Shown here one piece after another: positions 1 to 64,000 of a DNA stretch of 64,000 nucleotides. The position numbers and the translations under genes were made by a program. This DNA is from Granulicella sp. L46 (lineage in GTDB: Bacteria; Acidobacteriota; Terriglobia; Terriglobales; Acidobacteriaceae). Position 1 is the first letter of the stretch; each line of letters begins with the position of its first letter. The DNA lies in assembly GCF_009765785.1 (NCBI RefSeq), contig NZ_LMUT01000025.1, positions 468,890-532,889 of the forward strand, read 5' to 3'. The notes beneath the pieces were generated by a model, which made no database searches, was not told where the DNA came from, and saw only the letters and a list, made by a program, of their open reading frames with translations.

Positions 1-127
1 TGGAGTTCCTCGACGTACCACACCGGCACGGTCAGGTCACAGGTGGACTTTGTGGAAGACAACCGAAGAAGTGCGAGGCCATAGTAGATCGGCACAGACC
101 GGATCGGATGAATATCCAGGGTAGCTG

Positions 128-1054
128 TCAATTCGAGTATCGTGCGACGATCCGAAGTGCATGCTCAAGCGAGGATTCGCCTAAAGCCAGGGCGGGCACG
201 CTCGGAACAGACTCCTTCGCAAGCTGGGTCAGAACGTGGCCAGGGGGCATCTCAAGAAAAAGATGGCAGCCCAACTCTTCCAAGACCGTTACTGAGTCGT
301 ACCAGCGGACGCCATGCGCAACGTTGCTCGCTAAATCCTCCGCGATCGCATCCGGAGTTCTTAGTGTCCTTGCGTTCACGTTACCGACATAAACATAGTT
401 GGGCGATTGCAATTGCATCTTCTCTAGGCTCTCTCTCAAGGCGACCGCCACAGGCTCCAGGAGTGGACAATGGGAGGGCACTGAAACATGCAGTGCTTCC
501 GATTTTCGCGCACCGTTCTTTCGAGCGGCCTCCAGCACCTTTCTAATGCCTTCATCGGAGCCCGCAACGACAATCTGGCGCGGGGCATTGATATTGCCGA
601 CGTATACCGGTGCCTGCGCCGAATAAGCTTCTTCGACCAGCCTCGATACCTGTATCTCGCTCAATCCAACGATGGCCGCAAGACCATACCCACTGGGATA
701 AAGCCGCACCATCATCTCCGCCCGTTGTCGTACGAGGCGAACTGCATCGGACAGACTGATCACTCCGCACAGAGTTGCGGCGGCAAACGCCCCGACTGAT
801 AGCCCTGCAACTGCTTCCGGCTTAACACCTTCTTCGATCAGCGCCCGAGCCATCGAGACACCACAGGCCAGCAGCGCTAACTGGACTGAAACCGACGATC
901 GCAGAGCTTCCTCCGAGTCAAGTTCTCGGATATCCATATTGAGATACTCGCTCACTTCATCGAGCGTTCGTGTGACCGCAGGATGGTCCGGCAGGGCGTG
1001 CAACATTCCCGGCATTTGCGAACCCTGTCCCGGAAAGAGAAACGCAATGCTCAT
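128..1054 (-). CDS. mdcH: Malonyl-CoA:ACP transacylase of malonate decarboxylase (MdcH)
   Basis: 308-aa cytoplasmic FabD-like acyltransferase. It shows the family's N-terminal GQGSQ at residues 9-13, the nucleophile elbow GLSVG with Ser86, and a catalytic-type His195 in the VPSHC segment. In the biotin-independent malonate decarboxylase system MdcH transfers malonyl from malonyl-CoA to the freshly made carrier protein MdcC to start the catalytic cycle. It is the last gene of the mdc operon, 31 bp after mdcG. A housekeeping FabD is the only serious alternative, and the position next to mdcG argues against it. The start at 1054 gives the expected beta strand directly before GQGSQ. Confidence 0.9.
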   Translation of the reverse strand: MSIAFLFPGQGSQMPGMLHALPDHPAVTRTLDEVSEYLNMDIRELDSEEALRSSVSVQLALLACGVSMARALIEEGVKPEAVAGLSVGAFAAATLCGVISLSDAVRLVRQRAEMMVRLYPSGYGLAAIVGLSEIQVSRLVEEAYSAQAPVYVGNINAPRQIVVAGSDEGIRKVLEAARKNGARKSEALHVSVPSHCPLLEPVAVALRESLEKMQLQSPNYVYVGNVNARTLRTPDAIAEDLASNVAHGVRWYDSVTVLEELGCHLFLEMPPGHVLTQLAKESVPSVPALALGESSLEHALRIVARYSN

Positions 1055-1085
1055 TTCTGCCTCGGTCGTAGTCCATTCGCGCTAA

Positions 1086-1739
1086 TCATTCCGACTCTCC
1101 GCCTTCCATCCAGGAGACGCTTCCGAGTCTAACGCCGCCTGGTGTGCGTAAAAGGATTGGTGCAACACCTCGACTGGCATATTCCTTCAAGGAGAAACCG
1201 CATGTCCGCGTCTCCACACGAATGTCCACGGCCGCAGGTAGACCGCTCGCCAACGCGCAGAGTGACTTTGCCTCGTCTGTGGCGATGGGCTCGTCGGCAT
1301 AAATAACAATGTCGAGATCGCTTTCCGGTTTTGCCACGTGATTGCCTGTCGCAAGCTCGAAGCCGACGCTCCCTCCTGGTCCCCAGGGACGATCAAAATC
1401 TGTCCAACGGTCTTTGAGAAGTGATAAGGCACCAAAGGCAGGCAGGGAATCAGCACGAAACGCTGGCAAGCTGCGTTTCAGGAGTTGAGGGGGCGTTGTA
1501 ATACTCTTCACTAACCCCGGCTCACAGAAAGCAGCCCAACGCTGATTCCGTTCGGGCCCACGAACACCTACAGGAATGCTCCGCTCCAAAGCGAGGCCAC
1601 GGCGAACGACCAGAAACGGCACTCGCCGTAGCCCCTCTGCGGCCCATTCGGGCACAGACGCATGGAGGGAGAGAAACCTCTCAGAGTCGACTTCCAACAA
1701 GTCGTGCGTCCGAACGTAAGCGGCTTCAAGTAGAAACAT
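1086..1739 (-). CDS. mdcG: Phosphoribosyl-dephospho-CoA transferase, holo-ACP synthase (MdcG)
   Basis: 217 aa, usual length for MdcG. Known role: transfers the 2'-(5''-triphosphoribosyl)-3'-dephospho-CoA prosthetic group made by MdcB onto the serine of the acyl carrier protein MdcC. The segment SDLDIVIYADEP in the C-terminal half is the acidic nucleotidyltransferase-type motif typical of the family, and it is preceded by a glycine-rich GPGGSVGFELATG stretch. The gene lies between an alpha/beta hydrolase (64-bp gap) and mdcH (31-bp gap), all on the same strand, so it is probably the penultimate cistron of the mdc operon. Confidence 0.88.
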   Translation of the reverse strand: MFLLEAAYVRTHDLLEVDSERFLSLHASVPEWAAEGLRRVPFLVVRRGLALERSIPVGVRGPERNQRWAAFCEPGLVKSITTPPQLLKRSLPAFRADSLPAFGALSLLKDRWTDFDRPWGPGGSVGFELATGNHVAKPESDLDIVIYADEPIATDEAKSLCALASGLPAAVDIRVETRTCGFSLKEYASRGVAPILLRTPGGVRLGSVSWMEGGESE

Positions 1740-1803
1740 GGAATGCCCTATCTATGTTGATTGCGCGCGATTGTCGATGTGCTTCCGAGTGCGCTCGGAC
1801 TCT

Positions 1804-2607
1804 CTACTGATCTTGTGCGTGTCGTGCGGCTTCCTCAATCAGTGCCGCCACTTCTTTTGGACGCGACTTGTAGATCGAGTGGCTGGCACCCTGGACTTCA
1901 ATCACATGGCTCTTGGCGCGTGCGGCGTACCAGCGTTCGAGATCAGGGTTGATGGTTCTGTCCTTTGTCGCTACGGCCACCCAGCTTGGCTTAGTCCTCC
2001 ACGCTGCGGCGGTGATGGTTGCGTGGAAATTCGCGTCCGCGATCAGTACTTGGGAGTGCGCTCCGAAAGCGGCTTCATCGGCGGGTAGATCGGCCGCAAA
2101 ATACTCGCGATATTGTGCAGGATCGAGGTAATCGAAACCGTCCGCTGTCCGTTTTATTGCCGTTGACTTGCTGATGTCGCTTGGGAAGCGCTTTCCGTCA
2201 GCAGCTTCGTTTTCTCCAGCGTCAGGCATGTGTGCAGCGACGTAGACCAATCCGGCGACTGAGGAATCTGTCCCAGCTTCGGTAATGACCGCTCCTCCAT
2301 AGCTGTGGGCTACGAGAATGCTCGGCCCATCCTGAAGAGTCAGGATGCGTTTGGTGGCAGAGACATCGTCCTGGAATGATGTCTCCGGCTCTTGAACGAT
2401 ACTGACATTGAAGCCGTCTTTGACGAGGATGTCGTAGACGCCCTTCCAGCCCGAGCCGTCTGCCCAGGCCCCATGCACCAGCACTACATTCCGAACGCGG
2501 TGGGTATCGGTCTGTGCTGAGAGGGTGTAGCAGGTGGACATCACTAACGCGACGGAGAGAAATCGCAACCATTGCGAGACAGACTTAACTTTCATTGACG
2601 TATTCAT
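1804..2607 (-). CDS. Exported alpha/beta hydrolase inserted in the mdc operon
   Basis: 267-aa secreted serine hydrolase. An N-terminal hydrophobic segment (about residues 10-30, ending near LSA) looks like a signal peptide. It is followed by an HGAWADGSGWKGV oxyanion-type motif and the nucleophile elbow AHSYGG; a late conserved GASHS supplies the likely catalytic His. The fold resembles small esterases of the salicylate-esterase/AHL-lactonase-like group, but the substrate is unknown. The start at 2607 is supported by AAGGAG 8 nt upstream. It sits between mdcF (98-bp gap) and mdcG (64-bp gap), wider than the overlaps inside mdcA-E, so it looks like a later insertion. Hydrolase assignment is secure; a role in malonate metabolism is not shown. 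Confidence 0.8.
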   Translation of the reverse strand: MNTSMKVKSVSQWLRFLSVALVMSTCYTLSAQTDTHRVRNVVLVHGAWADGSGWKGVYDILVKDGFNVSIVQEPETSFQDDVSATKRILTLQDGPSILVAHSYGGAVITEAGTDSSVAGLVYVAAHMPDAGENEAADGKRFPSDISKSTAIKRTADGFDYLDPAQYREYFAADLPADEAAFGAHSQVLIADANFHATITAAAWRTKPSWVAVATKDRTINPDLERWYAARAKSHVIEVQGASHSIYKSRPKEVAALIEEAARHAQDQ

Positions 2608-2705
2608 GTTGTTGCTCCTTTTTGAGAATGTTTTGTATCGTGTCCTGGAAGATCGAACGAAGCCAAGGCGTTTTCAATGAGCGTTTGTCCTTGCAGGGCG
2701 CCAGA

Positions 2706-3653
2706 TCAGGACAAGTGGCTGAGGAAGATAATCCATCCGGCTAACGTGAAGATCCCGATGACATAACTCGCAATCAGACTCGAGCTCGCAACCTCCGGAG
2801 TTGCATCGAAACCTTTTCCGAATACAATTCCGAAGAACCCGCAGGGAATCGCGCAAATCAGGACGACAGAACGAGTCGCTTCGAGCGGCAGGCTGAGAAA
2901 TCGTGCGATGAGGAGGCCGAGGGCAGGTTGAAGCAGGTTCTTTGCGAAGACCGACCAGCCCACACCCCAGGTAAATTCGAAGCGTTGCGCAGATACAATC
3001 AATCCCGTGAGAAACAATGCCGTCCCCGCGGTTGCGCTTCCAAGAACCGTGAGGCTCCTCTCCACATACGTTGGCATATGGAAGTCCATTGCGACAGCAA
3101 GAACCCCCAGTACCGGAGCCCAGACAACGGGTTTCTTAATTGCTTTCCACGCTGAAGTCCGAATGCGAGTCATTGGAGACAATGCTTTGCCTTCCACCGT
3201 GCTGCTTTCGAGGATCGCGAGAGTGATCGGCGAGATTGTGATAGATCCCATCGCAATGGCAACGGCGACGCTTACAACGGCATCATTGCCATACACGGCC
3301 AAAAGGAGCGGGAGGCCCACTGCGGTAGCATTCGGAAATCCAAGCGTCAGAGCGAGAACTGTGCTGTCTGCAGCGGTGTTCTTTCCGAGGCGCTGCGCTG
3401 CGATGTAAGTCAGGCCAAAAATGACGAAGTAGACGATTGCAAGCGCGACTGCAACCCTACCCTGGTTCCACAGGAGATGGCGCGATGTTCGAGCAATCGT
3501 CACGAACAGGGAGCAAGGGAGCGCAAAACTCATCACAAAGGTGATGAGACTCTTCACATTCCTGTTGTCGACAACATTCCGCAGACCTGCAATGTACCCA
3601 AACAGCAGGCCTGCGAAGATGGGCACGAGCGCGTTGGCCAGGATTGTGGCCAT
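2706..3653 (-). CDS. mdcF: AEC-family malonate transporter (MdcF-like)
   Basis: 315 aa from the Met at 3653. The protein is almost entirely hydrophobic with about ten membrane segments in two halves, as in the auxin efflux carrier (AEC) family to which MdcF belongs. The N-terminus LANALVPIFAGLLFGYIAG is the typical first AEC helix. The known role of MdcF is malonate uptake across the inner membrane. An upstream Met at 3671 would overlap mdcE by 17 nt; the Met at 3653 begins right after the mdcE stop and gives the usual family N-terminus, so I prefer it. Its position straight after mdcE supports the transporter role. Confidence 0.82.
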   Translation of the reverse strand: MATILANALVPIFAGLLFGYIAGLRNVVDNRNVKSLITFVMSFALPCSLFVTIARTSRHLLWNQGRVAVALAIVYFVIFGLTYIAAQRLGKNTAADSTVLALTLGFPNATAVGLPLLLAVYGNDAVVSVAVAIAMGSITISPITLAILESSTVEGKALSPMTRIRTSAWKAIKKPVVWAPVLGVLAVAMDFHMPTYVERSLTVLGSATAGTALFLTGLIVSAQRFEFTWGVGWSVFAKNLLQPALGLLIARFLSLPLEATRSVVLICAIPCGFFGIVFGKGFDATPEVASSSLIASYVIGIFTLAGWIIFLSHLS

Positions 3654-3654
3654 T

Positions 3655-4488
3655 TCAATTGGCCTGCTCATCCGCCCACTGTGCTTCGAGCATGGAGCGA
3701 GTCAAAATCGAAGCTTTCCTTGTTTCACGCGCCTCCTTCGACTGCAATCGATTGCTGAGATCTACAGGACTATTGCGGGCATCTTCGATGGCCGCGATTA
3801 GTTCATCTCGAACATGTTGGATTTCTTGCTGGGACGGATTATCAGGGCTGTCAACATGAAGCAGTTTGTGGAGAAGACCTAGCTTCGCATAGTCTCGAAT
3901 ATCGTAGGACAGTGGAGAGATAGTCTCTCCGAGCTTTTCAAGACTCTCGACGGATCGGCGTGTGATCCTTGCCGCAGCTTCCTTGTGCATCGCGTGAATC
4001 ATGACCCCATCGTCGTCAAATGCGAGAATCCGATTGGCCTGGTAGCCGTGCGTGAGGAAACCGCCGGAGAGTGCATGACCAACCACCAATGTAATGACCG
4101 GGTGACCCGCGAGTCGCGCAGTGCCATAAGCATCTGCTGCTGCCGCAGCCGCGAGAAAGATGGCTGCCGTCTCTTCTCTGCGCCCATAGGCCTGGCTCTT
4201 TACATCGACGATTGCGATGATCGGCCGCTTGATGGCGTTCTTATCCTGCTCGATAATTTCCCGTACCCGAGTAGCAAGCGTGTAAGCCTCTTCGAGCCCC
4301 ACTTGCCCGTCCCGCGCACAGGGAAAACGCGCATGCGGGTTTCGAACGACACAGAGAAATCGCGAGATATCTTCTCCCAGCAACGCATCTGCCGTCAATA
4401 CCGAATCAGGATCGCCTGACATCGGGTATGCCTGACCAGTCAGTGCGCGGAACCATACGGTCCCGCGAATGCCAGTATGTTCACTCAT
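3655..4488 (-). CDS. mdcE: Malonate decarboxylase gamma subunit (MdcE)
   Basis: 277 aa, crotonase-like carboxyltransferase fold. With MdcD it forms the decarboxylase that converts malonyl-S-ACP to acetyl-S-ACP and CO2. The region PIIAIVDVKSQAYGRREE and the later ALSGGFLTHGYQANRI with a glycine-rich oxyanion region are characteristic of the gamma subunit. Its start codon overlaps the mdcD stop (ATGA at 4485-4488), indicating translational coupling with mdcD. No anomaly seen. Confidence 0.9.
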   Translation of the reverse strand: MSEHTGIRGTVWFRALTGQAYPMSGDPDSVLTADALLGEDISRFLCVVRNPHARFPCARDGQVGLEEAYTLATRVREIIEQDKNAIKRPIIAIVDVKSQAYGRREETAAIFLAAAAAADAYGTARLAGHPVITLVVGHALSGGFLTHGYQANRILAFDDDGVMIHAMHKEAAARITRRSVESLEKLGETISPLSYDIRDYAKLGLLHKLLHVDSPDNPSQQEIQHVRDELIAAIEDARNSPVDLSNRLQSKEARETRKASILTRSMLEAQWADEQAN

Positions 4489-5360
4489 GGCTTCTCCTCC
4501 ACAGAACTACTTGTTCCCCAGGTGGCGCGCAACTCCCTGGGCTCCCACTGACGCGACGTATCGAGCGCGGCGATTCGACCGCGATAGAGCGCCACCTGGG
4601 AACTCCGATGGACAGGCGGAACGCCCTTGGCGATCAACTGCCTGACAACGTCAGCAAGCTGTTGCGTATCGTCTTCAACGAGAGCGTCAGCTAGGCCCGT
4701 CGCGTATCGCTGCTCCCCACCGTGGATCGCCCAGATCAGCGCGCGGTCGCTTGAATCGAATTCGTCGACCCCGGATTCCTGCTCGATTACCTCAGGGCCG
4801 TTTAAGCCCAGACGGGCTTCGCGCGTCAGAACGATATAGCTTGAAAGTCCTGCCGCGAGCGACATGCCCCCAAAGCAGCCGACGGTGCCGGCAGTAACAG
4901 AAATCACTGGGGCGTGTTTCCTGAGGGCAAGAATCGAAGCCATGATCTCGGCGATTGCCGCCAGTCCAAGGTTGGCCTCCTGAAGACGCACACCACCCGT
5001 TTCGAGCAGCATGACCGCGCTGGTTGGGACACCCTTCTCGTTGTCGGCACACGCCAGATCAAGAGCGGCTGTTAGCTTCGCACCGGAGACCTCTCCCATG
5101 CTTCCGCCCTGAAAGGCGCCTTCGAGGGCAACGACTACTGCAGCCTGTCCCGAGATTTTCCCTTTCATCACGACGCATCCGTCATCTGCCTGGGGCGTAA
5201 CTCCCTGCATCGAAAGCCATGGCGACTCCACGCGATCGAAGGGGCCGAGCAACTCGCGCGATGTTCCCACGTCGAAGAGTGCCTTTGCCCGTTCGCGAGC
5301 GTCTAGTTCAATAAAGCTCTGCCGATTGATGGAGTTTGCATCGTCTCTTTCGTAGCTCAT
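4485..5360 (-). CDS. mdcD: Malonate decarboxylase beta subunit (MdcD)
   Basis: 291 aa, carboxyltransferase of the acetyl-CoA carboxylase beta/crotonase superfamily and partner of MdcE in malonyl-S-ACP decarboxylation. Supporting segments are VMLLETGGVRLQEANLGL and TAGTVGCFGGMSLAAGLSS, which form the acyl-binding and oxyanion regions in this family, followed by GLNGPEVIEQESGVDEFD. The start overlaps the mdcC stop by four bases (ATGA), and the end overlaps mdcE in the same manner, so mdcC-D-E should be translated as a coupled unit. Confidence 0.9.
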   Translation of the reverse strand: MSYERDDANSINRQSFIELDARERAKALFDVGTSRELLGPFDRVESPWLSMQGVTPQADDGCVVMKGKISGQAAVVVALEGAFQGGSMGEVSGAKLTAALDLACADNEKGVPTSAVMLLETGGVRLQEANLGLAAIAEIMASILALRKHAPVISVTAGTVGCFGGMSLAAGLSSYIVLTREARLGLNGPEVIEQESGVDEFDSSDRALIWAIHGGEQRYATGLADALVEDDTQQLADVVRQLIAKGVPPVHRSSQVALYRGRIAALDTSRQWEPRELRATWGTSSSVEEKP

Positions 5361-5650
5361 TGCTCACTCACCTCCACTGCCTGCTCCAGGCGCAATAGGA
5401 CACTGCCAGGTGTTGCCCCTGCGTCGTTGATCTGGATCCGAACAACCCCGTCGTACTTCGCAAAAAAGCGATCCAGCACCGCCTTCCACGTGTCGCGAAA
5501 GCCGTCTACGCTTGTTCGCACGAAAACGTGCGAGCTTTCGCCTTCGACGGGTTCAAGAAGAACTTCAAGATCTCCAGAACCCACGACACCGACATGGGCT
5601 TTCCTGGACACCTTTCGCTTGGATGGATAGTCGAACTCAATTTGCTCCAT
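5357..5650 (-). CDS. mdcC: Malonate decarboxylase acyl carrier protein, delta subunit (MdcC)
   Basis: 97-aa carrier protein that holds the malonyl/acetyl group on a phosphoribosyl-dephospho-CoA arm. I chose the ATG at 5650 instead of a longer frame from 5683 because GGAGG lies 6 nt upstream. This start also places the serine of VVGSGDLEVL at residue 25, the position reported for the modified serine of the Klebsiella protein (from memory). The gene overlaps the end of mdcB by 14 nt and its stop overlaps mdcD. The remainder follows the family pattern, with VFVRTSVDGF and a C-terminal segment starting at IQINDAGATPG. Confidence 0.9.
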   Translation of the reverse strand: MEQIEFDYPSKRKVSRKAHVGVVGSGDLEVLLEPVEGESSHVFVRTSVDGFRDTWKAVLDRFFAKYDGVVRIQINDAGATPGSVLLRLEQAVEVSEQ

Positions 5651-6560
5651 GGGAATCCTCCGGCCAACTTTTGTCAGCTTCAACCTCGGCTTGTTTCAGT
5701 TCGATGGCATCGAAAAATATGGTTGCAGCGAGAAGATCTGCACTGCCGCCTGGCGACACCTTCAAGCTCAGCAACTGGCGATCGAGGAGCGTCAATTGCT
5801 GCTTTCCGATTTGCGTTCCTACGCCTCCAGCCTTCTCCACCGCCAATGCATTTTTCTTCGCGGTAATAAGGGCATCTGTTCCTCCCCTGTACAGCAGGCA
5901 CGTGTCGTCCAGACGGGCGATGATGCTCAACAACGCGTCGAGACGGGCTACGTGCTCCTTTGCACCGCTTGTGCGTCTCAAACGAAGAGTCGGCAAACCT
6001 ACATCGATCACATGAGGAAATCCCTGAAGCGCTTCGCCGCGCGCTCCCGAAGCGCCATATCGCTTCGAAACGACGTCCCCATGGGAGACGAGCCGAGGTG
6101 CTGCCCGATCCTCAAAGGAAGCAATGGCCCGAGCGGTTGCAGCAATCTCAGGTGCTGTTTGATGTTCATCGTCCTGCATGGCCGCGGCCGATATGAGAAG
6201 ACCCAAAACCCATATGGCCCCTTTGTGAGAGTTGGTGCCGCCCGTTGCTCTGAACATGGCGCGCTCCGCGTTGCGGCCAATCGCTGCGATCTGCTCGCGG
6301 ATTCTCTGGCTAGGGCGAGCACCAGCGCATACAAATGCCATCTCGCGTAAGTACGGCTCAATCGCTACAGCGGAGACTCGCATGATGGCGAGAGATAAAT
6401 CGCTGTGCGCCCCAGCGCCGCGACGGTCTACCAAGCCCGGTTTCGGTGTCAACTCCGCCTCCGCGATCAACGCCTGCCGGGCTAGACTCGACAGCCACGC
6501 TGAAGGCTCTGGATCATTCGACGGAGATCTAAGAGCTGAATTGGATGAGAAGTGTGCCAT
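5637..6560 (-). CDS. mdcB: Triphosphoribosyl-dephospho-CoA synthase (MdcB)
   Basis: 307 aa. Makes the prosthetic-group precursor from dephospho-CoA and ATP for attachment to MdcC by MdcG. Family marks are the early AELTPKPGLVDRRGAGAHSD segment, GGTNSHKGAIWVLGLL (a conserved TNxHKGA core) and SHGDVVSKRYGASGARGEA. CitG of citrate lyase is the paralogous alternative, but the genomic setting settles it as MdcB. It starts 2 nt after the mdcA stop and overlaps mdcC by 14 nt. Confidence 0.9.
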   Translation of the reverse strand: MAHFSSNSALRSPSNDPEPSAWLSSLARQALIAEAELTPKPGLVDRRGAGAHSDLSLAIMRVSAVAIEPYLREMAFVCAGARPSQRIREQIAAIGRNAERAMFRATGGTNSHKGAIWVLGLLISAAAMQDDEHQTAPEIAATARAIASFEDRAAPRLVSHGDVVSKRYGASGARGEALQGFPHVIDVGLPTLRLRRTSGAKEHVARLDALLSIIARLDDTCLLYRGGTDALITAKKNALAVEKAGGVGTQIGKQQLTLLDRQLLSLKVSPGGSADLLAATIFFDAIELKQAEVEADKSWPEDSHGAN

Positions 6561-6562
6561 GA

Positions 6563-8221
6563 TTACCAGCTCCGAAAGCGCGCAGGTGGGTTATAGAGTC
6601 CGCCGGACCAGGCGACCAGGTCTTCCATGCTTCGTGCTGCGAGCAGAGAACGCTTCGCCTGTAGCCGCTGTATTCCGAGATCTTCCGGGTAGGCGACGAT
6701 TCCCTTACTTCGAAGTGCCGCAGTCTCAGATGCCTTAGCCTTCAGACCGACCGGGCTCACTCCAGCCACCGCTGCGAGGGCGCGACGGCGCTCCTCCAGC
6801 CCGTCGGCCTTGTATAGATACGCAATCCCTTCCTCAGTGACCACATGGCTGACGTCGTCTCCATAGATCATGATGGGAGCAATTGGCATCCCTGCCTGCT
6901 TGCCGACCTGCACCGCATCGAGAGTTTCTACGAACGCGGGGACGCCTCCACTTTGGAAGGTCTCCACGGTCTGAACCACGAGCTTGCGACCGCGAACAAT
7001 CGGCTTGTTCTCCGTAATCAGATCAAGCCATGCGGGAGAACTGTGCCGTCGTCCATGAGGATCGTGTCCCATGTTGGGCGCGCCTCCGAACCCTGCCAGT
7101 CGTCCAATTGTGACAGTCGACGAGTTGGCATCGGCATCCATCTGCAGCGTCGAGCCGATAAATCCATCGACCGCGTACTGTCCTGCAAGCTGGCACAGAA
7201 CCCGGTTTGAGCGAAGGCTGCCGTCTCTTCCGGTAAAAAAGATATCCGGGCGCGCCGCTATATATTGATCCATGCCTACTTCGCTGCCGAACGAATGAAT
7301 GCTCTTGACCCATCCGCGTTCGATTGCGGGGATCAGGGTCGGATGCGGATTCAGTGCCCAGTGTTCGCAAATCTTCCCTCGGAGCCCAAGCGATTCTCCG
7401 TAGGTCGGCAAAAGGAGTTCGATCGCCGCGGTATCGAAGCCGATCCCATGATTCAGCGAGTGGACCTGGTGCCGTTCATACACTCCACGGATCACCATCA
7501 TGCCGACGAGAATCTGCAGTTCACTGATGTGTCGCGGGTCGCGTGTAAAGAGCGGCTCGACTGCGAATGGCCGATCCGCCTCAACCACCACATCGACCCA
7601 CGAAGCAGGGATATCGACGCGCGGCAGTTTCTCGACGATCTCGTTCACCTGCACGATAACGATTCCATCGTGGAAGGCAGCCGCTTCAACAATCACCGGC
7701 GTATCTTCCGTATTAGGCCCGGTGTAAAGGTTGCCCTCTGCATCCGCCTGTTCGGCGCAAACAAGAACGACATTGGGAACTAGATCGACCAGCAATCGCG
7801 CATAGAGTTCGACGTAGGTATGAATCGCGCCGATGTCGAGCTTGCCGTCTTCCAGCAGTTGCGACACGCGCAGGCTCTGCGGGCCAGCGAAGGCGAAATC
7901 CACCTTCTTTGCAATCCCGAGTTCAAATAGGGTGAGATGCTCAGGACGGCTGATGCTCGAAATGATCAGATGTAGATCATGCAGCTTCTTCGCATCGACT
8001 TTCACCAGGGAGCGCGAAAGGAAGTCAGCCTGTTTTTGGTTGTCGCCCTCGAGCACGACCTTGTCACCGCTGACAATGAGAGTTTCGAGCGCCTCGATCA
8101 TCTTCTTCCGGGGCAGGATAGGACCTTTCATCCAGGGCTGAACTTGTTGCATGCGCCGTCGTTTCTCATCGCGCCGCGTCGTCCAGGAACGTGATACCTG
8201 TCCTAACGTTTGCTGTGCCAT
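6563..8221 (-). CDS. mdcA: Malonate decarboxylase alpha subunit, acetyl-S-ACP:malonate ACP transferase (MdcA)
   Basis: 552 aa, the full length expected for MdcA. It exchanges malonate for acetate on the carrier protein, producing malonyl-S-ACP for MdcD/E. The coenzyme A transferase-like body includes GFIGSTLQMDADANSSTV and the glycine-rich RLAGFGGAPNMGHDPHGR segment, which is distinctive for this subunit. First gene of the operon; a GAGGAG ribosome binding site lies 9 nt before the ATG at 8221. Divergent from the LysR gene, with 106 bp between them. Confidence 0.93.
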   Translation of the reverse strand: MAQQTLGQVSRSWTTRRDEKRRRMQQVQPWMKGPILPRKKMIEALETLIVSGDKVVLEGDNQKQADFLSRSLVKVDAKKLHDLHLIISSISRPEHLTLFELGIAKKVDFAFAGPQSLRVSQLLEDGKLDIGAIHTYVELYARLLVDLVPNVVLVCAEQADAEGNLYTGPNTEDTPVIVEAAAFHDGIVIVQVNEIVEKLPRVDIPASWVDVVVEADRPFAVEPLFTRDPRHISELQILVGMMVIRGVYERHQVHSLNHGIGFDTAAIELLLPTYGESLGLRGKICEHWALNPHPTLIPAIERGWVKSIHSFGSEVGMDQYIAARPDIFFTGRDGSLRSNRVLCQLAGQYAVDGFIGSTLQMDADANSSTVTIGRLAGFGGAPNMGHDPHGRRHSSPAWLDLITENKPIVRGRKLVVQTVETFQSGGVPAFVETLDAVQVGKQAGMPIAPIMIYGDDVSHVVTEEGIAYLYKADGLEERRRALAAVAGVSPVGLKAKASETAALRSKGIVAYPEDLGIQRLQAKRSLLAARSMEDLVAWSGGLYNPPARFRSW

Positions 8222-8327
8222 CGGATCACTCTCCTCTTGTTCACATGCTGATTACACACCGGCCCTTTCTATTTGTGAAATTGTTTGTTTACTACTCTGT
8301 GATAAGAATTACAAATATACTCATGAG
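8222..8327. promoter_or_regulatory. Divergent mdcA / LysR-regulator control region
   Basis: The 106-bp AT-rich gap holds the promoters of both the mdc operon and its regulator. Two dyads are visible: TATTTGT (8270-8276) with ACAAATA (8311-8317), a perfect 7-bp inverted pair 34 bp apart; and the shorter imperfect palindrome TGTGATAAGAATTACA (8298-8313), a size typical of a LysR-type recognition half. Binding by the adjacent regulator is inferred from position. Confidence 0.5.
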
Positions 8328-9293
8328 ATGGAGCTCCGTCAGATTCGATCATTCCTCTCTATTGCACAGACGCTGCACTTTGGCCGGACAGCCGATTTAA
8401 TTCATCTCAGCCAACCAGCGCTAAGCCTGCAAATTCGAGCGCTTGAGGAAGAAGTGGGCGTAAGACTTCTGGAGAGGGATCGCCGGAAAACAACTCTGAC
8501 CGCTGCAGGCGCGGCCTTTCGCGACGACGCTACGGCCGCTCTCCTGCGCATCGAGCAGGCGGTTCGCAGCGCGCGGATGGCTGCAGACGGCAAACTAGGG
8601 CTGCTTAGGATTGGCTTTATCTCAACTGCCGGCAATGAGATCGTGCCCGACATCGTTCGCGGATTCAGGGAATCAAACCCCCAGGTTGAGTTCTCGCTGC
8701 GAAATATCCTTACCATCGACCAAATCCAGATGCTGGACACAGGGTCGCTCGATATTGGCTTTCTTCGGCTACCGATTGGAGAACATCCCGAGCTTGAAGT
8801 TGTCGGAATACATCGGGAGCCGTTTGCAGTCGTGGTTCCGCGGTCTCACAAACTCGCAAAGAGGAGGAAGGTGCGCCTGCGCGAACTGTCAGGACAGGAC
8901 TTCGTAATGTACGAGCGCGCCTACGCCCCTGGCTTTTATGATTTGCTCTTCGGCATGCTGCGCGATGCCGGAGTTGTTCCCAACATCTCCCAGACCGCAG
9001 GACAAATGCCTACACTCATCTCGCTGGTGGACGCGGGGATGGGAATTTCGATTCTCCCAGCCTCAGCGGTGAGACATAGTGTTGCATCAGTAGTCGCCTG
9101 TGAGATTGCAGACGCGATACCAATGTCTGAAATCGGTCTTGCCGTTAATCGTGGAAATCACACAGCCACCGTAGAAAATTTCAGGTCTTACGCGCTCGGA
9201 AGGCCAGGACGGACTGGGAGACGCGTCTCCCCGAAGCGGAAACTTTCAGGTGGCTCCGTTGTGAACAACAGCAGTTTTATAGATCACTCATAG
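8328..9293 (+). CDS. mdcR: LysR-family regulator of the mdc operon (MdcR-like)
   Basis: 321 aa from the ATG at 8328, which begins with the family N-terminus MELRQIRSFLSIAQTLHFG. Residues 1-60 are the winged helix-turn-helix (SQPALSLQIRALEEEVGVRL); about 90-290 form the effector domain. LysR proteins next to mdc operons activate them in response to malonate or a derivative, so that role is inferred here. Oddity: the last roughly 30 residues are basic and low in complexity (GRPGRTGRRVSPKRK), and directly downstream lies an SDR without its 5' part. The C-terminus may therefore have been replaced at a deletion junction. Confidence 0.82.
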   Translation: MELRQIRSFLSIAQTLHFGRTADLIHLSQPALSLQIRALEEEVGVRLLERDRRKTTLTAAGAAFRDDATAALLRIEQAVRSARMAADGKLGLLRIGFISTAGNEIVPDIVRGFRESNPQVEFSLRNILTIDQIQMLDTGSLDIGFLRLPIGEHPELEVVGIHREPFAVVVPRSHKLAKRRKVRLRELSGQDFVMYERAYAPGFYDLLFGMLRDAGVVPNISQTAGQMPTLISLVDAGMGISILPASAVRHSVASVVACEIADAIPMSEIGLAVNRGNHTATVENFRSYALGRPGRTGRRVSPKRKLSGGSVVNNSSFIDHS

Positions 9294-9327
9294 AATTCAA
9301 AGCGGCCTTCGCGAACTAGTCCTCATC

Positions 9328-10068
9328 TTGAATGCCGGGGCGCAGTTCGGAACCACTAAGCATCGGGCAAGTGACGGATTCGAATCCACATTCGCAATCA
9401 ACCATCTCGCGCACTATCTTCTGCTCAGGCTTGTGGCTCCTGGCCTCGCGAAGAACGCCACCATTGTTATCACCACGAGCGATGTCCATGATCGCAAGCA
9501 GGTTCCCATTGGACCGAAGGAACTCAATCCCGAGGCACTGGCTCATCCCAAAGACAAGGGCGGCTTCATGCCGGGAATGAGGGCTTACGCAAGCTCGAAG
9601 CTCTGCAACCTACTCACTGCGCGTGCTTTTGAAGCCTCCCTCAATGCGCAGAGCAATGGCGTGCGAGTCATCGCCTACAATCCTGGACTGACTCGCGGCA
9701 CGTCGCTCTTTCGCGAATGGCCTTGGTGGGCAAAGCTGATGATGGCGGTGGCTTCTAGACTTCGGTCCACGAACACGATCGAGCAGGCAGGGAATGCGAT
9801 TGCTGACCTGGGGCTCGGCACGATTGTGCCGCCGTATGGTCGCATATACGCCTCACTGGTGAAGGGCAAGCTGACGTGGCCCGATCCTTCGGAGTTGGCA
9901 CAAAGCGATACGGCAATGAGGGGACTGTGGGTAGAAAGTGCTCAAATGGTCGGTCTACCCGAACAGGTACAAGGCAGAGTCACAGAGGCGTTCTCGCAAA
10001 AAATGACAGCTCTTAGACATACCCGAGACACGGTAACGGCCGGATCGCCCTATAGTACCCAAAGATGA
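9328..10068 (+). pseudogene. Short-chain dehydrogenase lacking its NAD(P)-binding N-terminus
   Basis: The frame encodes the C-terminal two thirds of an SDR. It has the NAG motif that follows beta strand 4, FAINHLAHYLLLRL, a TTS segment carrying the catalytic-type Ser, and YASSK with the catalytic Tyr and Lys. The upstream in-frame codons from 9283 read ELVLILNAG, which continues normal SDR sequence, but an in-frame stop at 9280-9282 precedes them. The TGxxxGxG cofactor loop and about 80 residues are absent. The only start available is a TTG inside the NAG strand. I read it as a 5'-deleted remnant rather than an active enzyme, although translation of the fragment cannot be excluded. The stop overlaps the next gene (ATGA at 10065). 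Confidence 0.75.
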
Positions 10069-11267
10069 ATCCATCCGGTCGTCGGTTTCTGCTTATCTTC
10101 AGCGTCTGCGCTGCCTGGACGCTTATTTCCTTGGCCCCCATCTATAAGTATCTGACTCATGGCAAAGCTACCGCGGCCGTGTTACTCGGTATCCTGTTCA
10201 TCTCTCTCGGAATGCACTGGCTCGATCGACTCAATCGGCAACAACGTCAGATCAGCGCCGGCTGGCTCCTGTTTCTGTTTCTCATTCTCACGGCAGCATT
10301 TGCAGCACTCTATCCCATCTCTCTGAAACACACCCTCAACACTGGTTCTGACCGGGAAGATGCTCTCCGCATAGAACTCAACGCCGTGCACCATCACCAG
10401 TACCCCTACGATGCCCGCACGTTCCTGGGCAATCCGCCCACCCCACTGCCCGGAGCCATGTTGCTAACTGCACCCTTCTTCGCGCTCGGGCACATTGCGT
10501 GGCAAAACTTCCTTTGGCTTGCCCTCTTTTTCGTCTTCACGATTCGCTTTTTCCGCCACCGCGCAACCGCTCTCTTCTTCCTCGCGGTTTTTCTTCTGCT
10601 GGCACCCGCAAATCTCAGCGACTTCACGTCGGGCGGCGACTACCTCGCCAACTTTTTCTATCTCGCAATCGCTGTCGCACTCTTCATTCGATCACTGAAC
10701 CGCGCATTCTATGCCTGCATTCCTGCGGCGCTCTTTCTCGGAGTCACACTCTCTTCACGCATCATCTATGCGATTATTCTTATTCCATTGCTGGCGCTCA
10801 CACTGCAACGTACTTCGCGTTCTCGCACCATCGCATTGTTTGTCATCGTTCTTATTGCGGCCACCGCCGTCACTCTCCCAGTCTTCGCGCCCCACGCCTT
10901 CACGAATCTCTTACAACAACTGGATCAAAATGCACGGAAGCTTCGTTATATTCCGACCGCACTTCATCCTCGATGGACACTTCCACTGCTTGCGGTGATT
11001 GTTGCCTGCACCACCTTTTTTGTGCGCATGGATCTCCCGCGTCTCTTCCTTACCTTCAGCGTCACCAGCTTCGTGATGCTCGCGCCGTTCGTTGTTACCT
11101 TCGCTCTCCACTCGGAAAGGCTGCGGTACAACTTTTCCTATCTCAGTGTCTGTACCCTGTCCTTCTCTCTGTGGGCACTGTCGCAATATGAGCGCATAGC
11201 CAAGCAGGCGACTTCTGCATCGGACGGGCGGTGGATGAACGTCTCGCATGAGCAAGAATCGGCTTGA
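10065..11267 (+). CDS. Polytopic membrane protein, glycosyltransferase-87/mannosyltransferase-like
   Basis: 400 aa with around ten hydrophobic helices and a soluble loop near residues 95-130 (SDREDALRIELNAVHHHQYP) after the second or third helix. The acidic/His loop followed by a long helical bundle resembles membrane glycosyltransferases that use lipid-linked sugars (GT-C fold), but no decisive motif is seen, so the function is open. The ATG overlaps the stop of the SDR remnant. The final residues HEQESA are read from the start of an IS5-type transposase in another frame, so the native C-terminus may be missing. Confidence 0.6.
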   Translation: MNPSGRRFLLIFSVCAAWTLISLAPIYKYLTHGKATAAVLLGILFISLGMHWLDRLNRQQRQISAGWLLFLFLILTAAFAALYPISLKHTLNTGSDREDALRIELNAVHHHQYPYDARTFLGNPPTPLPGAMLLTAPFFALGHIAWQNFLWLALFFVFTIRFFRHRATALFFLAVFLLLAPANLSDFTSGGDYLANFFYLAIAVALFIRSLNRAFYACIPAALFLGVTLSSRIIYAIILIPLLALTLQRTSRSRTIALFVIVLIAATAVTLPVFAPHAFTNLLQQLDQNARKLRYIPTALHPRWTLPLLAVIVACTTFFVRMDLPRLFLTFSVTSFVMLAPFVVTFALHSERLRYNFSYLSVCTLSFSLWALSQYERIAKQATSASDGRWMNVSHEQESA

Positions 11268-11370
11268 GTTATTGAGTAGGGCGCAGTGGGAGTTGATCGA
11301 GGCTCTGCTGCCTCGGCCGAAGCGACGCACGAAGCCCAAGAGCCTCGACCTGGGTATAGTCGATATGTAA
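11248..11370 (+). pseudogene. IS5-family transposase N-terminal remnant
   Basis: A 40-codon frame with the start typical of IS5-group transposases: RAQWELIEALLPRPKRR at residues 11-27. It ends prematurely after about 40 residues, with no DDE domain following. The ATG lies inside the 3' end of the preceding membrane protein gene, in another reading frame. This is a decayed insertion, and the upstream gene and the cupin flank the scar. I could not delimit terminal inverted repeats. Confidence 0.75.
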
Positions 11371-11426
11371 GCGCGGCGTGCGGGCCCGTCGTCCTTCTTA
11401 TCAACAAATTATTAACGGAGATTCTC

Positions 11427-11801
11427 ATGGTTGCTTCACTCAATCTTCCTCAATGTTGCGGTGAATTAAACGATTATTGGTCACCACGGGTCATCGGCAA
11501 GGTCAACAACCAGTTTGTCAAGGTCGCTAAGCTTTTAGGCGAACTCACATGGCACAAGCATCAGGACGAAGACGAACTGTTCCAAGTGATCAAAGGCAAT
11601 CTGCGCATCCAGATTGAGGGCCAAGCTGACGTGAACCTCTCCGCGAATGACTTCTGCATCGTCCCGCGTGGCACTCTCCACAATCCCATCGCTGAAGAGG
11701 AATGTTGGATTGTTTTGATCGAAACCGTCACGACGAAACACACGGGAGATGTGATAACCGCTCAAACGCGTTCCACAGACGAGCAGCTTGGCGCGGCTTA
11801 G
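11427..11801 (+). CDS. Small cupin-domain protein
   Basis: 124 aa from the ATG at 11427, which has GGAG 7 nt upstream. A single conserved beta-barrel: WHKHQDEDELFQVIKG gives the first cupin motif (two His, Glu and a following Glu-type metal ligand set), and FCIVPRGTLHNP gives the second with its His. Such one-domain cupins often act as isomerases, dioxygenase-like enzymes or sugar-binding modules; nothing here fixes the substrate. It follows an insertion-sequence remnant and has no obvious operon partner. Confidence 0.8.
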   Translation: MVASLNLPQCCGELNDYWSPRVIGKVNNQFVKVAKLLGELTWHKHQDEDELFQVIKGNLRIQIEGQADVNLSANDFCIVPRGTLHNPIAEEECWIVLIETVTTKHTGDVITAQTRSTDEQLGAA

Positions 11802-12132
11802 TTCCTAGATCAGGAAGACTGCCGATTAGGAAATCGTGCGCAAAGCGGGCCATGCAGATCGACGATGGTCGGCAAAGGCTCCATACGAGCGAATTCGCGC
11901 CCTCAGAGCGAGGCCTTTCTCAGCAATCTCGATCCAGATCACGACTTCGGCCAGGTCTTTGTTGCCGAGAGGGACTTATAGGCCTGACCGCTTCTCTTCT
12001 CGACGATCGTCGTGATCTAAAGTTGCCGGGTGCCATCAGCAGGACAATTCCAGGTCTGGGATGAAAATGTACTTACCCAGCCTTATAGAGGGTGTATGTT
12101 GATTCCGTTCGTCGGAGGGGTTCAGGCACAGC
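11802..12132. other. Gene-poor gap before the sigma factor operon
   Basis: No complete gene seen. A 38-codon frame at 11865-11981 (ending FGQVFVAERDL) has coding-like composition but no recognisable family and may be debris of a lost gene next to the IS remnant. Near 12022 the 13-mer GTTGCCGGGTGCC recurs in the 17397-18237 gap, hinting at a dispersed element. The promoter of the ECF sigma gene should lie near the right end; a GGAGGGG is present at 12114-12120. Confidence 0.4.
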
Positions 12133-12672
12133 GTGACAGTACCGTCTGATCGGAGCAAGGAATTCGAGCAGGTTGCGTTGGTGCATGCAGAATCGTTGTT
12201 GCGCGTCGCGCAGCGAGTGACTCGCAATCATCATGCTGCCGAAGATGCTGTGCAGGAGACGCTCCTTTCTGCGTGGCGTTCCTTTCATCAGTTTGAAACC
12301 GGTACCAACTGCAAAGCATGGCTCTTCAAAATCTTGATCAATTTGCTGAATAAGAGCCGTAGTCGCCCAGTGCTTGTGATTGTTGATCTACCAGGAACTG
12401 TTGTGCTGGAGAACGTCACACCCATTCGCAACAACTATGAGGATCTGGCGCGGTCCGATGTCATAGCCGCGATTGAGTCTTTGCAGGAAGAACAGCGCAT
12501 TGTGCTGTTACTTGCTGCACTCGAGGGCTTCACCTGCAAGGAGATTGGCGTGATGCTTGGTGTTCCGATTGGTACGGTGATGTCTCGGTTAAGCAGGGGA
12601 CGTGCTGAGGTCCGTAGGGCATTGCAGCCCAGGAACTCAACAAACGAGTTTTCGGTAGGAGCAAGATCATGA
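12133..12672 (+). CDS. ECF-type RNA polymerase sigma factor
   Basis: 179 aa starting at a GTG, with GGAGGGG about 12 nt upstream. Region 2 spans roughly residues 16-75 (AEDAVQETLLSAWRSF) and region 4 roughly 112-165 (EGFTCKEIGVMLGVPIGTV, the -35 recognition helix-turn-helix). The linker is short, as in group 4 sigma factors. It overlaps by ATGA with an anti-sigma gene, the usual ECF/anti-ECF arrangement in which the membrane partner holds the sigma inactive until an envelope or redox signal. Neighbouring tlpA makes a redox or envelope stress role plausible but unproven. Confidence 0.9.
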   Translation: MTVPSDRSKEFEQVALVHAESLLRVAQRVTRNHHAAEDAVQETLLSAWRSFHQFETGTNCKAWLFKILINLLNKSRSRPVLVIVDLPGTVVLENVTPIRNNYEDLARSDVIAAIESLQEEQRIVLLLAALEGFTCKEIGVMLGVPIGTVMSRLSRGRAEVRRALQPRNSTNEFSVGARS

Positions 12673-13439
12673 ATTGTTCTGACGTGCAGTACCTCATGCC
12701 TCTTCACCTGTCAGGCGAGCTGGATAGCGCATCCATGGTGCAGTTCGAACGTCATGTGGACGAGTGCCTGGCATGCCGGAAGGAAATAGAAGAGCACCAG
12801 GAATTGAACAAAGGGATGCGCGCCGCCCTGCTCTCTGAGTCCGTGGACACGACCGCTGTGCGCAGACGAGTGCTCGCCGACATTAAGGGGGAGCGGACTG
12901 CTTCGATCGTCGCGACCGCGCGTCATCCCTTTCGGATCGCATTCGCCATTGCCGCAGGGTTGCTCATCATACTCACAATTGGCGCGACATATGGTGACAA
13001 TACGCGGTATGAACAAGCGAGCCTGGACCACGTCGGGGAAGTCGTGAGGGCAGAGCACGTGGAATGGCGTACGCAAAGTAGCAGCATTGGACAGCTTGTA
13101 TCTCAGTGCATGAAAACACCGCCGCAGTTGCAGCAGTTAGCGATACCCGGCTATCAACTATTGCGCGGTAAGGAGTGTGGCATCGCGAAGAGACCCTACA
13201 TCCACCTGGTCTACGGCAACGGTGCACAGCAGATTTCCATGTACATACTTGAAGGCGATGAACATGGATTCCTCCGCCGCGTCTTGACCAGCGTGCAGCC
13301 GCTTGTTCGGAGCCGCACCGAATCAGGCTACAACGTGACAGAGGGTGATACGGCCGGCAGGCGCGTTTTGCTCGTGAGTAAGCTCTCGCAGAGCGAAGCA
13401 CAAGTCATTGTGAAACATGTGTTGCAAGCGATGAGTTGA
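12669..13439 (+). CDS. Membrane anti-sigma factor with zinc-finger (zf-HC2) domain
   Basis: 256 aa. The N-terminus carries the anti-sigma zinc-binding pattern with His29, Cys33 and Cys36 (HVDECLAC). A single membrane helix sits at about residues 88-108 (FRIAFAIAAGLLIILTIG). The remaining roughly 145 residues would be periplasmic and contain two Cys (CMKT and KECGI), so a thiol-based signal is conceivable. Translation is coupled to the upstream sigma gene. The ZAS-type fold and topology are standard; the sensed signal is unknown. Confidence 0.87.
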   Translation: MNCSDVQYLMPLHLSGELDSASMVQFERHVDECLACRKEIEEHQELNKGMRAALLSESVDTTAVRRRVLADIKGERTASIVATARHPFRIAFAIAAGLLIILTIGATYGDNTRYEQASLDHVGEVVRAEHVEWRTQSSSIGQLVSQCMKTPPQLQQLAIPGYQLLRGKECGIAKRPYIHLVYGNGAQQISMYILEGDEHGFLRRVLTSVQPLVRSRTESGYNVTEGDTAGRRVLLVSKLSQSEAQVIVKHVLQAMS

Positions 13440-13522
13440 ACCTTCACGTAGACCGAATCACGGTGCGGATGCCAGTGAGCACCTAAACACAATGTGATCG
13501 AGAGCTGAATGGGCCTTAAACA

Positions 13523-14269
13523 ATGCAAGCGAACAGAGCGGCGCTCTATCTTGAGGCGTCGCAGAAAGATATTCACGTGAAGAGAAGCGGGTTAGTTGTA
13601 GGACTGATGATCGCAGGTATCTCCCTTATGTTTTGGGTTGGCTGGCATAATCTCCGCGCGCGCAGGCTCGCGATGCAACAAGCCGAAGCGAACAGGATCG
13701 TCCTGACTCCCGCCCCTGCAAGTTCCGGCACAGCGCAGGCCTCTCCATCCGACACTGATCCCGCTGAAGTCCTCATGCGCGGCAAAAAAGCTCCTGCCTT
13801 CACACTCACAACCATCGACGGCAAAAAAGTTTCTCTCAGCGACTACAAGGGCCGTCCCGTCCTGGTCAACTTCTGGGCTACGTGGTGCGGAGCCTGCAAG
13901 CTCGAGATGCCCTGGTTCGAGGAGTTCCAGCAGAAGTACGGTTCGCAGGGCTTTGAGATCCTCGGCATCGCTCAGGATGACGCTGCAAAGGATGAGATCG
14001 ACAAGGTCGCCAAGCGTATCAATGTCAGCTATCCCATCCTCTTCCCAGACGCCAAGGTTGCCCCCGCATACGGTGGCGTTGAGTACCTCCCTGAGTCCTT
14101 CTACGTTGGCCGCGACGGGATCATCCAGATTCAGACCGCCGGACTCGCTTCCGACGGCTTAGGCGCGAAGGATGAGATCGAAGCCAACATCAAGCGCCTT
14201 ATCGCCGGTGGTGCCACCGCCCTTCCGAGCTCCGGAGCCGCGACCGCTGCCCTAATCCCCTTAAATTAA
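13523..14269 (+). CDS. Membrane-anchored TlpA/ResA-like thioredoxin
   Basis: 248 aa. An uncleaved N-terminal anchor (about residues 22-42) precedes a Pro/Ala/Ser-rich linker and an AhpC-TSA/redoxin domain from about residue 86 with the active site WCGAC at 121-125. The conserved VEYLPESFYVGRDG holds the region of the cis-Pro loop. Members of the family reduce periplasmic disulfides, for instance during cytochrome c maturation. It begins 83 bp after the anti-sigma gene on the same strand and could be a target of that sigma factor. An in-frame GTG 54 nt downstream is an alternative start. Confidence 0.87.
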   Translation: MQANRAALYLEASQKDIHVKRSGLVVGLMIAGISLMFWVGWHNLRARRLAMQQAEANRIVLTPAPASSGTAQASPSDTDPAEVLMRGKKAPAFTLTTIDGKKVSLSDYKGRPVLVNFWATWCGACKLEMPWFEEFQQKYGSQGFEILGIAQDDAAKDEIDKVAKRINVSYPILFPDAKVAPAYGGVEYLPESFYVGRDGIIQIQTAGLASDGLGAKDEIEANIKRLIAGGATALPSSGAATAALIPLN

Positions 14270-14280
14270 TACGGCCCGTC

Positions 14281-14302
14281 GTGATCTTGAACTCAAGGTC
14301 AC
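14281..14302. terminator. Hairpin between convergent genes
   Basis: GTGATCTTG (14281-14289) pairs with CAAGGTCAC (14294-14302) around a 4-nt loop with one G-U pair, bracketed by GGCC on both sides. It lies between the tlpA-like stop and the stop of the convergent hydrolase. There is no clear T-run, so a bidirectional terminator is inferred from position. Confidence 0.4.
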
Positions 14303-14313
14303 AACAGGCCAGA

Positions 14314-15207
14314 TCAATCAGCTTCTAAAAAGGCGAGTACAGCCGACGCAAACGCCTCCGGGTTTTCCTCCGGTGGATAGTGTCCGCTTCGCGGGATGAG
14401 CGCGACGCTGCCATCCTCAGCGAACTCATTCAGCACAACCTCCGGCATGGTACCTAGAAAGCTCTCTGCTCCGGCTACAAACAATATCCGCATTTTGAGC
14501 CGCCCCGAGTCCCTCAGGAACGCCTCGTTATCCTCCCCGTCGTGATCGAAGGCGCGATAAACCTCGAAGCCCGCTTTCATGCCACCGGGACCGGCATAGT
14601 GCGCCGTATAGTGGTCGATCACTTCCGGTCCAAAGGCGCCGAGGTTGAAGGCGATCCTGTCGAAGAAATCCTGGATGTACATGCGCTCGCGTCCGGCGGT
14701 GAGTGCTTCCGCCATATTGTTTCTGGCGTTATGCCAGAAGAAGTGTGCCAGATTGGAGTTTCGCAGTTTACCCGTGGTGAGAAAGGCCTTGAACGTCGGG
14801 GTTCCCGGCACGATCGCATCGACCAGCACGAGTTTCTTCACGCTCTCTGGATAAAGAGTGGCAAACGCAAAGGCCACCGTCATCCCAATATCGTGGCCCA
14901 CCATAATGACCGGATCGGCCATCGCCAGATGATCTATCAGAAGTCTATGAATATCCTTCGCCATCGTACGTTTGTCATAGCCGCTCGCCGGTTTCGACGA
15001 GTTACCCGCTCCGCGATAGTCAACTGCAATCACCCGGTATCCGGCTGAAGCGAAGATCGGCATAACGTGACGCCATTCCCACCAGGTTTCGGGATATCCG
15101 TGGACCAGAACCATGGTCTCCGGTCCCGATCCCACTTCGACATAGTGCAACTGCACACCCGGTTCTACTTCGGCCATTCCGTGCTGAAACTCACTTACGT
15201 CTGTCAC
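14314..15207 (-). CDS. Alpha/beta hydrolase, epoxide hydrolase/dehalogenase type
   Basis: 297 aa, cytoplasmic. HGYPETWWEW at 36-45 gives the oxyanion region with the HGxP signature. The nucleophile elbow is VGHDIG with Asp106 rather than Ser, which marks the epoxide hydrolase/haloalkane and fluoroacetate dehalogenase group. The late RSGHYPPEENPEAF supplies the catalytic His. Substrate unknown. A perfect 18-bp palindrome lies 40 bp upstream of the start, suggesting repression by a TetR-type protein. Confidence 0.83.
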   Translation of the reverse strand: MTDVSEFQHGMAEVEPGVQLHYVEVGSGPETMVLVHGYPETWWEWRHVMPIFASAGYRVIAVDYRGAGNSSKPASGYDKRTMAKDIHRLLIDHLAMADPVIMVGHDIGMTVAFAFATLYPESVKKLVLVDAIVPGTPTFKAFLTTGKLRNSNLAHFFWHNARNNMAEALTAGRERMYIQDFFDRIAFNLGAFGPEVIDHYTAHYAGPGGMKAGFEVYRAFDHDGEDNEAFLRDSGRLKMRILFVAGAESFLGTMPEVVLNEFAEDGSVALIPRSGHYPPEENPEAFASAVLAFLEAD

Positions 15208-15246
15208 AAATTTCTCCCAGGCAGCAGATCATCCCTCTACCGATTT

Positions 15247-15264
15247 CTTTAGTGATCACTAAAG
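15247..15264. promoter_or_regulatory. Perfect 18-bp palindrome, candidate TetR-type operator
   Basis: CTTTAGTGATCACTAAAG is fully self-complementary. It lies 40 bp upstream of the hydrolase start (15207) and about 165 bp before the DUF418 gene, in the gap between these divergent genes. The size and TAGTGATCACTA core are typical of TetR-family operators. No TetR gene is adjacent; a 16-codon frame at 15306-15356 may be a remnant. Confidence 0.55.
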
Positions 15265-15428
15265 CATTCTGATGAAGCTTACAGGTCAATCGGTGCACCG
15301 AATTCATGGCTACGGCTAAGAAGCACGTCGGGAAGGAAGAAGACTTCGGCCATTAGAGAAGACGAGGGGCGGCTGTGTGACAAGAACGTGACATCTCCCG
15401 CATGGCCCCTAGTTAAAATCAAGACACG

Positions 15429-16805
15429 ATGCAATCAGTTAACCAATTGGACCTACTACCCGCGGGCACTCCAGAGGAGCTTGCTGGCCCTGCCGAAGCT
15501 CCAGTCCGGCAGGCACAACGCATACCCGGTATGGACGTATTGCGCGGCTTTGCTTTGCTGGGCATCTTGATGTTGAACATTGAGGACTTTGCCGGCCACG
15601 AAGCTCTCTGGAACTTTCCTGTCGGCCTCTTGAAGCCGGCCTTCGTCGGCTGGCATGCGCACCTCGATTACGCCCTCGTGACCCTCAAGTGGCTCTTCGC
15701 CGAAGGCAAGATGCGCGGGCTCTTCTCTATGCTCTTCGGTGCCGGAGCCGTGCTGCTGATCGAGCGTATCGAGAGTCGCGGAAACGGCTCCCACGCCGCA
15801 GCCGTCTTCTACCGGCGCAACGCGTGGTTGCTGCTTTTCGGAGTCTGTCACGGCTTCCTGATCTGGTCCGGTGACATCCTGCTCTATTACGGTCTCCTGG
15901 CGTTGCTCTTTCTCTATCCGCTACGCCGTATCGCCGCGCGCAAGCTGATCGTCCTGGGGCTCGTGCTCTGGATCGCCGGCGGCACCTTCGGCTGGACGCG
16001 GATGTTCGATGTACGCCAGACTCTGGCCAGCGACACGCAACTGAACGTGGCCAAAGCCGCCGGTCCCTCGGCCACCCCGCAGCAGCGCGCACTGATTGCC
16101 GCCGACACGAAGCAGCAGAGAATCGATGCGGCCGATGCAGCAGACTTCGTTCGGCAGGAACGGCTTGGCTATGTCGGCGGATTCCGCCACAATGTGGCCT
16201 CTGAGGTGGACTTCCTTAAGCGCGTCTTCGGGTCTTTGCTGATCCTCGAGATTCTTGGCGCCATGGTCACCGGCATGGGCCTGTATAAAGTCGGATTCTT
16301 CAGCAATAAACTCTCACGAGGTTGCTATGTTCTCATCGCCGTCTGCGGCTACGCCGTGTCGTCTTCGCTGGTGTTGACCGGACTCTGGCATATGCACCGG
16401 GCTGGCTTCTCCGCGGCAGCAGACGCGCGCTGGATGACGATCCCCTATGCGACTGAGATTGCAGCCGCCACACTGGCAAATGCATCGGTGATCCTATTGC
16501 TTGTCAGGAGCGGACGCCTGCGCTGGGCCCTCCGGCCCCTGGCCGCCGTGGGACGCACTGCCTTCAGCAACTACATCCTGACCAGTTTGCTGTGCAGGAC
16601 AATCTTCTCCTGGGGACCATGGAAGCTCTTTGGCCAACTCGAGTTCTACCAGTGGTATCTGGTCGTGCTTGGTATATGGGGGCTGAATCTCGTTCTGAGC
16701 TCACTCTGGCTGCGTGTGTTCGCCTTCGGACCGCTGGAATGGGTATGGCGCTCCTTGACATACTGGAGGCGTCAGCCGCTGCTTCTGCGTGAGATCGTGT
16801 CCTAG
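15429..16805 (+). CDS. DUF418 (YeiB-like) multi-pass membrane protein
   Basis: 458 aa. The start of the conserved body, GMDVLRGFALLGILMLNI at about residues 34-51, is the signature of the DUF418/heparan-alpha-glucosaminide acyltransferase-like membrane family. This is followed by FAEGKMRGLFSMLFGAGAVL and, in the C-terminal DUF418 region, AVGRTAFSNYILTSLLC. There are about ten membrane helices and a soluble loop around residues 195-245. Biochemical role is unknown; relatives are thought to act in acyl transfer at the inner membrane. No strong ribosome binding site is visible at the chosen ATG. Confidence 0.85.
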   Translation: MQSVNQLDLLPAGTPEELAGPAEAPVRQAQRIPGMDVLRGFALLGILMLNIEDFAGHEALWNFPVGLLKPAFVGWHAHLDYALVTLKWLFAEGKMRGLFSMLFGAGAVLLIERIESRGNGSHAAAVFYRRNAWLLLFGVCHGFLIWSGDILLYYGLLALLFLYPLRRIAARKLIVLGLVLWIAGGTFGWTRMFDVRQTLASDTQLNVAKAAGPSATPQQRALIAADTKQQRIDAADAADFVRQERLGYVGGFRHNVASEVDFLKRVFGSLLILEILGAMVTGMGLYKVGFFSNKLSRGCYVLIAVCGYAVSSSLVLTGLWHMHRAGFSAAADARWMTIPYATEIAAATLANASVILLLVRSGRLRWALRPLAAVGRTAFSNYILTSLLCRTIFSWGPWKLFGQLEFYQWYLVVLGIWGLNLVLSSLWLRVFAFGPLEWVWRSLTYWRRQPLLLREIVS

Positions 16806-16925
16806 ACCTTTGAGATCCACGGCCCTCCCATGATCGCCAAGGTAATGGTGCATCTCCTCAACAAGATATTGGAAGTCTCGCGCTTAGAGATGGAAACTTG
16901 AACTATGCATAGTTCGGAAGTAGCG

Positions 16926-17396
16926 ATGAAGATCGAGTTTCGGGAAATGACGACGGTTGATGACGCGACAGCGTTCCGGATGCTGAACGAGGAGTGGATC
17001 ACGAAGACATTCTCGCTCGAGGCGAAAGACGTCGAGATACTCGGCAACCCACAACAGACAATCATCGACAAGGGCGGACGGATTCTCATGGTGTCGGCTA
17101 ATGGTGAGGCCGTGGGATGCGTCGCGTTGATCCCGATGGAAGGCGGCGTCTATGAGCTTTCGAAGATGGCGGTGTCGCCCCAGCTGCGCGGAATGGGAAT
17201 CGGTCGGAAACTGATCGAGTACGCCATTACGCAGGCTCGGGAACTCGGAGCGAAGTCGCTGTTCTTAGGCAGCAGCAGCAAGCTGCCTAATGCAGTGCAC
17301 CTGTACGAGGCTGTTGGATTCCAACATGTACCTCCGGAGCGTCTGCCACCGAATCCCTATGTGCGCGCAAACGTCTTTATGGAGATGGCGCTGTAA
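16926..17396 (+). CDS. GNAT-family N-acetyltransferase
   Basis: 156 aa from the ATG at 16926, preceded by GGAAG; a longer frame begins at 16905 without a clear ribosome site. The acetyl-CoA binding motif A appears as LSKMAVSPQLRGMGIGRKLI (R/QxxGxG/A pattern), followed by the motif B-like NAVHLYEAVGFQHV. Single-domain GNATs acetylate amines on small molecules or proteins; the target is not predictable from sequence. No neighbours point to a pathway. Confidence 0.85.
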   Translation: MKIEFREMTTVDDATAFRMLNEEWITKTFSLEAKDVEILGNPQQTIIDKGGRILMVSANGEAVGCVALIPMEGGVYELSKMAVSPQLRGMGIGRKLIEYAITQARELGAKSLFLGSSSKLPNAVHLYEAVGFQHVPPERLPPNPYVRANVFMEMAL

Positions 17397-18237
17397 CGAC
17401 TCTCAGTGGAACGCCGGAAGAGTTGATGGACGAAACCCTTGGGCACCGCCCATGGATCTCTGTCCGCCCGGGCAGGGCGCGACATTTCAATTCAACCTAC
17501 CTGGACTGATCGTGCACCGTAAGTAAAATCCGACCAGCCAGACCCGCAAAGAATAACTTGGATCGGTTGCCGGGTGCCCCATTCATATGCGTTTTGGGGT
17601 ATAGGGAGCCCATCCCATCAAAGAATTAAACTCTCAAAACCACCCAAATCCACCATGTCAACCCCCTCGCAACGCCCAAAACCCACAAAACCCGCGTCCC
17701 CATTGCCGATTTCTCTCCCAACAACTTGGCATAGTTACCCCACCGACCCGCTACAATAGAGGTAGCCCCCAAAACCTAAACCCCACGCCGAGCCTCCATC
17801 GCCCTTGCAGACCCAACCCCAATGCTTGCCAGACTTTACCGATAAAGTGTCTAGCTAGACGACTTTACAGCCAAAACGGAGCTCAGGTGGGGGGATACTT
17901 TCTCCTCTAACCTGTTTCATCGCCCTACCTTAGAGCAAAAGTATGACCGGACGGGGGTGGGGGGTACCCCCGATACCCGACGTCCCACTCAACCCAATCG
18001 CCGACGGCCCAGAGTGCCGGACAACTTGTCCGCACACGGCCAGATGAAAAACCCAGGTCTATGAGCTCGTGGTCTCGAAGTTCAAAGAATGGCCGTAAAT
18101 TCGGGTAGCCAAGCCGCCTACCGGCTTCGCCGTGGCGCGACCGTGCTTTGCTCGGGCATAACCGCAGATTTGCGCTTGCCGTATTGCTGAAGTGCGGTAA
18201 CACTTGTGTGAGCCAAAGGCTAAGAGGAGATTCGGGG
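17397..18237. other. 840-bp gene-free region with G-poor tract and palindromes
   Basis: No credible gene. Three parts can be seen: a segment beginning near 17568 with GCCGGGTGCCCCATTC and a later GGGAGCCC, resembling a degenerate repeated intergenic element; a strongly G-poor (C/A-rich on the plus strand) tract from about 17628 to 17840; and a dyad cluster at 17833-17868. That cluster has the perfect 12-bp palindrome GTCTAGCTAGAC (17849-17860) inside an AAAGT/ACTTT frame and a repeated ACTTTAC. The regulatory region of the next gene must be at the right end. Confidence 0.45.
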
Positions 18238-19365
18238 ATGAGGAAGATTGCGATTCGATTCGCCGCAGTTCTGTTGATTGCGATTGGGGTGCTACACGCG
18301 CAGACGCCGGATATCTCGGGAAACTGGCAAGGAACGCTGCAGGCGGGAAAAGGGCTGCGGACCATCCTGAAGATTTCGAAGACCGACAGCGGCGGATGGA
18401 AGGCTCTGCTGTACAGCATCGACCAGGGCAGCGATCCAATCGGCGTTACCTCTGTAACGTTGGATAAGCTTAGCTTCGGTTTCACGATCAAGCCGCTGGA
18501 TTTGACCTACTCCGGAACGCTGAATGCTGATCACACCGCGATCGAGGGGAACGCCACCCAACACGGCCAGACGAATGTGCTGAACTTCGCCCACGTTACT
18601 CCAGAGAACACGTGGGCAATTCCCGAGCCGCCGAAGTCGATGCCGGCAGACGCGAAGCCCAAGTTTGATGTGGTGACGGTGAAGCCCAGCGATCCGAACC
18701 GGCCTGGGAAGCTGTTCACCATTCGCGGTCGCCAGGTGTTAACGATCAACACCACGCTCAACGACCTCATCACCTTCGCCTATTCGCTGCAGACGAAAGA
18801 GATCGTGAACGCGCCCACGTGGATGGATGAGAAGTACGACGTCGATGGCGTCCCCGACGTAGAAGGCCAGCCGAGCCTTCCGCAAATGCGTATGCTGATT
18901 GCGGATGCCTTGGTGCAGCGGTTTGGCTTGAAGTTCCATACCGAGCAGCGCGAATTGACAGCCTACGCGCTGACCGTCGCCAAGGGCGGACCCAAGCTGA
19001 CCGTCTCCACTGCCCCGAAGAATTCGCCAGGGGGCTTCGGCTTCCGCGGCTTAGGTGACCTCCACGTTAGCAACTTCACAATGAAAGACTTCTGCCACGG
19101 CATGCAGGAGGCAGTGATGGACAAACCGGTCGTCGATCAGACTGGGTTGACGGAGCGATATGACTTCGCCCTCAACTGGACTCCTGACCAATCGCAGTTT
19201 GCATCCTTTGGAGCACACATTCCTCCGCCCAATCCCGACGACCCGAATGCGCCGCCCAGCCTGTTTACCGCGCTGCAGGAGCAGTTGGGATTGAAGATGG
19301 ACGTCACCAAAGCAAACGTTGATGTGATGGTCATCGACCACATCGACAAGCCTTCCGCGAACTGA
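18238..19365 (+). CDS. TIGR03435-family secreted protein with N-terminal lipocalin-like domain
   Basis: 375 aa from the ATG at 18238 (AGAGGAGA 8 nt upstream), beginning with a signal peptide that ends near LHAQ. Residues about 25-120 form an extra beta-rich domain (DISGNWQGTLQ...), and about 130-375 is the TIGR03435 region: FDVVTVKPS near its start, QRFGLKFHTEQRELTAYALT in the middle, and the typical ending with LFTALQEQLGLKMD and a final VIDHIDKPSAN. The family is abundant in soil Acidobacteria and has no established function. It is convergent with the VWA gene and opens a cluster rich in this domain. Confidence 0.85.
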   Translation: MRKIAIRFAAVLLIAIGVLHAQTPDISGNWQGTLQAGKGLRTILKISKTDSGGWKALLYSIDQGSDPIGVTSVTLDKLSFGFTIKPLDLTYSGTLNADHTAIEGNATQHGQTNVLNFAHVTPENTWAIPEPPKSMPADAKPKFDVVTVKPSDPNRPGKLFTIRGRQVLTINTTLNDLITFAYSLQTKEIVNAPTWMDEKYDVDGVPDVEGQPSLPQMRMLIADALVQRFGLKFHTEQRELTAYALTVAKGGPKLTVSTAPKNSPGGFGFRGLGDLHVSNFTMKDFCHGMQEAVMDKPVVDQTGLTERYDFALNWTPDQSQFASFGAHIPPPNPDDPNAPPSLFTALQEQLGLKMDVTKANVDVMVIDHIDKPSAN

Positions 19366-19410
19366 CGCCGCGCATTGTGATTGGCATCTATCTAACGAAG
19401 CAATTTGCCA

Positions 19411-21522
19411 TCATGGCACGATCAGGATTGGCGCTTGCCAAAATGTTCCCTTCTGGCCGGTGGGATCAAGGATGGTCACCTGGCAATCGTATTGGCCCGG
19501 CGGTATCTCACTGAGGCCGATAGTGAAGTTCAATGGCACCGTTCCCAGGCGGCTCAGTGCCGCAGGCGTCACCGCGACCGGTTGGGTTTCGAAGACCTTC
19601 TTCTGCGCCTGGTACAGGGTGACAAAGGCGACCAGCGGCGTCGTGATGGTCGAGCTCTCCTGATATGCCTGAAGGTAGACGTAGATTTGCTTTCCCTGGC
19701 TGAAGACCCTGGTTACGCTGGGAATCAGCTTCTTGTTGTCCTCTACCAACGGGTTCGCGGCGGTATCCTTGATCTCTTCTTTGCCCTTAGCGGCGTTGTA
19801 CAGAGAGTCTTTGAGATCGATACGCTGACCGCTCAAAACCACCGAACTAATCGGGACTTTCTTCACCTCCTTCGTTAGGTTGGGAATGACAAAGTTGGTC
19901 TGATACGTTCCGATGCGGCCCGTCTCATCGTCGCGCGCGAGAAATTTGATCGAGTACTTGCCGGGAAGCAGGGTGAAGCCACTGTCATACTGGATCGGCC
20001 GTTTGGCCAGTTCGGCCGCTGTCGCATCGCTCAATTTGATATTTACGTTGTCGCGGACATTGCTCACCGTAACGCCGCCGTACACATCCTTGACCTCAAT
20101 GACGAAATCGATCAATGTATGCTCGGCACCGCCGCGCTTAGCAAGCGCCAATTCGCGCCCTGGAATCTTGACCATGATGGGAACGAAATACTCGGCTCGA
20201 TTCAACTGAAAGTAGTTGATCTCCATGGCAATGGTGAGTTCGGTGATCGGATCCTCAAGCATCAGTGCGTCTTCAAGCTGTCGCTCTTTATCTGCGACGG
20301 TGAACTTGCCGAACTCTTTCCCAGCGTAGTAGCCCTGGCGATAATCCAGCTTGGCCGAAGTGTCGCTGTTGACGGAGATTTTGACGCGTCTGAACTTTCC
20401 GTCCAACGCGGCGTTGGTGGTGTAGTACTCGATGAGGTAGTACTCGGAGATGGCCTTCTGCGCCTGAACGATGCCCCGTGTGAGATCGTTGTTGTCGAAT
20501 AAAGCCTTGCCGCCAGTGTCGCCTGCGAGTGCGAAGAGTGTGTCCTGCGACTGTTGAAAGCGCGTTGTATCGGCCTGCTCTGCGGTTCCTGAATACATGC
20601 CGACGTTGCCCGGGGATCCTTGCGTAGCATCTCCGAGCGGAGCCTCGGCAACGAGGCCGCGCGAATCGATTGGCCAAAAAGAAACGCCGGCGCGGACGGC
20701 GGCGTCGATAGTCGCATGAAGCTGCGCTTGATTGTCGACGCCATTCAGCCGCAGGCCGCTGGCGAAGTAGATCAGAGCCTTCTTCTCGTTGATGTTGCCG
20801 AGCATCTTCGACGCAGTTTGCAGCGCGGAAAGCTGGCGATCCGTATTGAAGATATTGAACTCACTATCGTCCTGCCCAAACGAGGCGCCTGTGTCGGAGG
20901 TGCTGGCATCGTCGGCGGATTCGACCGAGCCCTGACCCTCGCCGACGACCATCGTCTCGAGAATGCTGAGCAGGCGATTGCGGTCGGCTGTGAAGTCCTG
21001 GAGCACATCGACGGAACCACCTGAATATCTAAGGATTGAAACGAGGTCCACCGCGGTGATCTGTGTCCGGATAAACTTCTCAGCGGCGCGGAGTGCACGC
21101 AGCTGATCGCCCGGCGGCATGGCGCTCATGTCAAAGTAGAGCGCAAGCAGTCTCCGATTCTTGTAGTTTGCGGACTCCAACTGCTCTGGCGCAATCTGGG
21201 TGCGGGCAAGGCGCTTGTAGATCTTGATGTTCTCTTCCGTGGAGGGCATGGGCGCGATGGGAAGAGGCTCGGACGGCAGGGTTTGTAGCTCGCAGTAACG
21301 AATCTTCTGAGGGACCCCGTCTTCGGTGAGCGTGAAGTCCTTGGCTGTCAATCCTTCGATGGGCTTGCCCTGCTTGTCTTTGACTACAACTGCTTCGACA
21401 ACCAGCTGCGACCGCATCGACATGGTGTAGGTTTGGGCAGCATCGGGAGTTTTATTCTGCCCAATAGTCTGGGCTCCAGCACTGAGTGTTGCGAAGAGAC
21501 ATAGGGTCGCTATCAATCGCAT
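19411..21522 (-). CDS. Secreted VWFA-related acidobacterial protein (TIGR03436-like)
   Basis: 703 aa with a cleavable signal peptide (residues 1-17). Residues about 40-80 carry VVVKDKQGKPIEGLTAKDF, the usual lead-in of the family, and about 120-350 form a von Willebrand A domain (LLALYFDMSAM...). The metal-site motif is degenerate: Asp131 and Ser133 are present but the third position is Met135, not Ser. A beta-rich C-terminal half (about 400-703) has no family I can name. It begins 2 nt after the receptor gene stop with a GAGG site, so the two are co-transcribed. Function unknown, probably extracellular or periplasmic. Confidence 0.82.
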   Translation of the reverse strand: MRLIATLCLFATLSAGAQTIGQNKTPDAAQTYTMSMRSQLVVEAVVVKDKQGKPIEGLTAKDFTLTEDGVPQKIRYCELQTLPSEPLPIAPMPSTEENIKIYKRLARTQIAPEQLESANYKNRRLLALYFDMSAMPPGDQLRALRAAEKFIRTQITAVDLVSILRYSGGSVDVLQDFTADRNRLLSILETMVVGEGQGSVESADDASTSDTGASFGQDDSEFNIFNTDRQLSALQTASKMLGNINEKKALIYFASGLRLNGVDNQAQLHATIDAAVRAGVSFWPIDSRGLVAEAPLGDATQGSPGNVGMYSGTAEQADTTRFQQSQDTLFALAGDTGGKALFDNNDLTRGIVQAQKAISEYYLIEYYTTNAALDGKFRRVKISVNSDTSAKLDYRQGYYAGKEFGKFTVADKERQLEDALMLEDPITELTIAMEINYFQLNRAEYFVPIMVKIPGRELALAKRGGAEHTLIDFVIEVKDVYGGVTVSNVRDNVNIKLSDATAAELAKRPIQYDSGFTLLPGKYSIKFLARDDETGRIGTYQTNFVIPNLTKEVKKVPISSVVLSGQRIDLKDSLYNAAKGKEEIKDTAANPLVEDNKKLIPSVTRVFSQGKQIYVYLQAYQESSTITTPLVAFVTLYQAQKKVFETQPVAVTPAALSRLGTVPLNFTIGLSEIPPGQYDCQVTILDPTGQKGTFWQAPILIVP

Positions 21523-21524
21523 GG

Positions 21525-24500
21525 TTAGAACCTCAGTCGCGCAGTGACTTGCAGGCTGCGCATCGCGTTGGCTGCTGCCGGCAGACCAAAAAGTGGATTC
21601 AGCTCAGGCGTGAAGACCGAGTCTGGTCCCGGATTGGTGATGGGATTGAGCGTCGTGTTCCAGCTGGAATAGACGACGTGATTGAGCAGATTGAGGGAGT
21701 CAACTCGTATATCGAGGTTGTAGCGTTTTCCGACGCGGAAGGTACGCGACAGCGAGGCGTTGAAGGTGAATTGTCCTGGCCCAGTGATGGAGTCTCGACC
21801 TGCGGTTCCCCACTGGCCGGGCAGGGGCGCGGCGAAGGCTGACGGGTTCAGGAAGTGCCCATTGGAGCCGGCGTAGATGGAGCCGCTCGCTCGGTCAGGA
21901 CGAATGCTGCCCGTGACGCCGGTGCCGTTCACCGCTGCCAGATAGATGGGCGTCTGTGGCAAACCGCTGCCGGCCACGATGGTAGCAGCGGCGGTCCACT
22001 CCTTAAAGAATTTCCCTCGCCAACCTCCAAGAAGTGTTCCGCCACCGATTCCCATGCCGGTGGTGTATTGGATCTGGGCGTTCAAGAGATTACGCTGGTC
22101 GAAAGTGGAGAGACCGCGTTCGGCTCGCAGGTCCAGCCAGTTCTGCGCGATGGTTGCCGCCGGTACGGTGGGCGCGACCCCGCCGGCCGGCACTGGTCCC
22201 TGGCCTCCGAGCGTGGCATCGTCGTCAATCGACTTCGAGTAAGTGTATTGCAGGTTTGCAGTGAAGCCAGCACGCAGTCTGCGGCGCAGTTGGATGCTTC
22301 CAGATTCACGGGTCGAGTCGCCGCCCGAGGTTTGATACACGTAGCCTGTGGGACAGAGGGGGCAGAGATCGGTTGCGCCGATTGGATAGGTTTGGGGTAG
22401 AAACTGCTGGACTCCGCGTGTTCCCTTGATGCCGAGGTAGGTCACGGTCATCTGCAGGGATGCGGGTAGATCACGCTGCACCGAGAGCTGCCACGTCTGC
22501 GCATAGCCGACGCGAAAGTTCGGATTGACTGCGAACAAGTATGGGGTGATCGAAGAACAGGGATTGAATCCGCTGGCGAGTGTCTGGGGACAGTCAGGGC
22601 CTGTTTGCACACTCACGCTGGTAGAGAGCGGTTCCTGCTGGGCCATCTGCAGGGCTGTGTTCTGGTAGACCGAGGTGTCGTCATAGATACCGTATCCGGC
22701 GCGAACCACTACGGATGATCCGGGAATTGGGCGCCAGGAGAGTCCTATTCTTGGCTCGATCCCCAGCTTGTCGGGACGTATGAGCGAAGTTGGATACTGC
22801 TCGTTGGTGATCGGACTCTTGGGGTCGCTGCCGAGGACCGGTGCGACGGCGGTAAAGCCTGGAGCGATATCGAGGTTCACAATGCGCCCATATAGTTCTG
22901 TGATGGGCGCACCGTACTCCCAACGAACGCCGGCGTTGATGGTAAGTTCCGGTCGAACTCTCCAGTCGTCGGTCGCGTAGAGGTCGTACACCGATTGCCG
23001 GAAGTATTTACTGGCATTGCCGTAGGCGATCTGGCTGGTATCGGGGATGCCCTCGAGGAAATCGGCCAAGTCGGAGACACCGGTCGCTGCGCCCGTAAAC
23101 GTGAAGTTGCCTCTAGGGTTCTGCTGGGAGAGGTAGTTGAATTCCTGCCTCCGGAAATCGCCACCCACTGTGATGTTGTGGCGCCCACGGTAATACTGTG
23201 CGGATTCGGAGACTCCGTCTGTGCGATTGCGATCAAAGGAGCTGTTCGCGTCGGTGAGACTGGCGATGCCGCTGGAGAAGGTGAGTGTGGGAGGTCCCCA
23301 GTCGGATGGGTCCTGAAGATTGCCTGTTACGCCAGCCTCCAGGGATACATTGATGCGATTGGCGAAGAAGGGAACGACCTGGGTCCTCAATCGGCTGAAT
23401 TGGAAGCCAGTGTTGAGATAGATCTCGTGGTTCAGGCGGTGCTGCCAATTGATGGTGGTGTTGAAGCCCAGCGTGTCGGTGGTATCGAGAAAGCCGAAAA
23501 GGTTGGTGTTATCAGCGCGGATGCTTTGGAATGCGAAGACTCCATAGACCTGGTCTTTGTGGCCAATGGACTTATCAAGGTGGATCTGCATGGCGTCCTG
23601 ATGGGAGTTATTGAGGACGGGAATCTGGTAATTGTACTGGGAGTTTCCAGCGACATTGGGCAGCGGATAGAGCTGCAGCAGATTTTGCGCGACTGGATCG
23701 ACCGGATCGATGACGCCGGTGGACAGATCGCCGTTGCGTTGAGCCTCGGTGGGTACCAGCCCCGGAACGCTGGTCGCGGTGCTGTTCCGGATCCACTCGT
23801 AGACGACAAAGAAATTGGGGCCGCGTGGCATCAGATGCGGAATATTAAGTGGCCCCCCGAAGGTCACGACACCGGTGATCGTGCTGTAGCCCTGCTTGGG
23901 TTCAACCAGGCCACTTACCGAGAACGGTCTGGCATCCAGCGCCGAGTTGCCGAAGATTAAGGAGATGCCGCCAGTATAAAGAGCACCATAGCCCTTGCGG
24001 GTATTGCCGAAGGCGGATGCCAGGCTGAATTGTGAAGTCGCTGCATTATTGACGCTGCCGTTGACTAGAAAACCGTCGGCGGCTTGCTGCGAGGTTGCTT
24101 CGGATGGCTTGGGCACCTCAGCGGGCTCGGCGGGTTTGTTCGCCGAAGTCTTTGCCGGCGCTTCGGGGAGACTTGCTGTGACTGAGGTGGTTGCTCCTGC
24201 CTTCAACGGCGTGGCGTGGGCGAGGATTTCGGCAAGCGGAAGTAGTTTCAACTCCCATTTGATCGCGGGCGTACTTGGTGAGACGGAGATGACTTGTTCG
24301 ACGGTTGCGAAGTCGGTCATCGAGATCGTGATCTTCCATGTGCCGTCAGGGAGGTCTGGAAATTCGTAACTACCGTCTTCATTGGAGATCGCAATGAACA
24401 CGCTGGAGCCTTGTGTGGCAGTGATCGTAGCGCCCGGCACTGGTGAGCCGTTGAACGTAACTTGTCCGTGATTTTCTGACGCTTGGGCGATGCTCGAGAG

Positions 24501-24572
24501 TGAGAGGATGGCAAGCGCGAAAAGGATGGAACGATAGCCCTTAGCCCACCGCCGTGACATCGATTCCATCAT
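21525..24572 (-). CDS. Oar-like TonB-dependent outer membrane receptor
   Basis: 1015 aa from the ATG at 24572, which has GGAGAA 10 nt upstream; the frame itself opens earlier at a TTG. A signal peptide ends near SIAQA. It is followed by a carboxypeptidase-regulatory beta-sandwich (GQVTFNGSPVPGATITATQG), an Ala/Pro/Glu-rich linker (about 125-165), a degenerate plug and a large beta-barrel. The barrel ends in an aromatic residue, as expected for outer membrane insertion (VTARLRF). Acidobacterial genomes encode many of these, presumably for polysaccharide or peptide uptake; ligand unknown. It sits between a TIGR03435 gene upstream and the VWA gene downstream. Confidence 0.83.
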   Translation of the reverse strand: MMESMSRRWAKGYRSILFALAILSLSSIAQASENHGQVTFNGSPVPGATITATQGSSVFIAISNEDGSYEFPDLPDGTWKITISMTDFATVEQVISVSPSTPAIKWELKLLPLAEILAHATPLKAGATTSVTASLPEAPAKTSANKPAEPAEVPKPSEATSQQAADGFLVNGSVNNAATSQFSLASAFGNTRKGYGALYTGGISLIFGNSALDARPFSVSGLVEPKQGYSTITGVVTFGGPLNIPHLMPRGPNFFVVYEWIRNSTATSVPGLVPTEAQRNGDLSTGVIDPVDPVAQNLLQLYPLPNVAGNSQYNYQIPVLNNSHQDAMQIHLDKSIGHKDQVYGVFAFQSIRADNTNLFGFLDTTDTLGFNTTINWQHRLNHEIYLNTGFQFSRLRTQVVPFFANRINVSLEAGVTGNLQDPSDWGPPTLTFSSGIASLTDANSSFDRNRTDGVSESAQYYRGRHNITVGGDFRRQEFNYLSQQNPRGNFTFTGAATGVSDLADFLEGIPDTSQIAYGNASKYFRQSVYDLYATDDWRVRPELTINAGVRWEYGAPITELYGRIVNLDIAPGFTAVAPVLGSDPKSPITNEQYPTSLIRPDKLGIEPRIGLSWRPIPGSSVVVRAGYGIYDDTSVYQNTALQMAQQEPLSTSVSVQTGPDCPQTLASGFNPCSSITPYLFAVNPNFRVGYAQTWQLSVQRDLPASLQMTVTYLGIKGTRGVQQFLPQTYPIGATDLCPLCPTGYVYQTSGGDSTRESGSIQLRRRLRAGFTANLQYTYSKSIDDDATLGGQGPVPAGGVAPTVPAATIAQNWLDLRAERGLSTFDQRNLLNAQIQYTTGMGIGGGTLLGGWRGKFFKEWTAAATIVAGSGLPQTPIYLAAVNGTGVTGSIRPDRASGSIYAGSNGHFLNPSAFAAPLPGQWGTAGRDSITGPGQFTFNASLSRTFRVGKRYNLDIRVDSLNLLNHVVYSSWNTTLNPITNPGPDSVFTPELNPLFGLPAAANAMRSLQVTARLRF

Positions 24573-24631
24573 GTGCTGATCGTTCTCCAAACTTCAAGGA
24601 TTCGTTGAATCGTCTTCGTATCTTTCTTCTC

Positions 24632-25480
24632 TCAGTTCTCCGAAGGGTATTCAACGGAATCAATCACAAACGTATCCATCTCTTCCTTGCCTGGTTGCAG
24701 TTTCAGACCAAGCTGTTCTTCGAGAGCGGTAAAGATGTCGGGAGGCGCCGCAACGTCAGGTGAGGGCGGTCCTGCATCGTCCGGAGACCAGCTCAATTGA
24801 AAGTTATAGTTGCCGGCGAGGCTCGTCTTATCGACGACGACCCGTTTCAACTGAGCCGAAAGCTGGTCAGCCAGCCGCGTTACCGGTACACCGGTGGCAA
24901 CCAGATTGCGGTTATGAACGCTCATGCCGCCGGCCCGAACCCCATTCACCCCTGCATCGCTTTTTTGTTCGATAGGGGTAATCTCCTTGAACTTCGGTCC
25001 CCCCTTGATCGTTACGAGCTCGTAGACGGGCAGAACCTTCCTCTCACGATGGAACTTCAGCTGGAACCTGTCGGCGAGGATCGGTTGCTGCATCGACGTG
25101 AACTCTTCCGGTGTCAACGCCTCGAGTTGTTTTTTGTCGGGATCGATAATCTTTGCCTTGATATCGAAGTGCGCGGTGTCGCCCCATTTCGGTAGGCCGA
25201 ATAGTTGGGCCTCCTTCAGGCTGTACGCGCTAAGGATCATTGTCTTAAGCGAGACGTTCAAGGCATCGAAGTTGCCATCATCGATGTCAATGCTGACGCG
25301 CCCGTTGTCCGTGTGGTCGGGCTTGATCGAGACCACATCGTAGCTGGGCACCTTGACACCCGCTGTCGGCGCCAATGCAGGCCCCTGCGCCTGCAGACGC
25401 GGAATCGCGAGCAGCCCCATCCAGATCGCGGCACTGCCAAGTGAGATGACATGCCCATGCCAAATCAGTCGCCTGCGCAT
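24632..25480 (-). CDS. TIGR03435-family secreted protein
   Basis: 282 aa, single-domain member of the soil-associated family. An N-terminal hydrophobic segment ending LQAQG is a signal peptide. It has YDVVSIKPD at the start of the domain, ADRFQLKFHRERKVLPVYEL in the middle, VVDKTSLAGNYNFQLSW, and the terminal TALEEQLGLKLQPGKEEMD with a final VEYPSEN. First gene of a probable three-gene unit with the TonB-like receptor (59-bp gap) and the VWA protein. Co-transcription is inferred from strand and spacing. Confidence 0.85.
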   Translation of the reverse strand: MRRRLIWHGHVISLGSAAIWMGLLAIPRLQAQGPALAPTAGVKVPSYDVVSIKPDHTDNGRVSIDIDDGNFDALNVSLKTMILSAYSLKEAQLFGLPKWGDTAHFDIKAKIIDPDKKQLEALTPEEFTSMQQPILADRFQLKFHRERKVLPVYELVTIKGGPKFKEITPIEQKSDAGVNGVRAGGMSVHNRNLVATGVPVTRLADQLSAQLKRVVVDKTSLAGNYNFQLSWSPDDAGPPSPDVAAPPDIFTALEEQLGLKLQPGKEEMDTFVIDSVEYPSEN

Positions 25481-25725
25481 AAAACCGAGCTGCCTCCTGT
25501 TGCGATACCTGTCAGACGAAGCGGAAGTGGCGAAGTTTCTACTGGAGCACTAAAAGAAACCAAAATCGGTGTTCCAGTTGACTATCTTGAATCCCGATGC
25601 GAATTAGCTTTGCCGCCCTCTCTACCAGCCGCAGGGGACAGCGGGAGCAAGCCGAATAGCCTCGCGCAAACAGGCTTACCCCCTTGATTTTGAACCCGCT
25701 TTTCAAGTTCATAAACCCCGCATTC

Positions 25726-26682
25726 CTAATTTTCTGCAGGCCGCTCGACATGATCGATCACCAGTGTCTCCACCGGCTCCTTCGCCGACTCCAACCTCAA
25801 CCCAAGCTGCTCCTGCACGATCGTAAAAATCGAAGCCTCCGGATTCTGTGTGCCGTCTGCAGCGGCCGCTCCCGGCTGCTGCATCTCCAGCTTGATATCG
25901 TATCTGCCGGTCAATCCGGTTTTGTCCACCACCACTCGCCCCGTTTTGTTCGACAGCACCACAGCCAGCGAACTTATCGGAGTCGCATAAAAATCCACGC
26001 TCCCATTCGCCCCCATAGAAAACATGCCCCCGCCCCCAGGCACCGCACCAGCGTTGGGATGCTCCTTCAAAATCGTCGCCGACTCAACCGACTTCGCTTC
26101 CTGGAACTTCGGCCCATTCTTCCCCACCACCAGCACATACACCGGCCTCTCCGGCATCTCGCGATGCACGGCCAACTTGCACCGATCCTTCAGCAGCAAT
26201 TGCAGCATCGCATGCATCATCTCTTTTTGCTTCGCCGGATCCTTCCAAACGGCCATATCCGCCTCATCGACCCGCGCGTCGATGTCATATAGTTCCGACT
26301 TCATCCAGTCCGGCACGCCCACCACCCGTCCGTCGGTCGAAAATCCCATGAATGCACCGTCCGCGGGGACATACGCCATAAACAACGCAACGATCAGTGG
26401 ACAGCGCGTCATCCGAAACGCATCGCCCGTCAGGTAAAGATGGTCTGCATCGCAGGATTCGGTCCCTGACACATTTCTCCGCACCGAAGCCGCCGCAAAC
26501 GCCAGCGGCTTCCCATCCGCACCGACCATTGGCGCAACCACCGAACCCGACACAGCAGGATTCTGCGCCAACACCTCCGAAGGCATAGCAACGGCCACCC
26601 ATACCGCGGCAATCAACACCAGACTCTTGCTCCACGAAGCGTGCATGCCACCGATACGCCGGACGGCACGCAGCAGTTCCAT
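25726..26682 (-). CDS. TIGR03435-family secreted protein
   Basis: 318 aa from the ATG at 26682, which has a close GGGGA; the frame is open further upstream to 26907, but that part looks non-coding. A later Met at 26646 is possible and would give a shorter signal peptide ending SEVLAQN. The domain begins AFAAASVRRN (a variant of the usual FDVVSVK start) and has KDRCKLAVHREMPERPVYVL, VVDKTGLTGRYDIKLEM and the ending VQEQLGLRLESAKEPVETL. It is divergent from the double-domain gene that begins at 26965. Confidence 0.8.
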   Translation of the reverse strand: MELLRAVRRIGGMHASWSKSLVLIAAVWVAVAMPSEVLAQNPAVSGSVVAPMVGADGKPLAFAAASVRRNVSGTESCDADHLYLTGDAFRMTRCPLIVALFMAYVPADGAFMGFSTDGRVVGVPDWMKSELYDIDARVDEADMAVWKDPAKQKEMMHAMLQLLLKDRCKLAVHREMPERPVYVLVVGKNGPKFQEAKSVESATILKEHPNAGAVPGGGGMFSMGANGSVDFYATPISSLAVVLSNKTGRVVVDKTGLTGRYDIKLEMQQPGAAAADGTQNPEASIFTIVQEQLGLRLESAKEPVETLVIDHVERPAEN

Positions 26683-26964
26683 AAATCCCCGCCGCACAGA
26701 CCCTGGGGTTTCAGCGTTTGCGCCGCCGGAGGCTACGAACTTGCCGCGGGGACAACCTGGTCGGAGCTTCGGCGATTTAGGCCAATCACTTAACAGAAGG
26801 ACATTTCTCAAGACGAATCCAGTCCCACAGCGTCTATCCCCAAGTCGCCGAAAACCCCGCTTATACTTAACACCACTTTTACCCGAGGCAATGTTAGCCA
26901 GCTCCACTCACGCGTTCGGCCCTGTAGCATTCAGTCTCTATTTTGCTTCACCGCTGAGGTTTCC

Positions 26965-28578
26965 ATGCGAGCAGCCTTTGTCTTCTTCGCGCTTCTTTCA
27001 GTCTCGTCGATGGCCCAGACCGCGGTCGTCTCCAAGTCCTTCGTCATCGCCGACGTCCATACCAGCCCATTCACGTCCAACCCGTTCATGCATGGCAACT
27101 CCATCCAGGGCGACCGCTACTTCCTCACCCAGGCCACCATGATCGATCTCATCGCCACCGCCTACGGGGTCGATGCAGCCAACGTGCACGGAGGTCCCAC
27201 CTGGCTCGAGCGCGATCGCTACGACATCCGCGCCAAAGTCCCTCCCAACACCACATCGGACGACGTCAAGCTCATGCTTCGTACACTGCTCGTCAACCGT
27301 TTTCACCTCGTCGTCAAAACCGGCACGGCTCCTATGCCGACCTACATCCTTTCCGCCGGCCCGGGAAAGCCCAAGATGACCCAGTCGGATGACCCCGGCG
27401 AAGGCTCCTGCGTCCCTCTGCCTCCACCGCCGAACCCTTCCCCTGGCGCTCCTTCCTATATCACCATCAACTGCAAGAACCTCACCATGGCTGCTCTTGC
27501 CGAAACTCTCCATGATTTCGCTGGCGGATATCTCGATCAACCTGTTGTTGATGAAACCAATCTCGCCGGAACCTGGAACTTCACCATCAAGTGGACCGGC
27601 CGCGGCCAGCTTGAAAAGCAGGGTGCCGACGGCATCCCCATCTTCGCCGCTGTAGACAAGCAGTTAGGTCTCAAGCTGGAACTCAAAACCGCGCCTCGCC
27701 CCGTCTTCCAGGTTGCGAGCGTTGACGAAACTCCCACCCCGAACGCGCCCAATATCGCCGAGGCACTTCCCGAGTGGGCCCCTGTTCCCTTCGAGGTCAC
27801 CGTCATCAAACCCAGTGCCCCCGATGAGCAGGGGTATGGCCGCATCACCGGTGACCGCATCGAGACCCGCGCGATCCCCCTCATGTTTCTCATCACCTTC
27901 GGCTGGGACCTCAATCCGAACAACAAAGAGAGCATCGTCAACGCGCCCAAATGGCTCGACACCACTAAGTTCGACATCCTTGCCAAGGCTGGATCCAATG
28001 TTCCCGTTGATAAATTCTCCTCCGGTAGCATGATCAACTACGAAGCACTCCGCAGTATGCTTCGGGCCATGATCACCGAACGGTTTCAGATGAAGTGGCA
28101 CATGGAGGATCGCCCAGTCACCGCCTACACGCTGATCGCAGTCAAGCCCAAACTCACGCCCACTCTCGACCCGACCGAGCGCACCCGATGCAAGGAGGGC
28201 CCAGGCCCTGATGGCAAAGACCCTCGGATTGCGAGTCCCATCCTCAACCGGCTCCTCACCTGCCAGAATATGACCATCGCCCAGATTGGCGACGAGCTCC
28301 AACACGTAGCCAACGGCTATATCTACAATCCCGTCGTCGACGGCACTGGCATCAACGGATCCTATGACTTCACTCTTAGCTTCAGCTCCGCCGATAGAAT
28401 CCTTCCCGATACCGGCGGCCCTGCTAACAAGTCCGATCCCAACAGCGCCGATCCCAATGGCGCCCTCTCCGTCTTCGACGCGATCAGCAGGCAGCTAGGC
28501 CTCAAATTAGAAAAGAGCAAGCGCCCCTACCCGGTCCTTGTGATCGACCATATCGAGGAAACTCCTACGGCAAACTAG
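26965..28578 (+). CDS. Double-domain TIGR03435-family secreted protein
   Basis: 537 aa with a signal peptide (residues 1 to about 18, ending SMAQT). Two TIGR03435 units lie in tandem. The first covers about 20-250 (LLVNRFHLVVKTGTAPMPTY, VVDETNLAGTWNFTIKW, VDKQLGLKLELKTAPRPVF), the second about 265-537 (PFEVTVIKPSAPDEQG, ITERFQMKWHMEDRPVTAYT, VVDGTGINGSYDFTLSF, DAISRQLGLKLEKSKRPYPV). Both units keep the same order of motifs, so it arose by duplication and fusion. Convergent with the pectin operon. The two-unit form is unusual beside its one-unit neighbours. Confidence 0.85.
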   Translation: MRAAFVFFALLSVSSMAQTAVVSKSFVIADVHTSPFTSNPFMHGNSIQGDRYFLTQATMIDLIATAYGVDAANVHGGPTWLERDRYDIRAKVPPNTTSDDVKLMLRTLLVNRFHLVVKTGTAPMPTYILSAGPGKPKMTQSDDPGEGSCVPLPPPPNPSPGAPSYITINCKNLTMAALAETLHDFAGGYLDQPVVDETNLAGTWNFTIKWTGRGQLEKQGADGIPIFAAVDKQLGLKLELKTAPRPVFQVASVDETPTPNAPNIAEALPEWAPVPFEVTVIKPSAPDEQGYGRITGDRIETRAIPLMFLITFGWDLNPNNKESIVNAPKWLDTTKFDILAKAGSNVPVDKFSSGSMINYEALRSMLRAMITERFQMKWHMEDRPVTAYTLIAVKPKLTPTLDPTERTRCKEGPGPDGKDPRIASPILNRLLTCQNMTIAQIGDELQHVANGYIYNPVVDGTGINGSYDFTLSFSSADRILPDTGGPANKSDPNSADPNGALSVFDAISRQLGLKLEKSKRPYPVLVIDHIEETPTAN

Positions 28579-28607
28579 AGCACTCTTCAGGGATTTCAAA
28601 CGGTCCA

Positions 28608-28638
28608 ATCGGTCGGGAATAGCACAACTCCCGCCGAT
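28608..28638. terminator. Hairpin between convergent genes
   Basis: ATCGGTCGGGA (28608-28618) pairs with TCCCGCCGAT (28629-28638) except for one bulged T, with a 10-nt loop. It lies 30 bp after the TIGR03435 stop and about 37 bp before the stop of the convergent polygalacturonase. No T-run, so bidirectional termination is inferred. Confidence 0.4.
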
Positions 28639-28674
28639 GCATGAGCAACTGAAACTCCGACGTTTCTCCACATG

Positions 28675-30093
28675 CTAATCCGTGGGGAAGGGAACGAATC
28701 GATCGACGCAGGAGTAGGGAGTTCCTTTGGTTGGCGAACCGGAGATGGTTGCGTCGGTGCCAGCGGGAAGCTGGAGATTGCTTCCACCCGGGCCGAAGAC
28801 GACGTCCGCATTGTCGAAGGTGTAGGTGTACGGCGTATCCGGGGCCATACTGTCCGTAAGGAAGACTCCGTCGAGGTTAACCTGCGCGCGATGGTCATGA
28901 TCGTAGCCATCGAAGAGGATCTTGCCGCCTCCAGAGATGCTCACGTTACGCAGCGTGATGTCGCGGAAGGTGGGGGGGGAGTTTCCCTTGACTGGACCAT
29001 TTGCCGCGTAGGCAGCGGTGATATCGAGCGGGCGGCCTGAGTTCCGAATGCAGATGCCGTCGTAGACGACGTCGTGCACCAGGCCGCCTTTTGTACCCAT
29101 GGACTTGATGCGGATGCCCGAGTCGGTGCCGTCCAAGGTGAGGTCCGTGACGCGAATCTTACTGACTCCTTCCATCGTCTCGGAGCCGATAGACATACCG
29201 TGTCCCCAGTAAAAGTGGTTGTGAATCACGGTCATGTTGGTGACGCCGCCGGGGCCCCCCTTGATGGCCACGTTGTCGTCTCCTTCTCTAAAGAAGGAGC
29301 GGGTGATGGTGATATTTTTCGAGCCATTCCCCGGATCGATGCCGTCGGTATTTCGTGAGAGAGGATGAAGAGTATTCGCGATACGTTGCACGGTGTCGAT
29401 CTTGACGCCCCACACGGTGAAACCATCGCCTGCGTTGTAGGAAACGTGAAAGTTAGGCGAGTTTCTCAGTGTAATGCGGTAAAGGGTAAAGTTGTCGGCA
29501 TGGTCGGTAACGATCAGGCGGCTGACCTTCTGGCCGGCATTGTCTTTGAGAGCCTGTTCGCCAAGGTCCCACGCAGACGTGGTTGTGCCGAGAATATGCT
29601 GGCCACCTCTTCCATCAATAACTCCATCGCCCATGATGCCGGCACGCGACACATGGCTCACCGTGATCAAAGGCTTACATCCTCGCCCGGGATCTTTGCT
29701 GACAATCCCGCAGCTGCCTGGAGAGATCTCCAATACCTTGGGGTCGAGCGTCTCGAAGAGAGTGGCGCCCTTATCCACTACAAGGGTCACTCCTTCGCGA
29801 AGCTCAAGCGGGCCACTTACAAATGCGTTGAACCTACCCTGAGCCTGGAGGACAACGGCTTTTCCTTTTCCGCAGCTGTCGATGGCTTTCTGAATCCGAT
29901 CTGTATCGAGCTTGCTTTCGTCGGCCGCTGACAGCGTGTTGTAGGTGCTGTCGCTGATCGAGGTGAGGTGAGCGTCAAGTTTGGTGCAGAAGGTTGGAAT
30001 CACTGGTTCCGTAACCGTGCGTGTATCCTGCGCCGCTGCGGCTGGTGACAAACAGAACGCCAGTACCACCAGGGTCGATGAGTATCGTTGCAT
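28675..30093 (-). CDS. Secreted polygalacturonase, GH28
   Basis: 472 aa from the ATG at 30093 (AAGGAG 6 nt upstream), with a signal peptide ending near AAAAQ. All four GH28 active-site blocks are present in order: NTDGIDPGNG, GDDNVAIKG, GHGMSIGSE and GIRIKSM. It hydrolyses alpha-1,4-galacturonosyl bonds of (demethylated) pectin outside the cytoplasm. Last gene of a four-gene minus-strand operon, 95 bp after the pectin methylesterase. The intact catalytic Asp and His set suggests a fully active enzyme; endo versus exo action cannot be read from the sequence. Confidence 0.9.
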   Translation of the reverse strand: MQRYSSTLVVLAFCLSPAAAAQDTRTVTEPVIPTFCTKLDAHLTSISDSTYNTLSAADESKLDTDRIQKAIDSCGKGKAVVLQAQGRFNAFVSGPLELREGVTLVVDKGATLFETLDPKVLEISPGSCGIVSKDPGRGCKPLITVSHVSRAGIMGDGVIDGRGGQHILGTTTSAWDLGEQALKDNAGQKVSRLIVTDHADNFTLYRITLRNSPNFHVSYNAGDGFTVWGVKIDTVQRIANTLHPLSRNTDGIDPGNGSKNITITRSFFREGDDNVAIKGGPGGVTNMTVIHNHFYWGHGMSIGSETMEGVSKIRVTDLTLDGTDSGIRIKSMGTKGGLVHDVVYDGICIRNSGRPLDITAAYAANGPVKGNSPPTFRDITLRNVSISGGGKILFDGYDHDHRAQVNLDGVFLTDSMAPDTPYTYTFDNADVVFGPGGSNLQLPAGTDATISGSPTKGTPYSCVDRFVPFPTD

Positions 30094-30188
30094 GCCTGCT
30101 CCTTCGTGCTTTGTGGTGCTAAGCGGAGTTGAAGAGCGTGAGAACGGGTCCAGCCAACGCCGCTGGTTGCCACTGCAGCAGTAGGCGG

Positions 30189-31319
30189 TCACTTCGCTTC
30201 CTTGATTGGATCCCAGCCGTCTGTGCCAGCCAGGAAAATTTTCGTCTCGAACCGCTTGGCCTGCGCGGCCGTTAGCTGATGAGAATGCGGATCGCGAGCA
30301 GTCGGGTTGGCACCGGGGCCACTTGACTTGTATTCGGCGTAGAAGACCGTGTCGAGATTATGAGTCTCGCCGGGATGCCACTCGCGCCAGCCCGCTGGTT
30401 CGATGTGGGCTCCCATCTCGGTGTGGAGGAAGACCACGGACGCGTATGGGCGCCAGGGTCGACCAAGATAGACATGGGCCTCCCCAGGTTCGGCGGTCAG
30501 GCGGCAATGGTTGAAGACGAATGTGGACTGTTGATTGGGTAGATACTTGCCCTGCGCCGTGAGGTAGCCGCCTGCGACATGTAGCGTACTGCGGATCTCG
30601 CATTTATTGAAGACAGCGTTGCCGTCACCATAGATGAAGTCGACGTTCCCGGCAATGACACAGTGCGTAAAGTAACTGCGTGTGGGCACCGGCGTACAGG
30701 GTGTCTCGGTAGCGAGTGGGGCGGGTTGCGCAATCGACGGGGAAGATGTTGAGTTGGGAGCCGGTGTCCTCCGGCTTCCTGTCTGACCACAACCGCGAGC
30801 GCCGATGTAGAGCGTGTCCTGGTTCGCAAGGATGCTGACGTGGCCGAGAATGTTTCGGTCGCCTTCCAGGTTAAGCGCCTGCGCCTGGGATCCAGCGAAC
30901 GCCTGTTCGTGCGTGCGGTTGAAGTCGTTCTGAAATGTGAGGTTGAAGGCATGGAAGTCGCTGCCGAGCACATGAACGGTTGCGTAGCTCGGCTTGGTGC
31001 CCCGCGTCCCTTGGCTGGTGTCGTCGACCAGGATCGTCTCCGCTGGGTTTGCCCCCGTTCCGCGCAGCGTCACGTGGGACTGATTGATGATCACCTGCTC
31101 GCGATAGATACCGGGGGCAATGAGAACTGTCCCACCTGTAGGAGGAACGGCATCGACCGCCGCCTGGACCGTTTTGTACTGCGCCGAGCCGTCGGCGGCA
31201 ACGCGAAAAACGGATGGCATCGGTGCTTGAGCCTTGCAGTGCAACCCGATTGCAAGGAATAACCCACTCGTAAGAAGGCCTAGTGCGCCATAGCGGCGAA
31301 CCATCGTGCAGATGAGCAT
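30189..31319 (-). CDS. Secreted pectin methylesterase, CE8
   Basis: 376 aa; AGGAG 7 nt before the ATG at 31319 fixes the start, and a signal peptide ends near CKAQA. Conserved CE8 blocks are all visible: GIYREQVIINQSHVTLRG, QALNLEGD, NQDTLYIG with one catalytic Asp, GNVDFIYGDGNAVF with the other, and YLGRPWRPYASVVF. It removes methyl esters so that GH28 enzymes can act. Odd: between NQDTLYIG and the second catalytic block there is a Pro/Thr/Ser-rich insert (GCGQTGSRRTPAPNSTSSPS and onward) longer than I expect, near the substrate cleft. Third gene of the operon, 61 bp after uxaE. Confidence 0.9.
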   Translation of the reverse strand: MLICTMVRRYGALGLLTSGLFLAIGLHCKAQAPMPSVFRVAADGSAQYKTVQAAVDAVPPTGGTVLIAPGIYREQVIINQSHVTLRGTGANPAETILVDDTSQGTRGTKPSYATVHVLGSDFHAFNLTFQNDFNRTHEQAFAGSQAQALNLEGDRNILGHVSILANQDTLYIGARGCGQTGSRRTPAPNSTSSPSIAQPAPLATETPCTPVPTRSYFTHCVIAGNVDFIYGDGNAVFNKCEIRSTLHVAGGYLTAQGKYLPNQQSTFVFNHCRLTAEPGEAHVYLGRPWRPYASVVFLHTEMGAHIEPAGWREWHPGETHNLDTVFYAEYKSSGPGANPTARDPHSHQLTAAQAKRFETKIFLAGTDGWDPIKEAK

Positions 31320-31380
31320 GGCTTCTCCTGTCGTCTCAATCGTCGCCTTCCCCGGTCTGCTAACCCCATCGGCGCTGCGA

Positions 31381-32649
31381 TCACCGCGCTTCCCCCAGAA
31401 AAACAGGCCTTATGTGTCGCTCAAATAAGTTCGTCGTCACATTCCGCGCCACAATCGCTTCGTTTTCCCTGAGTGCGTCAAGGTATCGCGGCCCCATCTT
31501 TGCCGCCACCTTGAAACCAACGTGTAATAGTTGCCGAAAACTAGGGTTATACGCCGGATTCGTTCCGTCATGTCGCAGCGCACCGGTAAACTCGTCGCTA
31601 CTCCAGCCGTTCACTTCGTCCGGCCACGGTAATGCCGAACGATCGATGTCGATGACCGTTGCATACGGTGCGGTCAACTCATCGGCGTGCGCAAAGGCTT
31701 CCGCATAAATCTCCTTCGCCGCCGCGAGGCCATCGCCCCCTGACTCCGCCAATCCAATCAGCTCTTCCAACCAGGTCGTTCCAGCCGTCTTCAAATGCAC
31801 ACCCGCACCCGAACTCTGCACAGCCTCATGGATCACCTTATAAATCGAGAATTTGTCCGAACCCGAATGCACGCTCAGCTTCAAGTTCGTGGGCAGATGA
31901 TATCTCTCTACCGCATAGGCAATTGCCGCTATATCTTCCCTGAATTCGCGTGCAAACGTAGGCACGTCGCCAACGTAATCCACGCCCTTGTTGAATCGAC
32001 CGGTAAACTTCGGCGCAATCGTCTGAATCGGAATCCCTTCATCCGCAATCATTGCGAGCACTGCCAGCAACTCAACCGGCGTCTGTGCAGCATTGGTCTC
32101 GTCCATCGAAATCTCGGCAACAAATCGTCCCTCGCCTTTGCTCTCCTCAATTGCGCGATAGATCCTGCCAGCCTCCTTCACCGCCGCCAGAAAGTTATTT
32201 GCCACGCTCCGCAGATACTCCCGATCCACCTCGAACGGCGCATCCACATTCGGGATCAACACCCTGCCGGTCAATTCACCATGGCGTGCAATAAACGCGT
32301 CGACGTCCATCGCGTGGGCCGGCTGACCAATCATGTCTGCGACGTCCAATGTGAAGAAATCGCAGGGTTCAATAAATCGCCCAACCGTCTTCAACTGAAT
32401 ATGGTCTCCATCCACAAAGTAAGGCCTGGTCCACTTCAAATCCTTCACCGCTATATCCGCAGCAACCCGCGCCGCGCGTGGCTCCGAGCCGATAATCACG
32501 TGCTCGCGATTGGACTTGTTCCAAACCGGCACCACTTCCACTCCGGCATCCAGCGCTAGAACGCATGCTTGCAACTGCGCCTTCGCCTGCATTCCAAAAC
32601 GGTCTCCCACTCCGATCGAAAATAGCGGAAGTGTCAGGTTTTGGTTCAT
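31381..32649 (-). CDS. uxaE: Tagaturonate epimerase-like enzyme (UxaE family)
   Basis: 422 aa, cytoplasmic, no signal peptide. The N-terminal SIGVGDRFGMQAKAQLQA, the KWTRPYFVDGDHIQLKTVGR block and PKFTGRFNKGVDYVGD are features I associate with the UxaE family, which interconverts tagaturonate and fructuronate in an alternative uronate route. Lying among secreted pectinases, it would process imported galacturonate after isomerisation. It is 135 bp after the first polygalacturonase gene and 61 bp before the methylesterase. The family call rests on memory of the family, with moderate certainty about the exact reaction. Confidence 0.75.
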   Translation of the reverse strand: MNQNLTLPLFSIGVGDRFGMQAKAQLQACVLALDAGVEVVPVWNKSNREHVIIGSEPRAARVAADIAVKDLKWTRPYFVDGDHIQLKTVGRFIEPCDFFTLDVADMIGQPAHAMDVDAFIARHGELTGRVLIPNVDAPFEVDREYLRSVANNFLAAVKEAGRIYRAIEESKGEGRFVAEISMDETNAAQTPVELLAVLAMIADEGIPIQTIAPKFTGRFNKGVDYVGDVPTFAREFREDIAAIAYAVERYHLPTNLKLSVHSGSDKFSIYKVIHEAVQSSGAGVHLKTAGTTWLEELIGLAESGGDGLAAAKEIYAEAFAHADELTAPYATVIDIDRSALPWPDEVNGWSSDEFTGALRHDGTNPAYNPSFRQLLHVGFKVAAKMGPRYLDALRENEAIVARNVTTNLFERHIRPVFLGEAR

Positions 32650-32784
32650 GTCGTTCTCCTCCGCCGCGCCACGTGCGGCGATTGCTCTGTACTGCCTTTC
32701 AACGATGCTTGCGCGTCAAATGGAACGAAACCGCATCACACTACCCGTCACGACCGCTGTTCCGAGTTCATCATCGTTTCGTCC

Positions 32785-34020
32785 TTACTTCAGGTTTCCG
32801 CGTACGCCGGCACCAATCTGTACATTCGCACCGTGCGCCGCTGTCACCGTAAAATCGGTTGCGCTTACATCCGCGTACTGCACAATCGCGCCCATTTCTC
32901 CATAAAGATGAACGTGGATTAACTTCAGATTGCGAATTCGCGATTCCGGCAGTCCCACAATCAGTGCCGCCTGACGAGCACCTGTTGCCGTCACGTTTTC
33001 AATCGTGATGTCGTCAAACATTGGAGTTAGTCGAGTAACCTTCTCCTCGCTGATCGTGTCCGGCACCTTGGGATAAAACTCGCTGATAAGGATGGGCGTC
33101 CGAACGTCTTCCATGGTGATATCTCGAAAGACAAAGTGACCGATCGCGGCATTCCCGCGATCACGATTCGACTTCACCCGCACACCTTGGTCCGTACCCT
33201 TGAAATGTATTCGTTCTGCCCGAACATCCTGCACGCCGCCCGCAATCTCGCTCCCAATCGAAAGCCCATGTCCATGCAGAAACGTGCAGTCCGTGATCAC
33301 GATATGACGCGACGGCGCATCAGGCCCAGGAGAATCCGGCTGCCCACTCTTGATCGCTACGTTATCGTCACCCGTATCAATCGTTAGGTGGTCGATAACA
33401 ATATTCGAGGACGAAAACGGATCGATGCCATCCGTATTATGCGAACTCTGCGGCGCCAGTACCTTCATATTCGTAAAGGTCATGTCGTCCGAGTAGTACG
33501 GGACAATCTGCCACATCGGCGAGTTCTCCACCGTCACCCCACTCATGTGAACATGCTTGCAGTGATCGAACACGATTAGTCGAGGCCGCGGATCATGCGG
33601 CTTATCCCACCACGACTCGCCTCTTCCATCGATCACGCCCATGCCGTCGATCGTCACGTCCTCAGCGTTTGTTGCCGTCAACAGCGCCTGCTTACCCTTG
33701 TCCTTGAACTCCTCCTTGTCAGGATAATCAGCATGATCTGCGCTGCCCGCCAACGTCGTGCCTTCCGCAATCCGCAGCGTCATATGGCTCTTCAAAATCA
33801 GCGGTGACGATACGTACACGACCCTACCGTCCAGCGACACAATCCCTTGATGCGTTCCGCTGCAATCATCAATCGCCTTCTGGATTGCGATTGAATCGTT
33901 GGTAGCGCCATCCCCCTTCGCTCCATACTGTCGCACAGCGCAAACCTTTGCAGCGCACGCATTGCCCGCGAATCCCACACCAGCGGCTATCAGCAACGCA
34001 TTTCTCAGCATCGGTTTCAT
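32785..34020 (-). CDS. Secreted polygalacturonase, GH28 (first gene of pectin operon)
   Basis: 411 aa from the ATG at 34020. Three ATGs lie in a row (34026, 34023, 34020), and GGAG gives spacings of 2, 5 and 8 nt, so one of the last two is likely. A signal peptide ends near GNACA. GH28 blocks: NTDGIDPFS, GDDNVAIKS, GHGLSIGSE and GVRVKSN (Val in place of the commoner Ile). It depolymerises polygalacturonan outside the cell. A promoter and a 12-bp palindromic operator lie about 180-230 bp upstream, shared in design with the divergent receptor gene. Confidence 0.9.
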   Translation of the reverse strand: MKPMLRNALLIAAGVGFAGNACAAKVCAVRQYGAKGDGATNDSIAIQKAIDDCSGTHQGIVSLDGRVVYVSSPLILKSHMTLRIAEGTTLAGSADHADYPDKEEFKDKGKQALLTATNAEDVTIDGMGVIDGRGESWWDKPHDPRPRLIVFDHCKHVHMSGVTVENSPMWQIVPYYSDDMTFTNMKVLAPQSSHNTDGIDPFSSSNIVIDHLTIDTGDDNVAIKSGQPDSPGPDAPSRHIVITDCTFLHGHGLSIGSEIAGGVQDVRAERIHFKGTDQGVRVKSNRDRGNAAIGHFVFRDITMEDVRTPILISEFYPKVPDTISEEKVTRLTPMFDDITIENVTATGARQAALIVGLPESRIRNLKLIHVHLYGEMGAIVQYADVSATDFTVTAAHGANVQIGAGVRGNLK

Positions 34021-34197
34021 CATCATCTCTCCTCAACAAAAGTCGCTGCAACGATTCCGCATTTCTCCAATCAAACGCGACTCAACTCAAAGCTTGTACG
34101 CACGGCGAACCAGGGTGCTTGTCAGATCGCGCGTCGCTTCATCATGCCGAGCAGGTATCGAAAGAACGCTCGGGTATCGATGTCGGGTCACGAGTCT

Positions 34198-34249
34198 GGC
34201 AACGTTGCCGGACCCAGCCGATATTAGCAATCGAAATAATCCACGTCAA
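34198..34249 (-). promoter_or_regulatory. Promoter and LacI-type operator of the minus-strand pectin operon
   Basis: On the minus strand: TTGACG (-35, 34244-34249), a 17-bp spacer, TAATAT (-10, 34221-34226), then 11 bp further the perfect palindrome GGCAACGTTGCC (34198-34209), with flanking bases extending the dyad in part. The operator would cover the transcription start, and its central CG is typical of LacI-family sites. An 8-bp direct repeat GGTATCGA follows at 34154 and 34173. The same layout recurs at 35431-35486. Confidence 0.7.
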
Positions 34250-34319
34250 GGCAATGGCGGATGCATGGGAAGGTTTGTAAGTGTACCCGAATCCCCGCAG
34301 GCTGTTAGTATCGTTCAGC

Positions 34320-35339
34320 ATGAAAGAGACGAAACGTCCTACCATCATCGACGTGGCGCACGCGGCGAACGTCGGGGCATCGACTGTCTCACGGCATGTG
34401 CGAGGGGGCAAGTCGGTTAGCCCGGAAGTTGCAAGACGGATCGAGATTGCGATTGCACAGCTGGGATATGAGCCAAATACCCTGGCTCGCAGCCTTAGAG
34501 TTGGCAGAACCCAGACACTCGGTGTGTTGTTTCCGCATGTCAATAATGTGTTCTTCGGCAACGCCCTTCGTACGATTCAGACCGAAGCTAGAATCAACGG
34601 CTTTACGGTGATGCTGCTTACTCACCAAGAGGAAGCGAAGCTGCAGCAGGAGCAACTGGCGTCGCTCAAGCGCTCGCAGGTGGATGGAATCATCATGGTC
34701 CCGGCCGCAGAGACCAACGTTGCACAGGTGCGCGCTCTGCTTGGCAATACACCGGTCGTAGCATTTGACCGCTCCCTCGGCAGTGCGGTCGATTCGGTGC
34801 TCCTGGACAACTACAGAGCGGCACGTGAGGCAACCGAGCACCTACTGGGCCATCGGCATTCTCACATCGTCGCCGTGAACGCACCGTACAAGTTGCAGCC
34901 GCTGCAGAGCCGCTTCAATGGATACAAAGAGGCGATGGAAACGGCGGGGAAGCACGCGGAGACGATCGTCTGGCATGAATCGGAGCAGCTCCGGAAGGAG
35001 CTGTGCGCAGCCTTGCAGAGAAAACGTGAACCGGCGACAGCCATCCTCTCGATGAGCTATTCGGTCACGCTTGCGGTCCTTTCGACTTTGCGCGAATGCC
35101 ACATCGCGCTGAGCAAAATCGGGTTTATTGGAATAGACGATATGGAGTTCGCAAACTTCATCCATCCCCCGCTGACGACGCTGGCGCAGCCTTCGGAGCA
35201 GTTTGCGCGGCTTGCATTTCAGCAGCTGCTAGGGCGTACATCAGGCTCTAAGGAGAAGCCGGTTCACGTAGTAGTCGCCGGCAATATGATGATTCGATCT
35301 TCCTGCGGATGTAAATCGGCTTCTTCCAGAAGTCTGTAG
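34320..35339 (+). CDS. LacI-family transcriptional regulator of the pectin locus
   Basis: 339 aa from the ATG at 34320. Residues about 5-55 hold the LacI helix-turn-helix and hinge (TIIDVAHAANVGASTVSRHV, then EPNTLARSLRVGRT). The rest is the periplasmic-binding-protein-like effector domain (TLGVLFPHVNNVFFGN, VDGIIMVPA, IGFIGIDDMEFANFIHPPLT). It lies between two divergent sets of pectin genes, so a pectin-derived sugar acid such as galacturonate or a breakdown product is the likely inducer. Candidate operators (GGC[A/C]ACGTTGCC) overlap the start regions of both sets. Repression by this protein is inference. Confidence 0.88.
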   Translation: MKETKRPTIIDVAHAANVGASTVSRHVRGGKSVSPEVARRIEIAIAQLGYEPNTLARSLRVGRTQTLGVLFPHVNNVFFGNALRTIQTEARINGFTVMLLTHQEEAKLQQEQLASLKRSQVDGIIMVPAAETNVAQVRALLGNTPVVAFDRSLGSAVDSVLLDNYRAAREATEHLLGHRHSHIVAVNAPYKLQPLQSRFNGYKEAMETAGKHAETIVWHESEQLRKELCAALQRKREPATAILSMSYSVTLAVLSTLRECHIALSKIGFIGIDDMEFANFIHPPLTTLAQPSEQFARLAFQQLLGRTSGSKEKPVHVVVAGNMMIRSSCGCKSASSRSL

Positions 35340-35430
35340 TCCTTCCCCCCGTCTCCACTCGCATGGCGAGAGGTTATTGGGCTTAGCGTCGACGCCTGCG
35401 AGCTAATCTTCCCCCATTAAAATTTAGCTG

Positions 35431-35486
35431 TTGACGATCGCTGATTGTTGCGTCTACTATTCGGCTGATCATTTGGCCACGTTGCC
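35431..35486 (+). promoter_or_regulatory. Promoter and LacI-type operator of the pectin receptor gene
   Basis: TTGACG (-35, 35431-35436), 18-bp spacer, TACTAT (-10, 35455-35460), then 14 bp later GGCCACGTTGCC (35475-35486), which differs from the other pectin operator at one base and is flanked by a pairing T and A. A repressor bound here would block initiation. The leader to the ATG at 35622 is long, about 150 nt. Confidence 0.7.
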
Positions 35487-35621
35487 AGATTATCCGAAAT
35501 GCAGACTCGTGGCGTCCGAAACGTCATCATTAACAGCCGCTACTGAACAGATAGAGAATCCCAGGAACTTATAACGTCGCCGAAACATGGTGAACTCCGA
35601 ACGAAAGTGGAAGCCAGCGCA

Positions 35622-38600
35622 ATGCCAAAGATCGATAAGCTTGAAGATGACGTGGTAGGACTAATACAAGAGCGGCAAGAGACGCTAGTCAGTCCAGAGT
35701 GCGGAGAAAGAAGCCTCCGATCCTGGCCAACCGGGCTGCGCCGAGCCTATTCCGTTTGTGCGGTGTTGATGCTCCTGCTGCCTGCGGTAGCGCGAGCGCA
35801 GATCGGTGGCTCGGGGACGATCGAGGGAACGGTTACTGATTCCACCGGAGCTGTGATTGCGGGCGCTAACATTACGGCACGGAATGTCGCCACGGGTGCA
35901 GAGATGGTTCGCACCAGCAACTCCGACGGCCGTTACAACATCTCGCCGCTCGACGTGGGCGAGTACACGGTGAAGATCAGCGCCAAAGGATTTAAGACGT
36001 TGTTGCGCGAAAAGCTTGAGCTGAACGGCATGCAGGTGCTGCCGCTCGACGCTGGGCTGCAAACGGGCGCGGCCGACGTAACGGTGACTGTGACCACGTC
36101 ACCTCCCCCGCTGGAGACGGAAAACGCGACCCTCGGAGCCACCATGGAGCACGAGGCCTACACGTCCCTCCCGCTCGAGATGGGCGGCGCGAATGGGGTC
36201 AGCACCGATCAGCGGCGCGTGACCGACTACGCCATCATGATGCCGGGCGCGACAAACAACGAGATCAAGAACAACGAATCGGATGAGCCGATGGTGGTGA
36301 ACGGCTATTCGAGTGGCACGACCATGTACGTCGAAGGCGTTCCGCTGGAGTCGGCTTCGACGGCTGGCGATCCGCGCTTCATCTGGCCGGCCTTCTCTGT
36401 GGAGACGATCAATCAGTTCCAGCTCAAGACAACCGGCTACTCTCCCGAGTACCAGGGCGTCGGCGTTGAAAACTTTACCATGAAGGTCGGCACCAACCAG
36501 ATTCATGGCAGCGTCTACGACATCTTCCGCAACACGGCACTCGACTCTGCAGGCTTCATCCCCGCACAGTACCCGGCGAACTATCCCGATCCGAAGCTTG
36601 CCGGCGCGTATTACAAACCCCCAGAACACATGAACGAGTATGGCATGACCCTGGGCCTACCGATCTGGAAGAACAAGATCTTCTTCTTTGGCAGTTACGC
36701 AGGATTCCGCTACTCAACACTGACCAAATCCCAGGTGCAGACCATCCCGACGCCCGCAGAGCTGTGCGGCGACTTCTCCGCCGTCGGACAACCCATATAT
36801 GATCCCACCACGCAGACCGAGACCGGTACTAACTACTCGCGCAAACAGTTCATGGGTGCAAGCTATACGAGCGCCGGTTGCGGTACAGGCCCTGTAATCG
36901 CCAACGTCATTCCTCAGAACGAGCTTTCGCCCATTGCGGAGTATCTGCAGAAGTTCATGCCGGCGCCAAGCAACTCGAACCTCACCAACAACTATTATGG
37001 CTCGTACGCCTGGGGTCTCAACAACTGGTCCACGGCGGATCGCCTTGACTTTGACATCAATGACAAGCATAAGGTGAACGTGATCTTTGCCATGGGCCGC
37101 CAGGGTCTCATCGGTCCTGCGGGCAGCCAGACAACAAACGTAGCGCCGCTGCCGTATCTGTATGCCAAGAATTATTCGCCGATCTCGAAGGTTGTGATCC
37201 TGGAGGATACGTACGTTCTCAAGAACAACCTCGTCAACCAGTTCAAGTACGGCGCGGCACAGTATCACTCGCCGGACAACAACCCGACGTTTGGAATCCC
37301 CGAGTTCGCCGCCACGGCAGCTGGCATCACCAACCTTCCCGCCGGCCAGGCTTCGGGCAGCTTTCCTTACGAGAAGTTCTCCGGCGGCCCACAGGCGTTT
37401 GCTCCATGGGGACCGCAGACCGGCTACGTGGGCAATACCAATGCCTTTACGGTGCTCGACAACATGCAGTGGATCAAGGGACGTCACGCCTTCACCTTCG
37501 GCGGCCAGGTTGAGTGGATGGAGTACAACTACCTCTATGCCGACACCGGCAGTACCTTAGCCACACTGAACTTCGGTCTGAACGAGACGGCGCAGGTGAG
37601 CGGCTCTTCGGCAACGGCGAAGTCCAACACTGGCCTTCCCTACGCAAGCTACCTGCTCGGCGCAGTGGACTCTGGTACCTACACGGAGTACGCGCCGATT
37701 GCGCAGGAAACCGGATCGCGCTACCGTCCCTTTGCCTTGTATGCCAATGACGACTGGCAGGTAACTCCCAAGCTAACCGTGAACATCGGTCTGCGCTGGG
37801 ATGTCATGCCACCCTTCCGCGAATCTGAAGACCGCTTCTCGTTCCTGAACCCGACGGCCTCCAACCCCGTCACCGGCTCGCCGGGCATACTCCAGTTCGC
37901 CGGCAGTGGAACAGACAGTTGCCATTGCACCACACCGCTGCAGACCTATTACAAAGACTACGGTCCGCGTCTGGGTTTTGCCTGGCAGATTAACCCGGGC
38001 GTCGTGCTGCGTGGCTCGTATGGCATCTACTATGGCCACGGTGGCGGTACCTCCGGCGGCCAGACAACACTGCCTTCAAGCAACATGGAGCTGGGCTATG
38101 CTGCATCGCCTAATCCGACCAGCGAGGGACTATCGCTTCCGGCCTTCTATCTCAACAACAGCCCGTACTTCACCGGCGCGGGCCTAGCCAACACGGCATT
38201 TGGAACCAGCACGATTGCTGCGCCGCCGGTCTTCAACCCCTCCTACGCAACCTACTACTCCACCAACGCTGTCTCGCCCTACAAAGTCTCCTCGAGCCCT
38301 GCCTATCTTGATCCGTTCTACGGTGGACGCACGCCGACGTTCGAGGGATGGTCGCTTGGCTACCAGATTCTTGTTACGAAGGATATGACGGCGACGATCA
38401 GCTACGTAGGCAACCAGGGCCACTTCCTGGTGCCGACGGGCAGCCCGCGTGGCTACTGGAGCGATCAACTCGATCCGAAATGGCTCTCGCTCGGCACAAC
38501 GGTGCTCGGCTCCGCTGCCGCGACGAATATGCCTGCGGGAACCTCACTGCCTTATGCGAGCTTCAACGGTACGGCCGCCCAGGGATACACGGTAGGCCGC

Positions 38601-39473
38601 GCACTTACTGCCTTCCCGCAGTACTCCGGCCTGGTGGATCAGCTCCCCGCGGTCGGCAACTCCAACTACAACGCATTGCAAGTCTTCGTTCAGCAGCGCT
38701 TTAGCCATGGCTTCAGCTTCATGCTTAGCTACACCTGGAGCAAGTCGATCGACGATGTGGGTACCTTCCGCACCGGGTACGCTATTCCGGCCGGCGTGCT
38801 GTTCAACAACGGCAAAGCCTGGGCGATCGACCGCATCGAGCGTTCGCTCAGCACCCAGGATCAACCGCAGAACCTGGTTCTTACCGCCAACTACGATCTG
38901 CCGTTCGGCAAGAACGGCATCGGCTCGGGCAACGCCTTCGTACGCGCCATCGGAAGTGACTGGCGTTTCTCCGGCATCCTCACGGTTGTCTCGGGCAATC
39001 CGATCGCGCTGACCGGTGCTGCCTGCACAGGCCTAACCGGACAGGGAACCTGCATGCCAGGCTACGCTCCAGGCTTCACCGGCTCGGCGCGTCAGCACGG
39101 CAAGTGGGGACAGGGCGCCACTCGTACGACTTTGGCGTCGATTCAATACATCAACCCAGCCGCCTTTGTGGAGGTTCCCGCACCCTACATCGGTAACGTA
39201 GCACGCACGGCTCCAGATGGACTTCGCGGACCTGGCAACTACGACATCGATGCCAGCATACGCAGGACTTTCAGTATCTGGAAGGGTGGGCGCGTCAAGT
39301 TCGTCTTTGATGCCTCGGTATTCAACGCGGTCAACCATGTTTGGTTTGGAAGCCCGGCCAGCACGGCTGACGGCTCGATCGGCAGTTCGGTCGGGTCGGC
39401 AAGTCTGGGTACGGTAGCGGGTCAGGCAAATAACCCGCGGCAGTTTCAGTTCGCGGGCCACATCAACTTCTAA
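35622..39473 (+). CDS. Large Oar-like TonB-dependent receptor of the pectin locus
   Basis: 1283 aa from the ATG at 35622 (GGAAG 8 nt upstream); a GTG at 35607 is less likely. An unusually long N-region of about 40 residues precedes the hydrophobic core of the signal peptide (cleavage near ARAQ, residue 60). It is followed by a carboxypeptidase-regulatory domain at about 64-150 (GTIEGTVTDSTGAVIAGANI), a plug-like region containing VNGYSSGTTMYVEGVPLES, and a beta-barrel ending in Phe (QFQFAGHINF). By location it is a candidate for uptake of pectin oligomers across the outer membrane. A strong terminator follows, so the downstream enzymes may need read-through or a second promoter. Confidence 0.87.
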   Translation: MPKIDKLEDDVVGLIQERQETLVSPECGERSLRSWPTGLRRAYSVCAVLMLLLPAVARAQIGGSGTIEGTVTDSTGAVIAGANITARNVATGAEMVRTSNSDGRYNISPLDVGEYTVKISAKGFKTLLREKLELNGMQVLPLDAGLQTGAADVTVTVTTSPPPLETENATLGATMEHEAYTSLPLEMGGANGVSTDQRRVTDYAIMMPGATNNEIKNNESDEPMVVNGYSSGTTMYVEGVPLESASTAGDPRFIWPAFSVETINQFQLKTTGYSPEYQGVGVENFTMKVGTNQIHGSVYDIFRNTALDSAGFIPAQYPANYPDPKLAGAYYKPPEHMNEYGMTLGLPIWKNKIFFFGSYAGFRYSTLTKSQVQTIPTPAELCGDFSAVGQPIYDPTTQTETGTNYSRKQFMGASYTSAGCGTGPVIANVIPQNELSPIAEYLQKFMPAPSNSNLTNNYYGSYAWGLNNWSTADRLDFDINDKHKVNVIFAMGRQGLIGPAGSQTTNVAPLPYLYAKNYSPISKVVILEDTYVLKNNLVNQFKYGAAQYHSPDNNPTFGIPEFAATAAGITNLPAGQASGSFPYEKFSGGPQAFAPWGPQTGYVGNTNAFTVLDNMQWIKGRHAFTFGGQVEWMEYNYLYADTGSTLATLNFGLNETAQVSGSSATAKSNTGLPYASYLLGAVDSGTYTEYAPIAQETGSRYRPFALYANDDWQVTPKLTVNIGLRWDVMPPFRESEDRFSFLNPTASNPVTGSPGILQFAGSGTDSCHCTTPLQTYYKDYGPRLGFAWQINPGVVLRGSYGIYYGHGGGTSGGQTTLPSSNMELGYAASPNPTSEGLSLPAFYLNNSPYFTGAGLANTAFGTSTIAAPPVFNPSYATYYSTNAVSPYKVSSSPAYLDPFYGGRTPTFEGWSLGYQILVTKDMTATISYVGNQGHFLVPTGSPRGYWSDQLDPKWLSLGTTVLGSAAATNMPAGTSLPYASFNGTAAQGYTVGRALTAFPQYSGLVDQLPAVGNSNYNALQVFVQQRFSHGFSFMLSYTWSKSIDDVGTFRTGYAIPAGVLFNNGKAWAIDRIERSLSTQDQPQNLVLTANYDLPFGKNGIGSGNAFVRAIGSDWRFSGILTVVSGNPIALTGAACTGLTGQGTCMPGYAPGFTGSARQHGKWGQGATRTTLASIQYINPAAFVEVPAPYIGNVARTAPDGLRGPGNYDIDASIRRTFSIWKGGRVKFVFDASVFNAVNHVWFGSPASTADGSIGSSVGSASLGTVAGQANNPRQFQFAGHINF

Positions 39474-39488
39474 CTCAACCTCAACATG

Positions 39489-39528
39489 AAAGCGGCGCGA
39501 AGCTCCATGAGTTTCGCGCCGCTTTTTT
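39489..39528 (+). terminator. Rho-independent terminator after the receptor gene
   Basis: AAAGCGGCGCGAA (39489-39501) pairs perfectly with TTCGCGCCGCTTT (39513-39525) around an 11-nt loop, and the right arm runs into TTTTTT. It lies 16 bp after the receptor stop. Confidence 0.88.
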
Positions 39529-39582
39529 CCCACCCGATCATGAGCGTCCAGTCACCATGTACCCTCATGCAAGCGAACCCAA

Positions 39583-41526
39583 ATGCGTTTCTTCCGTATC
39601 ACCTTCTCCCGCGCGATCGTCTTGTTTCTCTGCCTCACGCTTTGTCGCGCGGCTCTCGCACAACAGCAGCCGTGGTCTCAGCGCATGGCTGACTCAGCCA
39701 TCACGCTCAATGTCGGCCATGGCGATGAGCCGAGCGCTCCGCTGAAGTGGAACTACGAGCTTGCAACGTTTCTGAATGGGATGGACGCCGTCTGGTACAA
39801 CACTGCCGACGATGCGTACTTTCGCTTCATCAAGCACTCCCTGGATACGCTCGTCTTGCCCGGCGGGTCCATCCCCACATACAACGCCTCCGCCAATACA
39901 CTCGACAATGTTGCGCTGGGCCGAGAGTTGCTCCGGCTCTATCGCGTGACGTTGGACGATCGTTACTACAAGGCCGCAGTATTACTTCGTAGCCAGCTTG
40001 CGGAGCAGCCGCGCAACGCCTCCGGGGGCTTCTGGCACAAGAAAATCTACCCCAATCAGATGTGGCTCGATGGCCTCTACATGGCTGAACCGTTTTACGC
40101 CGAATATGCCTCGGTGTTTCACGAGCCGCAGGACTTCGCTGATATCACCCGGCAGTTCACCCTGATGGAAGCGCATGCGCGTGATCCGAAGACCGGCCTG
40201 CTCTATCACGCGTGGGATGAATCTAAGCAACAGGGCTGGGCCGATCCCAACACGGGAGCATCGCACGTCGTCTGGGCGCGGGGGATGGGTTGGTACATGA
40301 TGGCTCTCGTCGACACGCTTCCTTACTACCCGGAGAATGATCCAGGCCGGGCGAAGCTCATCGCGATCCTTAACCGCACCGCTGAGGCGATTGCACGAGT
40401 GCAGGATCAGCGCACGGGGCTCTGGTCCCAGGTGCTGGACAAGCCCGGTGAGGACGGCAACTACTTCGAGTCCTCCGCGGCGTGTATGTTCGTCTATGCG
40501 CTCCAGAAGGGCGTGCGGCTCGGATATCTTCCCGAGCGCTACGCAGCCAACGCGCAACACGGCTGGCAGGGAATCCTCGACAAATTTGTGCAGACCAGTG
40601 CGAATGATTCCGTCACTCTCACCAGTACAGTGAAGGCTGTTGGTCTTGGTGGCACCCCGTATCGTGACGGCAGTTACAACTACTACATTCACGCGCCGAT
40701 CGGCAGCAACGATCCAAAGGGCGTTGGAGCGTTCCTCCTGGCCGCGACGGAGATGGAGAACGCGCCAGCCGCCACCAACCTCCGCGGGGACACCGTGCTC
40801 GTCGATGCATGGTTTAACAGCCAACAGCGCAAGAACGCCGCTGGACAGACAGAGTACTTCCACTACAAGTGGAACGACTTCTCCAACGATGGCTACTCCC
40901 TATTCGGCCACCTCTTTGAGCGTGAGGGTGCGACACTCGGCACGCTCTTCGCTGCGCCAACGGCATCCAATCTGAAGCACGCGCAGATCTATATCATCGC
41001 CTCACCAGACAATCCAGCGAAGAATCCTCATCCGCACTACGCAACCTCGCGCGACGGCGCGGAGCTTTCAGCATGGGTACAGAGGGGAGGCATTCTGCTT
41101 CTGCTCGAAAATGACCCTGCCAACGCAGATATCGAGCATTTCAACAACATCGCAGATCGTTTCGGCATTCACTTCAATGCGGTCCTGAGCCACCATGTCG
41201 TCGGTACCGACTACGCCGCCGCACAAATTCCAGTGAAGCCTGATGGCGATCTCTTTCACTCACCGCACGTGCTCTACATGAAGGACACGTGCACTATCTC
41301 CATCTCCGCGCCAGCCCGAGCTCTAGTCACCGATCGCAACGTCATCGTCATCGCCACGGCAAAGTACGGCAAGGGCGCAGTCCTCGCGGTTGTAGACCCC
41401 TGGCTCTACAACGAGTACACCGACGGCCGCAAAGACCATCCGTCAGGGGACAACTTCGCGGCAGGCAAAGAACTCGTTCGCTGGGTGATCGCGCAGCGCA
41501 CCGACCACACACAGGAAGCGCGATGA
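39583..41526 (+). CDS. Unsaturated rhamnogalacturonyl hydrolase (GH105) with extra C-terminal domain
   Basis: 647 aa with a signal peptide ending near RAALAQ. Residues about 35-420 are the GH88/GH105 alpha/alpha barrel (GGFWHKKIYPNQMWLDGLYM, WARGMGWYMMALVD, GSYNYYIHAPIGSNDPKG). These remove 4,5-unsaturated galacturonyl residues from rhamnogalacturonan or pectin fragments released by lyases. The family is normally about 370 aa; here about 200 more residues follow (HAQIYIIASPDNPAKNPHPH, then AVVDPWLYNEYTDGR), a class I glutamine amidotransferase/DUF4350-like fold of unknown role. It starts 54 bp after a strong terminator. Confidence 0.85.
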   Translation: MRFFRITFSRAIVLFLCLTLCRAALAQQQPWSQRMADSAITLNVGHGDEPSAPLKWNYELATFLNGMDAVWYNTADDAYFRFIKHSLDTLVLPGGSIPTYNASANTLDNVALGRELLRLYRVTLDDRYYKAAVLLRSQLAEQPRNASGGFWHKKIYPNQMWLDGLYMAEPFYAEYASVFHEPQDFADITRQFTLMEAHARDPKTGLLYHAWDESKQQGWADPNTGASHVVWARGMGWYMMALVDTLPYYPENDPGRAKLIAILNRTAEAIARVQDQRTGLWSQVLDKPGEDGNYFESSAACMFVYALQKGVRLGYLPERYAANAQHGWQGILDKFVQTSANDSVTLTSTVKAVGLGGTPYRDGSYNYYIHAPIGSNDPKGVGAFLLAATEMENAPAATNLRGDTVLVDAWFNSQQRKNAAGQTEYFHYKWNDFSNDGYSLFGHLFEREGATLGTLFAAPTASNLKHAQIYIIASPDNPAKNPHPHYATSRDGAELSAWVQRGGILLLLENDPANADIEHFNNIADRFGIHFNAVLSHHVVGTDYAAAQIPVKPDGDLFHSPHVLYMKDTCTISISAPARALVTDRNVIVIATAKYGKGAVLAVVDPWLYNEYTDGRKDHPSGDNFAAGKELVRWVIAQRTDHTQEAR

Positions 41527-41613
41527 GCCGAGTGCGCCCAGCTCCTCGGCGCAAACGCTTGCAGCGTTCAACGACAACGATCACATCGTCATCAAATTAA
41601 CGAACAGGAGCCT

Positions 41614-43020
41614 TTGTTGAGCAGGATGCGGAGCATGCAAACAAACCGCCGAGGATTTCTTCGAGCCGCCGCCAAAACGTTGGCCGCGCTCCCACTCTGG
41701 CCTGCAACGCGCGGCATCTCAGCGCAGCGCGCATCCGGCGATCCAGCGAGCCCTGCCGCCCCCTCAGTCAGTCTCGACATCAAAGAGTTTGGAGCCGTCG
41801 GTGATGGCAAGACCAACGACACGCTTGCCATTCAGCAGGCGCTCGATCGCTGCAGCGTCCTTGGCGGTGGTCAGGTCTGCGTACCAAGTGGCGAGTACCT
41901 GACGGGCGCTATCATGCTGCACTCCAATACGACCTTGCACCTAGATGCAGACGCTTCCTTGCTCGGATCACCAAACCTGGCCGACTATCCGCTCACACAA
42001 GTGCGTTGGGAAGGCCACTGGGTGAAGGGCTACATTGGCCTAATATCTGCCGTGGATGCCAACAACATCGGCCTCACGGGAAGGGGAAGAATCGTTGGAA
42101 ACCCCGCCATCAAAGGTCGTGTGGACGCACAGAACGGACTGCGCCACCCGGCTCTGCTTGAATTCGTCAACTGCAGCCGCCTCCGCGTGGAAGACTGCGT
42201 GACGGAACAGAACGATATGTGGTCGATTCATCCTGTCTACTGCGACGACGCTCTCTTCCGTAATGTCACCGTGCGCGGTGGTGCCGACGGGATCGACGTG
42301 GACTCATGCAGGCACGTTGTAATCGAAAGCTGCACCTTCTCGACCGGAGACGATTGCATCTCGCTCAAGTCGGGCCGCGGCGCGGAAGGCTACGCAATCA
42401 ATCGACCCACCGAAGAGGTGCGCATCAGCAACTGCACCTTCGCCGATTCGCACTGGGCCTGCGTCGGCATCGGCAGCGAAACCTCCGGTGGCATTCGCAA
42501 CATCCATATCGATCATTGCAAATGCATAGCCGCACGGACCTTTGCTATCTATATTAAGAGCCGGCCCGGACGAGGCGCATTCATCGAAAACATCTACGTG
42601 AGCGATCTCGATGTGTCCGGAGCAGAACAAGGGTTTCTGCGCTTCAACATCCTGAACAGCGGGAAACAGGATGAGGCAGCGGTTCCAGGAGAACAGGGAA
42701 TTCCGACCATAAGAAACTTCAATTTCAACAATATTCGTGTCAAGGATGTGCCAGTGCTGGTCGATGGAGTTGGAATTGACCCTGACAAGCCGCTTGAAGG
42801 TTTATCCCTCACCGACATAACCGGTACCTGCGGCAAGGGGATCTTCCTTGCGAATATTAAGCACGCCGTGCTGCGAAATATCGGAGTGACCGGGTATACC
42901 GGCGCGCTGCTCAACACCTACAACGTAACGGGAGTCGGGCTCGCCAAAGCTGCTCCTCTGGAACCCACAAAGATCCCCGCTCCAATTCCAGCACCAGCCC
43001 AACCCTATTTGCTGCATTGA
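41614..43020 (+). CDS. Tat-exported GH28-like glycosidase with altered active site
   Basis: 468 aa by the TTG at 41614 (TTG 41617 is 6 nt from AGGAG; ATGs at 41626 and 41635 also possible). The N-terminus carries a twin-arginine signal, NRRGFLRAAAKTLAALPLW. The body is a right-handed beta-helix that starts IKEFGAVGDGKTNDTLAIQ. Two GH28 blocks differ from the other two enzymes here: GADGIDVDS replaces NTDG, and CVGIGSETSGG replaces the GHG block, so the usual His is missing; GDDCISLKSG is kept. Specificity is probably for another pectin bond, such as rhamnogalacturonan. The downstream gene overlaps or closely follows. Confidence 0.82.
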   Translation: MLSRMRSMQTNRRGFLRAAAKTLAALPLWPATRGISAQRASGDPASPAAPSVSLDIKEFGAVGDGKTNDTLAIQQALDRCSVLGGGQVCVPSGEYLTGAIMLHSNTTLHLDADASLLGSPNLADYPLTQVRWEGHWVKGYIGLISAVDANNIGLTGRGRIVGNPAIKGRVDAQNGLRHPALLEFVNCSRLRVEDCVTEQNDMWSIHPVYCDDALFRNVTVRGGADGIDVDSCRHVVIESCTFSTGDDCISLKSGRGAEGYAINRPTEEVRISNCTFADSHWACVGIGSETSGGIRNIHIDHCKCIAARTFAIYIKSRPGRGAFIENIYVSDLDVSGAEQGFLRFNILNSGKQDEAAVPGEQGIPTIRNFNFNNIRVKDVPVLVDGVGIDPDKPLEGLSLTDITGTCGKGIFLANIKHAVLRNIGVTGYTGALLNTYNVTGVGLAKAAPLEPTKIPAPIPAPAQPYLLH

Positions 43021-43094
43021 GAAACCAGGCAGATGGAAAACGAGTCGAAGCATCAGCGGTCTGCTTAGTAAAACGAGTCTTATCCCCGAGCGCC

Positions 43095-45245
43095 ATGTTG
43101 AAATCTATCCGTTCAGTTCTCCGCATCTGTGCTGCAGCCTCTATTCTTCTCCAGGTCGCTGTCGCACAGAACACCCCGCAGCCAGCCGCGGCCGTCCACC
43201 ACGACGACGGCAATGCAGCTAATGCCGGCCGGGTCAAGCTCAACGGCTACCTCGACGGTATCGCAGCCGAATACATCGCGAGCCGCAATGCCACGGTCGC
43301 TGCCATCAAGACGCGCGCTCAAGCAGAGGATCGCCAAGCCATGGTCGGGAAAAAGATCATGTCCCTCATTGGCAGTCTCCCGCAGCGCACCGCACTGAAC
43401 GTCAAGCTCATGGGAGTTACCCAGGCCGACGGTTTCCGCATCCAAAAGCTGATTCTGGATAGTCAACCCGGCTTTCACATCCCGGCCTTGCTCTACCTTC
43501 CAGACGGACATCCAGCTGATCAGAAGCTTCCTGCCATTCTGATCTCTCCTGGCCATGCACCGAATGGAAAGGTCAGCGACTATACCTCCGCAGCCATCTT
43601 CGCTCGCAACGGTTTTATCGTTCTCTCCTACGATCCCATCGGTCAGGGGGAACGCCTCCAGTATCCAAATCCCAAGGATCCAAATCAGTCGCTGGCAACT
43701 CGTCCTACGGGGGAGCACGGCGAAGCAAGTCTGCAGCCCATGCTGATCGGAGATACTCTGGACCGCTACATGCTCTGGGACGCGATGCGCGGTATCGATT
43801 ACCTAAGCAGTCTTCCCCAGGTCGATTCAAAACGCATCGGTGCCTTTGGTTGTTCCGGCGGCGGAGCGATCACTGCTCTTCTCGGAGCACTCGATAGGCG
43901 GGTGGCTGCCATCGCCGTCGCCTGCTACACCACATCGTTCGATACACTGCTGCCTGCTCTGGGCCCGCAGGACGGCGAACAATCGATCCCACACTTCATC
44001 GCCTCGGGCTTCGACTTCCCAGACTGGGTTGAGCTTGCAGCACCGCGGCCGTACGCCGTCGTCGCCACATATTCTGACATGTTCCCATTTGCTGGCGCGC
44101 GTTCAACGGTCATCGAGGCCCGGCGCTTCTACTCACTCTTCGATCCCAGCAGCGCCGGTGTTCCATCCGGCACAAGCTCCCATGCGGTTCCGCCAACGCC
44201 TGCCGGACCTGCGCTGAACGCCGACACTACAAATGAAATTCCTCTCACGGCCCCTCTGCAATTCATCACGGGTCCTGGCCATCACGGTGCCCTTGGGGCA
44301 ATCATGGGCGAGATCGTGGGATTCTTCATCCGGAACCTGAAGCCAGAAGCCGATGCGACCCATCCCATCCTTCCTGTGCCCGCTAATGGAGTTCTCGGTC
44401 CGATCGGTCCGCCAGCCAGTCTTCCAAAGGAGGCGTTGCAGGTCACCGCAACAGGACAGGTTGCCGCCAGCTACCCAGATTCCGAAACCGTCTTCACTCT
44501 CAATCGGAAGCGTGCCGCTAAAATCCTTCCCCCCAGTTCGCGAAGGCTGAGTGGACAGAAATTAGCTGAAGCCATTCGTGATGCTACCCAGACCTCGGTC
44601 GTTCCCGGAACGTCAACGTTCGACGCAACCCTGTTGGCCGCAAAGACCGGTGACTTCACCCTCCCTTCCCGCACGGGAATCGATCTTCACGGGGAGCTCT
44701 ACGTTCCTTTGACCGCCGGCCGTCACCCTGCGGTCATCCTCCTCGTTCCCGATTCGATCGAGGGGAACAGCTCCACTGATCGCTCGAATAAGGTTCGGTT
44801 CGAATCGCTAGCCGCTCCTGGCAATATCGTGCTGGCCATCACCCCGCGTTCGTCGCCTCCCGGCACAGACGACATGAAGTCTCCTATCCTTGGGCCTTTC
44901 TATTTACTCAGCCTTCGCGCGGATCTGGTTAGCCACACACTCGTGGGCATGCGCATCGACGACGTCGCACGCATTACCGATTACCTCGCGAGTCGGCCGG
45001 ATGTCGATCCGGCTCGGATCACCGCCACCGGCAGCGGACACATGGGCCTGGTGCTACTGCACGCCGCTGCCCTCGACCCACGTCTGAAGCACATCACCGT
45101 AGACCACGTCCTCACCAGCTATCGCAGCTTGATCGATGCCCCTATGCCCATCGGAGCGCCTGAGGACATCATCCCCGGTGTCCTTCTTCACTATGACATC
45201 CCTGACCTCGTTCGATCACTAGGCATACCAGGAGAAGCACCCTAA
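43095..45245 (+). CDS. Large secreted esterase with two alpha/beta hydrolase regions
   Basis: 716 aa from the ATG at 43095, chosen because a signal peptide (MLKSIRSVLRICAAASILLQ, ending VAVAQ) follows directly; the frame is open from 43017. The first hydrolase region (about 90-400) has AILISPGHAPNGK, YDPIGQGERLQYP and the nucleophile elbow GAFGCSGGGA, similar to acetyl xylan esterase-like proteins. A second region (about 530-716) starts with HPAVILLVPDS and has a GSGHMG elbow without the usual Ser. In this locus it is likely to deacetylate pectin or rhamnogalacturonan; direct evidence is lacking. Last gene of the plus-strand set. Confidence 0.75.
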   Translation: MLKSIRSVLRICAAASILLQVAVAQNTPQPAAAVHHDDGNAANAGRVKLNGYLDGIAAEYIASRNATVAAIKTRAQAEDRQAMVGKKIMSLIGSLPQRTALNVKLMGVTQADGFRIQKLILDSQPGFHIPALLYLPDGHPADQKLPAILISPGHAPNGKVSDYTSAAIFARNGFIVLSYDPIGQGERLQYPNPKDPNQSLATRPTGEHGEASLQPMLIGDTLDRYMLWDAMRGIDYLSSLPQVDSKRIGAFGCSGGGAITALLGALDRRVAAIAVACYTTSFDTLLPALGPQDGEQSIPHFIASGFDFPDWVELAAPRPYAVVATYSDMFPFAGARSTVIEARRFYSLFDPSSAGVPSGTSSHAVPPTPAGPALNADTTNEIPLTAPLQFITGPGHHGALGAIMGEIVGFFIRNLKPEADATHPILPVPANGVLGPIGPPASLPKEALQVTATGQVAASYPDSETVFTLNRKRAAKILPPSSRRLSGQKLAEAIRDATQTSVVPGTSTFDATLLAAKTGDFTLPSRTGIDLHGELYVPLTAGRHPAVILLVPDSIEGNSSTDRSNKVRFESLAAPGNIVLAITPRSSPPGTDDMKSPILGPFYLLSLRADLVSHTLVGMRIDDVARITDYLASRPDVDPARITATGSGHMGLVLLHAAALDPRLKHITVDHVLTSYRSLIDAPMPIGAPEDIIPGVLLHYDIPDLVRSLGIPGEAP

Positions 45246-45271
45246 ATACAATCGTCAAGAATGAATTTGCG

Positions 45272-45466
45272 ATGCCAGCACCAACCGTCCGTCTCAAAAT
45301 CAGGGTCAAGCTTTCCAATGGGAGCGGCGCCTACGTTGATGCAGTCTTCGTCTCAAACAACAAGCTCAAGCCCATGCATGGCCTCGTCAACGGCAAGCCA
45401 CAAAACCACCCGGAAGGGGTTTACCATCTTCGATATCTCAGGGGAGGCAACCGAGTCTGGGAGTAG
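45272..45466 (+). pseudogene. N-terminal remnant of a tyrosine-type site-specific integrase
   Basis: A 64-codon frame reading VRLKIRVKLSNGSGAYVDAV and, later, HPEGVYHLRYLRGGNRVW. I recognise this as the N-terminus of acidobacterial site-specific recombinases, which continue for about 300 more residues with a SAM-like core-binding and catalytic domain. Here a stop follows VWE, and the downstream bases do not resume the family. It sits at the right edge of the pectin locus. Recognition is from memory of the family. Confidence 0.6.
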
Positions 45467-45492
45467 GTCGGCCGTGGGCCGAGAGGAGCCAA

Positions 45493-46116
45493 TCACGTAA
45501 ACGATATCAAACCATCGAACAGAGATTGGATCAGGTTACGCGTGCTCTTCTGAGAGAGTTCGGTACCAAGGATCCTCTGTGTGACGGCGAGACCATGAGA
45601 GAGATTGATCATTACCGTCATGAACTCATCCGGCGTCAATCTCGAAGAGAGATCAGGAGATCGCAAGAGGTCCCTGAAAAGCTCTACACCATCGCTACGC
45701 TGCAGCCGATGCGTTTCAATGAAGCTTTTCCGGATGGATTCACTTCGAAGGGCTCCGACTTCGAATTCAGCGCGAAGCACAATCCAATCATGGTCCGTCA
45801 CCAGGTCGGCAAGGGCGTCCCGAAATTTCTTCACACGCTTTTTAGGGGACGGCTCGTCCTTCAGCAGGGAACGGAAGAAATCCAGGCGGCTCGCCTGTTC
45901 CTCACGAATTACGGCGACAAACAGTTCTTCCTTTCCGTCGAAGTTGGCGTAAAGGGCGCCCCGGGAGTATCCAGCATCTTCGGCAATCTTCTCCGCGACG
46001 GCGCCGCCAAGTCCGAAACGCAAAAAGTGTTTGCGCCCCACGGCGATCAGGGTGGCGCGGGTCTGCGCCTGGCTTTCCTCGCGGGTGAGCCGCTTTCGCG
46101 GCCTTGCGGTGCTCAC
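45493..46116 (-). CDS. TetR-family transcriptional regulator
   Basis: 207 aa from a GTG at 46116, which has AAGGAG 8 nt upstream; the frame is open to 46185, but that start lacks a ribosome site. The N-terminal helix-turn-helix includes VAEKIAEDAGYSRGALYANF with the typical YANFDGKEELF helix 4 start. The C-terminal ligand domain is alpha-helical. It lies in the same direction as two small membrane-protein genes and opposite a DHA2 multidrug exporter, so it probably represses the exporter and its own unit. Confidence 0.87.
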   Translation of the reverse strand: MSTARPRKRLTREESQAQTRATLIAVGRKHFLRFGLGGAVAEKIAEDAGYSRGALYANFDGKEELFVAVIREEQASRLDFFRSLLKDEPSPKKRVKKFRDALADLVTDHDWIVLRAEFEVGALRSESIRKSFIETHRLQRSDGVELFRDLLRSPDLSSRLTPDEFMTVMINLSHGLAVTQRILGTELSQKSTRNLIQSLFDGLISFT

Positions 46117-46213
46117 AAACGATCTCCTTCCAGCGATTGCCGTCGCGATCCATTGATGATGCGGAGTTCGAGGAGCACTCTGCATCCAGATACGATAATA
46201 GCCGCGACCGCCC

Positions 46214-46327
46214 TTAGGCGGGAATCAAGCTGACGATCAACATTGCTGCGATTCCCACCATCACTGCGATTGCGAGAAGCACATACAGCAGATAGACCAT
46301 CGGGATGTCTTCAACGTCGTTTTTCAT
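46214..46327 (-). CDS. 37-residue single-pass membrane protein
   Basis: Small open frame with a strong AAGGAGG ribosome binding site 7 nt before its ATG (46327). The product begins with an acidic head (MKNDVEDIP), then one hydrophobic helix (MVYLLYVLLAIAVMVGIAAM) and ends LIVSLIPA. It lies between a TetR gene and another small membrane protein on the same strand, opposite an exporter gene. Small accessory subunits occur in some efflux pumps; that role is only a suggestion here. Confidence 0.65.
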   Translation of the reverse strand: MKNDVEDIPMVYLLYVLLAIAVMVGIAAMLIVSLIPA

Positions 46328-46377
46328 ATTGCTTCCTCCTTAGCCATTTGCGCAGACAAGGTGTTCGCAGAGTGGAG

Positions 46378-46770
46378 TCAGAACCAGGCCAACCCGCGGC
46401 GTACGAGCACTAACCCCATAACGAGACACGCGACTGCGGTGATTCGCAATGTTGGGACAAACGCTGTCGCTAGCCATGCAAGGTATGCAGGAAGAGCATT
46501 CTGACTGGGTTTTAGAAGGACTCCCCAGATCCCTGACGCGATACAGACGACGCCCAATAACACGCAGATCCACTGCTCGATAGCAATAATCATCACGAAT
46601 CGAGAGTCCTTTCGCGCCTCCTTCCTGCTCTTCTTCATCCCTTGTTCCGCACCTGATGGTCCCTCATCGTCGAGGCGGCCAATGTGTTGATAGCGACTAT
46701 CCGCATCGCCATGGATCTGAGACATGCTCCGGGTTGTCGATAGTCGGCCTGCGCCTGTGTGAGCCTTCAT
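46378..46770 (-). CDS. Small membrane protein with two to three helices
   Basis: 130 aa from the ATG at 46770, which has AGGAG 6 nt upstream. About 45 hydrophilic residues (rich in Arg, Lys, Ser, Gly) precede hydrophobic helices near residues 54-75 (FVMIIAIEQWICVLLGVVCI) and 95-125. No family recognised. It is the first gene of the unit that includes the 37-residue protein and the TetR gene, and is divergent from the exporter. Confidence 0.6.
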   Translation of the reverse strand: MKAHTGAGRLSTTRSMSQIHGDADSRYQHIGRLDDEGPSGAEQGMKKSRKEARKDSRFVMIIAIEQWICVLLGVVCIASGIWGVLLKPSQNALPAYLAWLATAFVPTLRITAVACLVMGLVLVRRGLAWF

Positions 46771-46868
46771 AGATCGCTCCTGCAACCCACCTTTACATAC
46801 AATACGCTTTCAGATACATTATGTCTTTGAAGAAAGATGGAAAGGCCTCTTTATGGACAGGGAGTGCA
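46771..46868. promoter_or_regulatory. Divergent promoter region of exporter and TetR unit
   Basis: A short AT-rich gap. TACAAT at 46798-46803 is a candidate -10 for the exporter, and ATACAATAC/GATACATTATG elements give an imperfect dyad that a TetR protein could bind. If the exporter starts at 46869 its leader begins here. Assignment is by position and is weak. Confidence 0.35.
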
Positions 46869-48461
46869 ATGGCAGCAGAAGTATCTAGTGACGGGCAGTG
46901 GAAGCCTCACGTCAACCCATGGCTCATCGCTGCGACCGTTGCCCTGGCAGCCTTCATGGAGGTCCTCGATACCTCCATTGCCAATGTTGCCCTCCCGCAT
47001 ATTGCCGGCGACCTCGGTGCCAGCACCAGCCAGGGAACCTGGGTCCTCACCAGCTATCTTGTCTCCAACGCCATCATCCTTCCGGTTGGTGCATGGGCAT
47101 CGAGTGTCATCGGCCGTAAGAATTTCTTTCTGCTCTGCATCGCGATTTTCATCGCCGCCAGCTTTCTTTGCGGTATCGCGCCGACACTTCCGATTTTGCT
47201 TTTGGCTCGTGTTCTTCAAGGAGTCGGAGGCGGCGGCCTCCAGCCTATGGCGCAAGCCATCATGGCAGATTCATTCGAACCGAGAAAACGAGGCCAGGCC
47301 TTCGCGCTTTATGGCCTCGTCGCCGTACTAGCGCCCTCCCTCGGCCCGACGATCGGCGGTTGGATCACGGACAATTACTCGTGGCGATGGATCTTCTATA
47401 TCAATTTGCCGGTTGGCATTTTCGCTTTCTTCCTGGTCAGCCGGCTGGTCCAGGATCCTCCGTGGATCAAAGCCGACCGCGCCAATCTTAAGAAGCTGGA
47501 CTACATAGGCCTGAGTCTCCTGACCGTCGCCATGGGCGGCATGCAGATCATGCTCGATAAGGGTGAAGAGAACGACTGGTTTGCCTCCGACTTGATCCGC
47601 ACCTGCGGCGCCCTCTTTATTGTTGGGATGGCCGGTCTGATCTGGTGGCAGTGGCGGGCCAAAAACCCCATCATGAATCTGCGGCTCTTCAAGTACAAGA
47701 ACTTCGCCATTTGTTGCCTGTTGATGATCCTGGTCGGCGGCGTCTTGAATGCTGCAACTGTGCTTGAGCCGCAGTTCCTGCAGCAATTGCTGGGCTATAC
47801 GGCAACCCGCGCCGGAGAAGCACTCGCGGGCGGAGGCGTTGCCCTGCTCGTCGTTATGCCTCTGGCGGGAGTGGCTACAGGCAAGTTCCCGGCAAGGAAC
47901 ATGGCTGCATTCGGGTTCGCTTGTTTTGCCGGTGCGTTCTATTACACCTCAACGCACTTTACGCTGACGATGACTTTCGGCTTCGCATCCTGGTTGCGAA
48001 TTCTTCAGATGTTTGCGATTCCTTTCGCCTTCATCGCCATCACCAACGCAGCCTATGTTGGGCTCCCGAAAGAGGCGAGCAATCAGGTCTCAGGGATCAT
48101 CAACTTCGTCCGCAACGTCGGCGGCAGCATCTTTATTGCCGTCACCGGTGCGATTGTTACCAACCGCTCACTTTTTCACCAGGCGCATCTGCAGAAATAC
48201 ATGCAGCCGGGCAATCCCGCCTTCGTCAACCGGCTAAACGCGCTTACTACTTACTTCGGAGGAAGCGGAAAAGGGCCGGGTCCCGGCCTCATGGCACGAG
48301 CTGAGATGTATCAGCAGCTCAATCAACAGGCGAACGCGATGGCCTATCAGGATATCTACCGTCTGCTCTCGTGGATGGCATTGGCCATGATAGCGTGCGC
48401 CTTCATCCTGAGTAAGAACAAGCCCGGCGAAGGGGCTCCTAAAGGGGAAGCTATGCACTAG
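46869..48461 (+). CDS. DHA2-family (EmrB/QacA-type) multidrug efflux transporter
   Basis: 530 aa from the ATG at 46869 (AGGGAG just upstream); a longer frame starts at 46821 without a ribosome site. The 14-helix MFS drug:proton antiporter signature is clear: LDTSIANVALPHIAGDLG in helix 1, RVLQGVGGGGLQPMAQAIM, and the antiporter motif C region LAPSLGPTIGGWI. It would export toxic compounds across the inner membrane. The divergent TetR gene is its likely regulator. No membrane-fusion partner gene is adjacent. Confidence 0.9.
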   Translation: MAAEVSSDGQWKPHVNPWLIAATVALAAFMEVLDTSIANVALPHIAGDLGASTSQGTWVLTSYLVSNAIILPVGAWASSVIGRKNFFLLCIAIFIAASFLCGIAPTLPILLLARVLQGVGGGGLQPMAQAIMADSFEPRKRGQAFALYGLVAVLAPSLGPTIGGWITDNYSWRWIFYINLPVGIFAFFLVSRLVQDPPWIKADRANLKKLDYIGLSLLTVAMGGMQIMLDKGEENDWFASDLIRTCGALFIVGMAGLIWWQWRAKNPIMNLRLFKYKNFAICCLLMILVGGVLNAATVLEPQFLQQLLGYTATRAGEALAGGGVALLVVMPLAGVATGKFPARNMAAFGFACFAGAFYYTSTHFTLTMTFGFASWLRILQMFAIPFAFIAITNAAYVGLPKEASNQVSGIINFVRNVGGSIFIAVTGAIVTNRSLFHQAHLQKYMQPGNPAFVNRLNALTTYFGGSGKGPGPGLMARAEMYQQLNQQANAMAYQDIYRLLSWMALAMIACAFILSKNKPGEGAPKGEAMH

Positions 48462-48523
48462 AGACACACCTTGTTATGAAGCCGGCATTGCCGGAAGCCG
48501 TTCCAGTCAGGAGATAGAATCCC

Positions 48524-48676
48524 ATGTGCGCGAAAGAAACGAGCTCCAGTGTTGAAACTCAACAACGGAATCACCATGGCGCCGCAGTCGGAGATCACGG
48601 TCATTCAAACGCAATGATCGGAGCAGGGAATCCTTCCTACATCTGGTCCACCACGAGTCAATTTCGAGGACGATAA
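48524..48676 (+). CDS. Possible 50-residue His-containing protein
   Basis: Frame of 50 codons from an ATG with AGGAG 10 nt upstream. The product is hydrophilic with His pairs and spaced His (NHHGAAVGDHGHSN) in its middle and has no recognised family. It lies alone between the exporter and a secreted protein gene. Could be a small metal-binding protein or a chance frame; evidence is limited to the ribosome site and composition. Confidence 0.3.
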   Translation: MCAKETSSSVETQQRNHHGAAVGDHGHSNAMIGAGNPSYIWSTTSQFRGR

Positions 48677-48740
48677 CCTTCTTTCGAAACGGAGAGTCAT
48701 ACGTTTTGCTATCCTGACCCCACCTACGAGGTCCCTGGCC

Positions 48741-50102
48741 GTGCTGAAGTTGACGCTCCTGGCAATCTTCCTTCTTCCCGCCGCCACCTTCGGTCAGACA
48801 CCAACACCCCCACCACAGCTCTCACCGAAAGCCGCCTACGACGACGCCGTCCATCCCCTCGAACTCACCCGGCGATCCATGTCCAACTGGTCCGACACAG
48901 AAATCGCCGCACTCACCGTTTCGATGGCTCATGCGAGTGCCGGCTGTGCCGCTCGCGATCCCCAGACCTTCGCCGGCTCCGACCTCATCGACCTCGCCAA
49001 ACTCTGCGCCCTCGGCCAAAACTTCCCCGCTGTTATCGAAGCCACCACTCGCTATATCGGAGCCGACGCACCGAAACCCCTGCTCACACAGGCTTACGCC
49101 GGCCTCATCGATGCCCAACTTCACATCAAGGACGAGACCGCAGCCTTCAACTCCGCCCAGGCTATGCTTGCCGCGGTACCCTACGACACTCTCACGGCCG
49201 AAACCCTCAACGAAGCCATCAACTTCATGCAATTCCTCTATACCAACGACGCCCTCACGCTCGCTCTTGCCCGCCAACCCCACCTCCTCGCTCTCCTCGC
49301 CACAACCGCAAACGCCACCACGGCCAGCTATCCTGGCGCTGAGCCTCCACAGTCTCTCCACGACCTCTACGCCGACGGCATCGCCCTCGCCGCCCTCCAG
49401 CAACTCGACAAAGCCCGGCCTGCGTCGATCACCGCAACTCTCACCGCCCTCAACGCCGCCCTTCCCGCCATCCTCACGCCCGACGACGCCATCCCCATCG
49501 ACCTCGTTCGCCGCCGCTACGCGCTCCTCGGCCAGCCGCTTCCAAATCTCGCCCGCCCCGCCCATCCCGCCGATTCTCACAAGCCGGTTGCCCTCGCCTC
49601 CCTCAACGTCCCCAGCAAGTTGCCAGAACTCCCAGCACCCAACGCCATCACCGCGCTTCTCCTCTTCCCGGACTGGTGCGCGCAATGCATTCGCATGGCC
49701 ACCAAGCTCCCTCCCACAGTCTTTACCGTCGCCGGACACGAAGCCTATCTCTACGGCCTCCTGGCGCAAACTGTGCCATCCAATCCCACGCCTGCCACCC
49801 CCGCGGCGCTCACCGCCATCACTGCAGCCGACGCTGCTAACTATCTCCGCGGCACCCCTACCCTAGTCGTTGATCCCTGCTTCCTCGATCAGTTCGGCGT
49901 CAACGATCCCCCGTTTCTCATCGTCACCGATACACAAGGTATCCTCCGCGTCCTCCAGCCGCAATTGCCCACATTGGCGCCCTGTGGCCTTCCCCTCTGC
50001 TCCCGTCACCCTTCCCGTTTCCAACCACCAAAAACCCTTCGCCCACCACCTCCAACACTCATTAACTCTCGTTCCTCATTCCCATCTTTGTTTCTCATCT
50101 GA
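48741..50102 (+). CDS. Secreted helical-repeat protein with thioredoxin-like CxxC segment
   Basis: 453 aa from a GTG with GAGG 9 nt upstream; signal peptide ends near TFGQT. The middle (about 30-270) is Ala/Leu-rich and helical, resembling TPR-like repeats. At about residues 313-322 the segment LFPDWCAQCIRM gives a WCxxC redox motif in a thioredoxin-like context, and GTPTLVVDP and FLIVTDTQGILRV continue as in thioredoxin folds. The last 45 residues are Pro/Ser-rich and unlike the rest, possibly a frame drift at the 3' end. Function unknown. Confidence 0.65.
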   Translation: MLKLTLLAIFLLPAATFGQTPTPPPQLSPKAAYDDAVHPLELTRRSMSNWSDTEIAALTVSMAHASAGCAARDPQTFAGSDLIDLAKLCALGQNFPAVIEATTRYIGADAPKPLLTQAYAGLIDAQLHIKDETAAFNSAQAMLAAVPYDTLTAETLNEAINFMQFLYTNDALTLALARQPHLLALLATTANATTASYPGAEPPQSLHDLYADGIALAALQQLDKARPASITATLTALNAALPAILTPDDAIPIDLVRRRYALLGQPLPNLARPAHPADSHKPVALASLNVPSKLPELPAPNAITALLLFPDWCAQCIRMATKLPPTVFTVAGHEAYLYGLLAQTVPSNPTPATPAALTAITAADAANYLRGTPTLVVDPCFLDQFGVNDPPFLIVTDTQGILRVLQPQLPTLAPCGLPLCSRHPSRFQPPKTLRPPPPTLINSRSSFPSLFLI

Positions 50103-50159
50103 GAGGTGCAATAGCCTCGCTGAAGGGCGACGGGCTTCGAGCGAGACCCATCCGATCCA

Positions 50160-50196
50160 CTCGGCTAGGAGGAAGTCCAGCTTCCTCCTAGCCGAG
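50160..50196. repeat. Perfect 16-bp inverted repeat between convergent genes
   Basis: CTCGGCTAGGAGGAAG (50160-50175) and its exact complement (50181-50196) are separated by 5 nt. It lies between the secreted protein stop (50102) and the stop of the LVIVD gene (50244). Neither strand shows a T-run after the stem. It may be a bidirectional transcription stop or a small repeat element. Confidence 0.6.
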
Positions 50197-50243
50197 CGCA
50201 ATCCCAGTTGTCTGTTCGCGGCCGTGCCATTTTTGGGATGGCA

Positions 50244-52220
50244 CTATGCCGCGGGATGATCGAGGATCTGCGCGAGTGCGTGCAGGCGTTTCGCATCCGC
50301 TGCGTCCGTTGCACTGGCCGCGTCCGCCTCTACCGATGCAGACATCGTGTGCAGCTTTGCCAAGTCCTTCTTGTTGTTGTGCGAGCTTTGCGTGCGTTGA
50401 ATTGCCTTATCGAGCGCCTCGATCTTATCCGCAGGAAGGGCCTTGGAACGCTGTAGCTGATCAAGATACGCGCGCGCAACCGTTAGCTGTTCAGGCCACG
50501 TGATCTTCGGCTGGTTCTGCACATTGAGGTCGTTGAACTGCACGAGGTTGGCCGCATCAATCTCATTCTGCGTCAGGAACTTGCTCGGCACTAGCTTGAA
50601 GACATCCAGCCCGCGCGCAATCTCCGACCCATAGATGAAGCCGTTATACCAGTACGCCGACCAATAGCCCCCGAGGATCAGCGTCGTCGGACTGATGGGG
50701 CCGCGATCGAAGTACGCGATCTCGTAGGGATGCGCCGGGTCGGTAAAGTCCATCACCGAGATGCCTCCCTGGTACCAGGCCTGCACCTCGACATCGCGAC
50801 CCGGAATCGGGACGAGAGAACCGTTATGCGCCACGCAGTTTTCGGTGGCCGTCTGTGCTGCAGGCATCTTATAGTAGCTGGCCAGCGACAGATGGTCGTC
50901 CTTCAGCGTGAAGATTGCATCCGCGCCCCACTTGATCGGATCGGTCGGACGGCAGCGTGGCTGCAAACCACCGCCCCACTCATCCGTGAAGACCACCTTG
51001 GTCCCGTCGTTGGAGAACGTCGCGGAGTGCCAGTAAGAATAGTTGGGATCGTTGACCGCGTCCACGCGCTTCGGATGGATGGGATCCTTGATGTCGAGAA
51101 GGATGCCATTGCCCGAGCAGGCGCCGGCCGCGAGGCCAAGTGAAGAATCGACCGTGATGTCGTGGCACTGGTTGGTGTCCGCCACTTTTTCTGTGCCGTG
51201 GCTGCCGCCGTTATTCAGGCCATTCATCGCGCCGCTGCGTGGATCCATAAAGACGCGCGGGCTCGATACGATTTTCGAATCCTGCGGCGCTGCCAGCGGA
51301 ACCTTGATCACGTCGATGCGGAACAGCGATGTGTTCGGATCTTTATCCGGAGCTTCGCCTGAGCAGCCTTCCAACTCTTCCTTCTGCCGCACAAACGATG
51401 TTCCCGAAACGTAAATGTAGACGTTGTCCTTGTCGTTCGGATCGACGACCAGGGTATGGGTATGCGAGCCGCGGCAGGTCTGCACCGCTCCCACCTGCTT
51501 GGGATTTTTGATGTCGGAGATATCGAAAATTCTCACGCCGCGGAAACGATCAGGGCTTGCTGCCGGCGTTGGACGCTCCTTCTCATGTCCGGGCGGCGGT
51601 GGTGGCGGGGGAGGGAAGCCTTGCGTGCCGCAGTCCAGCCGCCCGTTCGGCATCTCCACCGACATAAAAAGGAGATGCCCGTAGACAGAGACATCGCCCT
51701 GCCCGCCCGGGCAAACCAGCGAGGTAATCAGCGAGACCTTGGCTGGGTTCGAGATGTCATAAAAATTCACGCCATAGAAGTTGCCCTGGAACAGGTGGTT
51801 TCCCTGGAAGGCAAAATCCGAGTTGGCAAAGGCGAGCTGCGCAATCACGAGTTGCATTGGCTTGGGGATCTTGGCGCTGTTGCCAATCCCCAGCAGACCA
51901 AGTGTCTTCTGCACCGAGGGATCGTTCGCATCGGTTGAATTGATCTGAAAGGCGGTCGGCTTCTTGAGGAAGTCGACATGCTCCATGCCCATGGCGGTCT
52001 CGCCAGCGTCGTACAAGCCGGGCTTCAATCCCACGCGAGGATCATTCGTGGTTGAACCCGTCATTCCCGGGGGCAGCGGCGTCGCTGGCGGCGGTGCAAA
52101 CGGATTGGGTGGCTCGGCTGCGGGCGTCTGCGCTTGCAACGCACTTGGCACACCGGACAGGAGGGCCAATGCAAATATCGCACCGGCGAAACGAATGATG
52201 GGAGCATGGAAACGGTTCAT
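50244..52220 (-). CDS. Secreted LVIVD-repeat (beta-propeller-like) protein
   Basis: 658 aa, AGGAG 6 nt before the ATG at 52220; signal peptide ends near LQAQT. Repeats of the LVIVD type are visible: FRGVRIFDISDIKNPKQVGA, GVNFYDISNPAKVSLI and ISVMDFTDPAHPYEIAYFD, suggesting a propeller. A Pro-run and a short Gly/His-Glu linker occur around residue 210 (GFPPPPPPPPGHEKER), and a helical tail follows the propeller from about residue 560. Its start overlaps the stop of the DUF305 gene (ATGA), so they are translated together. Biochemical role unknown; secreted surface or periplasmic scaffold is plausible. Confidence 0.8.
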   Translation of the reverse strand: MNRFHAPIIRFAGAIFALALLSGVPSALQAQTPAAEPPNPFAPPPATPLPPGMTGSTTNDPRVGLKPGLYDAGETAMGMEHVDFLKKPTAFQINSTDANDPSVQKTLGLLGIGNSAKIPKPMQLVIAQLAFANSDFAFQGNHLFQGNFYGVNFYDISNPAKVSLITSLVCPGGQGDVSVYGHLLFMSVEMPNGRLDCGTQGFPPPPPPPPGHEKERPTPAASPDRFRGVRIFDISDIKNPKQVGAVQTCRGSHTHTLVVDPNDKDNVYIYVSGTSFVRQKEELEGCSGEAPDKDPNTSLFRIDVIKVPLAAPQDSKIVSSPRVFMDPRSGAMNGLNNGGSHGTEKVADTNQCHDITVDSSLGLAAGACSGNGILLDIKDPIHPKRVDAVNDPNYSYWHSATFSNDGTKVVFTDEWGGGLQPRCRPTDPIKWGADAIFTLKDDHLSLASYYKMPAAQTATENCVAHNGSLVPIPGRDVEVQAWYQGGISVMDFTDPAHPYEIAYFDRGPISPTTLILGGYWSAYWYNGFIYGSEIARGLDVFKLVPSKFLTQNEIDAANLVQFNDLNVQNQPKITWPEQLTVARAYLDQLQRSKALPADKIEALDKAIQRTQSSHNNKKDLAKLHTMSASVEADAASATDAADAKRLHALAQILDHPAA

Positions 52221-52963
52221 GGTTTCTCCTTCAACATGTTCTGCATAATCTTGATCTCGGCTCGCTGTGTGTTATCTGCATCGGTGGCGAAGTCAAACAG
52301 CTCCGCGTCCTGACCCGCTCCTGGGTGATCGAATAGATCCTTCACCATGATGAGCGCACCGTTGTGGTGCTGAATCATACCCGTCAGAAACAGGTAATCG
52401 AATTTTGCGCCGCTGGCATGGCGCAACGCTTCCATTTGTTCTGGCGTTAGCATGCCTGGCATGGCGTGCATCGGATCGCCGTTCATGTCCATGTCCGGCA
52501 TGCCAGGCATGGCCATCGATTCGGGCTGTCCACGCGCAGCCAACCACCGCTTCATGAACTTCATCTCGTCTGACTGGGAAAGGCTGATACGCGCGCCGAG
52601 GGATCGAATCCCTGGATTCTGCGTGTGAGTCGGGATGAGCGCGGTCATCTCGACGGCTTGTGCATGATGCATGATCATGCCCTGCATGAACTCGATGTCG
52701 GCGTGCGATTCCTGTGGAACAACACCTGTGGTGGAGGCCGGAAGCGTCCTGCTTGGTGTTCCCGGTGCGCCGGGCTCGACGACCGGAGCTGTGTTCGTTT
52801 GTTGAGCATGCGCATTCGTCGTCCAGCCGCAACAAACAAGGGCAGCGGCAACCCATACGCGGCAAATGACCCGCGCCGCCCTGAAGGGGTGCGGCTTGCG
52901 CTTGCAATCTGGAGGGGTCCGCTTCAACGTGCGCGCTAACTCAGGCATCTTCGATCGCTTCAC
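52217..52963 (-). CDS. DUF305-domain exported protein
   Basis: 248 aa by the GTG at 52963; an ATG at 52948 is also possible. After a signal-like segment (ending THAHAQ-like, AHAQQ) lies a DUF305 ferritin-like helical region with the paired signatures FMQGMIMHHAQAVEM and FLTGMIQHHNGALIM. Each half carries His residues that may bind metal. A Met/Asp/Pro/Gly-rich stretch (MAMPGMPDMDMNGDP) between them resembles copper-binding methionine motifs. First gene of a coupled pair with the LVIVD gene. Confidence 0.83.
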   Translation of the reverse strand: MKRSKMPELARTLKRTPPDCKRKPHPFRAARVICRVWVAAALVCCGWTTNAHAQQTNTAPVVEPGAPGTPSRTLPASTTGVVPQESHADIEFMQGMIMHHAQAVEMTALIPTHTQNPGIRSLGARISLSQSDEMKFMKRWLAARGQPESMAMPGMPDMDMNGDPMHAMPGMLTPEQMEALRHASGAKFDYLFLTGMIQHHNGALIMVKDLFDHPGAGQDAELFDFATDADNTQRAEIKIMQNMLKEKP

Positions 52964-53091
52964 GGTATCACAGTGAGCTTGCTCAAGGCATCCTGAAAGC
53001 GCCTGATTCAGGCTGAAGTCATTACGCTTGGGTGCAGAGCGTTCCGTGGATCCTAGGCCTCTCAGATCAGGCCAGCCGTCGACCGGCTATC

Positions 53092-53592
53092 ATGAGGAAG
53101 ATGTTTCATCCGAATAAGATCTCGATCATTGGATCTCTCGTAGGACTGGCTGCTGTACTCGTCTGGCGGATTCGCGAGGGCCGTACCGCGGTTTCCTTGA
53201 AGAAAATTGTGATCCCGCCGCTGGGTATGGCGACCGGATTCTCGATGTTCATCGTCCCGGCGTTTCGTATTCCCTGGACGTGGGGCCTGGCAGCGTTCCT
53301 GATCGGCGCAGTCCTTCTCGCGTATCCGCTGCTGAAGACTTCGCGCCTCGTGCAGCAGGGCGACGCCATCATGATGCAGCGTTCGACCGCCTTCTTCAGC
53401 GTCATCCTCGTCCTGGCGGCGGTACGAATCCTCGCCCGCGGATACTTCGATACCTTATTAACCGTGGAGCAGTCTGGGGCTCTGTTTTTCGTGCTGGCCT
53501 TTGGAATGATTGTCCGCTGGCGCCTGAACATGCTTCGGGAGTACCGCAAACTGACTGCAGGCGGCGGAACAATCGCCGTCAGTCGATCATAA
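53092..53592 (+). CDS. CcdC-like (DUF1453) inner-membrane protein
   Basis: 166 aa from the ATG at 53092 (a second ATG at 53101 is preceded at once by GAGGAAG). Four to five hydrophobic helices and conserved positively charged loops; GSLVGLAAVLVWRIREGRT at the N-terminus and the C-terminal GMIVRWRLNMLREYRKL fit the CcdC family, linked to cytochrome c biogenesis in some bacteria. It is 22 bp before a YdcF-type gene. Role here not established. Confidence 0.65.
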   Translation: MRKMFHPNKISIIGSLVGLAAVLVWRIREGRTAVSLKKIVIPPLGMATGFSMFIVPAFRIPWTWGLAAFLIGAVLLAYPLLKTSRLVQQGDAIMMQRSTAFFSVILVLAAVRILARGYFDTLLTVEQSGALFFVLAFGMIVRWRLNMLREYRKLTAGGGTIAVSRS

Positions 53593-53614
53593 TCACGGAG
53601 CCGGTGGAGCGCAC

Positions 53615-54241
53615 ATGTTGCGATGGATGAAGCGGCTGCTTGCGGGGCTAGGATTGCTCATCCTTCTCTTTCTCCCCATACTCGTCGCGACCTATGTGAC
53701 GGTTCCGACACAAAACTGCAACTTGAACCGCTTCGATACGATCGTGGTCCTTGGAACCCCGACGCTCGAAGACGGACAACCCTCGCCGGAGGAGCGCGAG
53801 CGGGTGAACGAGGCCGTCAGAGAATTCAAAGCCGGACGTGCCGAACATATCATCTTCAGCGGAGGCGCGACGATGAAACAGTTCGTCGAAGGCCAGTCGA
53901 TGGCGACTCTCGCCGAAACGCAGGGAGTTCCTTCGTCCGCTATCGTCCTTGAGGACAAAGCGAGGAATACCATCCAGAACATCTACTTCAGCAATCAGAT
54001 CATGCAGCAAAAAGGTTGGACCAGCGTCGAGGTCGTCAGCTCCCCAAGCCATCTGCCTCGGACCGCCCTCATTCTGGAGCGCTATCACTTCCAGTGGAAA
54101 GAGCATGCCTCGCAGTGGCCGCCAGAGTACGGCTGGAAAGATATTGGTGGTTACTACGCCGGCGAGATCATGAAAACCTTCGTGCTGCGCTGGAACGTGT
54201 TCTCTTCATCGCCGTTCCTTCCGAGCCGGCACGCCTCCTGA
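53615..54241 (+). CDS. YdcF/SanA-like (DUF218) membrane-anchored protein
   Basis: 208 aa: one N-terminal membrane helix (about residues 7-27, LLAGLGLLILLFLPILVATY) and a DUF218 Rossmann-like domain with FDTIVVLGTPTLEDGQPSPE, RAEHIIFSGGAT, and a C-terminal EVVSSPSHLPRTALILERY. DUF218 proteins such as ElyC and SanA act in envelope maintenance. It follows the CcdC-like gene by 22 bp and converges on the nucleoside hydrolase gene with only 7 bp between stops. Confidence 0.83.
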   Translation: MLRWMKRLLAGLGLLILLFLPILVATYVTVPTQNCNLNRFDTIVVLGTPTLEDGQPSPEERERVNEAVREFKAGRAEHIIFSGGATMKQFVEGQSMATLAETQGVPSSAIVLEDKARNTIQNIYFSNQIMQQKGWTSVEVVSSPSHLPRTALILERYHFQWKEHASQWPPEYGWKDIGGYYAGEIMKTFVLRWNVFSSSPFLPSRHAS

Positions 54242-54248
54242 TCCCGAC

Positions 54249-55268
54249 TTACTGCTTCGGACTCGGGTTGCTCAACACTTGCGGAATATAAAAGTGGAAG
54301 AACTGGTCTGCGTCCGAATGCAAGCAAACATTGGCGTTTGGCATGCCTTCTTCAACACGCGTGAAACCTGCATCGTCGATGCGCAGGTGCATAGGTGTCA
54401 CCGGACAAAGCGCAGGCTCCATAACCACCGCGACGGCCATCGCGTCATACAGCGTTGGTGTGACATTGTCCGGAAATCCTGCCCACTGCCGATACAGCTC
54501 ATCCAGCGCTTTCGTCGCGGGAGTTTTCTGGCTGAACAGTGTGGCACGCACCACCTCATCCAGTTTCAGCTGCGTTGAGTCGAGCGGCATCATGTCGATC
54601 GGCACACCCGATGCGAACAATTCCTTCGCCGCCGGAATATCCATCATGATGTTGTACTCCGCGCTCGGACCCTTGTCGGGTAGATAGCCGAGGTCGCCAT
54701 AACCCTGCCGAATCGAGCCGCCCATCATCACAACGCGCTTCAGTTTGCGGAAGGTTGCAGGGTCTTTCTGAATCAGCGCACCCACATTGCTAAGCGGTGC
54801 CAGCGAGATCAGTGTGATCTCCCCGGGATTGCTCCGAATCTGATCGAGGATGAAGTCGACGGCATTCGGCCATCCGTCAGCTGGCTCTGGAAACGCCTCT
54901 GCCCATGCGGCTTGCGTGAAAGGAGTGCCGGGTTTCGTCTTCGGTCCGGCGGCTACCGGAATATCTGCATGGCCAGTTTCCTTCAGGAAGCGTTCTACCA
55001 GTCGCGCGCGCCGGTCCGTGTCGCCCCATGCTGTTGTCACGCCAAGAATCCGCAGATGCTGATCCGACAACGCGAGAGCCAGCGCAAATGCATCGTCGAC
55101 GTCATCGCCGATATCGGTATCAATGATGGCCTTCTCTGTCGGCCCAGTCGTCGCTGCAGTCGTCTGTCCGATCGCGCGTTCGCAGATCGCACCGATCGCA
55201 ACGACAACCATGATGATTTTGAGCAATGTTTCTGCCGCGTGGTGCGACCTGCCTTTTGTTCGCGTCAT
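54249..55268 (-). CDS. Exported inosine-uridine-preferring nucleoside hydrolase
   Basis: 339 aa from the ATG at 55268, which has GGAG 6 nt upstream and yields a signal peptide ending near AIGQT; the frame extends to 55322. IIDTDIGDDVDDAFALALAL is the calcium-binding DTDxGxDD signature of nucleoside hydrolases, and the VVMMGGSIRQGYG block and SAEYNIMMDIPAAKEL follow in the normal order. It splits ribonucleosides into base and ribose. Export would make it a nutrient-scavenging enzyme. Confidence 0.87.
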   Translation of the reverse strand: MTRTKGRSHHAAETLLKIIMVVVAIGAICERAIGQTTAATTGPTEKAIIDTDIGDDVDDAFALALALSDQHLRILGVTTAWGDTDRRARLVERFLKETGHADIPVAAGPKTKPGTPFTQAAWAEAFPEPADGWPNAVDFILDQIRSNPGEITLISLAPLSNVGALIQKDPATFRKLKRVVMMGGSIRQGYGDLGYLPDKGPSAEYNIMMDIPAAKELFASGVPIDMMPLDSTQLKLDEVVRATLFSQKTPATKALDELYRQWAGFPDNVTPTLYDAMAVAVVMEPALCPVTPMHLRIDDAGFTRVEEGMPNANVCLHSDADQFFHFYIPQVLSNPSPKQ

Positions 55269-55416
55269 GCTTTCTCCGCTGGCACACGTTCGGCGAATCG
55301 ACCTCCGCGGCCGGTTCTCCATCTTACGTTGCCTCGGCGGCTTTGCAATTTCTCCGTTTCGGGTTCATAACGGCTTGGTGAATGCAAAGGATAACCCGCG
55401 GACGCTCTCGGCGCGT

Positions 55417-56280
55417 TTAGCAGACGGTAAGTACGGGGCACGTGGCGCTTGCGAGCAGCGCGGGCGTCAGGCCAGTCCGAATAAACTCGAGCCAGAAGGA
55501 TGCCTTCCTCGCTCCCAGCACGATCAGATCGGCGTTGATCCGCTTGGCCAGATCAAGAATCGCCTCCGACGATTTCCCGTGCTCGACGACAAACTCCGGC
55601 TCGCAGCTGCAGTGCGCAGAGGCAGGGATCAGCGCCTTCAACGATGAGAGGAACTTTGCTTCACAATCCTCATCCCTGGGCGCTCCATGGTCAGCAACGA
55701 CGTGGCACAAATAGACTTTCGTCCCGGCCGTTTGTCCCAGGGCCAGTGCGAGGTCAACGCCCTTGGCGGCCTGCGTAGAGAAGTCCGTTGCATACACGAT
55801 TCTGTGAAATGAGATTGGCCCATGCGGCGGCGCCACCACGCGCGGCCCTACCGTCAACACCGGGCAATGCGCCGTGCGGATCACCTCTTCCGAGGTTGAA
55901 CCGAGAGCCAGCTTCTTCAGGCCGTGCTTCGATCTCGTGCCAAGCACAATCAGATCGGCGTGGGACCTGACCGCCTCGTCCACTATCGCTCCAGCCCGCT
56001 GAAATCCTTCAATCACCTTCCTCGTGACGTTGACTCCAGAGATACGTTTGGACAGCCGTACCAGCTCCTCTTCACTACTGTGCCGTACGGAATCGAGCGC
56101 ACACTCGGAGATTGCGTCTAGCGACGGCAGGGTTACCACCGTCGTGATTTCGAGGGTCGACTCATCCTGCAGCGCTAGTCCGACAGCGTAGGCCTGGGCG
56201 ATCTCGCCGTCGTCAGAAAAATCCGTTGCCAGGAGAATCCGCTCAAACTTGATTTGGGTTTGCAGATCGATCGTTCGCAT
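55417..56280 (-). CDS. Tandem universal stress protein (two UspA domains)
   Basis: 287 aa with two UspA-like units, about 12-145 and 150-287. Unit one starts ERILLATDFSD and ends with LIVLGTRSKHGLKKLALGST and EVIRTAHCPVLTV, a GxRxxxGx8GS-type nucleotide-binding pattern. Unit two starts HRIVYATDFST and has LIVLGARKASFWLEF but no following GS, so it has probably lost the nucleotide site. GGAGG is 4 nt before the ATG. Lies near the oxidative-stress genes. Confidence 0.87.
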   Translation of the reverse strand: MRTIDLQTQIKFERILLATDFSDDGEIAQAYAVGLALQDESTLEITTVVTLPSLDAISECALDSVRHSSEEELVRLSKRISGVNVTRKVIEGFQRAGAIVDEAVRSHADLIVLGTRSKHGLKKLALGSTSEEVIRTAHCPVLTVGPRVVAPPHGPISFHRIVYATDFSTQAAKGVDLALALGQTAGTKVYLCHVVADHGAPRDEDCEAKFLSSLKALIPASAHCSCEPEFVVEHGKSSEAILDLAKRINADLIVLGARKASFWLEFIRTGLTPALLASATCPVLTVC

Positions 56281-56561
56281 GTTTCCTCCGTTCGTCTCAA
56301 TCCGTTCTGGAGCTGATGCGCACCAACACCGTTACGAACTCAGCTCGGTCGAGGACCAGCAGCTTACGGGCGAGAGTTACCCCTCCGCCCATGGGTACAA
56401 TACTCGCCCTGTACTGATGAATGCGCGGTCTCCGCCATCACAAGCTGAGGTGACTTGCGTCACATCCAACCCAGGCGCAGTAGCAGGCCGTTCGCGATGC
56501 ACTGTCTTTCCACAACCCCAGGCTTGACAAACTCTCAGATGAGACAGAGTCTAGATTGGAG

Positions 56562-57002
56562 ATGGACGTCGAGACAATCAGGCATCTTCTGGATGCCAGC
56601 GGAGTGAAGTTCACCACGCAGCGTTACTGCGTGATGGCCTTCCTGATGCAGACCGCCGGTCATCCCACGGCTGCAGAGATCTTCGACGGTGTCAACCGGC
56701 TTGACCCTCGCTCTGCCAGGGCCACGGTTTATCGCAATCTGCGGGATCTGGTCGAAGCCGGCCTGGTCCGTGAAGTAGCCGTAGAAGGCCGCTCCGCTCG
56801 CTTCGATGTGAAAGGGATGCGCCACCACCACTTCATCTGCGATCGGTGTGGTGAGGTGGAAGATATGGAGTGGTTCAACGTCCCACAACCCCCCGCCAAG
56901 TTCCTCGGCAATCGCATGGTGCGCGAGTACGAGGTGATTCTCCGAGGACTTTGCATAAGCTGTGCTTCCTCCGCGCCGCACACGTCTGCCGATACTGGAT
57001 GA
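56562..57002 (+). CDS. Fur-family regulator, PerR-like
   Basis: 146 aa from the ATG at 56562 (TTG at 56556 is the alternative). The winged helix-turn-helix runs from KFTTQRYCVMAFLMQTAGHP to SARATVYRNLRDLVEAGL. Metal sites are visible: HHHFICDRCGEVE, with His and two Cys, and the terminal CISC pair for structural zinc. Placed just before katG on the same strand, it is likely the peroxide-responsive repressor of the catalase-peroxidase. A TTGACA sits at 56524 and a TCTCA/TGAGA dyad at 56534-56545, upstream of the start. Confidence 0.85.
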   Translation: MDVETIRHLLDASGVKFTTQRYCVMAFLMQTAGHPTAAEIFDGVNRLDPRSARATVYRNLRDLVEAGLVREVAVEGRSARFDVKGMRHHHFICDRCGEVEDMEWFNVPQPPAKFLGNRMVREYEVILRGLCISCASSAPHTSADTG

Positions 57003-57080
57003 CCGCACGGATTACGTGCATATAGCCGACTGTGCTTCTACGAACCTCATGACAACAGAACTTTAACACTAAGCATTTGA

Positions 57081-59426
<2,346 letters not shown>

Positions 59427-59470
59427 TTGATAGAGGGCCGACGAAACCAACCGCCGACCCTTATAGCCCT

Positions 59471-59516
59471 CTGGCCTGCGCAAACCTCAACGAGGCTCGC
59501 GCAGGCCAGTTTCGTT
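59471..59516 (+). terminator. Hairpin terminator after katG
   Basis: CTGGCCTGCGC (59471-59481) pairs perfectly with GCGCAGGCCAG (59499-59509) around a 17-nt loop, and TTTCGTTT follows directly. It lies 44 bp after the katG stop. Confidence 0.7.
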
Positions 59517-59593
59517 TGAGTGGAAACATCATTTCCCCGTTGTTAATAACGCTGTTTGCGTCGCTCGACTTTATGGCGATAATTAAAGCTGAT

Positions 59594-61516
59594 ATGTCAA
59601 AGCAACAGTTCCAAACCGAAGTTAGCCAACTCCTCCAGCTCATCGTCCATTCGCTCTACTCGCACCCGGAGATCTTCCTCCGCGAGCTCATCTCCAACTC
59701 CTCCGATGCGCTCGACAAGCTGCGCCACCTCACCCTCACCGACGACAAGTACAAGGCCCTAGTCGGCAACGGCATCGATGCGCCGCGCATCGACCTCACG
59801 CTCGACGAAGAGAAGAAGACGCTCACCATCGCCGACACCGGCATCGGCATGAGCGAGGAAGACCTCGTCTCACACCTCGGCACCATCGCCCGCTCCGGCA
59901 CGAAGAATTTCCTCTCCCAACTCTCCGGCGACGCAAAGAAAGACTCCAACCTCATCGGACAATTCGGCGTCGGCTTCTACTCCGCCTTCATGGTCGCCGA
60001 CAAAGTAGAGGTCTTCTCGCGCAAAGCAGGCGAAGACAAAACGTTCAAGTGGACCTCCGACGGCAAGACCGGCTTTGACATCGAAGAAGTCACCGGCGAT
60101 CAAGCCCGCTCCGTCGCGGGCACCACGGTCGTCATCTATTTTAACGAAGAGGGCGCGACCTACGCCAACGCCTGGCGTCTGCAGGAGATCGTCAAGAAAT
60201 ACTCCAACCACATCGCCTTCCCCATCTTCCTCACCTACGACAAGAGCGAGTGGAACGCCGAGAAGAAGGAGTCCATCAAGACCCGCGTCACCGAGCAGGT
60301 CAACGCCGCCAGCGCCATGTGGCAGCGCCCGAAGTCCGAGCTCACCGATGAGGATTACAAGGAGTTCTACAAGTCCATCACCGGCGACTGGGAAGACCCG
60401 CTCTTCTGGTTTCACACCCGTGCCGAAGGCACGCTCGAGTACACCACCCTCTTCTACATCCCGGCCAAAGCCCCCATGGACCTTTACCAGGCCGAATATC
60501 AGGGCGGCATCAAGCTCTACGTCAAGCGCGTCTTCATCATGGACGACTCCAAAGATCTCCTGCCGCAGTACCTCCGCTTCGTGCGCGGCATCATCGACTC
60601 CGAAGACCTCCCGCTCAACGTCTCGCGCGAAATCCTACAGCAGAACAAGATCCTCACCGCGATCAAGACCGCCAGCGTCAAGAAGATCCTCTCCGAGCTG
60701 AAACGCATCGCTGACAGCGACTCCGAAACCGATAAAGCCAAATACGCCGAGTTCATCGCCCAGTACAACCGTCCCCTCAAGGAGGGCGTCTACGGCGACT
60801 ACGCCAACCGCGAAACTCTCCTCGATCTCGTCCGCTTCAAGTCGACTAAAGTCGAAGGCCTGACGTCGCTCGCCGAGGCTAAAGAGCGCATGCAGCCAGA
60901 ACAGAAAGCGCTCTACTACATCACCGGCGGCAGCGAGAGCATGCTCCGCAACTCGCCCCTGCTCGAGATCTACAAGAAGAAGGGAATCGAAGTCCTCCTC
61001 CTCGACGACGACATCGACGAGATCGTCTTCTCGAACGTAGACAAGTACGGCGACACCGACCTCAAGTCCGTCAACAAGTCCACCCCCGACGAACTGAAGG
61101 ACGACTCGGCCCCCGAACAGGCCGCCGAAAAGGCTGAGGCTCTTAAGCCTCTGCTCGAGAAGATCAAGTCCGCACTCGGCGATGCCGTCAAGGAAGTCCG
61201 TGCCTCATCCCGCCTCGCCGACAGCCCGTCTGTAATCGTCTCGGACGAAGACGAGCCCAGCGCCCGCATGCGCCAGATGATGCGAGCCATGGGCCAGAAA
61301 GAAATTCCCGAACCCACCCCAACCCTCGAGATCAACCCTGATCACGAGATCGTCAAGAAACTTCTCGCCAACCCGGAGGACGCAACGGTAGCCGACGCTG
61401 CGTGGCTCCTCTTCGATCAAGCCCTCCTACTCGAAGGCGTGCCACTCAAAGACCCATCCGCCTTCGTCCAACGACTCAACCGCGTGCTGAATCAATCGAT
61501 CGACTCGAGGCATTGA
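59594..61516 (+). CDS. htpG: Chaperone protein HtpG (Hsp90)
   Basis: 640 aa, the usual length. ATP-dependent cytoplasmic chaperone. The N-domain is recognised by FLRELISNSSDALDKLRHL (with the catalytic Glu), the ADTGIGMSEEDLVSHLGTIA block and GQFGVGFYSAFMV. The middle domain carries LPLNVSREILQQNKIL, and the C-terminal dimerisation part follows. The start is placed at MSKQQFQTEV by comparison with the family N-terminus; MAIIKAD at 59573 is a less likely alternative. No ribosome site is clear. Confidence 0.95.
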   Translation: MSKQQFQTEVSQLLQLIVHSLYSHPEIFLRELISNSSDALDKLRHLTLTDDKYKALVGNGIDAPRIDLTLDEEKKTLTIADTGIGMSEEDLVSHLGTIARSGTKNFLSQLSGDAKKDSNLIGQFGVGFYSAFMVADKVEVFSRKAGEDKTFKWTSDGKTGFDIEEVTGDQARSVAGTTVVIYFNEEGATYANAWRLQEIVKKYSNHIAFPIFLTYDKSEWNAEKKESIKTRVTEQVNAASAMWQRPKSELTDEDYKEFYKSITGDWEDPLFWFHTRAEGTLEYTTLFYIPAKAPMDLYQAEYQGGIKLYVKRVFIMDDSKDLLPQYLRFVRGIIDSEDLPLNVSREILQQNKILTAIKTASVKKILSELKRIADSDSETDKAKYAEFIAQYNRPLKEGVYGDYANRETLLDLVRFKSTKVEGLTSLAEAKERMQPEQKALYYITGGSESMLRNSPLLEIYKKKGIEVLLLDDDIDEIVFSNVDKYGDTDLKSVNKSTPDELKDDSAPEQAAEKAEALKPLLEKIKSALGDAVKEVRASSRLADSPSVIVSDEDEPSARMRQMMRAMGQKEIPEPTPTLEINPDHEIVKKLLANPEDATVADAAWLLFDQALLLEGVPLKDPSAFVQRLNRVLNQSIDSRH

Positions 61517-61587
61517 TTTGGACTTGGCCCATCTGCACCATCGATACCCCGGTGTGTTGAGAAGCTCCGAGTCAGAGCGCGTGGCAG

Positions 61588-62316
61588 CTAATGATGATGT
61601 TCGGCTCCGGAGCTTTCGTGATCGTCCGTTCCGTCGGACCACCGCTGCACAGCAATGACGAACTGAGTCAGGTGCTCCGTGGGGTCGGCGATGGCAATCA
61701 CGGGCGAACCCGGCAGATTCGCTCCCCAGATTGCGGGGTCCGTGTCGGAATAGAAAAACATGAGGTGAGAAGGCCAGTGTGGGGCGCTGTCGCCGCCGTA
61801 ACCCTGCTTCCCCATCATGTAGCACATGGCACCGGGTTCCATCGGGGGCACTTCTTTTTTTGCGATGGCAGCGGCGATGGCCTCGTTCATCTGGGCTTGC
61901 GTACGCCCCGCCAGTCCCCACTCGGTCTCTTTGGTGAGGCGCAGAAGGTAAGAACGTGCGGCTGGCGCATTCACACACATGGGAACCCGCACCTTCGGAT
62001 TCCAGAAGTCGGCATCCGCTGCAGACGTCCAGCCCCGTCCCACGATACACACGAAGCCGTTCGTGCCTTTGACCGCCGTTTCGAAACCGTGACGTCCCAG
62101 CACCAGCACCTCTGCATCGCGGGCAATGGACTCCGGCACCGCACTGCGCGCCAGCGTTATCTCCGCATCCCGATCAGCCATGAGGTATTGGTCGACCGGC
62201 GCCATCTTCGTGTACGTCGTCGCGGCCTCCTGTGACCTTGCCCGGCAAGTCATCGCGAGTACAACAAGCAGCGCGAAGCTTTTAGTTGCGATTGCGTGAA
62301 CCTTCATCTTCCGCAT
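61588..62316 (-). CDS. Secreted protein of unknown function
   Basis: 242 aa with GGAGG 6 nt before the ATG at 62316 and a signal peptide ending near RARSQ. The mature part has VLGRHGFETAVKGTNGFVCI and GAMCYMMGKQGYGGDSAPHW, with a probable Cys-containing core, and the extreme C-terminus is acidic then His-rich (DGTDDHESSGAEHHH). I do not recognise a named domain. Possibly metal-binding at the tail. Convergent with htpG. Confidence 0.6.
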   Translation of the reverse strand: MRKMKVHAIATKSFALLVVLAMTCRARSQEAATTYTKMAPVDQYLMADRDAEITLARSAVPESIARDAEVLVLGRHGFETAVKGTNGFVCIVGRGWTSAADADFWNPKVRVPMCVNAPAARSYLLRLTKETEWGLAGRTQAQMNEAIAAAIAKKEVPPMEPGAMCYMMGKQGYGGDSAPHWPSHLMFFYSDTDPAIWGANLPGSPVIAIADPTEHLTQFVIAVQRWSDGTDDHESSGAEHHH

Positions 62317-62392
62317 TGCTCCCCTCCTGAGAACGGGCTATCCATGACTGCCGGCCGATTGCCTGAGAATGATTTCCGCGCCGGTGGATTGG

Positions 62393-62786
62393 TTATGGCT
62401 TTGGCTTTACCCGCGATGGGTGAGGTGTGCCGGTCGGCAGGCTGCTGTAGGGGATCTCGCGCACCTCGCCCCGCGAACTCGGGTCGAAGGCAGCCTTGCG
62501 GGCCCACGCCAGCGCCTCGTCCATATCAGCGGCTTCCAGGATCCAGAAGCCGCCAATGTGCTCCTTGGCTTCCAGATAGGGACCGTCGGTGGATAAGCGC
62601 TTCACCGTTGGGCTGCCCCCGCACCGACTTCGCCTGGCTCGCCGGGCTAAGGCCGCAAGCCATGAGCCTGGCACCGGCAGCTTCTAACTCATCGTTGAGA
62701 TCGTTGATAGCTTGAACCGTCGCTGCGGTCACTGTGGACGGGTCGAAGTTGTCGGGGAGGTAATTCGCAAGTAAATAATGCGGCAT
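62393..62786 (-). pseudogene. YCII/DGPF-type gene disrupted by a frameshift
   Basis: From the ATG at 62786 (AAAGGAG upstream) the frame reads a normal start (YLLANYLPDNFDPSTVTAAT) up to about 62594. The sequence then continues in another frame, with TDGPYLEAKEHIGGFWILEA, to a stop at 62393. The total of 394 nt is one more than a multiple of three. Against the intact neighbour the change fits one extra base near 62588-62594. It is either an inactivated copy or a sequencing error. Copies of this family bear a DGPF/DGPY motif. Confidence 0.72.
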
Positions 62787-62833
62787 GATTTCTCCTTTGT
62801 GATTGTTCGGTTTCGAAAAGCCCGTTTGTCCGG

Positions 62834-62901
62834 CCTTCACAATGTCGACGAATGGGCAGACCCGAATTCTACAAATAGCTCAGAAATTTTTATCTCAATC
62901 G
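62834..62901. repeat. 68-bp direct repeat, left copy
   Basis: Covers CCTTCACAATGTCGACGAA and the following bases to TATCTCAATCG. It recurs nearly unchanged at 63302-63369, with a period of 468 bp that equals one gene plus its gap. Confidence 0.75.
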
Positions 62902-62908
62902 CTCTGGG

Positions 62909-63256
62909 CTACTTCGGCCTTTGGAGGAACTCGCGTACCTCAACCGGTGCTCGACAGGCGATCACGGCCTTGCGCCCCCACTTCAGAGCCTCGTCCAGAT
63001 TGGCGGCCTCCAGCAACCAAAATCCGCCTACGTGTTCCTTGGCTTCCAGGTACGGCCCATCCGTGATCAGCACCGCGCCATCGGGCTGCGCTCGCAGTGA
63101 CTTCGCCTTTGCCGCAGACTGCAGGCCTCCAGCGAAGACCCTGACACCAGCGGCCTCCATCTCTTCGTTCAGCAAATCAATATCCCGAATCATCGCTTCG
63201 TCCTCTAGCGACGGGTCGTAGTTGTCAGGGTGGTGAATCGCAACCAAATATTGCAT
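62909..63256 (-). CDS. YCII/DGPF-domain protein (intact copy)
   Basis: 115 aa from the ATG at 63256, which has AAAGGAG 8 nt upstream; a longer frame begins at 63292. It is a small alpha/beta barrel with the DGPF-like motif TDGPYLEAKEHVGGFWLLEA and an N-terminal YLVAIHHPDNYDPSLEDEA. These proteins are linked by genome context to ECF42-type sigma factors, as here, with the sigma gene 106 bp upstream on the same strand. Catalytic role not established. It is one of two tandem copies. Confidence 0.85.
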   Translation of the reverse strand: MQYLVAIHHPDNYDPSLEDEAMIRDIDLLNEEMEAAGVRVFAGGLQSAAKAKSLRAQPDGAVLITDGPYLEAKEHVGGFWLLEAANLDEALKWGRKAVIACRAPVEVREFLQRPK

Positions 63257-63301
63257 CGTATCTTCTCCTTTAACAATTCTTTGGCAGACCAATCTTCGCT
63301 G

Positions 63302-63369
63302 CCTTCACAATGTCGACGAACGGCCCGACCCGAATTCTACAAATAGGCCAGGATTTTTTATCTCAATCG
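63302..63369. repeat. 68-bp direct repeat, right copy
   Basis: Matches 62834-62901 with few differences. Its end covers the stop of the ECF sigma gene at 63363-63365. The pair bounds the duplicated unit that made the two YCII genes. Confidence 0.75.
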
Positions 63370-64000
63370 ATCAACATCGCCTGCTTTAGTTTCTTCGACA
63401 GCACATCTTGCTCACGAACGTTGTCTGTCATCGCAAGGGCGCGTTGAAGCTCTTCGCGAGCTTCGGCATATTGTCCCAGCTTCATAAGCAAATCCCCCCT
63501 GACGCTCGGTAGCAGGTGATAGTTGGCCAGCGCGGGCTCAGCCGCGAGAGCATCCAGCGCATGGAGTCCAGCGGCCGGTCCATGTGCCATTCCGAGGGCT
63601 ACCGCGCGGTTCAGCGCCACGATCGGTGACGGGCTGACCTGAAGCAGTGCGTCATACAGAAGCACGATCCGCTCCCAGTCGGTCTCCATCACGGTGTCGG
63701 CTCGCGCGTGACAAGCTGCAATCGCCGCCTGCAAGGCGTAGCTGCGGGCGCCGCCACTCAGCTGCTGCGCGCGCTGGAGCGCAGCCATTCCTCGCTCAAT
63801 CTGTGCGTGGTCCCACAGAGAACGGTCCTGTTCCGGCAAAAGCACGGCTTCTCCCGTCGGACCGCGACGCGCTGCCGTACGCGACGCTTGCAGCTCCATC
63901 AGCGCCAGCAGACCATGGACTTCCGACTCTTCGGGAAGAAGCCCCATCAGCATGCGTCCAAGGCGGAGCGCATCCTCACAGAGTGCTGCTCGCATCCACT
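63363..64000 (-). CDS. ECF42-like sigma factor, C-terminal part (cut by window edge)
   Basis: At least 210 residues, open to the window edge, so the N-terminus with sigma regions 2 and 4 lies outside. The visible part matches the C-terminal extension of ECF42-type sigma factors (DUF6596/TPR-like helices): LRLGRMLMGLLPEESEVHGL, LWDHAQIERGMAALQRA, QVSPSPIVALNRAVALGMAH, and LLPSVRGDLLMKLGQYAEAR. The downstream DGPF/YCII genes agree with this group. Control of the YCII genes by the sigma factor is inferred from the known pairing. Confidence 0.82.
   Translation of the reverse strand, partial: WMRAALCEDALRLGRMLMGLLPEESEVHGLLALMELQASRTAARRGPTGEAVLLPEQDRSLWDHAQIERGMAALQRAQQLSGGARSYALQAAIAACHARADTVMETDWERIVLLYDALLQVSPSPIVALNRAVALGMAHGPAAGLHALDALAAEPALANYHLLPSVRGDLLMKLGQYAEAREELQRALAMTDNVREQDVLSKKLKQAMLID

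Follow-up and report, generated by a model that had tools for sequence, protein, structure and literature searches.

Two divergent pectin promoters with matching, probable LacI-type operators flank a lacI-family gene in an acidobacterium

The window, a 64-kb stretch of DNA that was analysed as part of a 5.48-Mb genome, carries a lacI-family gene flanked by two divergent groups of pectin genes. Gene families were assigned using Pfam, and the extents of the presumed operons were inferred from strand and spacing. The genes are as follows:

28675..30192, minus strand: second GH28 gene, closing the presumed enzyme operon, with an uncertain start codon (PF00295, E 4.8e-46)
30189..31319, minus strand: pectin methylesterase family gene (PF01095, E 1.8e-55)
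31381..32649, minus strand: UxaE-like tagaturonate epimerase gene (PF16257, E 3.9e-47)
32785..34026, minus strand: gene of the GH28 polygalacturonase family that opens the presumed enzyme operon (PF00295, E 9e-51)
34320..35339, plus strand: LacI-family regulator gene, its ATG at 34320 backed by orthologue alignment (PF00356, Peripla_BP_1/3)
35607..39473, plus strand: large outer-membrane receptor of the carboxypeptidase-regulatory/TonB type (PF25183, E 4.9e-166; PF13620; PF00593)
39583..41526, plus strand: GH88/GH105-type unsaturated uronyl hydrolase (PF07470, Glyco_hydro_88, E 2.6e-103)
41614..43020, plus strand: third GH28 gene (PF00295, E 2.1e-17)
43017..45245, plus strand: esterase-like alpha/beta-hydrolase (AXE1/S9 type), last of the presumed receptor operon (PF05448, E 2.7e-15)

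Beside the enzyme operon lie three adjoining TIGR03435 family proteins (24632-25480, 25726-26907 and 26965-28578), the last of which has the domain twice.

The regulatory features fall on either side of lacI and immediately before it:

34198..34209, minus strand: operator 1, GGCAACGTTGCC, a perfect 12-bp palindrome 11 bp past the enzyme-operon -10 (letters checked; kept in 11/11 close genomes)
34221..34249, minus strand: enzyme-operon promoter, with -35 TTGACG (34249-34244), a 17-bp spacer and the extended -10 TGC-TAATAT (TAATAT at 34226-34221), from sequence, consensus scan and orthologues
34303..34311, plus strand: likely lacI promoter, an extended -10 TGTTAGTAT 8 nt before the ATG, from orthologue comparison
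35431..35460, plus strand: receptor-operon promoter, with -35 TTGACG (35431-35436), an 18-bp spacer and -10 TACTAT (35455-35460), from sequence, consensus scan and orthologues
35475..35486, plus strand: operator 2, GGCCACGTTGCC, a near-palindrome 14 bp past the receptor -10 (letters checked; orthologues)

The initial annotation had described two promoters with TTGACG as the -35 and TAATAT or TACTAT as the -10 at 17-18 bp, and both the coordinates and the letters proved exact; the LacI gene does lie between them, running from its ATG at 34320 to a stop at 35339. A consensus scan of positions 33900-35700 recovered both promoters, with 9/12 matches each, among five promoter-like sites, compared with a mean of 1.0 in shuffled sequence. 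The -35 elements are one base off TTGACA and the -10 elements two bases off TATAAT. The 12-bp palindrome reported 11-14 bp past each -10 was found at both positions and is perfect at operator 1, but at operator 2 one pair of the six is broken. Likewise, the two promoters have one layout in so far as TTGAC, a -10 and an operator occur in both, but they belong to two conserved sub-types, of which that at operator 1 has the extended -10. Operator 1 probably governs a four-gene operon that combines the UxaE-type epimerase with likely secreted enzymes.

The specificity of the sites was examined by scanning the window and the whole genome. Allowing two mismatches, GGCMACGTTGCC has 32 matches on both strands of the window, compared with a mean of 13.7 and a maximum of 27 in shuffles. 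Exact GGCMACGTTGCC occurs at only four places in the genome: two are the operators, and the other two, inside long reading frames, were taken as chance. At least 89 genome matches lie within one mismatch of GGCMACGTKGCC, compared with 62 in a backwards control, and 57 within one mismatch of TGGCNACGTTGCCR, compared with 23. Because one-mismatch matches are this abundant, in the control as well, the 12-mer alone is weak evidence, and the addition of regulon members by one-mismatch 12-mer genome scans was rejected as too unspecific. The composite of promoter and operator, TTGACN{17,20}TANNNTN{9,15}GGCNNCGTTGCC, yielded two genome matches, exactly these two sites, and none in the backwards control. 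The claim that no other copy is placed in this way thus holds genome-wide for promoter and operator together. A chance near-match had also been noted in katG, and indeed TGCAACGTTGCC is found at 57705, inside a 780-codon frame that reads as KatG by eye. With a matrix built from 25 sites, the window's own excluded, the two window sites take the top two ranks when both strands of the window are scanned. The observation itself is real, not chance.

We then compared the locus across genomes, 61 of which (28 from the window's genus) were searched for LacI; 46 had some LacI-family match. Close LacI orthologues (68-79% identity) were present in ten genomes besides the window's, all of the same genus, and their flanks were read together with eight stretches around more distant LacI genes. 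Sites flanking lacI were sought allowing one mismatch, and trans sites by exact pattern, so that invariance of the core is partly imposed. The enzyme-side operator GGCAACGTTGCC was exact in all 11 close genomes (the window and ten orthologues), at 99-126 bp before the lacI ATG in six of them (the window and L035-L039) and at 508-601 bp in four; it is thus within 0.61 kb of lacI in 10/11, and about 5 kb away in G023 (4.95 kb, stretch L043). In 11/11 the enzyme promoter faces a GH28, pectinesterase or UxaE gene, which in L038 and L042 is known by a contig-end pectinesterase fragment only (E ~3e-5). On the other side, GGCNACGTTGCC lies 105-139 bp past the lacI stop, before a receptor gene, in all six genomes with the window's layout, N being C, T, G, G, A and T.

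These comparisons also define the two promoter sub-types. Enzyme promoters (11/11) have TTGAC, a spacer of 17-18, TGC before the -10, TGCTANNAT and an operator gap of 10-14 bp; the -10, TAATAT in the window, is TAGCAT, TACCAT, TACTAT or TACGAT in orthologues. Receptor promoters (13/13 tabulated) have TTGAC, a spacer of 18 and no TGn, with an operator gap of 14 in 11/13 and of 13 and 17 in the others. The operator lies past the -10 at each of the 24 promoters tabulated, enzyme and receptor alike. Enzyme sites hold 2.0 bits per operator column, compared with 0.47 in the next 10 bases, and receptor sites 1.86 compared with 0.65; judged from these alignments, the sites are kept between species while the flanking DNA diverges. 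A central CG is found in 27/27 tabulated sites, in part because the search patterns required it, and the sites are even palindromes upstream of target operons, as PMC4052901 describes for LacI-family operators; in the available part of that source, even palindromes with a central CG are the family rule (1173 of 1303 LacI-TF motifs). The likely promoter of lacI itself is of narrower distribution: TGNTANNAT is located 8-9 nt before the lacI ATG (window 34303-34322) in 6/6 genomes with the window's layout, and was not seen at that place in five other close lacI orthologues. The lacI mRNA would probably be near-leaderless in the window's lineage, and, as neither operator overlaps this promoter, lacI is probably made independently of the operators.

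The operator also appears away from lacI. The other close lineage includes four genomes in which lacI and the receptor orthologue (48-49% identity) occupy different contigs. We observed a TTGAC promoter with an operator at this trans receptor in G007 and G003, and two tandem promoter-operator units, 139 bp apart, in G023 (L133 6086, 6225) and G002 (L134 4073, 4212); GGCNACGTTGCC is found at trans receptors as well as at receptor promoters adjacent to lacI. In addition, GH28 homologues elsewhere in G007, G002 and G023 have an operator 90-180 bp before their aligned part. The TTGAC promoter is absent upstream of these three GH28 sites, so the promoter layout is not universal. The best receptor match in G026 has only 33% identity. 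Receptors themselves vary: G004, G012, G019 and G021 have, behind site 2, a receptor 71-84% identical to that of G019 (its own, for G019) and 23-29% identical to the window's. The switch is preserved despite these differing receptors, which stand behind operator 2 in L036, L037, L038 and L039. The L038 receptor behind operator 2 reads as three pieces in different frames. No operator was found at receptor paralogues of 34-42% identity in G000, G007, G012, G013 and G019 (L135-L141, seven stretches).

Across the 28 genomes of the genus, exact TGGCNACGTTGCCA occurs at 24 distinct places in 14 genomes, compared with 6 rows from 4 genomes in the backwards control. Twelve of these places are lacI neighbourhoods, five are trans targets, and seven, inside frames (L106, L107, L112, L114-L117), were left out. 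Those in L114-L117 were considered as operators and read as chance, being located inside frames of genomes with no close LacI orthologue. The remaining three (L106 4991, L107 5003 and L112 1829, of G021, G013 and G003, where a close orthologue is present) are copies of TGGCTACGTTGCCA 53 nt inside a GH28-like frame, where it spells GYVA; this could reflect either (i) coding constraint, or (ii) an intragenic operator.

We next asked how the sites are distributed relative to LacI across the family. The composite TTGACN{17,20}TANNATN{9,15}GGCNACGTTGCC gave 16 matches in 9 of 300 family genomes and none in the backwards control on the 300. A LacI search of 300 genomes, taken as the same set since the handles agree, scored up to seven candidates per genome; at E <= 1e-58, 19 genomes had a match. 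The composite occurs in 8/8 genomes with a LacI of 68-100% identity, in 1/11 with one of 33-46%, and in 0/281 without a match at that threshold (8/8 vs 0/281, Fisher p = 9e-16, which is overstated owing to relatedness between genomes). The single distant genome with the composite, G239, belongs to another genus and carries it ahead of a receptor-GH28-PME-LacI(45%)-GH105 cluster.

Around more distant LacI genes of 37-46% identity, nine stretches were read (L045-L047, L158, L167-L171), the genes of 33-35% in G131, G180 and G326 being left out. Perfect GGCAACGTTGCC is present in four of the nine (L158, L168, L169 and L170), and in G283, G213 and G234 perfect sites lie about 1.5 kb or less from LacI genes of 42-45% identity; variant GGCATCGTTGCC-type sites only are found in three (L045, L046 and L047), and no operator in two, L167, with a similar helix (VGASTVSRC), and L171 (VSPSTVSRY). 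Copies of GGCATCGTTGCC near distant relatives (L045 8988, 12527; L046 1614, 6299; L158 9913; L168 8486, 14829) lie mostly between frames, that at L168 8486 lying inside one, and their recurrence hints at drift at the base adjoining the central CG. A scan of named genomes for LacI relatives returned 26 loci, with a top identity of 31%.

This distribution bears on whether the operator serves another LacI paralogue, or a regulator of another family, with the LacI between the operons a bystander. Such a reading is encouraged by the 12 LacI-family matches in the window's genome and by the frequency of AACGTT-cored palindromes in the LacI family; nevertheless, the operator tracks this orthologue group in the counts given above, it lies at most 0.61 kb before this very gene in 10/11 close genomes, and in five 10-16 kb stretches taken from other genomes (L048-L052), each around a LacI gene of 32-36% identity, there is no operator. 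We regard the bystander reading as improbable.

The LacI protein itself is consistent with a role as the cognate regulator. Its assignment to the LacI/GalR family is based on PF00356 (residues 8-53, 47.2 bits vs a cutoff of 27), with PF00532 and PF13377 also above cutoff. None of the named LacI-type groups of NCBIfam (RbsR, PurR, CcpA, GntR and others) was reached: 17 models matched at E <= 0.001, all below cutoff, the best being RbsR at 171.4 vs 382 bits. The recognition helix reads VG[ASP]STVSRHVRG in 11 close proteins; the window protein has ASTVSR and ARSL, and among 15 aligned proteins TVSR occurs in 15/15 and ARSL or ARAL in 15/15. In the numbering of PMC2978694, the window protein thus combines TVSR with Arg at AA-20, Ala-51 and Leu-54. 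The accessible part of that source ties Arg at AA-20 to G at NT-6, ties Leu-54 and Ala-51 to a central CG, and links (AA-15, AA-16) to (NT-5, NT-4). Both the G at NT-6 and the central CG are present in the operator half-site TGGCAAC, and the variable position of the receptor operators, NT-3, is outside the main linked positions in section 6 of PMC2978694. That the two sites are matching LacI-type operators, cognate to this LacI, is supported by conservation, trans placement, co-occurrence and the recognition residues, and is opposed by L167, L171 and the GH28 sites.

The operator O1 of the E. coli lac system is centred near +11. If transcription is assumed to start at the seventh base past each -10 (34214 on the minus strand and 35467 on the plus strand), operator 1 would cover +6 to +17 and operator 2 +9 to +20, and, because these positions resemble that of lac O1, steric repression is the most likely mode of action. 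We consider it highly probable, from the comparative evidence, that this LacI represses both the pectinase/UxaE operon and the receptor/GH88-105/GH28/esterase operon through operators just past sigma-70-type starts until a pectin product binds. A dimeric repressor encoded at 34320-35339 would bind GGC[A/N]ACGTTGCC just past the starts of the two divergent promoters and block either initiation or promoter escape. Its release by a pectin breakdown product, be it galacturonate, an oligogalacturonide or a later intermediate, would then switch on the two operons together; the gene content (GH28, PME, GH88/105, UxaE) points to galacturonate or an oligogalacturonide as the candidate inducer. The operators are separated by 1277 bp in the window, and nothing was found in favour of DNA looping between them.

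LacI might instead act as an activator or a dual regulator. Some LacI-family proteins can activate, and the deviations of the -35 and -10 elements from consensus mean that basal activity could be modest; yet the site lies past the -10 at every tabulated promoter, a position that favours repression, and we judge activation quite improbable. Very improbable, in turn, is a function of the palindrome as RNA in the 5' leader, either as a hairpin or as a protein site, and not as a DNA operator. The operators would be transcribed if the starts are right, and precede the first genes by about 120 and 170 nt, but a 12-nt palindrome with a 4-nt loop allows only four pairs, the fourth of which is broken by the receptor variants (by eye), and the near-fixed distance from the -10, together with the central CG, fits LacI operators. 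A chance occurrence of two GC-rich 12-mers near promoter-like strings, for which the abundance of the loose 12-mer in the genome might speak, is next to negligible in view of the cross-species conservation, the trans placement and the composite counts in the genome (2 vs 0) and in the 300 genomes (16 vs 0).

Under the favoured reading, repression by LacI at both operons, the two operators need not be equivalent. Perfect palindromes account for 11/11 enzyme operators and 6/13 receptor operators (Fisher p 0.006, among genomes that share ancestry). The extended -10 likewise marks the enzyme promoters (11/11) and is absent from the receptor promoters (13/13). In the other 7/13 receptor operators position 4 is substituted, in the promoter-side half only (C once, T four times, G twice). 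Four of the six perfect receptor sites are the tandem copies of G002 and G023, which weakens any general tuning rule. It is possible, though on present evidence doubtful, that selection has tuned the operators differently, such that some receptor would be made before induction, allowing the first pectin fragments to enter, while the enzymes would be held tightly off. With enzyme operators that are perfect and receptor operators that often are not, the way in which a cell detects a polymer too big to be taken up becomes open to direct test.

For a likely Acidobacteriaceae-type soil group, these results provide a concrete, testable regulon, consisting of one LacI-family protein, one operator, and defined promoters and targets. 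The operator motif can be traced across several genera and, as a receptor query gives 91 matches in the window's own genome, could predict which of these numerous receptor-like genes are devoted to pectin. Among the open-licence papers listed in literature searches, no title or abstract opening described a LacI regulon for pectin in acidobacteria.

Several known systems resemble the one proposed here. Xanthomonas campestris, which belongs to another phylum, offers a similar arrangement in the sux locus. There, according to the part of PMC1790865 available, SuxR is likewise a LacI/GalR-type repressor that controls a nearby TonB-dependent receptor and sugar-degrading genes, for sucrose where here it is pectin; suxR itself is raised in a suxR mutant, whereas lacI here appears to have a separate promoter. 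The present locus has the same arrangement, a repressor gene beside receptor and degradative genes with a common operator, a likeness in how the two loci would work. LacI-type proteins for galacturonate and glucuronate genes are also known (ExuR, KdgR, UxaR and UxuR in the portion of PMC4052901 consulted), of which UxaR, UxuR and KdgR are named there for Bacteroides, while at this locus a receptor and likely secreted pectinases are among the targets; acidobacteria are not mentioned in the main text of that source. In Thermotoga maritima, a single regulator, UxaR, similarly serves pectin-degrading, transport and uxaE genes, but it is, in the available text of PMC3750489, a GntR-family protein with a 17-nt motif and an ABC transporter among its targets, in place of the outer-membrane receptor here. 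E. coli provides a mechanistic parallel, with an operator just past the start and contacts between a hinge leucine and a central CG. The E. coli LacI is a tetramer with auxiliary operators, and its O1 has an extra central base; here there is no sign of tetramerisation or looping. The asymmetry of lac O1 (described in the accessible part of PMC2978694) likewise sets it apart from the palindromes at this locus. LacI operators and LacI-controlled receptor loci being already known, the acidobacterial pectin switch looks like a new instance of a familiar form of control.
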